From contig JAJRWX010000046.1 in NCBI GenBank assembly GCA_024276605.1, positions 1 through 50,740 of the forward strand: 50,740 bases of DNA. The letters run 5' to 3'. The notes under the pieces were generated by a model. The model was not told where the DNA came from and did not search any database. It saw nothing but the letters and a program-made list of their open reading frames with translations. The position numbers and the translations under genes were made by a program. Each line of letters begins with the position of its first letter. Positions within the stretch are counted from its first letter, which is position 1. The stretch comes from Planctomycetota bacterium. GTDB taxonomy: Bacteria; Planctomycetota; Phycisphaerae; UBA1845. Below, in pieces: positions 1-50,740 of this stretch.

Positions 1-66
1 AGGTCTGGCCAGGATATAGCCCCAAAGACATCCGCCAAGAAAAAACTTGAGGAAAAGAAGCTATGA
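1..66 (+). CDS. C-terminal tail of a possible IstB-like transposition helper ATPase (5' end outside window)
   Basis: Frame 1 is open from the window edge to a TGA at 64-66 and encodes 21 residues, ending in a lysine/glutamate-rich tail (AKKKLEEKKL). IstB proteins of IS21 elements often end in a short basic tail close to the right terminal repeats. There is no ATPase motif within the visible part, so the identity rests only on its position directly before IS21-like terminal repeats. It could equally be the end of an unrelated protein. Confidence 0.25.
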   Translation, partial: RSGQDIAPKTSAKKKLEEKKL

Positions 67-85
67 GGTATAAGAAGGAAACAAC

Positions 86-133
86 CACTGGCCGGTTTTA
101 ACCCGCCCATCAGTGGCTGGTTTTAACCTGCCC
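86..133 (+). repeat. Two tandem 23-bp repeats, IS21-type terminal repeats
   Basis: The units at 86-108 and 111-133 share the pattern CA[CG]TGGC[CT]GGTTTTAACC[CT]GCCC and differ at three positions, with a 25-bp period. Repeated transposase-binding sites of this kind are typical of IS21-family ends. Confidence 0.6.
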
Positions 134-140
134 GGTGACA

Positions 141-1347
141 GTAATGAAGCATCTTCTCTTAATTTGCGATTCAACGTGACAATGTTTCCTGTATTCAGTT
201 TCTGTTTATTCGTGGACTTTGTAAACAGGTACTCATCGTGCCGGCGGTACTCGTCAGACGACATATAAGCTTTAATAGCTTTAGCAGTTTCACTCCAGAC
301 AATAGCTACTCGTATGACTCCATCTTTCTCACGATAGCTATCTAGTACCATCTTTTTCAAATCAATATCCTCATGCCTCATATCCGTCACTTCTTTTGCG
401 TGAAGAGCAAAATTAGCTGCGGATAAGTAGATAGCTTGAGCCAGTAGTGAATGTTTGTGCGCTTGAGCCAACATGAGCCGAAACGTCTAAGGAGCCATAG
501 GTTTGGCGTTTGAGCGGTTAGCTTTGTTTTTCTTATCAAGACTCCAATTTTGACAATTCAAGCGAATCTCAAGTTTTAAGTTGTTTATCTTAGTTCTGTG
601 TTCAGGGTAAATAGCATATGCGTGGGATAGTATACCTTGGACAATCTTGTAGTGATTTTTTTGAGTACGTAACGCATATCTTCCTTCAATCACTTTTTTA
701 TACGCTTGAAGCTTGACGTTCTCCACGTCTTCCAAGTTGTCCACAACAACAGTATTCATAAACAACTTCCACGTACCCTTAGCGTCTGTAGGCTGTTTTG
801 TTGTACCAAACGTCTTATCTGACAAGTACCTATCAATAATCTCTTGTAAGCCAAGTGGAGCCGTTACAGGTGGCAATGAGTGGATATGTTGTAACTCAGG
901 TATACCTACAAGTTCCGCAAACTCTTTTCTTGTAACTGGATTACCAAGTTGCTCACGTACAAACTCAGCTAAGCTATCCCTACCAATTTGAATAGCGTTA
1001 ATGCCACCATTAGCGTCAAAGGTGGCCACAACAGGCAACGGCTCACCAAACTCATCATATACAGGTTTAGTGACTCGTATGTTTATAACGTCAGTCGGAG
1101 TTTGTCCCTGAATCCAACATTCATGTTCGTAGATAGCTCGACGCAAGTAAGCCAGTCCTACCCTTCCAGTTTTGAGATAAAAATGTCGAGTACGTTTATC
1201 CTCAGCTATCCTGTAGTACCGTCCACTTGCTTTGTGGATTCGTAACCCTTCAACAGGTACTCCAGTATCCGGGTGAAGGACAAAAGCTACAGGTTGTCTT
1301 CCACCTGTACGTTTTTTTGAATGCTTGAATTTTTGCGTTTTTGTCAT
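141..1347 (-). pseudogene. Tyrosine recombinase (integrase), broken by an in-frame TAG and truncated by an IS end
   Basis: The minus-strand frame starts at ATG 1347, preceded by a GGGAG ribosome-binding site. The first 286 residues contain an N-terminal arm-like region and an alpha-helical core-binding domain (about residues 185-275). The frame then meets TAG at 487-489 and continues, without a shift, into a segment that starts TFRLMLAQAHKHS and contains the recombinase motif ending KEVTDMRHEDIDL. Related integrases read KPxTPEEFRxxL across this point, so a Glu or Gln codon probably became TAG. The usual first catalytic Arg position is His here, as in some planctomycete integrases where it is also not conserved. 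The His-x-x-Arg and Tyr boxes are missing because homology stops near 141 at the IS21-like end. The gene should be inactive. Confidence 0.7.
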
Positions 1348-1372
1348 ATCTGGCTCCCTTCAAACAGATATG

Positions 1373-1392
1373 TTAGGTCATACATAACCTAA
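1373..1392. promoter_or_regulatory. Inverted repeat TTAGGT-N8-ACCTAA upstream of the integrase
   Basis: A perfect 6-bp inverted repeat with an 8-bp spacer lies 26 bp upstream of the integrase start codon. An AT-rich tract follows at about 1418-1435. It is placed as an operator for the integrase promoter would be. No other gene feature is seen between 1393 and 1585. Confidence 0.35.
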
Positions 1393-1585
1393 ATGCAAGC
1401 TAAAAGAGCGTAAAATGCTATATATATAGTATATTGATAAATGAGCAACGTAGGCTTTCAGCCTGTAAGCCCCAGCCGCCGATTCTGTCATGGACCCGTA
1501 CCGGAACTTAATCGCCACGAATTCCAGCGGTCGGCCTTTTTATCTATCTAGCTGCCGAGTAATTGATTTTTTCAGGGACGACTAC

Positions 1586-4500
1586 TTAGGGCACAAACTC
1601 GAAAGCCCCTACGTCGTACTCAGCCGATTGGCTTCCATCGCCATCAACCGGTCTTAGAACCCCCAGCATATCCTCAAATACCGTCGGCAACGCCGCACCA
1701 GCATCGATGGCTGGCGACCCGCTTTGCAGGCGGAAGTCCAACGAGGATGGGCTGACGAAAAGTGGGTTGTCGAACGAGAAGTTGTTACCGGTGATGGTTC
1801 CAACGACCGTACCAACGGCTGCCGCTGATCCATTAGGTGCTGACACAAGCATATTGAAAATCTCATGTCCCGACCCCTCTGTGATAGTGCATCCAACCAA
1901 ATTTCCGCCCCCATCGCTACGGTAAGCAGTATTGTTGTAGACATGAATTCGCTGTGGTGTGGGTTCAATACCCCAGCGGAAAACAGACACAAGCTTGAAG
2001 TTCCCAGCGCCCGTGGCGTCAGCGACATTGTTACGAATTGTCACGTCTCTCGCGCTGATGTGGAATCCCGTGCGGGTGCGCGGAGTCGGTTCGATGACGT
2101 TCCGCTCGATAAGCACATCCAGAACTGGTTCATTATTAATGGGATCCTGCGGACCTACTGAAACGGTCCATTGGTCGCCTCGGAAACGATTGTTAGATAT
2201 GACGATATATTGCGAAGGCTGTGTGCCAGCATTCGGTGATCTGTGAAGCTTCAGTGACAGTCTGCCCGTCTTAGCAGGATCGAGCAAAAGATTGTGGCTA
2301 ATAACGCATCGCTGGGTACTCCAAACGCGCAGGATGTGCTCACCGCTCCGAACGACGCCCACGCAACGATTTCCGAGAATTGCTAGACGCGTCGCACCGA
2401 AGAAAATGTTGTTTCCCTTCCCATTGGTCGTTCCGTTTCGGCTTATGTCGCAATCGACGAAGAAGTCATGGTCGTGCGTGATCGGTCTTGGCCAGGTTGT
2501 GTTTTCGATCCCGCTCCCGAAACTGTGGATGTTCAGTCGCAGGCATAGAAGCCACTTAATTGGGGCGGCTGTATTGCCAACACCATACGAGATATTCGAA
2601 CCTTGAATTCCAGCCAATTCCAAATCCATGATACGCCAATCGGCGCCATTGATTCTGAAGCCGCTCTGGTTGGATACCATCCGAATGATCGGTTTTGGAT
2701 TTGCTGTATTGCCATAGGCACCGATAATACCAGGCCCATTAACATTGATCGCTCCACCCGTACTGTCAAAAGTATCTCCCCGCAAGAAGAGGATGCGCAC
2801 ATTCGTGCGCAACATCGACATCGCCTTACCGAACGTTTTGAAAGGTGCGGATGTGGTTAGGCCGCTGTTGCTGTCGGAGCCCGCGTTGTTGGCTACATAA
2901 TAGGTCGTCCCAGACCATTCGTTGACCGTGATAACTTGCTGCATTTGACTGACGCCGCCTGCTGCGTCAGTGACGGTAAGCGTTACTGTGTAATCTCTAG
3001 ATGAAACACCGCTAGGCAGTTCAAAAACGTGGCCTGCCACTGGACCTTTTGCAAGGTTGGCGTCTACGCCTGGACGTTGCGTAAATCCGGCGCCGGGATC
3101 ACCAAATTCCCATGCGTAATCCAGGTCATGAAAAGGTCGTGTCGTTGTTGAGCTTGTCGTTCCTACGGCGTCGAAGAACACAGCCAACGGAGAGACGCCC
3201 GTTGTACGGCTTGGTACCATGGTAATGTTTGGCCCTGAACCGCTAGCCCCAACCGTCATCATGACTGTGACTATGCTCGCCGTTCCCGCACTGGGTGTCA
3301 CGGTAATCTGTCCCTGGTAGGCACCATCTGCCAACCCCGTTCGATCGACAACGGCCGAGATCGTGTCACGCTCCCCTGTACTATCACCACTGCTCGGCGA
3401 AACTGTCAGCCAGCTTGCATCGTCGCTGAGCGTGTAAGAAAGTGTACCGCCGCCGGAATTCCAAACGTCAAACTGACGGTTCGAGCCGGTTAAGCTAAAA
3501 TTCAAGCTTGTCGAGCTCAGTGACAACGTCGGTGGTTCGCAACCGTCCGGAATACCATTGCCGTTACTATCTATGGTGTCATCAAAGCCGGGGCATACAT
3601 CGAGACAGTCAACCACGCCGTCGTTATCGCTGTCTATATCAGCAACGCCGGGACATTGATCGACACAATCCGCGACGCCGTCCCCATCCGAGTCCGTGTC
3701 GGGCACGCCACACCCACACATGCCGGGAGTTGTTTTATTGGCATCAGAAGGACATGAATCGTTGCAGTTCTCCACACCATCCCCATCTGAATCAACCCCG
3801 TCACAGGCTTGCGTGATGATCAATTCAGGCGCATTAGTTCCCTCACGTGTGGTCAAAGCCATATAGTCCGAGCCGCGATGCGTAAAGTTGAGTGTAAGTG
3901 TATTGTTGCCTTGTTGTTCAGCTTGAACTTGTGAGCTGATATCGATTGAGACCCATCCGATATTGATTGAAGAGAATGTCGTGATGAGCTGATTGGTGGC
4001 CGGTGCATTGTTCCACGTAATCGTGGATTCGCTCCATCCATCATCAACGTCAGCCCCGGTCCAAACTTCAACCGGCGATGTACCTGTATTTTCCACGTAA
4101 AGGCGAAGTTGCGCGTCAGTTGCTACACCTGTGATGGCGGATAAGTCAAAGCGCACATATCCTTCGATATTCCAATCTCCGCCGTTTCCTACCACTCCCA
4201 TAAATGCGTCGTTGCCGTAATTTGTATTGGCAAACGTGCCGCTACGGATCTGAGCATCAACCACAGGATTAAGCGTGGTAGAGTTAGACGCATTCGTGCA
4301 TGTGTCCGCAACACCGTCGTTGTTCGAGTCAATATCAGGCAGACCGCAACCACATAATCCGGGGCTGGTCTTCGCAGGGTCACTGGGACAATTGTCGTTG
4401 CAATCTGCGGTTCCGTCCGCATCGGTGTCAGTGTCTGCCACGCCACATCCACAGTCACCAGGCTGAGTTTTCAACACATCATTTGGACAGGCGTCGTTGC

Positions 4501-5671
4501 AGTCCGGTGTACCATCACTGTCGCTGTCCGTATCCGCAATACCACATCCACAAACGCCGGGGTCGGTTTTATTAGGATCGTTTGGACAATTGTCTACCGG
4601 TGTGTTGGGATCGGTGTCAGGTGTCTGACTCAGTACAGTCACGACCACATTGTCAAATGCGGAAAGTCCTCCATCTTGGACAAACAAAGCAAACTCCAAG
4701 GTCGTAGAAGCGCCACTGATATTTGGTGCTGTAAAGCTTGCCACGGCGCTACCCGGGGTGTTGAGCGTGACTGCAGGGCCTAGTAATTGCGTCCACTGGT
4801 AAGAAGCTTGACTGCTTGCATTGCTCCCGCTCCCATCCAGCGTCACTAAAGAATCAGCCGTTACGGTCATATCAGATCCTGCGTCAGCGATATATTTGAC
4901 GGGCGATCCGCCGGCAGATGCTAATACCGTGATGGAAACAGTATCCTGTACGGTGCTCAAACCGTCACTGACGGTGAGTACAAATTGCAACGTTGTATCT
5001 GTATCAATCAAGGGAGCAGTAAAGCTCGCCACTGCCCCATTCACGTTGTTAAGTTGAATGGCAACAGCCGCCCCTGTTTGGGACCAAACATAAGTGATGG
5101 CATCATTATCCGGGTCGCCGCTATTTGACCCATCCAATAGCACTACTTCACCACCATTAACAACCTGATTAGGCCCAGCCAGCGCTGTAGGAGGTGATCC
5201 TATTGCAGGTATGTCAACCTCAAGGCTCAGTGTAAACACTGGTGAATCATTAATGTCGTAAGCCGTTACGACGACCAAGTACAATCCGGGGTCACTAAAT
5301 TGCCTACTATGCGTCGTACCGGTGAAGAGTTCGCCGGTGCCGAAATCCCATTCGAAGCGTAAGTTGTTTGAAACCTGCGTGCGCTTCGAGACTACCTCAA
5401 AAAGCCTAAGGCCTGGTTGAGTGGCGTCTTCTGTGGATACGATGAAATAATCATCAGCAGATTCAGTACTCGCAGTTGAAAGAAGTGTGTCACCGTTGGT
5501 AATGCTGGTGTCATCAGCAATAATCGTGCTTCCCAAGGTGCCGTTGTCCGTGGTGTTACCATCGGCCACGGAATTACATCCGCTCAACGCCATGGAAGCA
5601 GCGACAACTGTCAAGACCGCTACCGATAGTGTGTATTGCCCAAGATAACGTATAGAATATATACGATTCAT
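1586..5671 (-). CDS. Giant multidomain secreted lipoprotein with PKD-like, thrombospondin type 3, DNRLRE-like, BACON-like and beta-helix regions
   Basis: The 1361-residue product starts with a hydrophobic signal and a lipobox (ALSGC, Cys at about 32), so it should be a surface lipoprotein. Residues about 65-150 look PKD-like. Two immunoglobulin/PKD-like repeats follow (about 155-255 and 258-350), with the GSNSGDPDNDAITYVWSQTG signature. Calcium-binding thrombospondin type 3 repeats of the form DxDxDGxxDCxDxCP occupy about 355-460 and again 625-720. A DNRLRE-like domain (about 465-625), a BACON-like domain (about 720-815), a further PKD domain (about 815-920) and a right-handed beta-helix (about 925-1361) complete it. 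The last region opens with YYVANNAGSDSNSG and ends with the AIDAG...DVGAFE pattern seen in secreted parallel beta-helix proteins. Such proteins often bind or degrade polysaccharide, but no catalytic residues could be assigned. It is transcribed alone. Confidence 0.8.
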   Translation of the reverse strand: MNRIYSIRYLGQYTLSVAVLTVVAASMALSGCNSVADGNTTDNGTLGSTIIADDTSITNGDTLLSTASTESADDYFIVSTEDATQPGLRLFEVVSKRTQVSNNLRFEWDFGTGELFTGTTHSRQFSDPGLYLVVVTAYDINDSPVFTLSLEVDIPAIGSPPTALAGPNQVVNGGEVVLLDGSNSGDPDNDAITYVWSQTGAAVAIQLNNVNGAVASFTAPLIDTDTTLQFVLTVSDGLSTVQDTVSITVLASAGGSPVKYIADAGSDMTVTADSLVTLDGSGSNASSQASYQWTQLLGPAVTLNTPGSAVASFTAPNISGASTTLEFALFVQDGGLSAFDNVVVTVLSQTPDTDPNTPVDNCPNDPNKTDPGVCGCGIADTDSDSDGTPDCNDACPNDVLKTQPGDCGCGVADTDTDADGTADCNDNCPSDPAKTSPGLCGCGLPDIDSNNDGVADTCTNASNSTTLNPVVDAQIRSGTFANTNYGNDAFMGVVGNGGDWNIEGYVRFDLSAITGVATDAQLRLYVENTGTSPVEVWTGADVDDGWSESTITWNNAPATNQLITTFSSINIGWVSIDISSQVQAEQQGNNTLTLNFTHRGSDYMALTTREGTNAPELIITQACDGVDSDGDGVENCNDSCPSDANKTTPGMCGCGVPDTDSDGDGVADCVDQCPGVADIDSDNDGVVDCLDVCPGFDDTIDSNGNGIPDGCEPPTLSLSSTSLNFSLTGSNRQFDVWNSGGGTLSYTLSDDASWLTVSPSSGDSTGERDTISAVVDRTGLADGAYQGQITVTPSAGTASIVTVMMTVGASGSGPNITMVPSRTTGVSPLAVFFDAVGTTSSTTTRPFHDLDYAWEFGDPGAGFTQRPGVDANLAKGPVAGHVFELPSGVSSRDYTVTLTVTDAAGGVSQMQQVITVNEWSGTTYYVANNAGSDSNSGLTTSAPFKTFGKAMSMLRTNVRILFLRGDTFDSTGGAINVNGPGIIGAYGNTANPKPIIRMVSNQSGFRINGADWRIMDLELAGIQGSNISYGVGNTAAPIKWLLCLRLNIHSFGSGIENTTWPRPITHDHDFFVDCDISRNGTTNGKGNNIFFGATRLAILGNRCVGVVRSGEHILRVWSTQRCVISHNLLLDPAKTGRLSLKLHRSPNAGTQPSQYIVISNNRFRGDQWTVSVGPQDPINNEPVLDVLIERNVIEPTPRTRTGFHISARDVTIRNNVADATGAGNFKLVSVFRWGIEPTPQRIHVYNNTAYRSDGGGNLVGCTITEGSGHEIFNMLVSAPNGSAAAVGTVVGTITGNNFSFDNPLFVSPSSLDFRLQSGSPAIDAGAALPTVFEDMLGVLRPVDGDGSQSAEYDVGAFEFVP

Positions 5672-6139
5672 GACTGCTTCCCCCTAAATGCAGACTTGCT
5701 AAACAATTGGATATACGCCTTCTACATGGCGTGTCAAGCAAGTTTATTCTCATGGCAGGAGACCACGAATCCCCAATCCACCATAGTCAAAGTTAAAATA
5801 GGATGACTGCGCAGGCAGGTGAAAAATTGCGACTTTTAATCACAATTCGTTGTCCGATAGTCCCCGCAGCTTTTATCGTCAAATGAGGATGCCCGCATGG
5901 AGTGATAATAATCATGTTGATAACGCAGTTATCATTTACTCGCTTGCAAAAGCGTCTGGATTGCACCAGGGTTTATGGTATGTCTCACGAATGGGACAGG
6001 GGCAGTCGATATCCTCGATACGTACAGCTAGGAACGAGTCTGTCGATAATAAGGGCGATGTATTGTTGTAGAGAGCATAGTCGGTGAGTAAAATCGCTTC
6101 CGCAAAATGTTTTTCTCATGGGTATGACGGATAACGGTT
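5672..6139. other. Intergenic region between divergent genes, no gene recognised
   Basis: This 468-bp stretch separates the giant lipoprotein (minus) from the NusG paralogue (plus), so both promoters must lie here. Short open frames around 5850-6087 overlap one another in two frames, lack convincing ribosome-binding sites and resemble no family I know. No strong hairpin or repeat was seen. Confidence 0.5.
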
Positions 6140-6748
6140 ATGGGGCGATTATTGTCATCCTCTTCCACGCAGATGGGAATATCTTTCGAAGACTATTCCC
6201 CATGTACGCAATCCACAATTTCCGACATGTTAAACGTAGATTTGCGTCCTATCGATAGCTTTGTAGGGCAGTGGTGGGTATTACACACGAGATCCAGAGC
6301 CGAAAAAACCATTGCTACGGATTTAAGACGTAACCACGTCCAGCATTACCTTCCGTTGGTGAGGTGCAAGCGTGTTTACGGTGTGCGTATCCGAGAGGTT
6401 TCCATCCCTCTTTTCCCCGGCTATGTTTTCCTTTGCGGTGATGATAGTGATCGAATCGCCGCACTGAAGACTAATCGTGTGGCCAACATTCTTGAGGTGC
6501 CGGATCAGGATAGATTTCGAACAGACCTAATACAGGTTCAACAAGTCGTTGAAAGTGATGAGCCGGTGGATTTATGTCCTCGGCTGGTGGAGGGGGCTCG
6601 CTGTCGCGTTCTTCGAGGAAGTCTCGCTGGAATCGAAGGCCAAGTTCTTAAACGCAAAGGCCCCTGGCGCGTCTATGTCTCGGTCCAGTTTCTAGGGCAA
6701 TCCGTGGAACTGGAAATCGACCCTACCATGCTGGAAGTTCTTGATTGA
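6140..6748 (+). CDS. NusG-family transcription elongation/antitermination paralogue (RfaH/UpxY/LoaP-like)
   Basis: The C-terminal 170 residues fit a NusG architecture. The NGN domain opens at about residue 43 with WWVLHTRSRAEK and contains IPLFPGYVFL. It is followed by a KOW motif near residues 148-176 (VEGARCRVLRGSLAGIEGQV). Specialised NusG paralogues bind RNA polymerase and allow it to read through long polysaccharide operons. The next gene is a polysaccharide export protein, which supports that role. The first 29-40 residues are not conserved in the family and there is no clear ribosome-binding site at 6140. ATG at 6227 is an alternative start. The housekeeping NusG, normally next to secE and rplK, is not here. 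Confidence 0.75.
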   Translation: MGRLLSSSSTQMGISFEDYSPCTQSTISDMLNVDLRPIDSFVGQWWVLHTRSRAEKTIATDLRRNHVQHYLPLVRCKRVYGVRIREVSIPLFPGYVFLCGDDSDRIAALKTNRVANILEVPDQDRFRTDLIQVQQVVESDEPVDLCPRLVEGARCRVLRGSLAGIEGQVLKRKGPWRVYVSVQFLGQSVELEIDPTMLEVLD

Positions 6749-7143
6749 GATGGCTCCACTATTGTAACTTAGCGATCTAACCATCCGTTACCAAAAACCC
6801 AAAACCGCCTTGTGGGCAAATAAACGAACACAATTTGGATGAGAGCTGGGCGTAATCGAAACGCCAATAGATGTTGGCTGGGATTATGACACTTAGCCCA
6901 TCTGTGGTATCAGTTCTGTCTAAATGTCGTATCTTATAAACCTGAAAACTCTGTTATGGCGATCTGCTCTTGGCCTTGTGGCAGCTATGATATACCGGAT
7001 ACGAGCCAGGAGTTCGTGTCATCTGAGCGGATTTTCTAGATCATTTTCCATCATAATGACGAAACATTGGGTAATTGCGGATGTCTAGCGATGGTGTTGA
7101 TCACTATCGGCGGACTTGTGTTGAGTGATCTGGGAGCAGGAAG
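6749..7143. other. 395-bp leader between the NusG paralogue and the export gene
   Basis: No gene was recognised. The region lies on the plus strand between a NusG-type regulator and its likely target, so it may be an untranslated leader where the regulator acts. I looked for an E. coli ops-like element and did not find one. A GGGAG/AGGA ribosome-binding site precedes the ATG at 7144. Confidence 0.4.
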
Positions 7144-8322
7144 ATGATTGATTTGTTGATGGCTAGACAACTACAAGATTGCATCCGTCGCGTGTGGCAC
7201 GCGGTGTTAATGACTTCTCTGATTCTGTGGTGTTTCGGTTGTTCGACTAAGGATCACAGGATTTCCGTTTCCCAACTGTTGGAATTGGAAGCCTCAGAGC
7301 TACAGAAGTTGGCATCCGAAAAAGAACAGTCAGCTACTACGGATGTTGTCAAAATCAATCGACAACTTGGTCCTTATCGCGCTGGGCCTAATGATGTACT
7401 TACCATTACATTAACACGGGCCGATCAACCCGCATTATTTCCGCCTACACCGTTTCGCGTGGACAAAAAAGGTGAAATAGAATTACCTGTTGTCGGGTCT
7501 GTTAGCATTGAAGGTTTGGAACTGGATGAGATCGAAGACAAAATACGCGCAGCCTACGTGCCGGGTGTGCTTACTGATGCAGTAGTCCATACAGATGTCC
7601 TCACTCCAGAAACAACGAACGTGCTAGTCATCGGGGCGGTCAGTACACCTGGGCTGATTGCTTTGCAGCGTCATGAACGCAACCTATTATATGCGATTGT
7701 TGGAGCCGGCGGTGTATCTGATATTGCTTCCGGAGAAGCTACTCTTCAGCGCATTCGTCAGCCGGGTCAGTTGCAGACATTTAATCTTCGTGATCCAATA
7801 GAATTACAACAGGCCGTAGCTCTACAGCCGTTGGAACAAGGCGATATCATTCAGGTTCGAGCAGCCACACCCAACACGATCTACGTCGGCGGTCTTGTTG
7901 CTGGGCCATCTCCACAAGCGTATCCTACAGGCGTGAGGGTATCCGTATTGCAAGCGCTAGCCGGGGCGGGCGGTCTGCGTACCGACATTTATCCTAAAGA
8001 AGGCACGCTAGTGAGACGTCTTCCTAGTGGTCGAGAAGTGCATGTTCGGCTCGACTTGGACCGTATAGCATTAGGACAAGACAAAAATCTCGAACTCATA
8101 CCCGGGGATATTCTTTGGGTACCGTTTACGTGGGAGACACGATTGCAGGAGTTTATCAACCGGAATTTCTTCATGCGGGCTGGTGTGTCAGTTAATTACA
8201 GCGTACGAGGCACTGAATTTCTTAATCGTTCAGGTAGATCGGGCGCTGGAGGTCTGCAAGACTCGTTTGATCCATTCGGGTTCTTGGGTAGAAATTCGGC
8301 ATTGCAGAGCCTAACTCCATAG
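7144..8322 (+). CDS. Polysaccharide export outer-membrane lipoprotein (Wza/OtnA family)
   Basis: The 392-residue product has a signal peptide ending in a lipobox (CFGC, Cys about 33). A Poly_export domain covers about residues 76-150 and starts with the family hallmark GPYRAGPNDVLTITL. At least two SLBB-like beta-grasp segments follow: about 155-230 (VLVIGAVSTPGLIAL) and 245-320 (IYVGGLVAGPSPQAYP...GVRVSVLQALAGAGG). Proteins of this family form the outer-membrane channel for capsule or exopolysaccharide. The usual partner tyrosine kinase/chain-length protein and glycosyltransferases are absent next door, so this is an orphan copy or the operon has been cut by the GC-rich block that follows. 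The preceding NusG paralogue suggests control by antitermination. Confidence 0.85.
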   Translation: MIDLLMARQLQDCIRRVWHAVLMTSLILWCFGCSTKDHRISVSQLLELEASELQKLASEKEQSATTDVVKINRQLGPYRAGPNDVLTITLTRADQPALFPPTPFRVDKKGEIELPVVGSVSIEGLELDEIEDKIRAAYVPGVLTDAVVHTDVLTPETTNVLVIGAVSTPGLIALQRHERNLLYAIVGAGGVSDIASGEATLQRIRQPGQLQTFNLRDPIELQQAVALQPLEQGDIIQVRAATPNTIYVGGLVAGPSPQAYPTGVRVSVLQALAGAGGLRTDIYPKEGTLVRRLPSGREVHVRLDLDRIALGQDKNLELIPGDILWVPFTWETRLQEFINRNFFMRAGVSVNYSVRGTEFLNRSGRSGAGGLQDSFDPFGFLGRNSALQSLTP

Positions 8323-8325
8323 CTC

Positions 8326-8420
8326 CACACAGAGCGCGTCTTCGTTCGCGTATCTAACATGTGCATAGTTCGATGTTAGCTGAGGTGCACTGGCCTGACA
8401 GGATAATAGTGGGCAGCCTA
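8326..8420 (-). pseudogene. Remnant copy of the 3' end of the subtilase gene
   Basis: Read on the minus strand this segment ends ...CTSANIELCTC then TAG at 8354-8356. That matches the last residues of the subtilase at 15620 (...STSANIELRTR, TAG). Similarity continues about 30 bases past the stop into a short hairpin at 8326-8338, and the hairpin-to-stop distance is identical in the two places. I see no more of the protease upstream (towards 8690). It is therefore a fragment, not a gene. Confidence 0.7.
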
Positions 8421-8690
8421 CTTTTTTGTCTTACACGGCTTGTCGAGAATGGCTAAGTAAACTTGGCGGTGGTCGTCATAAAAAAACACGTCCTGGCAGT
8501 GGTTGTCGCGTTGTTATGATATGGTAGTGAACAAACGGAATAACAATTTGTGCGACGAGGTATGAGTAGATTCTACCCTCACCTTTGATTGTATCAATTT
8601 AATAGTTGGCTGTCCCCGGTATACCCTGGCAGGTTTTCGAGTGTCCGGTGACCACCTTCGCCAGCAGAGTGTGGCTGAGGAGCAGTAGAT
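8421..8690. other. Intergenic stretch, no gene recognised
   Basis: This 270-bp region follows the subtilase-tail remnant and precedes the GC-rich propeller lipoprotein gene. No gene, terminator or inverted repeat is convincing. The change from the roughly 47-50 percent GC of the left flank to the high-GC block occurs across it. Confidence 0.4.
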
Positions 8691-9809
8691 ATGCTGATGA
8701 TCCGATCTGTAACAAATGTTTCTTGGCCGGTAGTTTTGACGTTGGCTTTGGCCCCGGTCATTGGTGGTTGTATCGGAGGAGGGAGCGACAATGGCCTCGG
8801 GAGCGACGACCTCCGTGGGGCGTCGCGGACGGATGCGGCGAGCCTGCTCTACTCGGCCACCAGCCCAAGTGGGCCGAAGGCAAGCGCCCAGAACGCGGCC
8901 TTCTCCCCCAACGGGGACCAGATCGTCTTTACTGTGTTCCGCAACGGTTACAACAAGGGACCGGCTGAACTCTGGATTATCAACCTCGACGGCACCGACG
9001 CTCACCGGATTACGCCCAGCGAGGACCAGGACAGCGTCAACGTCCCCGGCGCCGCCTGGAACGCGGTCCGCGACGAGATTGTGTTCGCCTCGGATCGAGA
9101 GGAATCCGACGACATCTGGACGATTCGCCCCGACGGTTCCGGACTGCGCCGGGTCACCACGCACTCCGAACCTCCCTATTGGATCGAACCTGTTTGGTCA
9201 CCGGACGGCGCGTGGATTGTGTTCGAATCCGATACCGAGGCTGCCACCGAACTCGCCCAGCGCGGCACGATCTACAAAGTGCGTTCTGACGGCTCGGATC
9301 TGACCCAGCTCACTAAACAGGCTGGCCAGGACTTCGACGATCGCTTGCCCAACTGGTCCCCCGACGGCGATCACATTCTATTTCAACGCCGTATACCTTC
9401 CGATGGTGAGGGCGACACGTGGGATATTTATGTCGTTGATGCCGGCGGAGACGACACCATCAACGTGAGTGGCGCTGCCGAGTACTTCAACACGGACAAC
9501 TCCTGGTCAACGGACGGACGCTGGATTGCAAGTTCGTCGGAGTACCCCGTCGAGGGCGACCGACTGCCGATACCCAACATCATCGGTTTCTTCTTCCCGG
9601 ATGAGGAGGCGCCTGGTGAGCCAAACGCGCCCGTGCGAATTACTTCGAGTGACAACCGCGAGGATGGCGCCCCTTCGGTTTCGCCGGATGGCTGCTGGGT
9701 CGCCTTCGAGAGTCACCAAACCGAAGACGAGCAATCCCCTAGCAATCTCTGGCTCATCGCGACACCCGCGGCACTGCAACCCGATAACCACAACTGCGCG
9801 AGTCCGTGA
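8691..9809 (+). CDS. Lipoprotein with a TolB-like/PD40 beta-propeller
   Basis: The 372-residue product has an N-terminal hydrophobic segment with a lipobox (VIGGC, Cys about 27). It then shows repeated propeller blades of the TolB/WD40-like (PD40) type, each with a pattern such as AAFSPNGDQIVFT, PVWSPDGAWIVFES, PNWSPDGDHILFQ and PSVSPDGCWVAFES, plus 'LWIINLDGT' or 'IYKVRSDGS' strands. Six blades can be counted roughly. Such propellers usually mediate protein contacts at the cell surface or in the periplasm; there is no sign of a peptidase domain. A GGAG ribosome-binding site lies 8-11 bases before the start. The coding sequence is strikingly GC-rich: the 60 bases from 9001 contain 42 G or C. 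Confidence 0.8.
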   Translation: MLMIRSVTNVSWPVVLTLALAPVIGGCIGGGSDNGLGSDDLRGASRTDAASLLYSATSPSGPKASAQNAAFSPNGDQIVFTVFRNGYNKGPAELWIINLDGTDAHRITPSEDQDSVNVPGAAWNAVRDEIVFASDREESDDIWTIRPDGSGLRRVTTHSEPPYWIEPVWSPDGAWIVFESDTEAATELAQRGTIYKVRSDGSDLTQLTKQAGQDFDDRLPNWSPDGDHILFQRRIPSDGEGDTWDIYVVDAGGDDTINVSGAAEYFNTDNSWSTDGRWIASSSEYPVEGDRLPIPNIIGFFFPDEEAPGEPNAPVRITSSDNREDGAPSVSPDGCWVAFESHQTEDEQSPSNLWLIATPAALQPDNHNCASP

Positions 9810-10082
9810 TGCCCAACACTGTCGGAACAGCCCGCGAGCCCATTGATCAGTGCCGCGCGAATAGCCGATGACCTTCTGTTTCTCACTGTGCAGCCTTGGT
9901 CCACGCCGCAACGGTCGCAGACAGCTTTCGAGGTAGCCCCGCTGAGGCATTACGTGTGCCACATACATAACCGGACGGTTACGAAGAGCCCAATTGATTC
10001 AGACCGTTACTTGGTTGGATAACAGGTATGGGATGGACAGCGGTTTCCTTGAGTCACAATTCCAACGATAGGGAATGACGCA
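9810..10082. other. Intergenic stretch between convergent genes
   Basis: No gene recognised. Small frames here are antisense shadows or lack start signals. The region leads into the terminator hairpin at 10083. Confidence 0.4.
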
Positions 10083-10129
10083 GCCCCCGGGCTCGCTTCT
10101 AATTAGCGAGACCGAGGGCAACGCTTTTT
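10083..10129 (+). terminator. Rho-independent terminator with a 15-bp stem
   Basis: The arms at 10083-10097 and 10105-10119 pair at 13 of 15 positions (GCCCCCGGGCTCGCT against AGCGAGACCGAGGGC), with a 7-base loop. They are followed by five T residues at 10125-10129. It sits between two convergent genes. The T-run is on the plus strand, so it best serves the propeller lipoprotein gene, although it starts about 270 bases after the stop codon. Confidence 0.65.
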
Positions 10130-10150
10130 AGCTTGGCGGTTCGCCGCCAA

Positions 10151-11779
10151 CTACTCGACGGTATAGTCTTCCCTTCGAATTCCATCCGCCCCGTCTGTAA
10201 CTTCGACGGCATTGGGATTCATTCCACCCCGGCCCGGCTCGCCCAGATCGAATATGTTGCCCCGACCGCTCCAATTGCTTTGGGCATCCTTGACGATTCC
10301 GATCGTCGGACCACCGCCACCACTACCACTTGCCGCACCGTTGCCACCCGTCCCGCCGGCACCTCCGTCGCCACCTTTTCCCTGTGCTCCGCTCCTCTCA
10401 CCGCCACTGCCACCTTTCCCTCCTGTGCCGCCTACACCCTCAGCGCCCCCCGCGCCGCCGTTACCTCCGTCGCCCGATGTGATTGTGTTGTCGGTGAATT
10501 CCGCGTCCGAATTGTTGCTGAGTAGGATGGCTATCGAAGCGCCGCCACCCTGACCTCCCATGCCATTCTCACCGGCAAATCCACCGCCACCACCTCCGCC
10601 ACCGCCGCCACCACAGGCGAAGACGATTGCACCTCCTCCGCCTCCGCCTCCGCCGCCACCGGCGCCATTGGTCTGGAAGCCACTACCGTCGGCTCCATCG
10701 GCGGTGACGTACTCCCCCTCGCTTACAAGACCGATTGACTCACCTCCGACACCCGGATTCTCTGCCGCAGTACCGTCTGTACCCTTGCCACCGATCGCGC
10801 CATCTGTGCCGGTTGCCCCGCCGGACCCGCCTCCACCTCCCGTAACGGATTCATTGACTTCAGTTCCGCCTGCGCCGTTGAACCCGCCGGCTACACCGCC
10901 GGTGCCGCCGACGCCGCCGGTGAAGGAGCCGTCGGTCGACCCACCACGGCCACCAACATTGTCGGGAGGACATGAGGCGGCCATGTTTCCGGCGCCTCCG
11001 TCGGGGCCTGCAGCGCCATTGGCACCTTTCGCGCCAGCCACACCGTCAGCGCCGTTGCCCGCGGTTAGCATGTTGTTACGGATGGTGACGAGTCGGCTGT
11101 CGCTGAGGCTGATGACAACGGAACTCTCACCCGGTGCGACTCCGTCCGCACTCGATATCCGAAAATTCTCCATGGTCACCAATGTTACCCCGATGCCCGA
11201 CACTGCCTTGGGGCCGCCTTCGAGCGTTGTGGGAAAGTTTTGCTCGTCGAGAATCCAGGTACTCGGGTTGTAGCTCCCGATGACGCTCACTTGGCTGCGT
11301 AGGGTGAGACTCTCGACGTAAAATCCGCCAGCGACATAAACGCTCCCTCCGCCGTTTTCAGCAGCGGCTTCGATTCCCGCCTGGATAGATGCAAAAGGTG
11401 TGGCCTGCCTACCGGCGTTTTCGTCATCGCCCACGATACGATTGACGAAAAAGTTGCTCTCAATGTCAGGTACGCCTTGTTCGCCACCGGGCTCAGGCTG
11501 GCAGGTGTCGCTCTGCTCATCGCAGACCTCGCCGGATGTACAGGGCGCGTTGCCCGAGACGCAAGTATCGTTGTTGGACGTTTCCATGCCGTTACAGAAC
11601 AGACCGTCGTCGCAGTCGACTTCGGCATCCGGAGAAGGAAGGGGCGATGGCGTGTCCGTGTCACGACTGCTGGATGCTCCAATGCTCCCCACAGGTTGGT
11701 TACCACAACCCGCCATCCCTGCCGCCATAAGGCAGGACAGAAACATCCCGAAGTTCGATTTTCTTTTTCTCTTCTGCAT
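10151..11779 (-). CDS. Cell-surface lipoprotein with Cys-rich module, DUF1565-like beta-helix start and long glycine-rich region
   Basis: I place the start at ATG 11779, because an AAGGG site precedes it and a clean signal peptide with lipobox follows (MAAGMAGC, Cys about 25). The longer frame from 11905 has no such signal. A Cys-rich stretch (CDDGLFCNGMETSNNDTC...GEVCDEQSDTC) is followed by a DUF1565-like beginning of a beta-helix (NRIVGDDENAGRQATPFASIQAGIEAA). About 280 residues dominated by Gly-Gly-x repeats come next, including uninterrupted runs of 10 and 11 glycines. The end (about 520-541) returns to ordinary sequence. The layout recalls glycine-rich surface proteins of planctomycetes and myxobacteria. 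Its function is unknown; it may be structural or adhesive. It is GC-rich and probably part of the inserted block. Confidence 0.7.
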   Translation of the reverse strand: MQKRKRKSNFGMFLSCLMAAGMAGCGNQPVGSIGASSSRDTDTPSPLPSPDAEVDCDDGLFCNGMETSNNDTCVSGNAPCTSGEVCDEQSDTCQPEPGGEQGVPDIESNFFVNRIVGDDENAGRQATPFASIQAGIEAAAENGGGSVYVAGGFYVESLTLRSQVSVIGSYNPSTWILDEQNFPTTLEGGPKAVSGIGVTLVTMENFRISSADGVAPGESSVVISLSDSRLVTIRNNMLTAGNGADGVAGAKGANGAAGPDGGAGNMAASCPPDNVGGRGGSTDGSFTGGVGGTGGVAGGFNGAGGTEVNESVTGGGGGSGGATGTDGAIGGKGTDGTAAENPGVGGESIGLVSEGEYVTADGADGSGFQTNGAGGGGGGGGGGAIVFACGGGGGGGGGGGFAGENGMGGQGGGASIAILLSNNSDAEFTDNTITSGDGGNGGAGGAEGVGGTGGKGGSGGERSGAQGKGGDGGAGGTGGNGAASGSGGGGPTIGIVKDAQSNWSGRGNIFDLGEPGRGGMNPNAVEVTDGADGIRREDYTVE

Positions 11780-12074
11780 ATCCCAATTCCCTTCTATTGC
11801 TCGTGGCCCGGCAAAAGCCGGATTCAATTTACCCGCGAAGACACCTTCAACGGGGGCACACGGTTGTCGAGCGTGTTGGCCTTCATACTCAATCACGCAA
11901 ACCACGATTTGGAGCCATCAAGAAAAATGTGTATTTTCCTTAAACTTACGAGATTGGCCGGCTAGTCATTCAGCAACCCAGTCCATCGGCCCCAACGATC
12001 TCGAAGCATGCTTAAAGTGCACGGTGTGCCCGTCCTCCAGCCATACTTGGCGTTGGTCTGCGAATGGTGAACCG
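11780..12074. other. Intergenic region between divergent genes
   Basis: It lies between the glycine-rich lipoprotein (minus) and the sigma factor (plus). A 60-residue minus-strand frame (11966-12148) overlaps the sigma start. It contains a phrase like ADQRQVWLEDGHTVHFKH, weakly reminiscent of the DGH motif of prepilin-like proteins. It has no ribosome-binding site and crosses the promoter, so I do not call it a gene. Confidence 0.4.
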
Positions 12075-12103
12075 TTGAAATATGTGCAAGCGGCGAATAT
12101 AAT
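12075..12103 (+). promoter_or_regulatory. Sigma-70-type promoter of the ECF sigma-kinase operon
   Basis: A TTGAAA box at 12075-12080 and a perfect TATAAT box at 12098-12103 are separated by 17 bp. Transcription would begin about 12110, some 25 bases before the start codon at 12135. Confidence 0.65.
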
Positions 12104-12116
12104 CGTATTGAATACG
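12104..12116. promoter_or_regulatory. 13-bp palindrome on the transcription start of the sigma-kinase operon
   Basis: CGTATT-G-AATACG is a perfect palindrome immediately after the -10 box. A repressor bound here would block initiation, so I infer an operator. No regulator gene is visible nearby. Confidence 0.4.
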
Positions 12117-12134
12117 TAATGGGCCGCGTTTGAG

Positions 12135-12728
12135 GTGTTATCTTTCATGCAGGATTCATCCCCCGATCAGATAACACAGATTCTCTCACGTGCCCAAAAA
12201 GGCGAAACAAGGGCTATCGAACAACTTCTACCACTCGTTTATGGGGAGCTGCGTGCCCTTGGAGCCAGTTATTTCCAGCAGCAAAGCCCGGCACACACAC
12301 TCCAACCCACCGCCTTGGTCCACGAGGCCTTTGTGAAACTTATGGGACCAGGCACTATCAAATGGGAAAGCCGAGCCCATTTCTTCGCCGTCGCCGCCAA
12401 GGCCATGCGTCACATACTGACCGACCACGCCCGCCGTAAGAAAGCCGCCAAGCGTGGTGGTGCTGCTGCACAGAAGGTGACCCTCTCCGGTCTGAGCACG
12501 CCCTCTACTGAAAATCAGATTCATCTGATCGCCCTCGACGAAGCCCTTTCCAAGCTCACTGCTATTGACGCCCGCCAAAGTGACATCGTCGAAATGCGTT
12601 TTCTGGCCGGCCTGAAGGTAGAAGAAGTCGCGAGTGTTCTGAAAATCTCCACTGCTACGGTGGAGCGCGAATGGCGCATGGCTAAAGCATGGCTTAAGCG
12701 CGAATTGGGCGGAGGTAAGCCTACATGA
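12135..12728 (+). CDS. ECF RNA polymerase sigma factor (TIGR02999-like, planctomycete type)
   Basis: The 197-residue product has region 2 with the hallmarks of this group (ELRALGASYFQQQSPAHTLQPTALVHEAFVKL...ESRAHFFAVAAKAMRHILTDHARR). A C-terminal region 4 helix-turn-helix follows (DIVEMRFLAGLKVEEVASVLKISTATVEREWRMAKAWLKREL). It should direct RNA polymerase to a specific regulon. The stop codon overlaps the next ATG in an ATGA arrangement, so kinase and sigma factor are translationally coupled. There is no anti-sigma factor. In this group the adjacent Ser/Thr kinase is thought to control the sigma factor, probably by phosphorylation. A second in-frame ATG at 12147 is an alternative start. Confidence 0.9.
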   Translation: MLSFMQDSSPDQITQILSRAQKGETRAIEQLLPLVYGELRALGASYFQQQSPAHTLQPTALVHEAFVKLMGPGTIKWESRAHFFAVAAKAMRHILTDHARRKKAAKRGGAAAQKVTLSGLSTPSTENQIHLIALDEALSKLTAIDARQSDIVEMRFLAGLKVEEVASVLKISTATVEREWRMAKAWLKRELGGGKPT

Positions 12729-15304
12729 GCACTGATCGCCAACAACGAATTAAAGATCTCTTTTTTGGCGCCTTGGAATTGGAACCCGATGCCCGTGCTT
12801 CATTTCTCGACGCCGCCTGTCGCAATGATCCGGACCTCTATCGCGAAGTGCTTTCGCTACTATCACATGATCAAGACACTATGGATGCCCTTAGCGACGA
12901 TGAACTCGACGTCGTACGCGAAGCCTTCGTCGATGCCATCGAATCCAGCGTCAAGGACTCCACATCACCCAATCGGCCTGATGCGGCGGACCCAATGCCG
13001 GAACTTATCGACCGCTACAAACTCCTCCAGAAAATCGGCGAGGGCGGCTTCGGCGTTGTCTACATGGCCGAACAGCAGGAACCGGTCCGGCGTAAGGTCG
13101 CCCTGAAGATCATCAAGCTTGGGATGGACACCAAACAAGTGATCTCCCGCTTCGAGGCCGAGCGGCAGGCGTTGGCGATGATGGATCATCCCAACATCGC
13201 CAGCATATTCGATGGCGGAGCGACGGACACGGGCCGGCCTTATTTCGTCATGGAACTGGTCGCAGGTGTGCCGTTCACGCAGTATTGTGACGAAAACAGC
13301 CTCAGCACGCGCGAGCGGTTGGAACTGTTCGTGCCGGTCTGCCGTGCCGTACAGCATGCTCATCAAAAGGGTGTCATCCACCGCGACATCAAGCCGTCGA
13401 ACGTCCTCATCACGCTGCACGACGGCGTGCCGGTCCCCAAGGTGATCGACTTTGGCATTGCCAAGGCGACGCGTGGCCGGCTCACTGAGAAGACGCTGTT
13501 CACCGAATTCAACCAGTTTGTTGGTACGCCAGCTTACATGAGCCCGGAGCAGGCGGAACGCTCCAACATCGACATCGACACGCGTAGTGATGTTTACTCC
13601 CTCGGCGTGCTATTGTATGAGTTGCTGACCGGAACGACGCCGTTCGATGACACCACCCTCAAGCAAGCCGCCTTCGATGAAATATTGCGTATCATTCGTG
13701 AGGAGGAACCTCAGCGTCCCTCCTTGCGTCTGAGCACTTTGGGAAATCGTCTTTCAGACGTGGCTCGCCGGCGACGAGTGGACCCCAGCAGGATCAGTCG
13801 AGTTGTCCGCGGCGACTTGGACTGGATCGTTATGAAAGCTCTGGAGAAAGACCGGCAACGCCGCTACGACTCAGCAGGTGCTTTTGCAGACGATGTGGCC
13901 CGACACTTGTTCGACGAGCCGATCTCCGCCGGACCCCCGAGCGTCGTCTATCGCTTCCAAAAATTCTCTCGGCGACATCGCGGGGCGATATTCGCGGGCG
14001 GTTTTGTGGCTACGGCATTGGTTCTCGGGCTGGCATTGGCCACTATTGGATTGATCCGAGCGGTACGAGCCGAAGCCGATGCGCTGGCCGCGCAGAATCG
14101 CGCAGAGCGTGAAGCGAAAATCGCTCGCGCGGTCAATGAATTTCTTAACGAAGATCTGCTCGCGGGAGTGGACCCCAACCGCACCGCCAATCGCGACATC
14201 ACGATGCGCGAAGTGCTCGACACAGCGTCTGAGAAAATTGAGTATCGCTTCAAAGATCAACCTGTGGTCGAAGGGGCGATTCGCACGATGCTCGGCAAAA
14301 CCTACCGCAATCTGGGCGCTTACGACGAAGCGGATAAACATCTGAAAAGGGCCGTGCAGCTTCGCGCAGAGGCGCTCGGCGAAGAGCATCTCGACACGCT
14401 TCGCGCCATGAATCATCTGGCTTTTCTGCATGATGTACAAGGACGGCTGAAGCAAGGCGAAACGTTGCACGCCAAAGTGCTGAGGATTCGCAGGGCATCG
14501 CTTGGCGGGGAGCACAGAGATACGCTGGCGTCGATGAACAACCTTGCTCAGAACTATATTGATCAGAACCGATATGACGAGGCCGTACCACTTTTCAAAG
14601 AGATACTAGACATCCGCCGGCGCATCTTGGGAATCGACGATCCCGATACGCTTCTTTCCATGAACAATCTGGCCTCGGTCTATTGGGATCAAAAGCGATT
14701 TGACGAAGCCGAGCCTCTCTACGTCGCTACGCTCGAAGCTCGCCGCCGCGTCTTAGGCGACGATCATCCTCACACCATCAACTCCATCGACAACCTTGGC
14801 ACTCTCTATCATATGCAAGGCCGGCTCGACGCGGCTGAGCCTCTCTATTTGGAGGCTAGAGAACGCTGCCTTCGAGTACTTGGTCCGGATCATCCAAAAA
14901 CGTCGACGTCTCTAAATAACCTCGCGGTGCTTTACTACAGTCGCCAGCAGTACGAGCAGTCGGCCTCCTATTTCGCGGAATCTATCGCCGCACAGCGTCG
15001 AACCCTTCGCGTCGGCCACTGGCGCATTGGGGCGGCATTGTCAAATAGCGGTGGATGTTTGCTAAAACTGAACCGACTTGAGGAGGCTGAAGCATCGTTG
15101 CTTGAATCCTATCAAATTCTATCTGACTTCTTCCATCCACGGCACAAGCGTGCACTTCGTGCCGCGAGCTATTTAGCCGATCTGTACAAGACATGGAACA
15201 AGCCGGAAGAAGCCGCGCGCTGGGCGGAAAGAATGCATGCCGAAGCAAGCCCGGAGACTCTTCGTGCATTGGGCGATTCCACCGACAATTCTAGCGATCG
15301 TTGA
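12725..15304 (+). CDS. Transmembrane Ser/Thr protein kinase with C-terminal kinesin-light-chain-type TPRs
   Basis: The 859-residue product has an N-terminal helical segment (1-95) and then a Hanks-type kinase domain (about 97-370). The glycine loop is GEGGFGVVY, the ATP-binding Lys is about 128, the catalytic loop is HRDIKPSN with Asp about 221, and the DFG motif is at about 242-244, so all catalytic residues are present. A membrane helix lies at about 420-444. After it come at least five 42-residue TPRs of the kinesin-light-chain kind (MNNLAxxYxxQxRYDEAxPLFxExLxIRRRxLGxDHPDT), through about 810. The kinase domain should be cytoplasmic and the TPRs on the other side of the membrane, where they could sense a partner. 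It overlaps the sigma gene by 4 bases. Confidence 0.92.
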   Translation: MSTDRQQRIKDLFFGALELEPDARASFLDAACRNDPDLYREVLSLLSHDQDTMDALSDDELDVVREAFVDAIESSVKDSTSPNRPDAADPMPELIDRYKLLQKIGEGGFGVVYMAEQQEPVRRKVALKIIKLGMDTKQVISRFEAERQALAMMDHPNIASIFDGGATDTGRPYFVMELVAGVPFTQYCDENSLSTRERLELFVPVCRAVQHAHQKGVIHRDIKPSNVLITLHDGVPVPKVIDFGIAKATRGRLTEKTLFTEFNQFVGTPAYMSPEQAERSNIDIDTRSDVYSLGVLLYELLTGTTPFDDTTLKQAAFDEILRIIREEEPQRPSLRLSTLGNRLSDVARRRRVDPSRISRVVRGDLDWIVMKALEKDRQRRYDSAGAFADDVARHLFDEPISAGPPSVVYRFQKFSRRHRGAIFAGGFVATALVLGLALATIGLIRAVRAEADALAAQNRAEREAKIARAVNEFLNEDLLAGVDPNRTANRDITMREVLDTASEKIEYRFKDQPVVEGAIRTMLGKTYRNLGAYDEADKHLKRAVQLRAEALGEEHLDTLRAMNHLAFLHDVQGRLKQGETLHAKVLRIRRASLGGEHRDTLASMNNLAQNYIDQNRYDEAVPLFKEILDIRRRILGIDDPDTLLSMNNLASVYWDQKRFDEAEPLYVATLEARRRVLGDDHPHTINSIDNLGTLYHMQGRLDAAEPLYLEARERCLRVLGPDHPKTSTSLNNLAVLYYSRQQYEQSASYFAESIAAQRRTLRVGHWRIGAALSNSGGCLLKLNRLEEAEASLLESYQILSDFFHPRHKRALRAASYLADLYKTWNKPEEAARWAERMHAEASPETLRALGDSTDNSSDR

Positions 15305-15591
15305 TCCGGTGTTTCCTGGCCACGTAGTGAAACTTCGGTTTCTCGAGTTTGGTAGCATGCCAAATGTTCTATGAAATGGCAGTGTGAGTGGCGAGCTGAA
15401 GACGCGGGTCGCTGTCGCTCGCCGCTCGGATTTGGCGAACCAGGTTGTTGTCTATTCCGCACGATTTCTTATCAGTGGCGTTCGACATTCTTTCACGATT
15501 TGATGAGACTGCGATCATCGACTCCCCCACTTCACATGAGATGGGTCACCCAGCCCCCGCTCGAAAATGATATGGGCAACCCACATAACTC
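15305..15591. other. Intergenic region between convergent genes
   Basis: No gene recognised. Two similar 17-base phrases at about 15535 and 15568 (ATGAGATGGGTCACCCA and ATGATATGGGCAACCCA) are present and each contains a TGGG...CCCA inverted core. The higher GC of the kinase gene falls off within this stretch. Confidence 0.4.
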
Positions 15592-15604
15592 CACGCGAAG
15601 CGTG
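15592..15604 (-). other. Short hairpin after the subtilase stop codon
   Basis: CACGC and GCGTG arms flank a 3-base loop, 15 bases downstream of the subtilase stop on the minus strand. The equivalent position beside the remnant at 8326-8338 keeps the pairing in RNA through two G-U pairs. It may be a 3' end or processing structure. Confidence 0.4.
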
Positions 15605-15619
15605 TCATCGTTCGTATAG

Positions 15620-17455
15620 CTAACGAGTGCGTAGTTCTATGTTGGCTGAGGTGCTTTTGCCGGTCAGGTCTGTCAGTATTAATGTGATGGTGTGCATACC
15701 GGCAGGGACGTTGCGCGTACGCCATAGGTAGGAAACCTCTGCCTTGGTGCCACCAACCGGCGAGGCGAATACGCTTTGCCCATTTATCAGCCATTCCACC
15801 GTAGCTAACCCCAACTTTGCGCTGACCTCAGCCTCTATCTGTACGCTACTGCCGACGGTTGCGCGATTGTTCGGTGAAGTGAATCGAATACCCGGTGAAT
15901 TATTACTACTGCTACCACTGCTCGATCCCCGGAATCGAATGTTGATCGTGACGGGTTTGGAAGCGTTTCCATTAGTATCTGTTGCGACGATTGAAATGGT
16001 GTGTTGTCCACCTTCAAACAATGCCGTATCGACGACGAATCGATAAGGCTTGCGCGTGTCGGTGCCGGTGGGAACACCATCGATCGACATGACTACATCC
16101 GCCACACCCCAACGATCGGTTGCGCTCACCACAATACGCGATCGCCCTGATAGCGTGCTACCGGCTGATGGGCTGGTGATTCGAACTGTTGGGGGTTTGT
16201 TGTCCGGTTCGGCTATGGTATCTGCCGCGGCTTGCACTACCGCGGCTGCGTCGATAAGACCATACCCGTATGTTGAATCCTTACCTCTACTTCCAAGATC
16301 GATCGCTGTGTCGGAGAGAATGCTTTGTATGGTCGCTGGGCGGAGTGACGGATTGGCTGACCAAGCTAGTGCCACGATTCCCGAAACGATGGGTGCGGCG
16401 AAGGAAGTGCCATTGGCTGTACGGTAGCCTGAACCTAGAGACGTCGATTGAATACTTACACCTGGAGCTACCAAATCAACGAAAGGTCCACGATCCGAAA
16501 ATGCAGCTATGCGATCTGAACCATCGACCGCCCCGACGAATAGCGCTTCCGGATAGCCGCCGGTTTTGCTTTTGCCTCCCGCATTGCCTGCGCTAATGAC
16601 CACCATGCCACCTCGGTTGAAAACATGCTGAGCCGCAGCTTTAATGACCTTATTAGACCATAGCGGCGCGAAGCTCACATTGATAACCTTAGCGCCATTA
16701 GCCTGTGCCCACATGATGCCGGCGGCTAAGTGACGGCTCGTACTATCGCCGTTCTCGTTGGTGGCTTTGACCGCTACGATGGGTGAGTCCCAAGCTAGTC
16801 CTACTACGCCACGGCGGTTGTTACTTTCGGCAGCTATAATCCCCGCTACCTGGGTACCATGTCCGGCGATATCGTCGTAGTCGTTGCTTGCATCAAAGAT
16901 ATTATAGCCGTCGAGAATTTTGTTTCGTAGGTCAGGGTGGCTTATGTCGATTCCGGAATCGACTACACCGATGACCATGTCTTCATCGCCGGTTGTTATA
17001 TCCCACGCCTCTGTGGCGTTCACTTGTGGGAGGTGTGGCTGAAGCCGAAACAGTGGGTCGTTGGGAATAGACTGTGATGGTAGGATATAGTTCTTGTGTA
17101 CGGATTCAATAAGGCCGCTGTCGATAAGTGCGGTGGCAATGATTTCACGCATGTCCGGGTCGATGGAAATGGTGATTAGACCAAGCTCATTGTCTTGATC
17201 GATGATCGTGGTATCTAGTTGGGTAAACAGATCAGCCAATGAGGTGGCATCAGCCCCGGGAAGTGGCTGTAAGAGTAGCTCAGTGTCTACGATTTCCAAC
17301 GCTTGGTAGGCCGGGTCAGCGTCCTCAGGGAAGAGCGATTTTGTGTCAGTGAGTATGCCTTGCGGATCCAAAACGGAACCGCAACCCATTAGGTTGATCG
17401 AAGCAACCAAAATCAGGTAAGCAAGAAGATGATGCGTGTTAGCACGATAGCCCAT
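15620..17455 (-). CDS. Subtilisin-like serine protease (S8 family), lipoprotein with Ig-like C-terminal domains
   Basis: The 611-residue product begins with a lipobox signal (NLMGC, Cys 25) and has a propeptide-like region (about 45-125). The S8 catalytic domain spans about 135-415. The triad is visible: Asp166 in IGVVDSGID, His199 in GHGTQVAGI and Ser351 in NGTSFAAP, with the oxyanion Asn291 in SAGNAG. Two Ig-like bacterial surface domains follow (about 425-510 and 520-611), each starting with a PxVRITSP or PGIRFTSP phrase. It should act on the outside of the cell as an anchored protease. It is transcribed alone, converging on the kinase gene. A fragment of its 3' end recurs at 8326-8420. 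Confidence 0.92.
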   Translation of the reverse strand: MGYRANTHHLLAYLILVASINLMGCGSVLDPQGILTDTKSLFPEDADPAYQALEIVDTELLLQPLPGADATSLADLFTQLDTTIIDQDNELGLITISIDPDMREIIATALIDSGLIESVHKNYILPSQSIPNDPLFRLQPHLPQVNATEAWDITTGDEDMVIGVVDSGIDISHPDLRNKILDGYNIFDASNDYDDIAGHGTQVAGIIAAESNNRRGVVGLAWDSPIVAVKATNENGDSTSRHLAAGIMWAQANGAKVINVSFAPLWSNKVIKAAAQHVFNRGGMVVISAGNAGGKSKTGGYPEALFVGAVDGSDRIAAFSDRGPFVDLVAPGVSIQSTSLGSGYRTANGTSFAAPIVSGIVALAWSANPSLRPATIQSILSDTAIDLGSRGKDSTYGYGLIDAAAVVQAAADTIAEPDNKPPTVRITSPSAGSTLSGRSRIVVSATDRWGVADVVMSIDGVPTGTDTRKPYRFVVDTALFEGGQHTISIVATDTNGNASKPVTINIRFRGSSSGSSSNNSPGIRFTSPNNRATVGSSVQIEAEVSAKLGLATVEWLINGQSVFASPVGGTKAEVSYLWRTRNVPAGMHTITLILTDLTGKSTSANIELRTR

Positions 17456-17971
17456 AATTTTGCCAGTTCACTCAAAGTGAGGCTATATGTCGGTGACGAC
17501 TTGGCTTCACCCAACATGGAATCCTTCTGCTACTATTCTCTGATTCAGCGATCGAGTTGGTAGAAGAAATTTTTGTGTTGAATTAGTACCGATATATTCG
17601 TCGGTTATTATAGGACGTTGTATGGCGGTTGTTTCGCTATCGTGCAAAGGCGTTGGATGGGATATTTGGGCTGAGATTTGTCTTGTGAATAGATAGATTG
17701 CGTGAGACGGGCAGTTATCGGTATTCGGTATTTTTTTGATATATTACTGAAAAAAATCTTATTAATAGGTTGAATACGACGCTGGATTCATGTAGGATGA
17801 TCGCGCTAGGTTCTAGAAATATCAGATTTGAAGCTCGGTATTTTGGTTCCTGTGTTTTTTGGCTGTGGCTTTTGGTGTGTGTCAAGAGCTTAACATTATG
17901 GATATGTGAAGTTTTAGACGTCACATATTAGAAGATTGTGTGTGGTAGGAGTGGAAGTAAAGGGGCCTGCT
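17456..17971. other. AT-rich divergent intergenic region
   Basis: About 515 bp separate the subtilase (minus) from the PEP-CTERM gene (plus). It is T-rich and has several poly-T and poly-A tracts (for example near 17729 and 17752). A 69-residue minus-strand frame at 17715-17924 has no ribosome-binding site and no recognisable motif. Promoters for both flanking genes must lie here, but none is clear. Confidence 0.4.
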
Positions 17972-18583
17972 ATGTTTAAGCGGTGTTTGGTTCTTTCGGT
18001 TCTAGTAGCCGTTATTGGATTTTCTAGTACGCGTGTACAGGCGAACATTGCCTTTGACGCCATGGGTAGTCCTACACCAACCGGTAGTTGGTATCAGGGC
18101 TTTAACCTGACGACTGATGTCAGCTTTAACAATCTAGGTTTGGTTCTTACACCAATGCCCGGTGACGACGGTACGTCAGGGTTTAAGCCGCCGGCCTGGG
18201 ACTTTTCCGTTTCTCCACTAGGCTCAACTTCGGCCTCCTGGACTAACACACTTAACGTAGGAAATAACATCACAGTGGCCTCGGGGGCTGCGACTAATGA
18301 CTTGTATTGGCGCTCTCATTTTTGGGGAGATATGTCAACACAGAGCTTTGTGCTGACAGCCTTTACCTTCGACAACTATCTTACGACTGATTCCATCCAA
18401 ATCGCAGCGGCTTCTTGGGACGGCTCAGTGTGGGATTTTTTCACACCACCAACGCTGACTTGGGATGAATTTGTAAGTCGGGGTGGTACTGATCTTGGTG
18501 GGGTTGTTGTCCCTGTTCCTTCATCTGTATGGTTGGGATTGATCGGTATAGCTGTCTGCGTTCCGTTGGTTCGCAGATTTTAG
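17972..18583 (+). CDS. Secreted protein with a PEP-CTERM-type sorting signal
   Basis: I choose ATG 17972, because an AAGGGG site lies about 8 bases before it and a signal peptide starts there (MFKRCLVLSVLVAVIGFSS, cleavage after VQA). The frame also opens at 17936, without such support. The mature part is rich in Thr, Ser, Asn and Trp with no known domain. The C-terminus has the three-part PEP-CTERM layout: a Pro-Ser motif (VPVPSS), a hydrophobic helix (VWLGLIGIAVCVPLV) and a basic end (RRF). Exosortase is expected to cleave and anchor such proteins; none is encoded in this window. The function of the mature domain is unknown. Confidence 0.75.
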   Translation: MFKRCLVLSVLVAVIGFSSTRVQANIAFDAMGSPTPTGSWYQGFNLTTDVSFNNLGLVLTPMPGDDGTSGFKPPAWDFSVSPLGSTSASWTNTLNVGNNITVASGAATNDLYWRSHFWGDMSTQSFVLTAFTFDNYLTTDSIQIAAASWDGSVWDFFTPPTLTWDEFVSRGGTDLGGVVVPVPSSVWLGLIGIAVCVPLVRRF

Positions 18584-18718
18584 AACTTTGCCGCTCGCCA
18601 ACACATCAGAGAATGCCGGAACCAGTATCCGGGTATTGTGATGTAGGGTTTGGTGGAGTCGGTGTGGTGTGACGACGTTTCGAGGTCTGATTTTTTAAAT
18701 ATTATGAATTCATTCACC

Positions 18719-18746
18719 CCGCTCGTTTTAGACGAGCGGTTTTTTT
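18719..18746 (+). terminator. Strong rho-independent terminator after the PEP-CTERM gene
   Basis: A perfect 7-bp stem (CCGCTCG/CGAGCGG) with loop TTTTAGA is followed by seven T residues. It lies 136 bases after the stop codon at 18583. It isolates the aldehyde dehydrogenase gene from upstream transcription. Confidence 0.85.
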
Positions 18747-18774
18747 ATGCGCTGAAGTAGCGATCGTAGGGACA

Positions 18775-18803
18775 TTGATTTCGGCGATTATCGCCGATTT
18801 AAC
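18775..18803 (+). promoter_or_regulatory. Promoter-like pair with a palindrome filling the spacer, upstream of aldehyde dehydrogenase
   Basis: TTGATT (18775-18780) and TTTAAC (18798-18803) are 17 bp apart. The spacer is exactly the palindrome TCGGCGA-TTA-TCGCCGA. A repressor bound between the two boxes is a plausible reading. The start codon is 200 bases downstream, so the leader would be long, and no other feature was seen in it. Confidence 0.4.
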
Positions 18804-19002
18804 GTTATATCAGACATGAAATGAGGTATGTTCTTAGCCATGTATGGTTGCCAGTTTTAAGGCGGCGTGTTATTTTCCACCGGGCTGGGGTGGTACGGGT
18901 AGATTCTATCGAGTTTATGGGAATAGTCGTGCCGGAATATGAACCAGCCTGTAGATTTGGTTTTCGTCATAGCATCAAGCACAATAACAAGTTAGGGGAT
19001 AA

Positions 19003-20475
19003 ATGATGGCTAATACAATCACACCACCACGCGTAGTGGACCAAAAATTATTCGTTGATGGCAAGTGGACGGACAGTGCCAGTTGTGAGACGTTCGAAAC
19101 GCTCAATCCAGCCACCGGGGATACGATTTGTCAGGTGGCAGCAGGCGACAAGGCCGATGTTGACATAGCCGTAAAAGCTGCGCGGCGTGCTTTTGAATCC
19201 AAAGCCTGGACGCGTATGAGTGCGGCTGAGCGTGGACGATTGCTTTATAAGCTGGGTGATCTTGTAGAAGCGCATGGTCAAGAACTTGCCGCGCTAGAGA
19301 GTTTGGATAACGGCAAACCGATCCGTGATGCGCAGTATGTTGACATACCGATGACAGCGAATGTGTTTCGGTATTACGGCGGTTGGGCGGATAAGATTCA
19401 CGGCAAAGTCATTCCGATGGCTGGTCCGTTTCATGCACACACGCGACACGAGCCTGTCGGTGTAGTTGGGCAGATTATCCCCTGGAATTTTCCCGCGCTG
19501 ATGGTTTCGTGGAAGTGGGGGCCTGCGCTGGCGGCGGGTTGTACGGTAGTGCTCAAACCTGCTGAACAGACCTCGCTTACAGCGCTAAGACTTGCGGAGT
19601 TAACGGTGGAGGCGGGATTCCCGGAAGGTGTCGTGAATGTCGTTACGGGTATGGGGCCGACGGCGGGTGCGGCTATTGCTGAGCATATGGACGTGGACAA
19701 GGTGGCCTTTACCGGCAGCACCGAAGTTGGACAGTCGATTATGAAGGCGGCTGCAGATAGTAATCTCAAGCGTGTGTCACTGGAACTCGGCGGTAAGAGC
19801 CCCAACATTATTTTTGCAGATGCAGACATCAAAAAAGCGGCGAACTTTGCTTACGCGGCGCTCTTTTTCAACATGGGGCAATGTTGTTGTGCGGGGTCGA
19901 GATTGTTGGTGGAAGATCGTGTTTACGATGAGGTGATGGAGATAATCACTGCCAAGGCGAAAAAGCAGGTGCTCGGTGATCCGTTTGAGGAGAGCACGAC
20001 ACAAGGGCCGCAGGTTTCCAAGGCGCAGATGGACCGCATTTTAGGTTACATCGAAACGGGGAAAAATGAGGGCGCATGCTGCGTGACCGGTGGGCGGAAG
20101 CTCGACCGTGCCGGTTATTTTGTCGAGCCGACAGTGTTCGATGGCGTGAAGGCAGACATGAAAATTGCACAGGAAGAGATATTCGGTCCTGTGCTTACCG
20201 TGCTGAAATTTAGTGACATCGATGAGGCGATACAACTAGCGAACGATACGATTTATGGCCTAGCTGCGGGTATTTGGACGCAAAATATCAACACGGCCAA
20301 TCGAGTGGCGGCCAGTGTGAAAGCCGGTTCGGTATGGGTGAATTGTTACAACGCGTTCGATCCTACGATTACGTTCGGCGGTTTTAAGATGAGCGGATTT
20401 GGTCGGGAACTTGGTGAATACGCGCTGGCAAATTACACCGAGGTAAAGGCGGTTGTTACCGCATTGGGTAAATAA
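19003..20475 (+). CDS. NAD(P)+-dependent aldehyde dehydrogenase (ALDH superfamily)
   Basis: The 490 residues are the usual length for this family and run without gaps from the N-terminal FVDGKW to the C-terminal oligomerisation strand (GRELGEYALANYTEVKAV). Catalytic residues are visible: Asn162 in PWNFP, Lys185 in LKPAEQTSL, the general base Glu261 in LELGGKSPN and the nucleophile Cys295 in GQCCCAGSR. It oxidises an aldehyde to the acid with NAD(P)+. The sequence looks most like the retinal/betaine-aldehyde group, but the substrate cannot be told. A GGGG site lies just upstream of two adjacent ATG codons (19003 and 19006). It stands alone; no alcohol dehydrogenase or choline gene is nearby. 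Confidence 0.93.
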   Translation: MMANTITPPRVVDQKLFVDGKWTDSASCETFETLNPATGDTICQVAAGDKADVDIAVKAARRAFESKAWTRMSAAERGRLLYKLGDLVEAHGQELAALESLDNGKPIRDAQYVDIPMTANVFRYYGGWADKIHGKVIPMAGPFHAHTRHEPVGVVGQIIPWNFPALMVSWKWGPALAAGCTVVLKPAEQTSLTALRLAELTVEAGFPEGVVNVVTGMGPTAGAAIAEHMDVDKVAFTGSTEVGQSIMKAAADSNLKRVSLELGGKSPNIIFADADIKKAANFAYAALFFNMGQCCCAGSRLLVEDRVYDEVMEIITAKAKKQVLGDPFEESTTQGPQVSKAQMDRILGYIETGKNEGACCVTGGRKLDRAGYFVEPTVFDGVKADMKIAQEEIFGPVLTVLKFSDIDEAIQLANDTIYGLAAGIWTQNINTANRVAASVKAGSVWVNCYNAFDPTITFGGFKMSGFGRELGEYALANYTEVKAVVTALGK

Positions 20476-20599
20476 TTCACGTTTTGATGAAAGCCTGCAT
20501 GAGAAGTCGAATATGGATACAAACTAACCAATCACCGATGATAAGTGTCTATATGTTGTGTGCCATAAATCTACTGAACGAGTTTGTAAAGGAAACGGT

Positions 20600-21103
20600 A
20601 TGTCAGCTACACGCATCTTGGTGTTTACGACAGTCGTATTGGGCGTAGTCTCTTGGGGTTGCAGAACATCGCGTATTTCGATGATTCACCACGAGCCAAG
20701 GCCTGTGGTTTATACGAACGTTGCGGTGGGGCACGTTTGTACGGAAGAATGTTTGGATCATTATTACAATGGTTCGGAGATTGTGGTTCTTCGCCGGCAT
20801 AGGCATGGGTATGGTTGCGGGCACCGCTGGGATGGTCATAACTGGGTTGTGATACGCAGGCCTCGTCGACACGCTAACGTGGCGCCACGTGTGGCTGTGA
20901 CAACCACGCATCATCATGGTCCAGCATGTGGATGTGTTTATAACCGTGCTGGTAGCAAGTGGGTTAAAGTTTCGGCTGGGCATATTCATGGGGAAGGTTG
21001 TGGGCATGTGTTTTACAATGGGCGGTGGTCTTTAACCACGAAGTCGCCACATTACAAAAAACGCGATAAGATATACCCGAAAAGAGTTAGGCGCGGACAC
21101 TAG
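20600..21103 (+). CDS. Small lipoprotein with four His/Cys-rich repeats, possibly metal-binding
   Basis: ATG 20600 is preceded by AAAGGA and starts a lipoprotein signal (VSWGC, Cys21). After it, four imperfect repeats of about 20 residues occur: GHVCTEECLDHYYNGSEIVVL, HRHGYGCGHRWDGHNWVVI, HHHGPACGCVYNRAGSKWVKV and GHIHGEGCGHVFYNGRWSL. The shared pattern is H-x-H-G-x-x-C-G-x, an aromatic residue, about four residues, then W or E with hydrophobics. His and Cys clusters of this kind suggest binding of a metal such as zinc or copper, but that is inference. I do not recognise a named family. The C-terminus is Lys/Arg-rich. The TAG stop codon is supplied by the terminal repeat of the MITE-like element that begins at 21100. 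Confidence 0.65.
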   Translation: MSATRILVFTTVVLGVVSWGCRTSRISMIHHEPRPVVYTNVAVGHVCTEECLDHYYNGSEIVVLRRHRHGYGCGHRWDGHNWVVIRRPRRHANVAPRVAVTTTHHHGPACGCVYNRAGSKWVKVSAGHIHGEGCGHVFYNGRWSLTTKSPHYKKRDKIYPKRVRRGH

Positions 21104-21224
21104 TGCTGTGTCACAGCTTATTTTTCGGGTTCATCGAGGGTGGCATGGGCAAGGCTTTTTTTGCCCGTGGTGGCCACCGGACTTACCCATGCCACCCGAA
21201 TTCTTAGCTGTGACGAAGCACTAG
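21100..21224. mobile_element. MITE-like element, 125 bp, family A copy 1
   Basis: The ends are 21-bp terminal inverted repeats, CTAGTGCT[GT]... at 21100-21120 and its inverse at 21204-21224, differing at three positions. Just inside are inverted copies of GGGTGGCATGGG(C/T)AAG. The same element, longer and in the opposite orientation, is at 38431-38608. There is no coding capacity, so it would depend on a transposase encoded elsewhere. Confidence 0.7.
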
Positions 21225-21304
21225 AGTTGAAAAATAGCGCGTGAGCCGTTGGGTGCCCAGCACGTCGATATACATCTGGTGATGCTTGGGATATGCAGCC
21301 GAGA

Positions 21305-21351
21305 ACCACGGGTAAGCTGTGGGTAAGCTGTCGCTTACCCGTGCCACCCAC
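21305..21351. repeat. Partial family A element with a GGGTAAGC hairpin
   Basis: A perfect hairpin GGGTAAGC-TGTC-GCTTACCC (21321-21340) is followed by GTGCCACCCA. The hairpin plus CCACCC end is also found at 30800-30828. The terminal CTAGTGCT repeats are missing. The stretch 21225-21304 between this and the full MITE shows nothing else recognisable. Confidence 0.6.
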
Positions 21352-21413
21352 TAAAATTTGCGCTATACAGTACAAGCTATAGTGTTTCGCGTTCATGGGT
21401 GGAGCGTGCTTAC

Positions 21414-22538
21414 GTGCCAAACAACTTTGATGTAATCATCGTCGGCGGGGGTGTGGTTGGCTTAACGATTGCGCGGCGTTTGTCGCTTAGTGGTCGATCG
21501 GTCGGCCTATTGGAGAAAGGCGCTTGCGGGCAGGAAGCGTCATGGTCAGGGGCCGGTGTACTCACACCGACCAATCCACATCGTCAAGATTCTCTACACC
21601 GATTCAGGATGCGCGGTCTGGGATTATATGGTGACTTGTGTGCTGAGATTCGGGAAGAATCCGGGATTGATCCTGAGTATGAGCAGTGCGGCGAGTTAAG
21701 CTTATTGCTATCGGAACACGAAGTTAGTATGGCAGAGCCGGATGCACGTGCCGTGGCGGATCAAGCGATGCCGGATGGCAAGCCGGTGATAGAAATCATT
21801 CGCCCCGATGCACTACGTGACCTGGCGCCTTGGCTAATGACCGACCTTTTTGGTGCACGTCTGGTGAGAACAACGGCACAAGTACGAAATCCTCGTTTGA
21901 TGGCTGCGCTGTATGGGGCCTGTGAGAAGGCTCGGGTTGTGATTCACTAAAACGCGCCGGTGGTTGAGTTTATCATGCAGGGCCAACGCGTCGTCGGCGT
22001 TCGCACGGAAAAGGATGCTTTTTATTCGGATGCGGTGGTATTATGTGCGGGGGCCTGGTCGTCGCAGATTTGTGAACGACTGCGTACACTCATGCCTGTC
22101 CATCCGGTGAAGGGGCAAATTGTCCTGCTCAAGCTGGAAAGTCGTCCGTTTGGGCCGGTGATTTCACATGGGAAAGAGTATCTGGTCGCCAGACGTGACG
22201 GTCATGTGCTAATGGGTTCGACGGAAGAACCTGAGGCCTTGTTCAATAAGCGTAGTACGGCGGCTGGGGTTTCCAGGCTTATAGATATGGCACTCCGGCA
22301 TGTGCCGAGTTTGGCCCAAGGGTCTGTGGTAGGGACATGGGCGGGGTTGCGTCCGGGGACGCCGGATGATCGACCTTACATAGGGCCGGTACCGGAATAT
22401 GACGGTTTAATCGCTGCGACGGGGCATTTTCGCAGTGGTTTAATCCTAGCACCGAGTACGGCGGAGGCCGTCGAGTGTATGTTGGATGGGAGGAATTATG
22501 CTATCGATTTATCCGTGTGCCGGCCTGGGCGCACTTGA
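21414..22538 (+). pseudogene. thiO: Glycine oxidase-like FAD oxidoreductase (ThiO family), broken by one in-frame TAA
   Basis: GTG 21414 is preceded by GGAG at 9 bases; GTG 21399 is a possible longer start. The FAD-binding motif VIIVGGGVVGL is near the N-terminus. The family's ATGHFRSGLILAPSTAEAV lies near the C-terminus, so the whole DAO-type protein (about 374 codons) is present. However TAA at 21948-21950 interrupts it after CEKARVVIH. The frame resumes with NAPVVEFIMQGQRVVGVRT, where relatives read a continuous strand-loop-strand (often a Glu at the stop position). ThiO oxidises glycine to make dehydroglycine for the thiazole of thiamin; no other thi gene is here. Both halves look well conserved, so the mutation may be recent. 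Confidence 0.75.
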
Positions 22539-22583
22539 CAGGCGTGATGCCAGCGACGAACATTTTCGGCATACGTTAGGGGG

Positions 22584-22638
22584 GAGCAAGCTTCCTACAT
22601 ACATAGAGCAAGCTTCCTTTACTTGGAGCAGGCTTCCT
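22584..22638 (+). repeat. Three direct repeats GAGCA[AG]GCTTCCT upstream of ruvC
   Basis: Copies at 22584-22596, 22606-22618 and 22626-22638 are spaced by 22 and 20 bp, about two helical turns. They lie 51-105 bases upstream of the ruvC start. Iterated sites at this spacing would put bound proteins on one face of the helix. No match to a known SOS box was seen. Confidence 0.5.
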
Positions 22639-22688
22639 GTATCGGTAGTAGCAGTTTGAAGGCAACAGGCGAGGAGGACGTGAAACGC

Positions 22689-23195
22689 ATGGAGGCGGTT
22701 GTTTGTGGCATTGATCCTGGCCTGGAGACAACGGGTTACGCGATCCTGAGAAGTGATGGCCAACGACACACGGTTATCGATGCAGGTGCCTGCCGTTCTG
22801 ACACGAATACGACCCTTGCCATGCGTCTTGCTTCCCTCGAGAAAGACATCTCCTCCGTTTTTTCTGAACATCGTCCGATGGCTATTGCGGTCGAAGAACT
22901 TTATGCTCACTACAAACATCCGCGTACGGCGATATTGATGGGGCATGCGCGTGGTGTGATATTGATGGCAGCGGCCAGGCAGGGTGTTGAGGTGTATAAC
23001 GTTGCGGCGACGAAGGTGAAACGATTTATGACGGGCAACGGCCACGCCTCTAAAGAACAAATACAACAAGCCGTGAAGATGACGCTTCATCTGGATGCGC
23101 TACCGGCGCCTTTTGATGTTGCGGATGCATTGGCGATAGCGCTTTGTTGTGCGAGTGAAATTTGCAGGAATGATGCCAAGGTTATGGCAGTTTAG
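22689..23195 (+). CDS. ruvC: Crossover junction endodeoxyribonuclease RuvC
   Basis: The 168-residue product has the RuvC acidic residues: Asp in CGIDPGLETTGYAI, Glu in AVEELY, and the C-terminal DVADALAIA pair. It resolves Holliday junctions together with RuvAB. I choose ATG 22689, where GGAGG is 11 bases upstream; a frame reading back to 22623 runs through the direct repeats and has no conserved residues. It is the first gene of a ruvC-ruvA-ruvB set on one strand, with 30 bases to ruvA. Confidence 0.93.
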   Translation: MEAVVCGIDPGLETTGYAILRSDGQRHTVIDAGACRSDTNTTLAMRLASLEKDISSVFSEHRPMAIAVEELYAHYKHPRTAILMGHARGVILMAAARQGVEVYNVAATKVKRFMTGNGHASKEQIQQAVKMTLHLDALPAPFDVADALAIALCCASEICRNDAKVMAV

Positions 23196-23225
23196 TCTTT
23201 TATGTAAGAGAAGGCGAAACCATAG

Positions 23226-23855
23226 ATGATTGTTCGCTATACAGGTGTGCTAACCGATGTGGCTGAGGATGCGGTTATCCTTGAGCGGGATGGCGTGGCT
23301 AGAGAGGTGTTGGTCCCTGCTTTTGCGGTGATTGACCTGGCGCCAAGACGTGGTGAAGAGGTGACGCTGCACACGACGGAGTTGTTTGAGGGGAGCCAAT
23401 CGTCAGGGAATCTAGTGCCGCGCATGCTGGGTTTTGTGAGTGAAGAAGATCGAGCGTTTTTCTTACAGTTTGTTGGGGTAAAAGGTATTGGTCCTCGTAA
23501 GGCGCTCAAAGCGCTGGCCATGCCGGTGCGTAAAATTGCCACATGGATCGAGTCGAGCGATGCAAAGGCATTGGCCGGGCTGCCGGGTATTGGAAAACGG
23601 GCGGCGGAGCTGATGATCGCCTCTTTGAAGGGAAAGCTAAGTTCATTTGCGATACCCGATGATGGTGGCGATGGCGTGGGGGTGGTGCTGTCTAACGCAC
23701 AACAAGATGCGCTTGAAGTGTTGTTGGCCTGGGGTGATACGCGCTTAGACGCCAGGCGATGGTTACAGCGGGCGGGTGAATTAGAGTCTGGTCTGAAAAC
23801 AGCGCAGGATTGGGTACGCGTGGCGTATCGGGTGAAGTCCGGGGTATTGGGGTAG
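23226..23855 (+). CDS. ruvA: Holliday junction branch migration protein RuvA
   Basis: The 209 residues match RuvA throughout. There is an N-terminal OB-fold (about 1-63) and two helix-hairpin-helix motifs (FLQFVGVKGIGPRKALKAL and ALAGLPGIGKRAAELMIASLKGKL). A flexible linker and a C-terminal domain that contacts RuvB (about 155-205) follow. RuvA tetramers hold the junction and load RuvB. The gene ends 4 bases before ruvB, so the two are surely co-transcribed. Confidence 0.93.
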   Translation: MIVRYTGVLTDVAEDAVILERDGVAREVLVPAFAVIDLAPRRGEEVTLHTTELFEGSQSSGNLVPRMLGFVSEEDRAFFLQFVGVKGIGPRKALKALAMPVRKIATWIESSDAKALAGLPGIGKRAAELMIASLKGKLSSFAIPDDGGDGVGVVLSNAQQDALEVLLAWGDTRLDARRWLQRAGELESGLKTAQDWVRVAYRVKSGVLG

Positions 23856-23859
23856 CCAC

Positions 23860-24903
23860 ATGGCACGAGATCGGGTCATTTCGTCAGTATCTGCAGAACC
23901 GGATAAGCCGGTAGATGCTGCGCTGCGTCCGGAACATCTACAAGACATGATCGGTCAGCGCAGCGTGTTGGAAAAACTACATATTGCGATGTCCGCGGCC
24001 AAGCAACGCCATGAGTCGATCGAGCATATTTTGCTGGACGGGCCGCCGGGTTTGGGTAAGACCACACTGGCCAATGTGATTGCACGGGAGATGACAGGTA
24101 AGACGCCGCGGATTACGTCCGGTCCATCACTTACAAAGCAAGCTGATTTGATGGCGCTGCTGACTAATCTTGAGGCAGGAGATGTGCTGTTTATCGATGA
24201 GATACATCGACTGCCGACGATCGTCGAGGAATTTTTGTATCCCGCGATGGAAGACTTCCGCGTCGACTTTACGATTGAAGGCGGGTTGAGTGGTCGCGTG
24301 GTTAATTTTTCATTGAATCGCTTTACACTGATCGGTGCAACAACACGAGCGGGGCTGCTTAGCAATGCGATGCGCGACCGATTTGGGCATCGTTATCATC
24401 TCGAATTTTATTCGGCTGACGATCTAACGAAAATTTTGTGTCGTTCGGCCAAGCTTTTGGGTGTGGCTTATGCCAGTGGCGCGCTTGAAGCCATTGCCTC
24501 TCGCAGTCGGGGTACGCCTCGGGTGGCGAATCGGCTGCTCAAGCGGGTACGAGATTATGCGCAGGTGCGGGCGGATGGTGTCATGACCAGGGCTGTTGTC
24601 GATGAAGCGTTGGATATTCAGCAGATTGATTCGTTTGGGCTGGATGAATTGGATCGGGCTTTTCTTACAGCGCTCATCAAGGTCTATAAGGGAGGGCCGG
24701 CTGGGATTGAGGCACTGGCTGCGACAATGGGAGAGGAGCGCGATACGCTGGAGGATGTGGTCGAGCCGTATCTGCTGCAAATTGGATTTGTGATTCGCAC
24801 CAGGCAGGGGCGTCAGGCGACGAGCGAGGCGTATGAGCATATGGGGGTAAAGCCTAATCACGAGCGGACGATTGACGACGTGGCGGAATCGTCCCTATTT
24901 TGA
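23860..24903 (+). CDS. ruvB: Holliday junction branch migration helicase RuvB
   Basis: The 347-residue AAA+ protein has Walker A GPPGLGKTT (about 61-69), Walker B FIDEIHRL (about 111-118), sensor 1 (LIGATTRAGLLSNAMRDRFGH) with the arginine finger region, and a C-terminal winged helix (about 260-335). It drives branch migration using ATP on the RuvA-bound junction. Operon position and full length leave little doubt. After it, 24904-25151 holds no certain gene. A 22-codon frame at 25087-25155 overlaps the next start by TTATGA and could be a coupled leader peptide, but it has no conserved features. Confidence 0.95.
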   Translation: MARDRVISSVSAEPDKPVDAALRPEHLQDMIGQRSVLEKLHIAMSAAKQRHESIEHILLDGPPGLGKTTLANVIAREMTGKTPRITSGPSLTKQADLMALLTNLEAGDVLFIDEIHRLPTIVEEFLYPAMEDFRVDFTIEGGLSGRVVNFSLNRFTLIGATTRAGLLSNAMRDRFGHRYHLEFYSADDLTKILCRSAKLLGVAYASGALEAIASRSRGTPRVANRLLKRVRDYAQVRADGVMTRAVVDEALDIQQIDSFGLDELDRAFLTALIKVYKGGPAGIEALAATMGEERDTLEDVVEPYLLQIGFVIRTRQGRQATSEAYEHMGVKPNHERTIDDVAESSLF

Positions 24904-25151
24904 TCCTACCCAGGCTCCTGCGGGGGTGGGGTGGCGTTAGATTTGGTCATGTCGTAGTTGTGATCTATCATATCTTAAGCGCGTGTTCTTGTTGTGTTGT
25001 GGATGAATCCGTGCAGGCCTGTTTGCGGGTGTGTTCGGAGGCTGCTCGGCATATGGGCCACTTCCTGGTGGCGCGGTTCGATGAGGATGAGTGAGATTTT
25101 ACGAAGGTTGTTTGGTCGCGTGATTGAGTTGATGGATGTAAGGTTGGTGTT

Positions 25152-25994
25152 ATGAAGGTAGTGTTAGCTAGTTCGCGCGGTTTTTGTTTTGGTGTGGAAG
25201 ATGCCATTGAGATTGCCGAGATGGCGGTGGACAGTCGTGGCCAGGGTAAGGTTGTGGCGCTGGGGCCGGTGATTCATAACAAGCAGGTCGTGTCTCGATT
25301 GGAAGAGGCCGGGCTGGATCAATCGGGTGATTTGGAAACCATTGATCCATCGCGTGCGATGCTCATTCGTTCACACGGTGCGGGACCGGAGACGTTTGAG
25401 CGGGCGAAGGCGCGGGGTCTGGATGTTGTTGATGCGACATGCGTACTGGTAAAGCGCGCACAAAATGTGGTGAAACAACTGCACGAACGAGGATATCACG
25501 TGGTGATGATTGGTGATCCGAATCATCCGGAAGTCAAGGGTGTGATCGGGTATGCCCCGAATGTTACGGTGATTGATGAAGATACGGATTTAGATATTGC
25601 GCTACCTTATCGCGAGCGCTTGGGTATTGTAGCGCAGACTACGCATTCACCGGCTCATGTGGCGAAGATGATAGAAAAAATTCTGCTGCGTCCATTCCGC
25701 GAGGTGAAGATTGTCAATACGTTGTGTTTGGAAGTGACGCGGCGGCAGGAAGCTGCGATCTCGCTGGCGAAAGATGTGGAGGTGATGTTTGTCCTGGGCG
25801 GGTTGCATTCCGCGAATACACGGGAGATGGCTCGTATGTGTCGTGAATCGGGTTGTGACACACATCACATTGAGACCTGGGAGCAGTTTGATCCATCGAT
25901 GGTGAAGAGTAAAGCATTGGCTGGGGTGACGGCGGGTGCGTCTACGCCGGAGTGGGTAATTAACGATTTTGTGCAACATCTTGAGCGTATCTGA
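25152..25994 (+). CDS. ispH: 4-hydroxy-3-methylbut-2-enyl diphosphate reductase IspH (LytB)
   Basis: The 280-residue product keeps the three cluster-binding cysteines (Cys12 in RGFCFGV, Cys97 in DATCVLV, Cys192 in NTLCLEVTRRQ). It also keeps substrate-binding His42, His75 and His125 and the catalytic Glu127 (NHPEVKG). The [4Fe-4S] enzyme makes IPP and DMAPP in the last step of the methylerythritol phosphate pathway. No other MEP gene is nearby. The TTG/GTG-rich leader has only a weak AAGG site, so the start rests on family alignment. Confidence 0.94.
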   Translation: MKVVLASSRGFCFGVEDAIEIAEMAVDSRGQGKVVALGPVIHNKQVVSRLEEAGLDQSGDLETIDPSRAMLIRSHGAGPETFERAKARGLDVVDATCVLVKRAQNVVKQLHERGYHVVMIGDPNHPEVKGVIGYAPNVTVIDEDTDLDIALPYRERLGIVAQTTHSPAHVAKMIEKILLRPFREVKIVNTLCLEVTRRQEAAISLAKDVEVMFVLGGLHSANTREMARMCRESGCDTHHIETWEQFDPSMVKSKALAGVTAGASTPEWVINDFVQHLERI

Positions 25995-26130
25995 ATCGCG
26001 TATGACGAACCGTACTGATGGAATTTGATTGACGTAGCCATAATTGATGCTACTATTGTGTGTAGTGCTTGTGCCTGATGTGTGGTTGCGGCTACGCGGA
26101 GCATGATTGAAAAAACTGAAAGGAATGTTC

Positions 26131-26367
26131 ATGGGTGAACCTAAGCATATAAATCAGCCGATGGTTATTGATGAGACGTCGGGGAAGAAGGCTTACTGCC
26201 AATGCGGCCTATCTGAGAAATTGCCCTATTGTGACGGTGCTCATAGTCGGGAGGGTACCGGGCTATCACCGATCGTTGTGGACATTAGTGATGAGGGTAA
26301 GAAGGCCGTTTGTCAGTGTCACCGCAGTGGCAATCTTCCGTGGTGCGACGGTACGCACAGTCGTTAA
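26131..26367 (+). CDS. CDGSH iron-sulfur domain protein with two CDGSH motifs
   Basis: The start is put at ATG 26131, which has AAAGGA 6-8 bases upstream; the frame also opens at TTG 26107. Two CDGSH-type iron-sulfur motifs are visible: CQCGLSEKLPYCDGAHSR and CQCHRSGNLPWCDGTHSR, each with the C-x-C...C-D-G-x-H ligand set (three Cys, one His) for a [2Fe-2S] cluster. The two-motif layout and the small size (about 78 residues) are typical of the class with tandem half-motifs. It is probably a cytoplasmic redox or cluster-transfer protein. Confidence 0.85.
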   Translation: MGEPKHINQPMVIDETSGKKAYCQCGLSEKLPYCDGAHSREGTGLSPIVVDISDEGKKAVCQCHRSGNLPWCDGTHSR

Positions 26368-26401
26368 TTGATCATCAAGCCGAAGTAAAGGAGCCTCGAA
26401 C

Positions 26402-27913
26402 TTGGGTCCGTTTATTGTAACACTTTGGTGGATATTTTTTTGGGGTACACTCGGACTGTGTATCGGTAGTTTTCTAAACGTCGTTATCTATCGCCTGCCT
26501 CGTAATATTCCGTTGTCCGATCCTGTTTGGTCGGCCTGCCCCTATTGTAGCGCACGTATTCGTTGGTACGACAACCTTCCTCTGGTGAGTTTTTTATCGC
26601 TTCGTGGTCGTTGTCGGGATTGTTTTGCGCCTATTTCCTCCCGATACTTCGTGGTCGAAGCGCTCATGGCCATGATCGTGCTCTTGCTGCTGGATTCTTT
26701 TTTTGTGCAACAAACGCGTATCGGTTTAAGTGATAGCCCGATTGGTATCAATGAGCATTTGTCGCACGACTGGCCCATTTTTGTGGCCCATGTGATCCTG
26801 TTTGCCTGTCTGGTGGGTATGTCAGCCATTGATCTGGAACATTATTGGGTTGATGTGCGCTTTACGAACTGGGTGACGATTGCCGGTTTTGTGCTTCATG
26901 CGATATGGACGCCAACACATGCGACGGATTGGCATCGTCCGTCAGATACGACTGCGCTGGTTTCGTTACTTGCGCTGGGCGGGGTGATGTTGGTTTGGCT
27001 GATGACGATATGTCAGCCAGGTGTTGATAGCGAAGACGATTTGATCGACGAATTTCAGGAGGAAGAGGAAAACACTGATGCCTTTCACCGACCGGCGCCG
27101 GGGGCTGCACCCAGCTATGCGTTTACGTTGGAACCATCACGGTTAGCTGTTGTGGTCATGTTTGGCGCGCTGCTTTTGATGGTCGTGCTACAATTAACGG
27201 CTGGTGCCGGCGTGTTGGAATTTCCGCCACATTGGCGTGTGGTGATCCCACTTGGGCTATTGTTTATCTTTGTTGTTCGAGAAGGTAGCGTCGTTCGAAG
27301 TTCGGATCAGGAAATTATGGATGCGATCGAAGAGGAGCGTCATGGTGCGCGGCGTATGGTATTGGGGGAACTGTTGTGGTTTGCGCCAGCGGTTGTTTTT
27401 TCATTGGTGGCCTTTCGGATTATGGCGAATGAGGGGCCAACAGCCATACATTTTGAAGATACCATGCAATCAGCCACACGTTTTTGGGGGTTCACCTTGT
27501 TTCGTCAATGGTCGCCTCTCATGGGACTAGCCACGGCAGCGAGTGGATTTGTCATTGCCGGGGCTATCGGGTGGGCTGTGCGAATCGTTTTTACGCTTGT
27601 GCTTGGTAAGGAAGCATTTGGTACGGGAGATATTCATTTGATGGCCGCGGCGGGATGTGTGGCTGGTTGGCCTATAGTGTTGCTAGGATTTATCTTAACC
27701 TGTGGACTGGCCGTGGCGGGCTGGTTGATGACATTGCCATTTAAGCGGAGTCGAGCCATACCACTTGGGCCTTGGCTTTCACTCTCATTTTTGATTGTCG
27801 TCATTTACTACGATTACATGCTGAAATGGCCGGTTATTGCACGCTGTGTGACTGCGATGGACATGTTATTTTTTAATAACTCACAGGCATCGAGTATGCA
27901 GAGTATCTCATGA
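26402..27913 (+). CDS. Type IV prepilin peptidase (A24 family), unusually long
   Basis: TTG 26402 is preceded by AAGGAG. The N-terminal part has the GSFLNVVIYRLP signature and the zinc-type Cys pairs (Cys46, Cys49, Cys71, Cys74) of the methylase domain. The catalytic aspartates are Asp144 (GMSAIDLEHYWVD) and Asp410 (GTGDIHLM). It cleaves and N-methylates prepilins in the inner membrane. At 503 residues it is nearly twice the usual length. About 200 extra residues with an acidic loop (DSEDDLIDEFQEEEEN) and extra membrane helices separate the two aspartates. The gene overlaps the next by 4 bases (ATGA). Confidence 0.88.
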   Translation: MGPFIVTLWWIFFWGTLGLCIGSFLNVVIYRLPRNIPLSDPVWSACPYCSARIRWYDNLPLVSFLSLRGRCRDCFAPISSRYFVVEALMAMIVLLLLDSFFVQQTRIGLSDSPIGINEHLSHDWPIFVAHVILFACLVGMSAIDLEHYWVDVRFTNWVTIAGFVLHAIWTPTHATDWHRPSDTTALVSLLALGGVMLVWLMTICQPGVDSEDDLIDEFQEEEENTDAFHRPAPGAAPSYAFTLEPSRLAVVVMFGALLLMVVLQLTAGAGVLEFPPHWRVVIPLGLLFIFVVREGSVVRSSDQEIMDAIEEERHGARRMVLGELLWFAPAVVFSLVAFRIMANEGPTAIHFEDTMQSATRFWGFTLFRQWSPLMGLATAASGFVIAGAIGWAVRIVFTLVLGKEAFGTGDIHLMAAAGCVAGWPIVLLGFILTCGLAVAGWLMTLPFKRSRAIPLGPWLSLSFLIVVIYYDYMLKWPVIARCVTAMDMLFFNNSQASSMQSIS

Positions 27914-28320
27914 TTATCTCGTGGAAACAGGTCAAAGTTCACCTGCGCACTTCTTTAGTCGTGATGGTGGCATTTGCCATAGCGATGGTACTGTTCATGA
28001 ACCGCAATAATACGGTGTCGTTTTGGTTTTTCGGTCTTACGGATACGGACAAAAAAATTAACGTCGTTGGCGTTATTGTTAGCACGGCTGCGGCGACGCG
28101 CTTGGCTTGGTGGGTATTCTCGCTAGGATGGGGGATATGGAGAGATATGAAGGAGTTGCAAGTTGAGCAACAAAAAGAGCGTGAGCAACAGGCAAACCAA
28201 GTGCGTGAAAATCGTTTGAGTGACATGGAACGACGCATCGACGATAAAGTGGATCAGCTTAATGAATCCGGAACTCAAGCGGATACGGATGAAGAGAAAA
28301 CCGACTTGCCTCAACCATAA
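27910..28320 (+). CDS. Small membrane protein with two helices and a coiled coil (LapA-like)
   Basis: The 136-residue product has two hydrophobic segments (about 13-30 and 51-72) around a short polar loop with WFFG. A charged coiled coil (about 78-116) and an acidic tail follow. This is the layout of lipopolysaccharide-assembly LapA-domain proteins, but the identity is weak. It overlaps the prepilin peptidase by ATGA and is followed 13 bases later by the OmpA-like lipoprotein, so the three form one transcription unit. Confidence 0.6.
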   Translation: MIISWKQVKVHLRTSLVVMVAFAIAMVLFMNRNNTVSFWFFGLTDTDKKINVVGVIVSTAAATRLAWWVFSLGWGIWRDMKELQVEQQKEREQQANQVRENRLSDMERRIDDKVDQLNESGTQADTDEEKTDLPQP

Positions 28321-28333
28321 TAGGAGGACCACC

Positions 28334-29008
28334 ATGACAAGAAAAACCACACGGATGTTAACATCTTTGACATTACTGGTTGTTGTCGCACCGGGATGTA
28401 GCCAGAAACTCAATGATCGGATTTTGATGCTCGAGGATACGAATCGGGCGTTGACCAACCAGCTTAATGCGATGCGTGGTGAGCTGGATCAGGGTTATCG
28501 GGAACGTGAAGGCTTAGGTAACCAGCTTCTTGCAGCCACGAGCGAGGCTGACGATCTTCGCGGGCGGTTGGCTAATCAACCTGAGCCAATGCCGATGGCT
28601 GCGCCTGGGTGGAAGGCTGTTCCCGGAGGTGCGATGATCGCGATTGAGACGGGCGTGTTGTTTGCTTCCGGTAAGGTGAAGATACGAAACGAAGCCAAGC
28701 GCACGCTGGATGGCATTGTCAGTACGTTGCAAGGTGAGTATGAAGGCCAGGAGATTTTCGTGGTGGGGCACACGGACGATCGACCTATCAAAAAGAGCGG
28801 CTGGAAAGATAACTGGCAACTGAGCACGGAGCGTTCGTTGGCTGTCGTGCGCTACCTGGCGGAACATGGTGTTACGCGTGATCGATTGGTGGCCTGTGGT
28901 GCGGGTGAATATCGACCGATTGTCGATAACGATTCACCAGCCAATCGAGCGTCGAACCGTCGTGTGGAAATTTTCGCTATGGACCCTGCTTCGAGTTTTG
29001 GAAAATAG
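28334..29008 (+). CDS. OmpA/MotB-family peptidoglycan-binding lipoprotein
   Basis: ATG 28334 is preceded by AGGAGG and begins a lipoprotein signal (VVVAPGC, Cys about 22). A coiled-coil segment (about 26-72) leads to an OmpA C-terminal domain (about 100-215) with the family motifs VVGHTDDRPIK, LSTERSLAVVRYL and NRASNRRVEI. Such lipoproteins tie the outer membrane to peptidoglycan. It is the third gene of the prepilin-peptidase run; it may stabilise an envelope-spanning secretion or pilus machine, which is inference from context. Confidence 0.85.
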   Translation: MTRKTTRMLTSLTLLVVVAPGCSQKLNDRILMLEDTNRALTNQLNAMRGELDQGYREREGLGNQLLAATSEADDLRGRLANQPEPMPMAAPGWKAVPGGAMIAIETGVLFASGKVKIRNEAKRTLDGIVSTLQGEYEGQEIFVVGHTDDRPIKKSGWKDNWQLSTERSLAVVRYLAEHGVTRDRLVACGAGEYRPIVDNDSPANRASNRRVEIFAMDPASSFGK

Positions 29009-29036
29009 TCGCCGGTACAAATCCGTGGGGATGCCA

Positions 29037-29312
29037 TCAGAGCCGTAGGCGCGAGCCTACGGACCAGATTAACATCACTTCCGAATGCGATTGACTGTGG
29101 GTATGTGGTATGCCGTCGGTGCGTCGTTGTTTTCCAATAGTCACCAGGCTTGCGCCGTAGTGCTCTGATCTTCTCCTGGTCTATTATGGAAGTGCCATAT
29201 TGTTGGCATCAACGTCTCCCCCATGTCCAAAAAACAGGACACGGGCCACCCGCCCAGAGCCGTAGGCGCAAGCCTACGGACCCGATGCTAATATCACCTC
29301 CGTATGCGCGTT
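29037..29312. repeat. Cluster of family B hairpin repeats between ompA-like and sucC genes
   Basis: Two direct copies of about 60 bp (starting at 29037 and 29253) each hold a perfect hairpin CCGTAGGC-GC[GA]A-GCCTACGG (29043-29062 and 29260-29279) and share the downstream text AT[CT]AC[TC]TCCG[AT]ATGCG loosely. An inverted half copy lies at 29140-29169 (GTCACCAGGCTTGCGCC...GCTCTGAT). At about 29218-29250 CCCATGTCC-A6-CAGGACACGGGCCACC resembles a family A arm. The loops are GCGA or GCAA. The convergent genes on both sides have no other terminator. Confidence 0.65.
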
Positions 29313-29318
29313 AGCGTA

Positions 29319-30482
29319 TTAGGCTACTTTAGCGCAGACTTTTGTTGCGGCGTCGGTGAGGTCGTCAGCGGGGATGAGGACGTCGATGGCTGCTTCTTTG
29401 AGCAGTTGACGGGCACGTTGAACATTAGTGCCCTCAAGCCTGACGACGACGGGTACGTCAAATCCTATTTCCTTGGCAGCCGCGATCAGCGCTTCAGCAA
29501 TGGTATCGCATTTAGCAATGCCGCCTAAGATGTTGACCAGGATGCCTTTGACTTTGTCATCCGAAAGGATGATACGGAAGGCTTCGATCGCCCCTTCGGT
29601 GGTGACGGAGCCGCCGACGTCGAGAAAGTTAGCCGGTTCTCCGCCGTGTAGTTTGATGATGTCCATGGTGGCCATGGCCAAGCCGGCGCCATTGACTAAG
29701 CAACCAATATTTCCGTCGAGCGCGATGTAGGATAGATCAGCGTTTTTGGCGCGAAGCTCCATTTGATTTTCTTCACTGGGGTCGCACATATCCAACAGCT
29801 TTTGATGTCGAAATGTGGCGTTATCGTCGAAGTTCATTTTGGCGTCGATAGCCAGGACTTCACCGGAAGTCGTGCGCACCAAGGGATTGATTTCGGCTAG
29901 GGCGCAATCGTATTTTAGGAATACATCCACCAGGCCGCGTATGACCTTACCGGCAGATTTGGCCTGCGCTTTGTCGGTGAAACCCAGCGCCGTGGTTAGT
30001 TGATTGAGTTGGAAACCTAAAAGCCCCAAGTGTGGATGTAGCCATTGCTTGATGATGGCTGAGGGGTTTTCTTTGGCGACGACTTCGATTTCCACACCAC
30101 CTTCGCGCGAGACCATGACCACCGGGCAGCGTCGGCTGCGGTCCATGACGACGGCGACGTAGTATTCGCTTTCGATATCCACCGCAGCAGCGATGAGAAG
30201 CTTTTTGACTTCAATCCCATCCGGCCCGGTTTGCACGGAAACCATTTTGTTTGACAGCATGAAAGTTGCCGCTTGACGCACTTCGTCTGCAGATTGGCAT
30301 AATTTGACGAAACCAGCTTTGCCTCGTCCCCCTGCGAACACCTGAGCTTTAACCACGACCGTGCCGCCGATATCGCTGAAGGCCGTCATGGCTTGGTCTA
30401 CTGTATTGACGACGCTGGATGCGGGGACGGGGACGCCGGCTTCGGTGAGGAGTTGCCGGGCTTGGTATTCGTGTACTTTCAT
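29319..30482 (-). CDS. sucC: Succinyl-CoA synthetase beta subunit (ADP-forming type)
   Basis: The 387 residues from ATG 30482 are the family's usual length; AGGA lies 9 bases upstream. The N-terminal ATP-grasp domain begins [12 protein letters not shown] and includes [13 protein letters not shown]. The C-terminal flavodoxin-like domain contains [18 protein letters not shown] and [10 protein letters not shown]. With SucD it converts succinyl-CoA to succinate while making ATP or GTP in the TCA cycle. SucD normally follows directly but is absent; only repeats follow here. Confidence 0.95.
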
Positions 30483-30647
30483 GGTCAATGATCCTACTTT
30501 AGTTAGCTTGGTTACTGCTTACATGGCGATCGAGGGTAACTCGTCGCCGTGGTTTTATTGACTGTCAGACATTGTGGCGTAAGCCTCGAATAAATGCAAA
30601 CCTGCCATACGGCGTGGGGGGCGCGACAGAATCGGCGTTGGGTATTG
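30483..30647. other. Upstream region of sucC
   Basis: The stretch holds the sucC leader on the minus strand. No gene or clear promoter pair was recognised. It is followed by the repeats at 30648-30828 that fill most of the gap up to the next promoter. Confidence 0.35.
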
Positions 30648-30742
30648 TCAGAGCCGCTGTCGCCAGCCTGTGGACACAATGCATACCATTGACACCGCCT
30701 AGCGCTGCGAATGGTCACCAGGCTTGCGCCTTGGTGCTCTGA
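30648..30742. repeat. Family B fold-back repeat, full copy
   Basis: Left arm GTCAGAGCCGCTGTCGCCAG and right arm, which reads GTCACCAGGCTTGCGCC ... GCTCTGAC, are inverted relatives of one another around a divergent 40-bp middle. The full-length layout matches copies at 34120-34238 and 35019-35112. Confidence 0.6.
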
Positions 30743-30747
30743 CTCGG

Positions 30748-30828
30748 AGGGTGGCATGGGCAAGGTATTTTTTGCCCGTGGCGCTCTCCGAAATAACACG
30801 GGTAAGCTGCTGCTTACCCATGCCACCC
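30748..30828. repeat. Family A repeat lacking terminal CTAGTGCT ends
   Basis: It runs from GAGGGTGGCATGGGCAAGG to ...CCCATGCCACCC and contains the hairpin GGGTAAGC-TGCT-GCTTACCC at 30800-30819. It begins five bases after the family B repeat, so the two families are joined here. Confidence 0.6.
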
Positions 30829-30856
30829 GGGCCAATCATTAGTTCATGTACGTCTG

Positions 30857-30883
30857 TTGGATTTCGCGGATTAGTGATATAAT
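30857..30883 (+). promoter_or_regulatory. Promoter-like boxes upstream of the DUF6941-like gene
   Basis: A perfect TATAAT (30878-30883) lies 38 bases before the start codon at 30921. The best -35 candidate, TTGGAT (30857-30862), is only 15 bp away, which is shorter than ideal. Confidence 0.4.
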
Positions 30884-30920
30884 GACGCGTTGAGAAAGGT
30901 TATCACTAAGGAATACAAGG

Positions 30921-31379
30921 ATGAGTAATAATCGACCGGCACCGGAAGTGCTATCACTGATCATTTGCGATCAGATCATCACGGATCGTGCGACGGGAAA
31001 GCAATCGTTGATTGGCATGTTTAGCCGGGTTCACGCTCGGGGATTCCCAGCTACTCATGCACAGCTTTGCGTGTTTGTGGCGCTGTCGGGTGGGCATGGC
31101 GATACGGATTTGTTGATACGTCTGGTGGACTCAGCTGAGGCTCGTGCGCCGATTGTTGTGGGTAAGGGGTCCGTTCGATTCAATGATCCGCGGGCGGTGG
31201 CTAATTTGGTGTTGCAATTCCACGGATTGACGTTCCCTAAGGCCGGGGAGTATCGGGTACAGTTGCTCGCCCACGGTCAGTTACTGCGCGAAGCCAGATT
31301 GGAGATGGTTGAATATCAAGCGCCAAAATCAACCAAAGGTGATCCGCCAAACGATAGGCTACCCGATGATGTCGGCTAG
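30921..31379 (+). CDS. DUF6941-like conserved protein
   Basis: The 152-residue soluble product starts after an AAGGA site. It contains the phrase LIICDQIITDRATGKQSLIG, followed by alternating beta-strand-like segments (LCVFVALSGGHGDTDLLIRLVD, ANLVLQFHGLTFPKAGEYRVQLLAHGQLL). This resembles DUF6941 proteins of planctomycetes, a beta-sandwich-like family without known function. There are no signal peptide or catalytic motifs. It is a single gene with its own promoter-like sequence. Confidence 0.6.
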   Translation: MSNNRPAPEVLSLIICDQIITDRATGKQSLIGMFSRVHARGFPATHAQLCVFVALSGGHGDTDLLIRLVDSAEARAPIVVGKGSVRFNDPRAVANLVLQFHGLTFPKAGEYRVQLLAHGQLLREARLEMVEYQAPKSTKGDPPNDRLPDDVG

Positions 31380-31413
31380 TCTTCTTTGATGGCATAGACA
31401 ACCGTATGACGCT

Positions 31414-31653
31414 TTACGATGGCTTGGGTTCGTCGAATTTGGTAGTGCCCAGCGAGCCATCCGCTTTCTCGTGAAGCTTCTGGATGCGTTGCTCGGCTTT
31501 GGAGAGCATATCACGACATTGTTTGACCAAGCTCATACCCTCTTCATAGCGGTCGATGGATTCTTCCAGGCCGATTTTTCCCTGTTCAATTTGCTGGGTA
31601 ATGGTCTCCAGTCGTTCCAGCGATTCTTCAAAGGTTAGTTTCTTCTTAGCCAT
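31414..31653 (-). CDS. xseB: Exodeoxyribonuclease VII small subunit
   Basis: The 79 residues match XseB: LTFEESLERLETITQQIEQGKIGLEESIDRYEEGM forms the helical hairpin, with a charged tail. It assembles with XseA to give the exonuclease that degrades single-stranded DNA. It starts 2 bases after the xseA stop codon on the same strand, so it is the second gene of an xseA-xseB operon. Confidence 0.93.
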   Translation of the reverse strand: MAKKKLTFEESLERLETITQQIEQGKIGLEESIDRYEEGMSLVKQCRDMLSKAEQRIQKLHEKADGSLGTTKFDEPKPS

Positions 31654-31655
31654 GA

Positions 31656-33215
31656 TTATTCAAATAACTCCAATTGGGAAAGGTTAACCACCTGTGATTC
31701 GATTTCACCGTCTTCCAGTTCCGTCATCATGCGCTGCCCATCTTTGATTTGTTTCACGCTGCGCAGGAGTTGTTTGCCTTTCTTGATTCTAGTGATGGAA
31801 TAGCCTCGTCTTAAAATACGCTTATGACATAACGCATTGAGTAGTTGCTGCTGCTTTGTGATATGATCGCCTAGGCTCGTCATGTAGTTTCTTACATTTG
31901 ACTTCAACATCGTACGCAATTGCATCACGTGATTGTGGCTGTGGGTGAGCTTTAAGTCCAGGGCTTGTTGTCGTAGTTGATGCGTGAGTTGGCTGAGCCG
32001 GCGATCTTGATGTTGCGATAGCTTTGATATTGTCCAGTCCAATCGTTGTGATGCGTGTTGTAATCGATTTTCACGGTCACGTAGCGTGGCATGTGGATTG
32101 ATGCGTTGTATGATGGGGTCGTATTTTTCCACACGCATACGAAGTGTGCGTAGTTTTTGGGCGAGTCGCTGGAATTGTCTATGGCCTAACTCGTCGAGAT
32201 ACTGTTCTCGCTGATACACGAAATCCAACGGCTCACGAAGGCAGTGAAGATTTTCCAACCCGCGTAGGCGTGAGGTGGCCAAGGTCGTGATTTGTCGTAT
32301 GGATCGTATGAGTCGCGCCTCATGCATAGACAGATCTTCGATGATTTCATGCAATACGGGGACAGCTAACTCGGCTGCGGCGGTGGGGGTGGCGGCTCGA
32401 ACATCTGCGACGAGATCAGCAATGGATATATCCACTTCGTGGCCAATTGCGCTGATGATGGGAATTCGACTGGCGTAGATGGCGCGGGCGATGATTTCTT
32501 CGTTGAAGGCCCATAAGTCTTCCGTGGAACCACCACCTCGACCGACAATCATCAGGTCGACGCCGCCTAGTTGGGTGGCGTTGGTATTCACACGACGAAT
32601 AGCTGCTGAAATTTCTTTGGAAGCGGTATCACCTTGCACGCGCACGGGATACATAAGTATGTGAACACATGGGAATCGTCGATGCAGGGTTCGTATGATG
32701 TCACTGATCGCGGCGCCGGTTGGACTGGTGATAATCGCGATACGTTTGGGGAACCGGGGTAACGGTTTTTTGCGTGCTTGTTCGAATAGGCCTTCTTGGC
32801 TAAGTTTTTGATAGAGTTGTCGAAACGCCAGTTCGAGTTCGCCTAAGCCTTCGGGAAGAAGTTTTCGTGCATATAGTTGGTATCGACCGGCTCTTTCAAA
32901 GACCTCGATATGGCCGGTGGCGACGGCTTCCAATCCGTCTTTTGGTTCGAATTTTAGTCGGGCTGCGTCTGAGCGCCACATGACGCAGGACAATTCGCAG
33001 GCATCATCTTTTAGCGTGAAGTACAAGTGTCCGCTGGAATGACGCTTGAAATTGCTGATTTGTCCGATCACATGGATGGTACTTGGTAAAGCCGTCGTGA
33101 TGGCACGTTTTATCTGGGCGGTCAACTCCGATACAGATAGCGGTTGCTTCGAGTGAGCCTGCGCTTTGGTTTGAGGTGGTGTGATAAGACCGGGATTGAA
33201 CGGTAGGCGCTTCAT
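31656..33215 (-). CDS. xseA: Exodeoxyribonuclease VII large subunit
   Basis: The 519-residue product has the OB-fold (about 25-130; LSVSELTAQIKRAITTALPS). The catalytic region has IAIITSPTGAAISDIIRTL, VDLMIVGRGGGSTEDLWAFNEE and ISAIGHEVDISIADLVADVRAATPTAAAELA. A long coiled-coil C-terminal half and a final GYSITR motif follow. It is the catalytic subunit for single-strand exonuclease activity in repair. Length and motifs are normal. The downstream xseB confirms it. No Shine-Dalgarno site was seen before ATG 33215. Confidence 0.95.
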   Translation of the reverse strand: MKRLPFNPGLITPPQTKAQAHSKQPLSVSELTAQIKRAITTALPSTIHVIGQISNFKRHSSGHLYFTLKDDACELSCVMWRSDAARLKFEPKDGLEAVATGHIEVFERAGRYQLYARKLLPEGLGELELAFRQLYQKLSQEGLFEQARKKPLPRFPKRIAIITSPTGAAISDIIRTLHRRFPCVHILMYPVRVQGDTASKEISAAIRRVNTNATQLGGVDLMIVGRGGGSTEDLWAFNEEIIARAIYASRIPIISAIGHEVDISIADLVADVRAATPTAAAELAVPVLHEIIEDLSMHEARLIRSIRQITTLATSRLRGLENLHCLREPLDFVYQREQYLDELGHRQFQRLAQKLRTLRMRVEKYDPIIQRINPHATLRDRENRLQHASQRLDWTISKLSQHQDRRLSQLTHQLRQQALDLKLTHSHNHVMQLRTMLKSNVRNYMTSLGDHITKQQQLLNALCHKRILRRGYSITRIKKGKQLLRSVKQIKDGQRMMTELEDGEIESQVVNLSQLELFE

Positions 33216-33240
33216 GTTGCCTGATATTGGACCGTGGTTG

Positions 33241-33269
33241 ACACCTCAATGCAACCATGAGGTGTTTTT
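33241..33269 (+). terminator. Terminator-like hairpin between xseA and the peroxidase gene
   Basis: Arms ACACCTCA and TGAGGTGT (33241-33248, 33258-33265) enclose a 9-base loop and end in TTTTT on the plus strand. Both neighbouring genes lie on the minus strand, so the orientation is unexpected. It may stop antisense transcripts, or act in both directions. Confidence 0.45.
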
Positions 33270-33278
33270 AGATTTGTC

Positions 33279-33349
33279 GTCACCCCCGCGTAGGTGGGGG
33301 TCTAGTCTTTTATTACCTTACTGGATGCCCGCCTTTGCGGGCATGACGT
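33279..33349. repeat. Two-hairpin REP-like repeat, family C
   Basis: GTCACCCCC...GGGGGT (33279-33301) and GCCCGC-CTTT-GCGGGC (33328-33343) ending in ATGACG form two hairpins around CTAGT...ACTGGAT. It resembles the GTCATTCCCGCG...GGGAATCCAG type of repeat widespread in bacteria. A half copy is at 35230-35253. Confidence 0.55.
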
Positions 33350-33358
33350 TTCATCGCA

Positions 33359-33970
33359 TTACTCGTTTGGCACTTCCGGCGTAGCCAGTGTTTTTTCGAG
33401 AAGATCGATTAACTTGGGATCATCGGGCAGTGTCCGCGGGTCGAATTTGGCGATGACTTCACCTTCACGGTTGACGAGGTACTTCTGGAAATTCCAAGGT
33501 ACATCCCCGGCTATCTTGGCGTTTGGGTGTTTGGTGAGATAGCGGTACAGATCGCATTGGTCGTCGCCTTTGACGGAAACTTTGGCAAATAGATCGAAGG
33601 TGACGTGATATTTTTTCTTGCAAAATTGTTTAATACTGGCGTTGGAGCCTGGTTCTTGTTTGCCGAAATTGTTGGCCGGGAAGGCGAGGATGCGAAAGCC
33701 TTGGTCTTTGTATTTTTTGTACAGTTTTTCAAGGCGTGGATAATTCGGCTCCGTGAGTCCGCATTGGCTGGCTACGTTGACCAATAGGAGTACGTCGCCT
33801 TCGTAATCGCTGAGTTTGATTTTTTTGCCGTCGATGTTTTTAACCTTAAAGTCGTGGATGGATGAGGCTTGGCTTGATTCGATGGTAGGTGTATTGTTGG
33901 GACTGGCAGCGAACGCGACGGTGCAAGCCAAGAGCAAGCTGATACCAATAAATATTGTGTTTGTCATCAT
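33359..33970 (-). CDS. Glutathione-peroxidase-like thiol peroxidase, exported
   Basis: ATG 33970 has AAGGA 4 bases upstream, and ATG 33967 is equally possible. A signal peptide (TIFIGISLLLACTVAFA) precedes the mature GPx fold. The active site is Cys (NVASQCGLTEPNYPRL). The partner residues are Gln in FPANNFGKQEPGS and Trp-Asn in PWNFQKYLV. Such bacterial enzymes reduce hydroperoxides with thioredoxin-like reductants. The export signal places it in the periplasm. It is transcribed alone towards xseA. Confidence 0.9.
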   Translation of the reverse strand: MMTNTIFIGISLLLACTVAFAASPNNTPTIESSQASSIHDFKVKNIDGKKIKLSDYEGDVLLLVNVASQCGLTEPNYPRLEKLYKKYKDQGFRILAFPANNFGKQEPGSNASIKQFCKKKYHVTFDLFAKVSVKGDDQCDLYRYLTKHPNAKIAGDVPWNFQKYLVNREGEVIAKFDPRTLPDDPKLIDLLEKTLATPEVPNE

Positions 33971-34119
33971 GTGTTCCTTTCTTGTCATTCACTCATTATT
34001 GTGAATGTTGGGGATAGTTTCCGGCCTTGGTGCAGCGTAATGGGGGAATGAGGGCTATGCAACCAGTAAGTGTGTATGATGTCGTCGGATAGTCCGTGAC
34101 GGTGTCACTGGTGAGCCAT

Positions 34120-34238
34120 GCCAGAGTACCTGGCGCAAGCCTGGTGACGTGATAGCGGGTTGGCACGGGGGCTTTGTTGACGCAAGCGAACTTGTTGACG
34201 TGTGCCGGTCCGCAGGCTGTCGCCATGCGGCTCTGACC
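34120..34238. repeat. Family B fold-back repeat, full copy
   Basis: The left arm CCAGAGTACCTGGCGCAAGC...GGTGACGTGA and the right arm GTCCGCAGGCTGTCGCC...CGGCTCTGACC are inverted relatives. The middle has TTGACG phrases repeated twice. The rest of the 33989-34339 gap shows no gene, apart from a GAGGAG ribosome-binding site for the next gene. Confidence 0.6.
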
Positions 34239-34339
34239 CCGGTTCGGCGTGAACATCCCGCTGATAGTGTGACAGGCTCCTTGTCGGATTAACGAATGCA
34301 ACAGTACATTTATATTGGTAAGGGAAATGAGGAGATGGC

Positions 34340-34984
34340 ATGATCGTCAAGTTAATGCGCTGCAAGGTGGCTGATGAATCGAAGGAAACGTTTTCCAGTT
34401 CCCAGTGCGCATGGTCAGCGCTAGCGAGGGTGGATGGCTTTATTGGTCAGATCGGGGGTTGGGACACCCGGGATGAGCGTCTTGCCGTTATTGTTGCGTG
34501 GTGGCAGGATCAACCAAGCTACGACAAGTTCATGCGGGAAATCCACGACCCTATATATGAAAAAAGTGGGCAGGCGGGAACCTATCAATCTTGTGAGGTG
34601 GATCGTTGGGAGGCTCAGTTTGATATTGCGGGCGAGGTGGGGCAAGTGCATGACGCGATTCCTGATGGGGAGTTGATAAGACTGGCCTGGTGTGAGGTTC
34701 GGCCTGATCGCGTTGAACATTTCGTGGAGGTACAAAAGAGCGTATGGAACCCCGCGATGGCTAGCGCCGGTGGCCTGCTAGCCGGCGTCTTCTCTCGTAG
34801 CGATCAACATGAGAATCATTTTCTGGTATGTACGCTATGGCGAACGATAGCGGCTCATGACGAATATCGACAGCGATACTTATATAGGCTGAAAGACCAA
34901 TCAGAAGTTGTCAAAGACGTGGCACACTTGGAGGGTTATGTCGTGCATGTGCAGCCGAGTTGGCGCGTGGTGGGTGATCGGTAA
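34340..34984 (+). CDS. YdbC/DUF4937-like protein, probably two fused ferredoxin-like (ABM-type) domains
   Basis: The 214-residue product follows a GAGGAG site. The N-terminal half opens MIVKLMRCKVADESKETFSS and continues with VDGFIGQIGGWD and AVIVAWWQDQPSYDKFMREIHD. That is the pattern of the B. subtilis YdbC family. The second half (about 112-205) repeats the same fold with LIRLAWCEVRPDRVEHFVEV, VCTLWRT and EYRQRYLYRLKDQ. Dimeric alpha/beta-barrel proteins of this kind bind small ligands or act as monooxygenases, but the function here is unknown. It sits alone between repeat copies. Confidence 0.6.
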   Translation: MIVKLMRCKVADESKETFSSSQCAWSALARVDGFIGQIGGWDTRDERLAVIVAWWQDQPSYDKFMREIHDPIYEKSGQAGTYQSCEVDRWEAQFDIAGEVGQVHDAIPDGELIRLAWCEVRPDRVEHFVEVQKSVWNPAMASAGGLLAGVFSRSDQHENHFLVCTLWRTIAAHDEYRQRYLYRLKDQSEVVKDVAHLEGYVVHVQPSWRVVGDR

Positions 34985-35018
34985 CCGTTTTGCGATGACT
35001 GGTTGTGAGACGAGTATG

Positions 35019-35112
35019 GTCAGAGCGCCTGGCGCAAGCCTGGTGACATGTTGGCGCTGGTGGTACGGTGTGGTACACGCTTGTCCGCAGGCTGGTGCCG
35101 TGCGGCTCTGAT
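35019..35112. repeat. Family B fold-back repeat, full copy
   Basis: The left arm GTCAGAGCGCCTGGCGCAAG..GGTGAC and right arm GTCCGCAGGCTGGTGCCGTG..GGCTCTGA match the copy at 34120 closely, including both arms and the left-arm GCGCAAGCC core. Together with it the repeat brackets the YdbC-like gene. Confidence 0.65.
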
Positions 35113-35229
35113 TCGACTTTTCTGGGGGTTGCTTGTGTGGAATACGGCGAAATGACAGTCATAAGGCACGGATCGCTTACACTCGCCGCTTGGATTCGTG
35201 TATTCTGTAGGCGAGTATTATACAATTGT

Positions 35230-35253
35230 ATTCCCGTCTTCTTGGGCATGACG
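35230..35253. repeat. Half copy of the family C repeat
   Basis: ATTCCCG...GGGCATGACGG resembles the right end of the repeat at 33279-33349. The rest of 35113-35354 shows no gene. Confidence 0.4.
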
Positions 35254-35354
35254 GCCAATGCTGGTTTGTCGAACACTAGCTCGGGGCTGACGGATGATTG
35301 TGTGGATAAGGCGGCTGCGGATGATCTTATGTGTGGTTGATGGTAGGTGAAAAT

Positions 35355-36140
35355 ATGATGACAAACATTCGACTAGCGATAGCCGGGGCGATGGGGCGCA
35401 TCGGACGTGTTACGTTGGAAGCTGCTGTAACGGATAAGCGGTTTGAGCTTGTGGCCGCGCTGACTTGTGAGGATGATCCCTTGCGCGGTCATCGCGTTCG
35501 AATGGGTGCACACGACGTGGCGATTGTTGCTCATATGGGGAAACCCTGTGACGTACTGATCGATTTTTCAAATGCCGACGGTACGATGTCTTGGTTGGAT
35601 GTATGTCGCCATCATGGCATTGCCATGGTGGTTGGCACGACAGGGCATGATGATGCTCAACTAAATCTATTGCGCGTAGCTGCGAAAGATATTCCTATTG
35701 TGAAAGCACCGAATTGCAGCACCGGAGTAGCGGCATTGTTAAGTTTGGTAGGCAAACTCGCTGAGACATTGGGGGAGGATTACGATGTTGAAATCGTTGA
35801 AACCCATCACCGCAACAAGGAGGATGCGCCCAGCGGGACGGCCCTAGCTTTGCAAGATGTACTCACTCGCATGAGCGAGAATAAAAGTACGCACGATGTG
35901 GTGTTTGGTCGAACAGGAAAAACGGGGGTCAGACCGCGCGGTCAAGTTGGGATTCATGCCGTGCGAATGGGGGATATTGTCGGTCGTCATGAGGTTCATT
36001 TTAGCGGCTGCGGTGAAACTATTACGCTGCGCCATGAGGCGCATTCCCGGCAGACTTTCGCCGCTGGTGCCCTACGTGCAGCCGCATGGATCGCTGGAAA
36101 ATCCCCTGGTTGGTTTACCATGGCTGATGTATTGGGGTAA
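35355..36140 (+). CDS. dapB: 4-hydroxy-tetrahydrodipicolinate reductase DapB
   Basis: The start is ATG 35355 or 35358 (adjacent ATG codons), with AGGT 7-8 bases upstream; the frame from 35331 is longer than family needs. The Rossmann motif IAGAMGRIGR and the catalytic ETHHRNKEDAPSGTA (His-His and Lys) are present, as are GTTG and the C-terminal SGCGETITLRHEAHSRQTFA. The enzyme reduces the product of DapA in lysine and meso-diaminopimelate synthesis. No other dap gene is nearby. Its 261 residues are normal. Confidence 0.94.
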   Translation: MMTNIRLAIAGAMGRIGRVTLEAAVTDKRFELVAALTCEDDPLRGHRVRMGAHDVAIVAHMGKPCDVLIDFSNADGTMSWLDVCRHHGIAMVVGTTGHDDAQLNLLRVAAKDIPIVKAPNCSTGVAALLSLVGKLAETLGEDYDVEIVETHHRNKEDAPSGTALALQDVLTRMSENKSTHDVVFGRTGKTGVRPRGQVGIHAVRMGDIVGRHEVHFSGCGETITLRHEAHSRQTFAAGALRAAAWIAGKSPGWFTMADVLG

Positions 36141-36186
36141 TATGCTCGTCACGCGACGAAAATTATGGCATTATCGGGCACTATTT

Positions 36187-36216
36187 TTGTATACAAATCG
36201 TTCGATTTGATACAAT
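36187..36216. promoter_or_regulatory. Palindrome overlapping a promoter-like sequence upstream of the sugar dehydrogenase
   Basis: TTGTAT-A-CAAATCG-TT-CGATTTG-ATACAA is a near-perfect palindrome with one extra A in the left arm. It covers a TTGTAT box (36187-36192) and a TACAAT box (36211-36216) 18 bp apart. There is no T-run, so an operator on a promoter is more likely than a terminator. Start codon 36285 lies 69 bases downstream. Confidence 0.5.
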
Positions 36217-36284
36217 GTCTTGACCCTTGAGGGGACGGGATAGACGCAGGGTTGATTGATTTATCGTATGGAGGAGGAAGTACC

Positions 36285-38258
36285 ATGTCTAGTTCATATT
36301 ACCGGTTGGCGATCATTGCGTTCTTGGCTTTTCCTTGCATGACTATCAATGCTTCCGTGGGTGTTCCCGTACCCTTGACGGCTGAGGTTGTCGTGGCTGG
36401 ATCGGAGGGACTTGTCGATCCGCTGTTTGTCACGCATGCACCGGGAGATTTTGGCCGGGTATTTATTCTTGAACAGCCTGGCCGAGTTCGTATTTTGGAT
36501 ATTTCACAAAATCCGCCGGTACTGGAAGCAACACCTTTTCTTGATATTGTTGGCCGGGTCAACAGCATTGCCAGTGAGCGGGGGTTGTTGGGTCTGGCGT
36601 TTCACCCTGATTACAACAGCAATGGTTATTTCTATGTGAACTATTCAAATGCCAGCGGAGATACGACTATCTCACGCTTTCAGGTTTCCGTTGGTAATCC
36701 CGATCTAGCTGATAGCAGTTCGGAATTGATTTTACTCACTATTAATCAACCGCAATCCAATCATAACGGTGGCTGGCTGTCTTTCGGCCCTAATGATGGG
36801 TTTTTGTATATTAGCACCGGCGACGGCGGTGGCGGTGGTGATGATGATGCCGGGCACACACCCGGTTTGGGTAACAGTCAGGATATAACGAATAATCTAC
36901 TCGGGAAAATGCTTCGAATCGATGTCGATGGAAACAATTCAACGAATGGTTTGTATGGTATACCGCCGAGCAATCCGTTCGTGGGTATCACGGGTGATGA
37001 TGAAATCTGGGCTTATGGTTTGCGCAACCCCTGGCGCAATGCGTTTGATCGTGACAATGGTGATTTGTATATGGCTGATGTTGGGCAGTTTTTATGGGAA
37101 GAAATTGACTATCAGCCGGCGAATAGTGCGGGTGGTGAAAATTGGGGGTGGCGTTGTCGAGAAGGGGCCAATGATTTTGCCTCGGCTACGACGGCGGGTT
37201 GCGATACGGCTACTTTGTTAGACCCTATCCATGAATACGACCATTCCTTTGGGTGTTCGATAACCGGCGGTGAGGTATATCGCGGCTGCGGTATTGCCGA
37301 TCTTGGTGGCACTTATTTCTTTGGCGATTTTTGCACCGCGTCCGTATGGAGTTTCCGGGTAGTTGGCGGCGTAGTCACTGATTTTCAGGATCGCACAGCT
37401 GAGTTAGCGTCTACGGGTGCGAATATCGGATTAATTTCGTCATTCGGTTTAGATGCGTTTGGCGAGATGTATATATGTGATCTCGGCGGCGAAGTATTTC
37501 GCATTATCTCTGACGGTACACCGAACGCCTGTCAAACGGATTGTGTTCCACCTTGTGTGAATGGTGTATGCGTGCCTGGGGTGGTGGCCACTTGTGCATG
37601 TGATCCCGGTTGGGGCGGTGTGGATTGTTCGAATCCTGTTTTGATGGATGTAGCGCCGGCTGCTGGTGAGTCGGGATTTAACAAGGATCGATACCTTTCA
37701 TTCATGCCAGCCACACTAGCGGGCACACCCTTAGCGTTACGCGTGCGGCGCGTGGGATCAGCTACACCGTGGTATGTTAGTTGTACGTTGTCCGATCAAG
37801 GCGCAGCAGGTAGCTTTGGTACGCTGGTCCAGAATGCGGAATTTTGTATTTGGACGCGTGATGCGATTCATGTGAATGGGTGTGAAGTTGTACCGGGGAA
37901 TGAATACCTTATTGATGCGACGCTGGATGATGTATCGTTTTCCACGCCGTTGTCACTCGATACGACGGCTGTGCCTACGCCTCGAGAATTTGGTGATCTT
38001 GGAAGTAGTCTGGTGGGTGGTATTTGGACGCCACCGGATTCGATCGTAACAACCGTGGATATTCTCATGGTGGTCAAAAGCTTCCAACTTGATCCTGAAG
38101 CGCCACACAAGTCGCGCGTCGATACTGACGGAAAGATACCAAACGCAATTATAGCGAGTAGCGATATCCTTCGTGAGGTATTGGCATTCAGTGGCATGCC
38201 ATTCGGGTTTGGTGTGACAGGATGCCTCAGTGGTACTTGTGTGCCGAATTGTCCATAG
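36285..38258 (+). CDS. Secreted PQQ-dependent-type sugar dehydrogenase (GSDH/HHIP-like) with EGF-like and dockerin-like C-terminal modules
   Basis: ATG 36285 follows GGAGGAGGAAG and begins a signal peptide. The soluble glucose/sorbosone dehydrogenase propeller spans about 35-420: LFVTHAPGDFGRVFILEQPGRVRI, SERGLLGLAFHPDYNSNGYFYVNYS, DGFLYISTGDGGGGGDDDAGH, GNSQDITNNLLGKMLRIDVDG and IWAYGLRNPWRNAFDRDNGDLYMADVGQ. A Cys-rich EGF-like module (about 422-455, CVPPCVNGVCVP...CACDPGWGGVDC) comes next. An Ig-like segment (about 465-600) and a C-terminal segment with two dockerin-like half-motifs (VTTVDILMVVKSF and IASSDILREVLAF) follow. It probably oxidises sugars outside the cell. Confidence 0.85.
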   Translation: MSSSYYRLAIIAFLAFPCMTINASVGVPVPLTAEVVVAGSEGLVDPLFVTHAPGDFGRVFILEQPGRVRILDISQNPPVLEATPFLDIVGRVNSIASERGLLGLAFHPDYNSNGYFYVNYSNASGDTTISRFQVSVGNPDLADSSSELILLTINQPQSNHNGGWLSFGPNDGFLYISTGDGGGGGDDDAGHTPGLGNSQDITNNLLGKMLRIDVDGNNSTNGLYGIPPSNPFVGITGDDEIWAYGLRNPWRNAFDRDNGDLYMADVGQFLWEEIDYQPANSAGGENWGWRCREGANDFASATTAGCDTATLLDPIHEYDHSFGCSITGGEVYRGCGIADLGGTYFFGDFCTASVWSFRVVGGVVTDFQDRTAELASTGANIGLISSFGLDAFGEMYICDLGGEVFRIISDGTPNACQTDCVPPCVNGVCVPGVVATCACDPGWGGVDCSNPVLMDVAPAAGESGFNKDRYLSFMPATLAGTPLALRVRRVGSATPWYVSCTLSDQGAAGSFGTLVQNAEFCIWTRDAIHVNGCEVVPGNEYLIDATLDDVSFSTPLSLDTTAVPTPREFGDLGSSLVGGIWTPPDSIVTTVDILMVVKSFQLDPEAPHKSRVDTDGKIPNAIIASSDILREVLAFSGMPFGFGVTGCLSGTCVPNCP

Positions 38259-38430
38259 AGGAAATCCCCACATAGCCCAGCGTGCATGTGTCACAGCGGT
38301 GTCTCCCGGTGTTTCATAACTTGGGATTTGTAACGGTTTCACAGTGTATGCAGCCTTGTATCCACGAAAATCATCGGGATCATCCAAGTTAAAGGCGGCT
38401 ACGTTGCCATAGAGCTTGCTCTTAGATTCA
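38259..38430. other. Intergenic stretch next to MITE copy 2
   Basis: No gene called. On the minus strand 38274-38430 reads as an open frame with ordinary protein-like composition (phrases NLDDPDDFRGYKAAYTVKP and ETPGDTAVTHARWAMWG). It runs into the MITE end at 38431, so it may be the broken end of a lost gene. I recognise no family. Confidence 0.3.
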
Positions 38431-38608
38431 CTAGTGCTTTGTCACAGCTAAGAATTCGGGTGGCATGGGTAAGTCCCGATGTATCCCGATTTTACGTCGG
38501 GATACATCGGGACTTACCCGTGTAGTTCCAGAAGCCGACACGGGCAAAAAAAACGTTGCCCATGCCACCCTGGATGAACCCGAACATTAAGCTGTGACAC
38601 AGCACTAG
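38431..38608. mobile_element. MITE-like element, 178 bp, family A copy 2
   Basis: Terminal inverted repeats CTAGTGCTTTGTCACAGCTAA (38431-) and its inverse (-38608) match copy 1 at 21100-21224 in the opposite orientation, including internal phrases such as GAATTCGGGTGGCATGGGTAAG. The interior contains a perfect 23-bp stem (38467-38489 with 38497-38519). No protein is encoded. Confidence 0.75.
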
Positions 38609-38684
38609 GTTGTTGCCTATCGACAAGTCGCGCGGGTTGGGTTAGCCTCACGGTAGTATTAGCGGTCGGGCGAAAGTGAGGGAT

Positions 38685-40280
38685 ATGATGGACGAATCGC
38701 CAGCGCCTAATCGGCGAGAGTTTATACACGTCGCAGCAGGAACCACAGCCGCTGTCTGCCTGGGAGGTTGTTCACTTTCTTCAAGTGATCGTCTTATGAT
38801 GACCGGATCCCGCCAATCCGGTGCAGCCATGGATCGCAGCAGTTGGTCACAACTGGCGTCACTTGCGTTAGAAAAAGTTAAGCGTGGCGGTTGCTTGTAT
38901 GGCGATATTCGGCTGATGGAATCTCGCAATCAATCACTACGTGCAGAAGACCGACGTATAGCCAATATTAATGAGCGATTTGACAGCGGGTTCGGTGTTC
39001 GGGCGCTCTATCAAGGGGCGTGGGGCTTTGCAGCATCCTCCCATTTTTCCGAAGAAGAGGTCGAGCGTACGGCAGCCAAGGCGGTCGAAGTCGCACGGGC
39101 TTCTCACCTGTTAATGAAATCACCTGTTACACTAGCTGATGAGCCGATTCACGTTGACAAGGTTGTGACACGATATCGCATCGATCCTTTCGAGGTTTCG
39201 CTGGACGACAAGGCCGAGTTATTGTTGCGTGTGAGTGATGTTCTTCATAAACATAAGAGTATCATCCGTTCCGACGGGTTTCTCTGGATGCAACGAGATA
39301 TCAAGTTGTTTGCATCCACTGAAGGCACCAAGCTAGATTTTGATCTTATGGCCATAGGTGGAAGTTTTGGGGCGACGGCTAAGCGCGGGGATGATTATCA
39401 ATCTCGAAACTACATCGTGCCATTCTATCGCACCGGCTACGAACACTTGGATAAATATGACATGTTGTCGCATGCTGATCGTATTGCTGAGCAAGCCATT
39501 GAGAAAGTTCAGGCTTCTCAACCGTCGCCCGGTAAATACGATCTTGTCCTCGATCCCGCCCACTTAGCTTTAACCATCCATGAGAGTTGCGGCCATCCCA
39601 GCGAATTGGACCGAGCGCTCGGTTATGAAGCCAACTACGCCGGCACGAGTTTTCTTACACCCGAAAAATTGGGGAATTTTCAATATGGTAGTCGGCATGT
39701 CAATCTGATGGCAGATAACACGCGCAGCGGTCACATGGCCAGTACGGGTTACGATGATGACGGCGTAGCCGGGCAACGTTGGCCGATCGTTGAGCGGGGC
39801 ATCTTCCGTGGGTATTCGACGAGTCGAGAGGTAGCTGGGGCTATTGGTGAAAAGCGATCGCGCGGTTCTTGTCGGGCAGATAGTTGGGCGAGTGTGCCTA
39901 TCGTGCGCATTGCCAATGTCGGGCTTGAGCCGGGTATTGAATCGCTGGATTCGCTGTTGGCTGATGTGAAGGATGGTATTTATATCGAAGGTCGCGGTAG
40001 TTTTAGCATCGATCAGAAGCGTTACAACTTTCAGTTTGGCGGCGATGCCTTCTGGGAGATTAAGAACGGTCGACGGGGTCGCATGCTCAAGAATGTGGTG
40101 TACAACGGGATTACGCCGGAGTTTTGGAATAGTTGTGATGGCGTTGGCAACCGCGAAACGTGGCGTGAATATGGCTTTATCACCTGCGGTAAAGGCCAGC
40201 CTGGTCAATCGGGTTGGATGACGCACGCGGCAAGTCCGGCGCGGTTTCGTCAGATAAATGTGATTGATCCTAAAGCGTAA
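38685..40280 (+). CDS. tldD: TldD-family metalloprotease with a twin-arginine/lipoprotein export signal
   Basis: ATG 38685 or 38688 follows AGGG. The N-terminus carries a twin-arginine motif (NRREFIHVAAGTTAAV) followed by LGGC, so the protein appears to be exported by Tat and possibly lipid-anchored. The rest (about 50-530) is TldD: repeated N-terminal strands, the zinc-binding HESCGH motif near residue 299, then TGYDDDGVAGQR and IYIEGRGSFSIDQKRYNFQFGGDAFW. TldD works with TldE to process peptides. The next gene is its TldE partner. Cytoplasmic TldD proteins of enterobacteria lack such a signal. Confidence 0.85.
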   Translation: MMDESPAPNRREFIHVAAGTTAAVCLGGCSLSSSDRLMMTGSRQSGAAMDRSSWSQLASLALEKVKRGGCLYGDIRLMESRNQSLRAEDRRIANINERFDSGFGVRALYQGAWGFAASSHFSEEEVERTAAKAVEVARASHLLMKSPVTLADEPIHVDKVVTRYRIDPFEVSLDDKAELLLRVSDVLHKHKSIIRSDGFLWMQRDIKLFASTEGTKLDFDLMAIGGSFGATAKRGDDYQSRNYIVPFYRTGYEHLDKYDMLSHADRIAEQAIEKVQASQPSPGKYDLVLDPAHLALTIHESCGHPSELDRALGYEANYAGTSFLTPEKLGNFQYGSRHVNLMADNTRSGHMASTGYDDDGVAGQRWPIVERGIFRGYSTSREVAGAIGEKRSRGSCRADSWASVPIVRIANVGLEPGIESLDSLLADVKDGIYIEGRGSFSIDQKRYNFQFGGDAFWEIKNGRRGRMLKNVVYNGITPEFWNSCDGVGNRETWREYGFITCGKGQPGQSGWMTHAASPARFRQINVIDPKA

Positions 40281-40361
40281 GTTTGTTTGTGAAGGTATGT
40301 GATTCTTGCGGTTTCTCGTATGTTGGTAGAGTTTCCTTTTTCATCAAGTTGAAAATCGGAT

Positions 40362-41684
40362 ATGGCAACTCAACTTATTGTGGAGAAAGATTTTAGGCGT
40401 ATCAAAAACATTATCCTGTCCTCGACGCGGGCGGACGATGTCTTTGTATCGCTTAGCGATTCAGATTCTTCGACGCTACGTTTTGCTAACAACCAAGTCG
40501 TACAACATGTTTCCGTTCACCGACCAAGGCTGACGATTCGGGTGGCGTTTGGTCTCAAGAACGGTTCGGCGAGTACTAACCGCTTAGACGAAGATTCGTT
40601 AGTTGCTGCGCTAAGACAAGCCGAGCGTATCGCGCATCTCGCACCGGATGACCCTGAATATCTCCCTCCGCTTGGTTCGCAATCCTACCTACGAATGTCC
40701 ACACACATAGCCGGGACGGCTAATACCACACCCCTGGATATGGCCAACCGAACCAAGCCCGTTATTCAACAGTGTGTTGAGCAGGGTCTAGTGGGTGCGG
40801 GGATCATGAGTAGCTCAACTAACGCACATGGTGTGGCAGCTTCTTCTGGTTTGTTTGGTTTTCAAGAAAGCACAGATGCTCGTTTTTCATTAACGGCTAC
40901 CGCGGAGGACAGTTCCGGTTGGGCACTCAATGCTCACCGCGACGTTGACTCAATAGATATGCATGGTATGACTCGATCAGCGGTCATGAAAGCGTTGGCC
41001 TCACGAAACCCGAGAGAATTGGCACCGGGGCATTATCCCGTGATTTTTGAACCTGCAGCGGTGGCTGGTATATTCGCACCGTTTCTCTGGTCACTTAGCG
41101 CCAGGCGTTATCATCGAGGTGATTCTCCATTTAGCGGCAAACTGGGATCGGTCGTGTTGGACCCGCGCCTGACGCTACGCAGTGACCCAGGTCATCCTGA
41201 CTTATTAGGATCACCGTTTGCGTCGGATGGCATGGCTACGCGACACCGGACGTGGGTCGATCAAGGTGTTCTCAAACAATTGCATTACGATCGTTTTACA
41301 GCAGCTGAGCACAATGTAGTACCGAACACGCGCCCAAATGCTGCGATACTTTCTTTTCAAGGTGAAACGGCTGATAGTGTGGATGCACTAATTGCTCAAG
41401 CGGATCGGGCCGTTCTCGTAACCAACTTCTGGTATATCCGATTTGTCGATCGCACGGACCTGACCGTGACGGGTATGACACGCGATGGCACTTTTCTAGT
41501 AGAGAATGGTCGGATCGTAGCCGGTTTGAAAAACTTTCGTTTTCACGATAGTCCGCTGCGCTGTTTGAAACTGATCGATGCTGCCACTTCACCGACCCAC
41601 GCCATGACTATCAACGGCGCTAAAATGCTCCTACCTGCGTTGCGCCTTCCGGATTTCCATTTGTCCAGCGTAACCAAGTTTTAA
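40362..41684 (+). CDS. tldE: TldE/PmbA-family protein, partner of TldD
   Basis: The 440 residues lack the HExxxH motif but share the TldD/PmbA fold: FANNQVVQHVSVHRPRLTIRVAFG at the N-terminus, GHYPVIFEPAAVAGIFAPFL in the middle and MTRDGTFLVENGRIVAGLKNFRFHDS near the end. In E. coli the two proteins form a heterodimeric protease (microcin and CcdA processing). The order tldD-tldE with an 81-base gap supports a pair. This partner shows no obvious export signal, although TldD does, which is odd. The start is ATG 40362 with AAGTTG only weakly resembling a ribosome-binding site. Confidence 0.85.
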   Translation: MATQLIVEKDFRRIKNIILSSTRADDVFVSLSDSDSSTLRFANNQVVQHVSVHRPRLTIRVAFGLKNGSASTNRLDEDSLVAALRQAERIAHLAPDDPEYLPPLGSQSYLRMSTHIAGTANTTPLDMANRTKPVIQQCVEQGLVGAGIMSSSTNAHGVAASSGLFGFQESTDARFSLTATAEDSSGWALNAHRDVDSIDMHGMTRSAVMKALASRNPRELAPGHYPVIFEPAAVAGIFAPFLWSLSARRYHRGDSPFSGKLGSVVLDPRLTLRSDPGHPDLLGSPFASDGMATRHRTWVDQGVLKQLHYDRFTAAEHNVVPNTRPNAAILSFQGETADSVDALIAQADRAVLVTNFWYIRFVDRTDLTVTGMTRDGTFLVENGRIVAGLKNFRFHDSPLRCLKLIDAATSPTHAMTINGAKMLLPALRLPDFHLSSVTKF

Positions 41685-41700
41685 TGACCGTGTTGATTAT

Positions 41701-42912
41701 TCACTCGTAGCGTAGCGCTTGCACGGGGTCGAGTCTGGCCGCCCGAATAGCCGGGTAGATGCCGCTGACAACGCCTACGAAAACAGCCATGATTAGCGAG
41801 GCGATAATGATACTCGGTGGGGTGTAGGTTTCTAAGACCTGTGTAAATTCGCCGAGAAAGTTAGCCATCGCCCATCCAGCTACCACACCTAATGCGCCGC
41901 CGAACAGACTGATGATGCTGGCTTCGGTGAGGAATTGTTTGAGAATGTCGAAACGGCGTGCCCCGATAGCCAGGCGCACACCAATCTCTCGTGTGCGTTC
42001 GGTGACTGAGACCAACATGATGTTCATGATGCCGATGGCACCCACGAGTAGGGAAATACCGGCGATGCTATAAAGCACGACACCGAAAATTTTTGCCACC
42101 TGAGCGAATCTTTGTTTCATCTGTTCTTGTGTGTATATCGTAAAGTCGTCCTTGGTGCCGGAGCGAATACGATGGCTGACGCGTAGGGTTTTTGTGATAC
42201 CTTCCGTACAGGCAGGAATGGCTACGGCGGATGCGCACTGTACATTTAACATGCTGAGATAACGCTGACCAAACATGCGTGCCATCGCCGTCGTAAGGGG
42301 GATGATGGCCTGTTCGTCAACATTCATAAAACCAAGGGTGCCTTTTTTTTCCATCACGCCAACGACAACAAAACTTTTACCATTGATTTTTACGTTTTTA
42401 CCCACAGCAGGTAGCGCGCCGAATAAATCTTGTGCTACACCGTAACCAAGCACCGTTACCATCGTGCTGCCGCGCACATCTTCACGAGAGATGAATCGTC
42501 CGGATTCAACAAGATAGCTATTCATGGGCGCGTAGGTTTCGGTGACACCCAATATAATTCCGTTGACGTTTTGTTGGAAGTATTTTATCTGGCCGCCACC
42601 TTGGTATTGGGGGGATACGCGAATTACTAACTCGGCGTTTTCCTGCAAAATCTTTTCAGCGTCAACCGGTGCCAGTGCGCGCACGGTAGAGGTGACGCCT
42701 CCATGTTCCCGTTTACCATCCACGATGATAAGTTGATCTGCGCCGAGAGATTCAAATTGATCGAGAACGTCTCGCTGTGCACCCTGTAGTATGGACACGG
42801 CGGACACTACCGCACCCACACCTATGATAACCCCAAGGGTGGCCAGGATAGAGCGAAGCAGGTTCTGTTGTAAGCCTCGAATAGCGGTGAAGAGCAGTCG
42901 TATGTGAAACAT
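41701..42912 (-). CDS. MacB/FtsX-type ABC transporter permease
   Basis: The 403-residue product has one N-terminal membrane helix (about 20-40; LGVIIGVGAVVSAVSIL). A periplasmic MacB-like domain (about 45-260) and three C-terminal FtsX helices (about 275-300, 330-350, 370-392) follow. The signature VTERTREIGVRLAIGARRFDIL precedes the last helices. It is the last of three genes on the minus strand (adaptor, ATPase, permease) of a MacAB-type efflux or lipoprotein-type mechanotransmission pump. Confidence 0.92.
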   Translation of the reverse strand: MFHIRLLFTAIRGLQQNLLRSILATLGVIIGVGAVVSAVSILQGAQRDVLDQFESLGADQLIIVDGKREHGGVTSTVRALAPVDAEKILQENAELVIRVSPQYQGGGQIKYFQQNVNGIILGVTETYAPMNSYLVESGRFISREDVRGSTMVTVLGYGVAQDLFGALPAVGKNVKINGKSFVVVGVMEKKGTLGFMNVDEQAIIPLTTAMARMFGQRYLSMLNVQCASAVAIPACTEGITKTLRVSHRIRSGTKDDFTIYTQEQMKQRFAQVAKIFGVVLYSIAGISLLVGAIGIMNIMLVSVTERTREIGVRLAIGARRFDILKQFLTEASIISLFGGALGVVAGWAMANFLGEFTQVLETYTPPSIIIASLIMAVFVGVVSGIYPAIRAARLDPVQALRYE

Positions 42913-42935
42913 GATGTCTGTTTTCGCAGTAAGTG

Positions 42936-43724
42936 TTAGCTGGCTTCCAACTTCGGCGGTAAAGGTTTTGATGAAGGGGATAGCATGGATTTTTTACGAA
43001 ACAGTGATTGGTGGGAGTCGCGGGAAATCCGTAAAATCTCATCTCGTCGCTCTGCATCCACTGCCGTATCAGCGACGATCCTGCCATCTTTCATTTCGAT
43101 CATACGCTCAGCCTGGACAGCTATATCCATCTCGTGCGTAACGAGAACCACTGTCATTCCGCCGGCGTGCAATTCGTGGACAATGTCCATGATTTGCCTA
43201 CCGGTACGAGAATCGAGGTTTCCCGTAGGTTCATCAGCCAATAGCAACTTGGGTTTGTTCACGATGGCCCGGGCAATAGCCACGCGCTGACACTCGCCTC
43301 CGGACAGTTCGGAAGGTTTATGTTTCGCACGATTGCTTAGTCCTACACGATCCAGTGCCTCAATGGCTGGTTTTGTGCTGTACGCCTTGCGCGTATACAT
43401 CAAGGGTATCAGGACATTGTCCAACGCGGAGGTTCGTGAAATAAGATTGAATGTCTGGAATACGAATCCGATTTCGTGGTTACGAAGAAGTGCCATCCGC
43501 TTTTCACTCATCGTGTTAATGGTTTGGCCATTGATCTCGACAGTGCCCGAGGTGGGGCGGTCCAAGCATCCGAAGATGTGCATCATGGTACTTTTTCCAC
43601 TACCCGACGCGCCGACAATGCTGACAAATTGGCCATGCGGTACATGGAGGTCAACATCCTGTAATGCACGAACGACGGAGTCGCCCATGTGGTAGTGTTT
43701 AGTGAGTTGTAACGCTCGTATCAT
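42936..43724 (-). CDS. ABC transporter ATPase (MacB/LolD type)
   Basis: The 262-residue product carries Walker A GASGSGKST (about 40-48), Q-loop FQTFNLI, signature ELSGGECQR, Walker B LLLADEPTG and H-loop VTHEMD. The C-terminal extension of about 40 residues is Lys/Ser-rich. It powers the permease encoded 23 bases downstream. The substrate cannot be told: MacB homologues export peptides and antibiotics. Confidence 0.94.
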   Translation of the reverse strand: MIRALQLTKHYHMGDSVVRALQDVDLHVPHGQFVSIVGASGSGKSTMMHIFGCLDRPTSGTVEINGQTINTMSEKRMALLRNHEIGFVFQTFNLISRTSALDNVLIPLMYTRKAYSTKPAIEALDRVGLSNRAKHKPSELSGGECQRVAIARAIVNKPKLLLADEPTGNLDSRTGRQIMDIVHELHAGGMTVVLVTHEMDIAVQAERMIEMKDGRIVADTAVDAERRDEILRISRDSHQSLFRKKSMLSPSSKPLPPKLEAS

Positions 43725-43773
43725 CGAAAGTTGTTCCTGAGGCTAACGAACCATCGGGTTATCGTACGCCTGC

Positions 43774-45129
43774 TTAACTGTCGTCTTTGTCCTTGTCCGT
43801 TTTAGATGGCAATTTAGTGTAGACCGTCATACCGACTGTTAGCCCGTCGATGATTTCCGTGTTGCTACCGTTATCCAAGCCCAGTTTGCACACCACAAAT
43901 TCGGTATCCCTTTGCTGGGCAGGTGTATTACGCTTAGGGATATACACACCAAGTTGCCCATGTGGTCCTTCGCGTATGGCTTCGTTAGGGCAGAGTACGA
44001 CATCCGTACGCTTTTCAGCGGTGAAGCGGACATCAGCTCGCATGCCGGGTAGGAGCAATCGACGATTTTCGCTGGTTATCACCACGTCGACTAAGTAGGT
44101 CACCACGTTACTGATGTTGCGAGGTTCCGGATATATGCGCTCAATCACACCGTGAAACTCCTGGTCGCGGAATGATTCCACAGTAATAATGGGTAACTGA
44201 CCGGCCTGGGCTAACGCTTCGTCTAAATTTTCGGGCATTCTCAAATGACTCGCATGGCCGGGACTGGCCCACGGCGGCGCGATCTTCAACACCTGACCAA
44301 TGTCGGATTCATCCACTTCAGCTTTGACCATCAGCCGATCCGTGCTGATGACCACCGCCAACACCGTACCGCCGGTAAACGCAGATTTACCGCCCTGGAT
44401 GACTTCACCGATTTGCGTTCTCACGTCAGCGACGATACCGTCGATCAGACAGTGTATATCCGTTTCGCTTAGTCGTTCCTGGGCTTCTGCAAAATTGTTT
44501 TGCATGGTAGCCAGTGTTGCCTCGGCTTGATGCACCGTCTGTTGGACTTGCTGTACTTTAAGTTTCGCCAGTTCATGTTCCGCCTTGGCACCCTGTAACT
44601 GTGCCAACTGACCTACGTAAGTTGTACGTCGTTGCATGACTTCTTCGTCGTTACGCTGCTCAGGTGGTAGGGCTTCAATTTTTTCTTTGCGAAACAGGGA
44701 GAATTCCAGACTGGCCTGCAATTGCGCAACGCGAGAATAGGCGGAGTCAATTTGATTCCGGGCTTGTAGGAGGGAAATTTTGGATTCTTCCAGTCGATAC
44801 TGGGCAACCTCCAAATCAAGTTTGGCACGGGATACGCTTCGTTGTTCGTCTGCCGGATCGAGGCGGATTAATAAGTCGCCAGCTTGGACACGGTCGCCTG
44901 CCAAACGCGCGATTTCGATCACTTCACCGCTGGCCTCCGATTTAATTTCAACACGCAGCGCGGGCCGAATCTCACCCGTGGCGTTGATGGGAAGCATTAA
45001 GTCGCCGCGGACAATGGTTTTCGATTTTCCTTCCAGACCTTCCAGGCTCAGTCTGAGCTTGCTTGTCGCAGCGATGTAACCCACGACGATAGTCGTTAGG
45101 AATAAAATGGTGATGACAATGTTTTTCAT
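43774..45129 (-). CDS. MacA/HlyD-type periplasmic adaptor (membrane fusion protein)
   Basis: I place the start at ATG 45129, where the hydrophobic anchor (NIVITILFLTTIVVGYIAA) begins; a longer frame from 45201 adds charged residues without conservation. A lipoyl-type domain (EIKSEASGEVIEIARLAGDRVQAGDLLIRLDP), an alpha-helical hairpin (about 95-210), a second lipoyl half (LIDGIVADVRTQIGEVIQGG), and beta-barrel/membrane-proximal domains follow. It bridges the inner-membrane pump to an outer-membrane channel. No TolC gene is present. First gene of the three-gene operon. Confidence 0.9.
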   Translation of the reverse strand: MKNIVITILFLTTIVVGYIAATSKLRLSLEGLEGKSKTIVRGDLMLPINATGEIRPALRVEIKSEASGEVIEIARLAGDRVQAGDLLIRLDPADEQRSVSRAKLDLEVAQYRLEESKISLLQARNQIDSAYSRVAQLQASLEFSLFRKEKIEALPPEQRNDEEVMQRRTTYVGQLAQLQGAKAEHELAKLKVQQVQQTVHQAEATLATMQNNFAEAQERLSETDIHCLIDGIVADVRTQIGEVIQGGKSAFTGGTVLAVVISTDRLMVKAEVDESDIGQVLKIAPPWASPGHASHLRMPENLDEALAQAGQLPIITVESFRDQEFHGVIERIYPEPRNISNVVTYLVDVVITSENRRLLLPGMRADVRFTAEKRTDVVLCPNEAIREGPHGQLGVYIPKRNTPAQQRDTEFVVCKLGLDNGSNTEIIDGLTVGMTVYTKLPSKTDKDKDDS

Positions 45130-45232
45130 GGCACTTGCTTGCTTTCGATTCGTTGTCGTGGGCCTATAGAAAGTCATCCACTGCGTTCGATCCAAGGCCA
45201 CACGGTTGGCAGGTGTATTAGATGGTTAAATT

Positions 45233-46345
45233 TTATCCCATAGTAGAAGGTGGTGAATATTCAAGCTCGAAAGTTTCAGCCACTGCCTTGTTCGTGACAC
45301 GTCCATCTTCTATATTAATACCGGCAGCTAATCCGCTGTCTTGCTTGCACGCCTGCCGATAGCCAAGATCTGCCAGCTTTAGCGCATAGGGTAGTGTGGC
45401 ATTGGTTAGTGCATACGTCGATGTGCGACCAACCGCTCCCGGCATGTTGGCCACGCCATAGTGCACGATGTTGTCTATGATGTATGTGGGATCTTCATGT
45501 GTTGTAGGATGAATCGTTTCGCAACATCCTCCTTGGTCCACGCCGACATCGACAATCACCGAACCAAAGGGCATGTCAGCCAGCATATCCTTAGAGATCA
45601 ATACCGGACAACGAGCGCCAGGTATCAAAACTGCGCCGATAACAAGATCAGCGGTAGCGAGGTGATTTCGAAGCGATAATCGTTCACTAAAGACCGTCTG
45701 CACATTGGCCGGCATGACATCGCTGAGATAACGCAACCGATCAAGGTTAACATCCATAATGACCACCCGTGCGCCCAAGCCGGCAGCGACCTTGGCTGCA
45801 TTCGTGCCGACAATGCCTCCCCCGAGGATCACCACTTTAGCCGGTTCCACGCCGGGTACACCACCCAGTAATATGCCACGGCCCATCATAGGTCTTTCGA
45901 GAAATTTAGCCCCTTCCTGGATGCTCATTTTACCAGCGACTTCACTCATGGGCGTAAGCAGAGGTAGCCTACCGCTTGTATCAGTAATAGTTTCGTATGC
46001 GATGGCGATAGATTTCGTTTTGATGACATGTTCGGTCAGTTCACGGTCAGCCGCGAAATGGAAGTAGGTAAACATGACCTGTCCTTCTCGCATCATGTCG
46101 CGTTCGTGGGCCTGCGGTTCTTTCACCTTGACGATCATCTCGGCCTGGGCAAAGACTTCCTTGGCGGTGTCCATAATGCTCGCCCCGACCGAAGCGTATT
46201 CGTCATTGTGGATACCGGACCCGATGCCCGCATTATGTTCAACCAGCACACTATGCCCCCGACGCACCATCGCATCGACGCATCCCGGTGTCAGACTGAC
46301 GCGATACTCATGTGTTTTTGTTTCTTTTGGTACACCAACAATCAT
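45233..46345 (-). CDS. ald: Alanine dehydrogenase
   Basis: The 370-residue product matches Ald end to end. The N-terminal substrate domain has the catalytic Lys75 (IVKVKEPQ) and His96 ([14 protein letters not shown]). The NAD domain has [30 protein letters not shown] and [20 protein letters not shown]. It interconverts L-alanine and pyruvate with ammonia and NAD+. A normal-length single gene; an upstream ribosome-binding site is not clear. The 215 bases between it and comEC show no gene. Confidence 0.95.
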
Positions 46346-46560
46346 GGTCAGCGAAGCTCCCGCTGAGAATTATAATGACGCTGCCGAAGCGCAGTGCTCG
46401 GCATTAAAGACGCAAACACGTCCATCTATTGGGCACTATATCGCGTGGTTACGGTCCATGCAATGAAACGCGATATATAGCAGGTCCGAACCTGTGGGAA
46501 ATTGTCTGATTAACTTGTTTTATATCTTTGTACTTGCGGGCTTTTTTCGCTTGGCAACCC

Positions 46561-49224
46561 CTACTTTTCGGATAGTTGCGACGTTATGTGAACGCCGGAT
46601 GCATCTATCTCCACAGTCACCGCGCCTTGTTCGGCTGTGTTGAACATCCTTTGCCGGCCAACCAGTTGTAGCAATCCGTTTTTCGTATCTTCGGATCGCT
46701 GATAACTCGATCGGATGAGTACTTCAGCACCGACAGACTGAAGAAACGCTCGTGTGCTCGGTTCAACATCACCATGATGAGGTAGGACCAACACCGTAGC
46801 GTGAAGGTCATCCCGTCGGCTAAGATCGCTCAAGGCTACATTTTCAATATCCCCCGTGAGCAGGAGTGATTTTTCAGCGAAAGTCAGCCTGAGCACCGTC
46901 GAGCTATTGTTGGCGGATACGGTATCCGGCGAATGGGGCGTGGGCCAGAGTTGTTCCAGATGCATGGATACCGGTAGGGCTTCGAGCGATTTTACCATGC
47001 CTGTTTCAATCGGATGTTGCCGCAAACGTAATAGTCTGAGCAGTTCACGCCCCGCACTTGAACGATTAGCCAGGTCACGAAAGAGGCGATTTACGACGAT
47101 AGGTCCGCAATCGATAGTGTCTATGAGACCGGGGATTGCGCTATAGTGATCGAGGTTGGGATGACTCAGAATAATACGATCTATACGCCGAATACCGCGC
47201 GAGCTTAGATAAGGCAGAAGCGTGCTTTGGGCGAGATTATAATGTGACGAGGTACCTGCATCGTACAGCCAAGTTTGTCCATCCGGCAGTTCAATCACAG
47301 TCGTTGAACCGGCGCCAACGGATAGAAACGTAACACGAAGACTGCGTGTAGACGTCATCCACTGCGACCACGGCAATAACGATGCCAGCAGCAGGGCAGT
47401 GGTTATGACTATCACGGCGTTGCCCTTACCCGTGCCAGCGCGCAAAGAGATATTTTCTTGTGATTGAATCTTATGCTCTGTTACCTCATTGGCATCGTTG
47501 GTATCGACAATGTGCAAGGCTGGTTCGTCGTATGTATGTCGGTTAGCGGTTTTTCTTTTTGTGAAACCCACCCAGGATAAGACAATGAGCCATACGTAGT
47601 ACAATACAATCGTCAGCATAGAGGGCATGGCTACGTACTTGATGGAACCCGGCAAATGAGACAGGTGATCGACGACATAAATCAGCAGGGATTCCGAAGT
47701 CGTCAGTAAAAAGCTAACGGTTGGCACTAGCCAAGGCACGATGACCATAAGGGCCATCTTGGCAAAGCCCATTCCCATCACGAGTGTGACTATGGGCAGC
47801 ACCAACAACGAATTCAAAGCACCCCACATCGGCACGCGTTGAAAATGCAGGGCGACGATTGGGAGGGCGATAAGCCAGCAGGAAAGCGATACAGCCAATC
47901 CAGCCACAAACCACCGTCCCAACAGCATCCATAGTCGCTTGGGCCAAGCAAGGTGATAAGTCGGGTGAAGGGCCTCCATGGCAGCGATCGAGTCGTCAGT
48001 GGCACCAGTGAAACGGCGTTTGCACCAGCGCACGAAATCATGGATATAATGGTGTATTGAAGGTGCCAGCAGGGCAATGCCGCAAACTGCTGTGAATGAA
48101 AGTTGAAAGCCTACGTCATACAGGCTGTCGGTATCAATCGCCAGCAATAACACCGCCGCCGCTGCGATGGCATTGATAAAACCGCGCCGACGTCCGAGCA
48201 GTCTCGCCACGCAAAATAATAATCCCATCGTCGCTGCGCGTAATATCGAAGGTCGAGGCTCAGCCACAATTACATAGACGATGATGCCCAGGCCCATGAT
48301 CCAATACCGTTTTCTAAAAAGGAAAGGTATTGGCTGAACAACCATGCGAATCAGCAGCATGACAATAGCCACGTGAATCCCACTGACGGCGAGAAAATGG
48401 ATACACCCCGCGCGTACAAATATGTCGTTTAGCCGGCGATCCAATGCACTGCGTTGACCGAGAATCATCGCTTGCAATAGTCCCGCTTGTTCGGTGGCAC
48501 TGCTTTCGAGATCACTTGTCAGCATGCGTCGTGCATAGTCGCGTAGTCGCATAGTCCAGGAGAATTGTTCATCAGCTGATGTAGGTATGTGTTGAACGGC
48601 TTCCCGCTGTTTGACGCTCAAACCTGCGACGATGCCTTGTCGTCTGCGATGTGCCGTCCAGTTGTACGATCCAGGATTATGTGGGGCAGAAAAGCTATAA
48701 AACCAACCAAGCAGACGCACGCGATCACCTTGTTGTAGATCCAACACGGCTTCGTTAACAGTTACACGCACGCGACCCTGTGTCTCGTGATAACCGTCAC
48801 CTAACTCGATGCGATCTACGTCCAACACAAAAACGGTTTTAGCCGGTCGAAATCGCCAGCGGTGAAAGGGGAGATGATCTTTTTCCACGATGCGCGGTTC
48901 GGTGGCAATTCTACCTTCCAACCTCGCCAAGATTCGATTTTCAGGCACAAAGCGCGTCAGGTTGTCGCTAGCCACGTCGGTATGTTGTAAAGCGTGTACA
49001 AAAGCCCCCGTGGCCAGAGCGGCGAGCGTCAACCATACACTCGGTGCCCACAGGCGCTACTTTGGCCAAATGATAAGACCCGTGCTAGCGAGTAACAGTA
49101 TCGCAGAAGCCGGCAGCGGCATGGCATATTGATGGTCTAACGTGATACCTATCACCAATCCGACAGCCATAGGAGCCAGTGGGGCGCGGCGCATGATCCA
49201 CGAACTGGTCGGAGCATTTGTCAT
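46561..49224 (-). pseudogene. comEC: ComEC/Rec2-family DNA-uptake channel, interrupted by an in-frame TAG near the 5' end
   Basis: The frame from TTG 49032 encodes 823 residues: DUF4131-like start, multi-helix Competence domain (AGCIHFLAVSGIHVAIVMLL; PRPSILRAATMGLLFCVARLLG) and a C-terminal metallo-beta-lactamase domain (ILSHPNLDHYSAIPGLID, LLTGDIENV, LPHHGD). Upstream, the same frame continues to ATG 49224 with another 55 residues (RRAPLAPMAVGLVIGITL, AILLLASTGLIIW) that look like the first membrane helices of ComEC, but a TAG at 49057-49059 lies between. The TTG has no ribosome-binding site, so the full gene probably starts near 49224 or 49194. The metal motif reads HPNLDH, with Asn where most relatives have Asp or His. 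ComEC carries single-stranded DNA across the inner membrane in transformation. Confidence 0.75.
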
Positions 49225-49379
49225 TACATCGAAACCATTACGATGTCACTGTCTTTAGCGAGTTAACGTCTATCGTACACACGATTCTCGGATAAGTTAC
49301 ATGATACGTAATCCAGTGTGCAACTAGTAAACCCTTTGGTGCAAGATTGATACGTCATTTAACAAAATGTACTGCTTAG

Positions 49380-49408
49380 TTGCTTCAACGACAGTGATGG
49401 CGGATAAT
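49380..49408 (+). promoter_or_regulatory. Promoter-like pair upstream of the glycosyltransferase
   Basis: TTGCTT (49380-49385) and GATAAT (49403-49408) are 17 bp apart and end 58 bases before the start codon at 49466. The match to the consensus is fair, not strong. It lies in the divergent gap (49225-49465) between comEC and the glycosyltransferase. Confidence 0.35.
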
Positions 49409-49465
49409 GCTCATGGGAATCGTTAGTAGGGAATGGGTCGTTAGCAAGGGATAAGGCACAATAAT

Positions 49466-50740
49466 ATGACTTGGTTCTTAGGCGTATGGTTGGCCGCGGC
49501 GGTGCTCGTCGGGCTGATGTGGCTGGTGCGCCTTATTGCTATGGTGCGCGTCTTTCGCCGTCGTGTCGTGCTCACACCGAATTCTCATCCGTCTCCATTA
49601 GGTGAAAGGCCCCATCTGTCCGTCATCGTAGCGGCAAAGGATGAAGAAGATAATATCACCTCCTGCGTTAATAGTCTCCTGAATCAGGACTATCCCGACT
49701 ACGAACTGATTGTTGTGGATGATCGTTCTACAGATCGAACTGCACAATTATTGCACGAACTAGAGCGCCATGCAGACGGCAAGTTGCGTGTGCTCACGGT
49801 CGAATCGCTGAAAGATGGCTGGTTTGGAAAAAACAATGCCATGCGCGTGGGGATCGAAGCCAGTCGAGGCGAATGGCTGTGTTTTTCTGATGCCGATTGC
49901 CGGTTTATATGCGAGCGCACGCTGTCGATAGCCGTCAATGAGATGCAACACCGCGAGGCCGATTTCCTTTCCATCACACCCATGCTCGAAACCCCGACCT
50001 TCTGGGAGAAAATTCTTCAACCGGTCTGTGCCCTGGCGCTGATTGTGTGGTTCCTGCCAGAACGGGTGAACAATCCACGCCGTAAAACAGCTTATGCCAA
50101 CGGTGCGTTTATGCTGCTTCGCCGCACCTGTTACGACGGTATCGGCGGGCATGATCGTGTGAAAACCGAAGTCAACGAAGATATACACATGGCCCGTTAT
50201 GCCAAACAAGAGGGCTACCGACTTCGCGTAGCGGAAAACGATGGCTTATACCTGACTCGTATGTACAGTTCATTTCGTGTGGCCATGCAAGGCTGGAGTC
50301 GCATCTTCTTCGGTAGCCTTGCTCGTCCGTCTAGATTGGCTTTAGCATTACTGATGGTTGGTTTCTTTTCCATGCTAACCTGGCCCAGCGCTATCGCCAG
50401 TGTTTACGGATGGACGCAGGCTACTGTTGACACCTTATGGGTATGGCGGCTGCTAGCGATCGAATGGACGCTGGCTGTGCTACTTATGCAAATGGTTGTC
50501 TGGCGATCATACCGACCCATGCGCATTCCCTCGATATGGTCGTTTTTTTATTGGTTCGGTGCGTGTCTGACCTTGATTGTTCTAGTCCGCGCTTGGCTAA
50601 GATCGATGGGCGCAGGCTACACAACTTGGCGAGGCACTACATACGTGGGTAGTCAACGTGTTGATGATAGCCCGGCGGTGGAGACGTGCGAGCAAGAAAA
50701 GGTTATCACGGCTCCACAAACAGCCCCCGTGAAGGAGTCG
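49466..50740 (+). CDS. Family 2 membrane glycosyltransferase (HpnB/CrtQ-like), 3' end outside window
   Basis: The frame is open from ATG 49466 to the window edge (425 codons, no stop). An N-terminal membrane helix (about 5-28) precedes a GT-A domain (about 50-260). It has LSVIVAAKDEEDNITSCVNSL, VVDDRSTDRT, DGWFGKNNAM, FSDADCRF (DxD motif), ANGAFMLLRRTCYDGIGGHD, VNEDIHMARYAK and QGWSRIFFG. Three C-terminal helices (about 290-380) follow, and then a hydrophilic tail that seems nearly complete. This resembles the hopanoid-associated HpnB and carotenoid CrtQ glycosyltransferases; the acceptor is unknown. No squalene-hopene or carotenoid gene is visible here. Confidence 0.85.
   Translation, partial: MTWFLGVWLAAAVLVGLMWLVRLIAMVRVFRRRVVLTPNSHPSPLGERPHLSVIVAAKDEEDNITSCVNSLLNQDYPDYELIVVDDRSTDRTAQLLHELERHADGKLRVLTVESLKDGWFGKNNAMRVGIEASRGEWLCFSDADCRFICERTLSIAVNEMQHREADFLSITPMLETPTFWEKILQPVCALALIVWFLPERVNNPRRKTAYANGAFMLLRRTCYDGIGGHDRVKTEVNEDIHMARYAKQEGYRLRVAENDGLYLTRMYSSFRVAMQGWSRIFFGSLARPSRLALALLMVGFFSMLTWPSAIASVYGWTQATVDTLWVWRLLAIEWTLAVLLMQMVVWRSYRPMRIPSIWSFFYWFGACLTLIVLVRAWLRSMGAGYTTWRGTTYVGSQRVDDSPAVETCEQEKVITAPQTAPVKES

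Follow-up and report, generated by a model that had tools for sequence, protein, structure and literature searches.

The window analyzed here is a stretch of 50,740 nucleotides of DNA from a Planctomycetota bacterium (contig JAJRWX010000046.1). Within it, a wza-like polysaccharide export gene and a subtilase gene converge on a GC-rich block of other genes, and both ends of this block carry a version of the subtilase gene tail. The features of the region, with the two flanking genes serving as anchors, are as follows:

7144-8322, plus strand: left anchor, gene for a wza-like polysaccharide export lipoprotein (Pfam Poly_export, 7.5e-14; SLBB; lipobox-like N terminus), which adjoins the subtilase gene in the related genomes G039 and G022
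8318-8402, minus strand: copy 1 of the repeat, read as a relic of the old junction, with the wza-like stop, a 31-nt spacer, and the decayed end of the subtilase gene (its last 15 codons and stop)
8403-15583, no strand: the putatively inserted block, set apart by GC, absent from the G039 and G022 junctions, with other content at this place in G024
8408-8422, plus strand: terminator-like hairpin and T run just outside copy 1 (consensus scan only; such sites are no commoner than in shuffled sequence)
8691-9809, plus strand: gene for a PD40 (TolB-like) beta-propeller lipoprotein (Pfam PD40, 6.5e-25; GC3, 0.71)
10151-11779, minus strand: gene for a Gly-rich surface lipoprotein of the DUF1565 beta-helix type (N-terminal part matching DUF1565, 1.6e-4), divergent from the sigma factor gene
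12075-12103, plus strand: sigma-70-like promoter match ahead of the sigma factor gene (TTGAAA, 17 nt, TATAAT; 11 of 12 positions; consensus scan only)
12135-12728, plus strand: gene for an ECF sigma factor (Sigma70_ECF, 2.5e-53; TIGR02999), with QPTAL replacing DAED in region 2.2
12725-15304, plus strand: gene for a Ser/Thr protein kinase that has a single TM segment and TPRs at its C terminus (Pkinase, 3e-47; TPR_10, 2.9e-66), the gene start overlapping the sigma factor stop
15584-15668, minus strand: copy 2 of the repeat, the live subtilase end and its downstream spacer (repeat search, alignment, blastn, and genome-wide model search)
15620-17455, minus strand: right anchor, gene for a subtilase lipoprotein with two Ig-like domains (Peptidase_S8, 1.8e-51; Big_7, 1.1e-27), 76% identical to its counterparts in G023 and G024

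The block has a GC content of 57.3%, against 50.8% in the rest of the window, and outside the block every 7.18-kb stretch of the window stays at or below 52.9%. A preliminary description of this DNA had noticed higher GC between the two tails from four 60-base stretches, and its counts were right to within 1 base (42, 36, 28, and 29 instead of 30). The rise is real but uneven, with GC3 values of 0.71 for the PD40 gene, 0.61 for the DUF1565-type gene, 0.56 for the sigma factor gene, whose composition is raised only slightly, and 0.63 for the kinase gene, compared with 0.50 +/- 0.055 (maximum, 0.61) for genes elsewhere. The block thus shows the atypical composition expected of a genomic island. 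Codon-usage distance was also considered as proof of foreign origin and was rejected, since several native genes deviate equally in their synonymous usage; the composition check that had been proposed therefore bore out the raised GC and GC3 but not an unusual choice of codons.

A repeat search of the window identified 8318-8402 and 15584-15668 as direct repeats of 85 nt that are 78% identical and spaced 7,266 nt apart. Using the left flank as a blastn query against the window, we recovered copy 2 with an E value of 7e-14, the next best match having a value of 0.77, and the local alignment score of the two tails was 75, whereas about 300 random pairs from the window reached a maximum of 33. 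The subtilase tail fragment previously described after the export lipoprotein gene is therefore real, with similarity beyond chance, although its start lies not at 8326 but at the wza-like stop, at 8318 (possibly 8313). The shared part comprises the last 15 codons and the stop of the subtilase gene (38 of 48 nt identical) and 36 nt past that stop (27 of 36 identical), ending at the wza-like stop. In copy 1, the wza-like stop (TAG, 8320-8322) is followed by the 31-nt spacer and then by the decayed subtilase end, whose tail peptide reads LSGQCTSANIELCTC before the stop, versus LTGKSTSANIELRTR in copy 2.

Both tails lie downstream of genes and between convergent transcription units, a position that would also suit a dispersed repeat or a conserved terminator or RNA element that would be no trace of an insertion. 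We rejected this explanation, to which we give almost no credence. A search with a sequence-only model of both copies found just these two in the 4.5-Mb genome, neither copy folds better than shuffled sequence on either strand, and the window has no Rfam match. Moreover, the repeat spans coding sequence in which the subtilase frame and stop are kept, and no such tail occupies the corresponding position in G024 or G023. The folding results also contradict the conserved downstream hairpin that had been proposed as part of the tail; the hairpin at 8408-8422 lies outside copy 1 and perhaps now ends wza-like transcription.

Copy 1 is closest to the window's own subtilase tail. Its coding part matches that tail at the 38 of 48 positions given above, versus 30 of 48 for G024 and 32 of 48 for G023, the two other sequenced species of the genus, and its spacer is alignable solely to the window's own spacer. 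Among the changes seen in copy 1 are Arg-to-Cys and Ser-to-Cys substitutions at residues kept by both G023 and G024. Thus, the duplication is specific to the window's lineage and postdates its split from G023 and G024, and, judged by its sequence, copy 1 is a relic of the former wza-like/subtilase junction. A misassembly that joined a block from another place or organism at the repeat is highly improbable. The genome is a draft of 110 contigs with an estimated contamination of 2.1%, and the block does differ in composition, but the divergence of the two copies, at 22% of positions, leaves no long shared word on which an assembler could have crossed over. Both copies, furthermore, carry the lineage's private spacer, and a mis-join would therefore leave the duplication itself unexplained.

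The same site was compared among relatives. In G039 and G022, which belong to the same family but to other genera, the wza-like and subtilase genes are convergent and adjacent, with 45 and 87 nt between their stops, respectively, and without the block. The wider gene order is shared with the window in both cases, comprising nusG, wza-like, subtilase, and aldehyde dehydrogenase genes in G039 and subtilase, wza-like, and nusG genes and a homolog of the gene for the 1586-5671 protein in G022. The synteny check suggested earlier thus found the two anchors side by side without the block, and the proposal that they were once convergent neighbors is upheld both by these genomes and by copy 1, which keeps the junction with 31 nt between the stops. 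In the genus fellows, the block genes are missing at the junction and there is no tail relic. The anchors of G024 are convergent, with a single gene for a 1,533-aa beta-helix/PMP-repeat protein between them, and a search for tail repeats flanking that insertion found none. G023 has a beta-helix/PMP-repeat-like gene after its subtilase gene, but its wza-like gene is found on a different contig, beside a multicopper oxidase gene. The anchors of G023 and G024 are 84% identical for both genes, and those of the window are 73% and 76% identical to them. Both fellows have rearranged sites, so the comparison includes no very close relative with an undisturbed site. The junction has also been disturbed independently in sister species of the genus, and sites empty of the block, as expected for a genomic island, are seen as adjacent anchors in G039 and G022 and as different content in G024.

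Two further observations concern the neighborhood of the anchors. Directly upstream of its wza-like gene, G024 carries an IS200-like (Y1_Tnp) transposase gene (L069:12467-13192), where other relatives have nusG. In several more distant genera (G020, G029, G032, G036, G037, G041, and L075), roughly 7 to 12 kb separate the wza-like gene from a subtilase relative, and the orientations are different; across the family, the pair thus remains close together without always being adjacent.

Considering the private copy 1 and the lack of the block in G039, G022, G023, and G024, we propose, with a probability of roughly 0.8, that the block was inserted in the window's lineage with duplication of the junction, much as the preliminary description had suggested for a segment of about 7.2 kb. 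In this model, the wza-like and subtilase genes would have started as convergent neighbors about 31 nt apart. After the lineage had diverged from G023 and G024, a 7.2-kb segment would have been inserted at the junction, bringing a rare beta-propeller lipoprotein gene and a surface-lipoprotein/ECF-sigma/Ser-Thr-kinase module. The event would have duplicated at least 85 nt of the junction, such that the subtilase gene retained its full tail at the right border while a decaying copy remained beside the wza-like gene.

Domain and family searches of the block ORFs found no integrase, transposase, or recombinase, the 7.2-kb block contains no tRNA, and the repeat search found no inverted repeats at the borders among pairs of at least 20 nt, so that neither the transposase nor the terminal inverted repeats of a transposon are present. 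The earlier label of genomic island is apt with respect to raised GC and empty sites in relatives, but it fits loosely for a block that measures 7.2 kb and lacks an integrase, a transposase, and a tRNA. Direct repeats holding the 3' end of a gene at both borders are the layout left by integrative elements, and the 85-nt repeats, which contain the subtilase 3' end and border a block of different GC, have this layout. They might accordingly represent the old attL and attR sites of a site-specific integrative element whose integrase has since been lost. We consider this unlikely, since the block differs from such elements in having no integrase, the repeats share just 78% identity and contain no long exact core, there is no further copy or other use of the site in the genome, and a partial tyrosine recombinase (61-474) sits 8 kb off, outside the repeats.

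Insertion with junction duplication most likely followed one of two other routes. Recombination that involved no mobile-element enzyme of the block's own, with an incoming molecule carrying matching junction sequence, would be of the single-crossover type; alternatively, foreign DNA may have been captured at a staggered break that was then filled in. Either route would give a long direct duplication. Homology-facilitated illegitimate recombination (PMC3240628), in which joining relies on homology at one end, could likewise explain an enzyme-free insertion, but a single-ended event need not leave a direct duplication, unlike what is seen here. Our preference for any single physical mechanism is tentative and falls short of even odds. 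At the level of sequence, the former adjacency of the anchors, the presence of the block, the private duplication, and the decay of copy 1 are documented, and it is the mechanism of insertion that we infer, as the block contains no integrase or transposase. The block resembles small integrase-less islands between convergent genes in its different GC, its patchily distributed genes, and the empty sites in relatives; such captured islands usually lack a flanking repeat, whereas the block here has an 85-nt diverged junction duplication. The event is thus a well-documented insertion at a convergent junction and a fairly ordinary gene acquisition rather than a new kind of element.

Elsewhere in the window, about 140 bp at the contig start (window 1-160) are 99 to 100% identical to the ends of contigs C28 and C110 and to sequence near the end of C39. 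This repeat probably marks the place where the assembly broke and is possibly the end of a mobile element; the tyrosine-recombinase-like ORF at 61-474, which is truncated and low in GC, runs into it. A ComEC/Rec2-type competence protein with a metallo-beta-lactamase domain is encoded at 46561-49032; its presence would be consistent with DNA uptake without providing evidence for it.

With respect to the origin of the cargo, relatives of the PD40 protein occur in three other genomes of a 51-genome family sample (G007, 71% identity; G015, 68%; G018, 45%). Close relatives are confined to just two other family genomes and are lacking in the genus fellows G023 and G024; at E <= 1e-20 the protein is missing from 47 of the 51 genomes, and in the order sample it is found in 4 of 114 genomes at E <= 1e-60, the window's own included. 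In G015 (L092:1-7512), which belongs to another genus, the PD40 relative lies 4.8 kb beyond the subtilase 3' end, with a large PAS sensor histidine kinase gene between them and an orientation relative to the subtilase gene opposite to that in the window. A link between PD40 and subtilase genes may therefore be old, and this, together with the separation of the anchors in G023 and G024 as well, would suit a block that was ancestral in the genus and was lost or replaced in those two species, the tail copy stemming from a separate small duplication. We regard that history as very unlikely in view of the intervening kinase gene and opposite orientation in G015, the many family genomes missing PD40, the adjacent anchors in G039 and G022, and copy 1, which records direct adjacency in the window's own past. 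If the block was instead inserted, as we favor, the G015 arrangement may weakly suggest a donor in which PD40 likewise lay near a subtilase gene, albeit with different orientation and neighbors. A search of genome contigs for a donor of the whole block gave just the G007 PD40 relative, which has other neighbors, and comparison of the block's left spacer with sequence upstream of the PD40 relatives yielded nothing beyond a 12-nt match.

The remaining cargo belongs to a recurring family module, in which a DUF1565-type lipoprotein gene is divergent from genes for an ECF43-like sigma factor and a kinase with TPRs (window 10151-15304; L115, L108, L110, L100, L101, L102, and L105). Other members have different large proteins in the same divergent place, e.g., an FG-GAP protein in L095. 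DUF1565 homologs divergent from sigma-kinase pairs were found in C8 of the window's own genome (G000) and in G023, G024, G046, G048, G049, and G050. The genus has its own orthologous set (C8 of the own genome, G023:C9, and G024:C66), and another set is present in four g32 genomes. The window sigma factor is 67% identical to that of G034, about 60% identical to the g32 set, and 48% identical to the C8 paralog; in the sigma factor tree, the orthologs of the C8 paralog form a separate clade with full support, while the forks around the window sigma factor are weakly supported. The block therefore contains a second, non-orthologous trio. Kinase identities were uninformative as a test of origin, being 38 to 44% to all relatives and hence about equally distant. 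The patchy PD40 gene and a sigma factor that is not orthologous to the genus copy may indicate foreign ancestry, but the weak sigma forks and the equidistant kinase point to no donor.

In ECF43 sigma factors, the missing acidic motif is offset by phosphorylation of a Thr at that place by the neighboring kinase (PMC8999054). The window sigma factor has QPTALVHEAF in region 2.2 where canonical ECF sigma factors have DAED, so that the acidic motif is gone and a phosphorylatable Thr is kept, and the kinase encoded alongside (12725-15304) has the catalytic motifs HRDIKPSN and DFG and a hydrophobic segment near residue 426. EcfP/PknT of Vibrio parahaemolyticus (ECF43; PMC8999054) is alike in having no DAED, a Thr in its place, and a kinase gene directly beside the sigma factor gene; the window kinase differs in having TPRs at its C terminus, and in this family a divergent surface-protein gene regularly lies alongside. 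The likeness to ECF43 is one of the region 2.2 motif and the kinase neighbor. We propose that the membrane kinase would phosphorylate the Thr in region 2.2 and that the phosphorylated sigma factor would then transcribe the divergent surface lipoprotein gene. By this analogy, the cargo would, somewhat more probably than otherwise, include a phosphorylation-activated, kinase-gated switch for a surface protein, as indicated by the lack of DAED, the overlapping membrane kinase gene, the 11-of-12 promoter match, and the recurring divergent lipoprotein gene.

A broader hypothesis, which we consider doubtful, is that surface-protein genes are exchanged repeatedly in this genus at the gap behind the wza-like gene and that the lipoprotein/ECF43-like sigma/kinase trio moves as a self-regulating, portable unit. 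The exchange site is suggested by three genomes, namely, by the PMP-repeat gene in G024, the DUF1565 and PD40 genes in the window, and the break-up in G023; a literature search on insertion hotspots between convergent genes found nothing.

In conclusion, this locus offers a cleanly readable case of gene gain in poorly studied bacteria, in which the old junction, its relic, the live copy, and the empty sites are all visible. It also illustrates that a genome can contain a second, non-orthologous set of a kinase-coupled ECF sigma module and the divergent surface protein that belongs to it, which may be one way in which planctomycete-like bacteria build large signaling repertoires.
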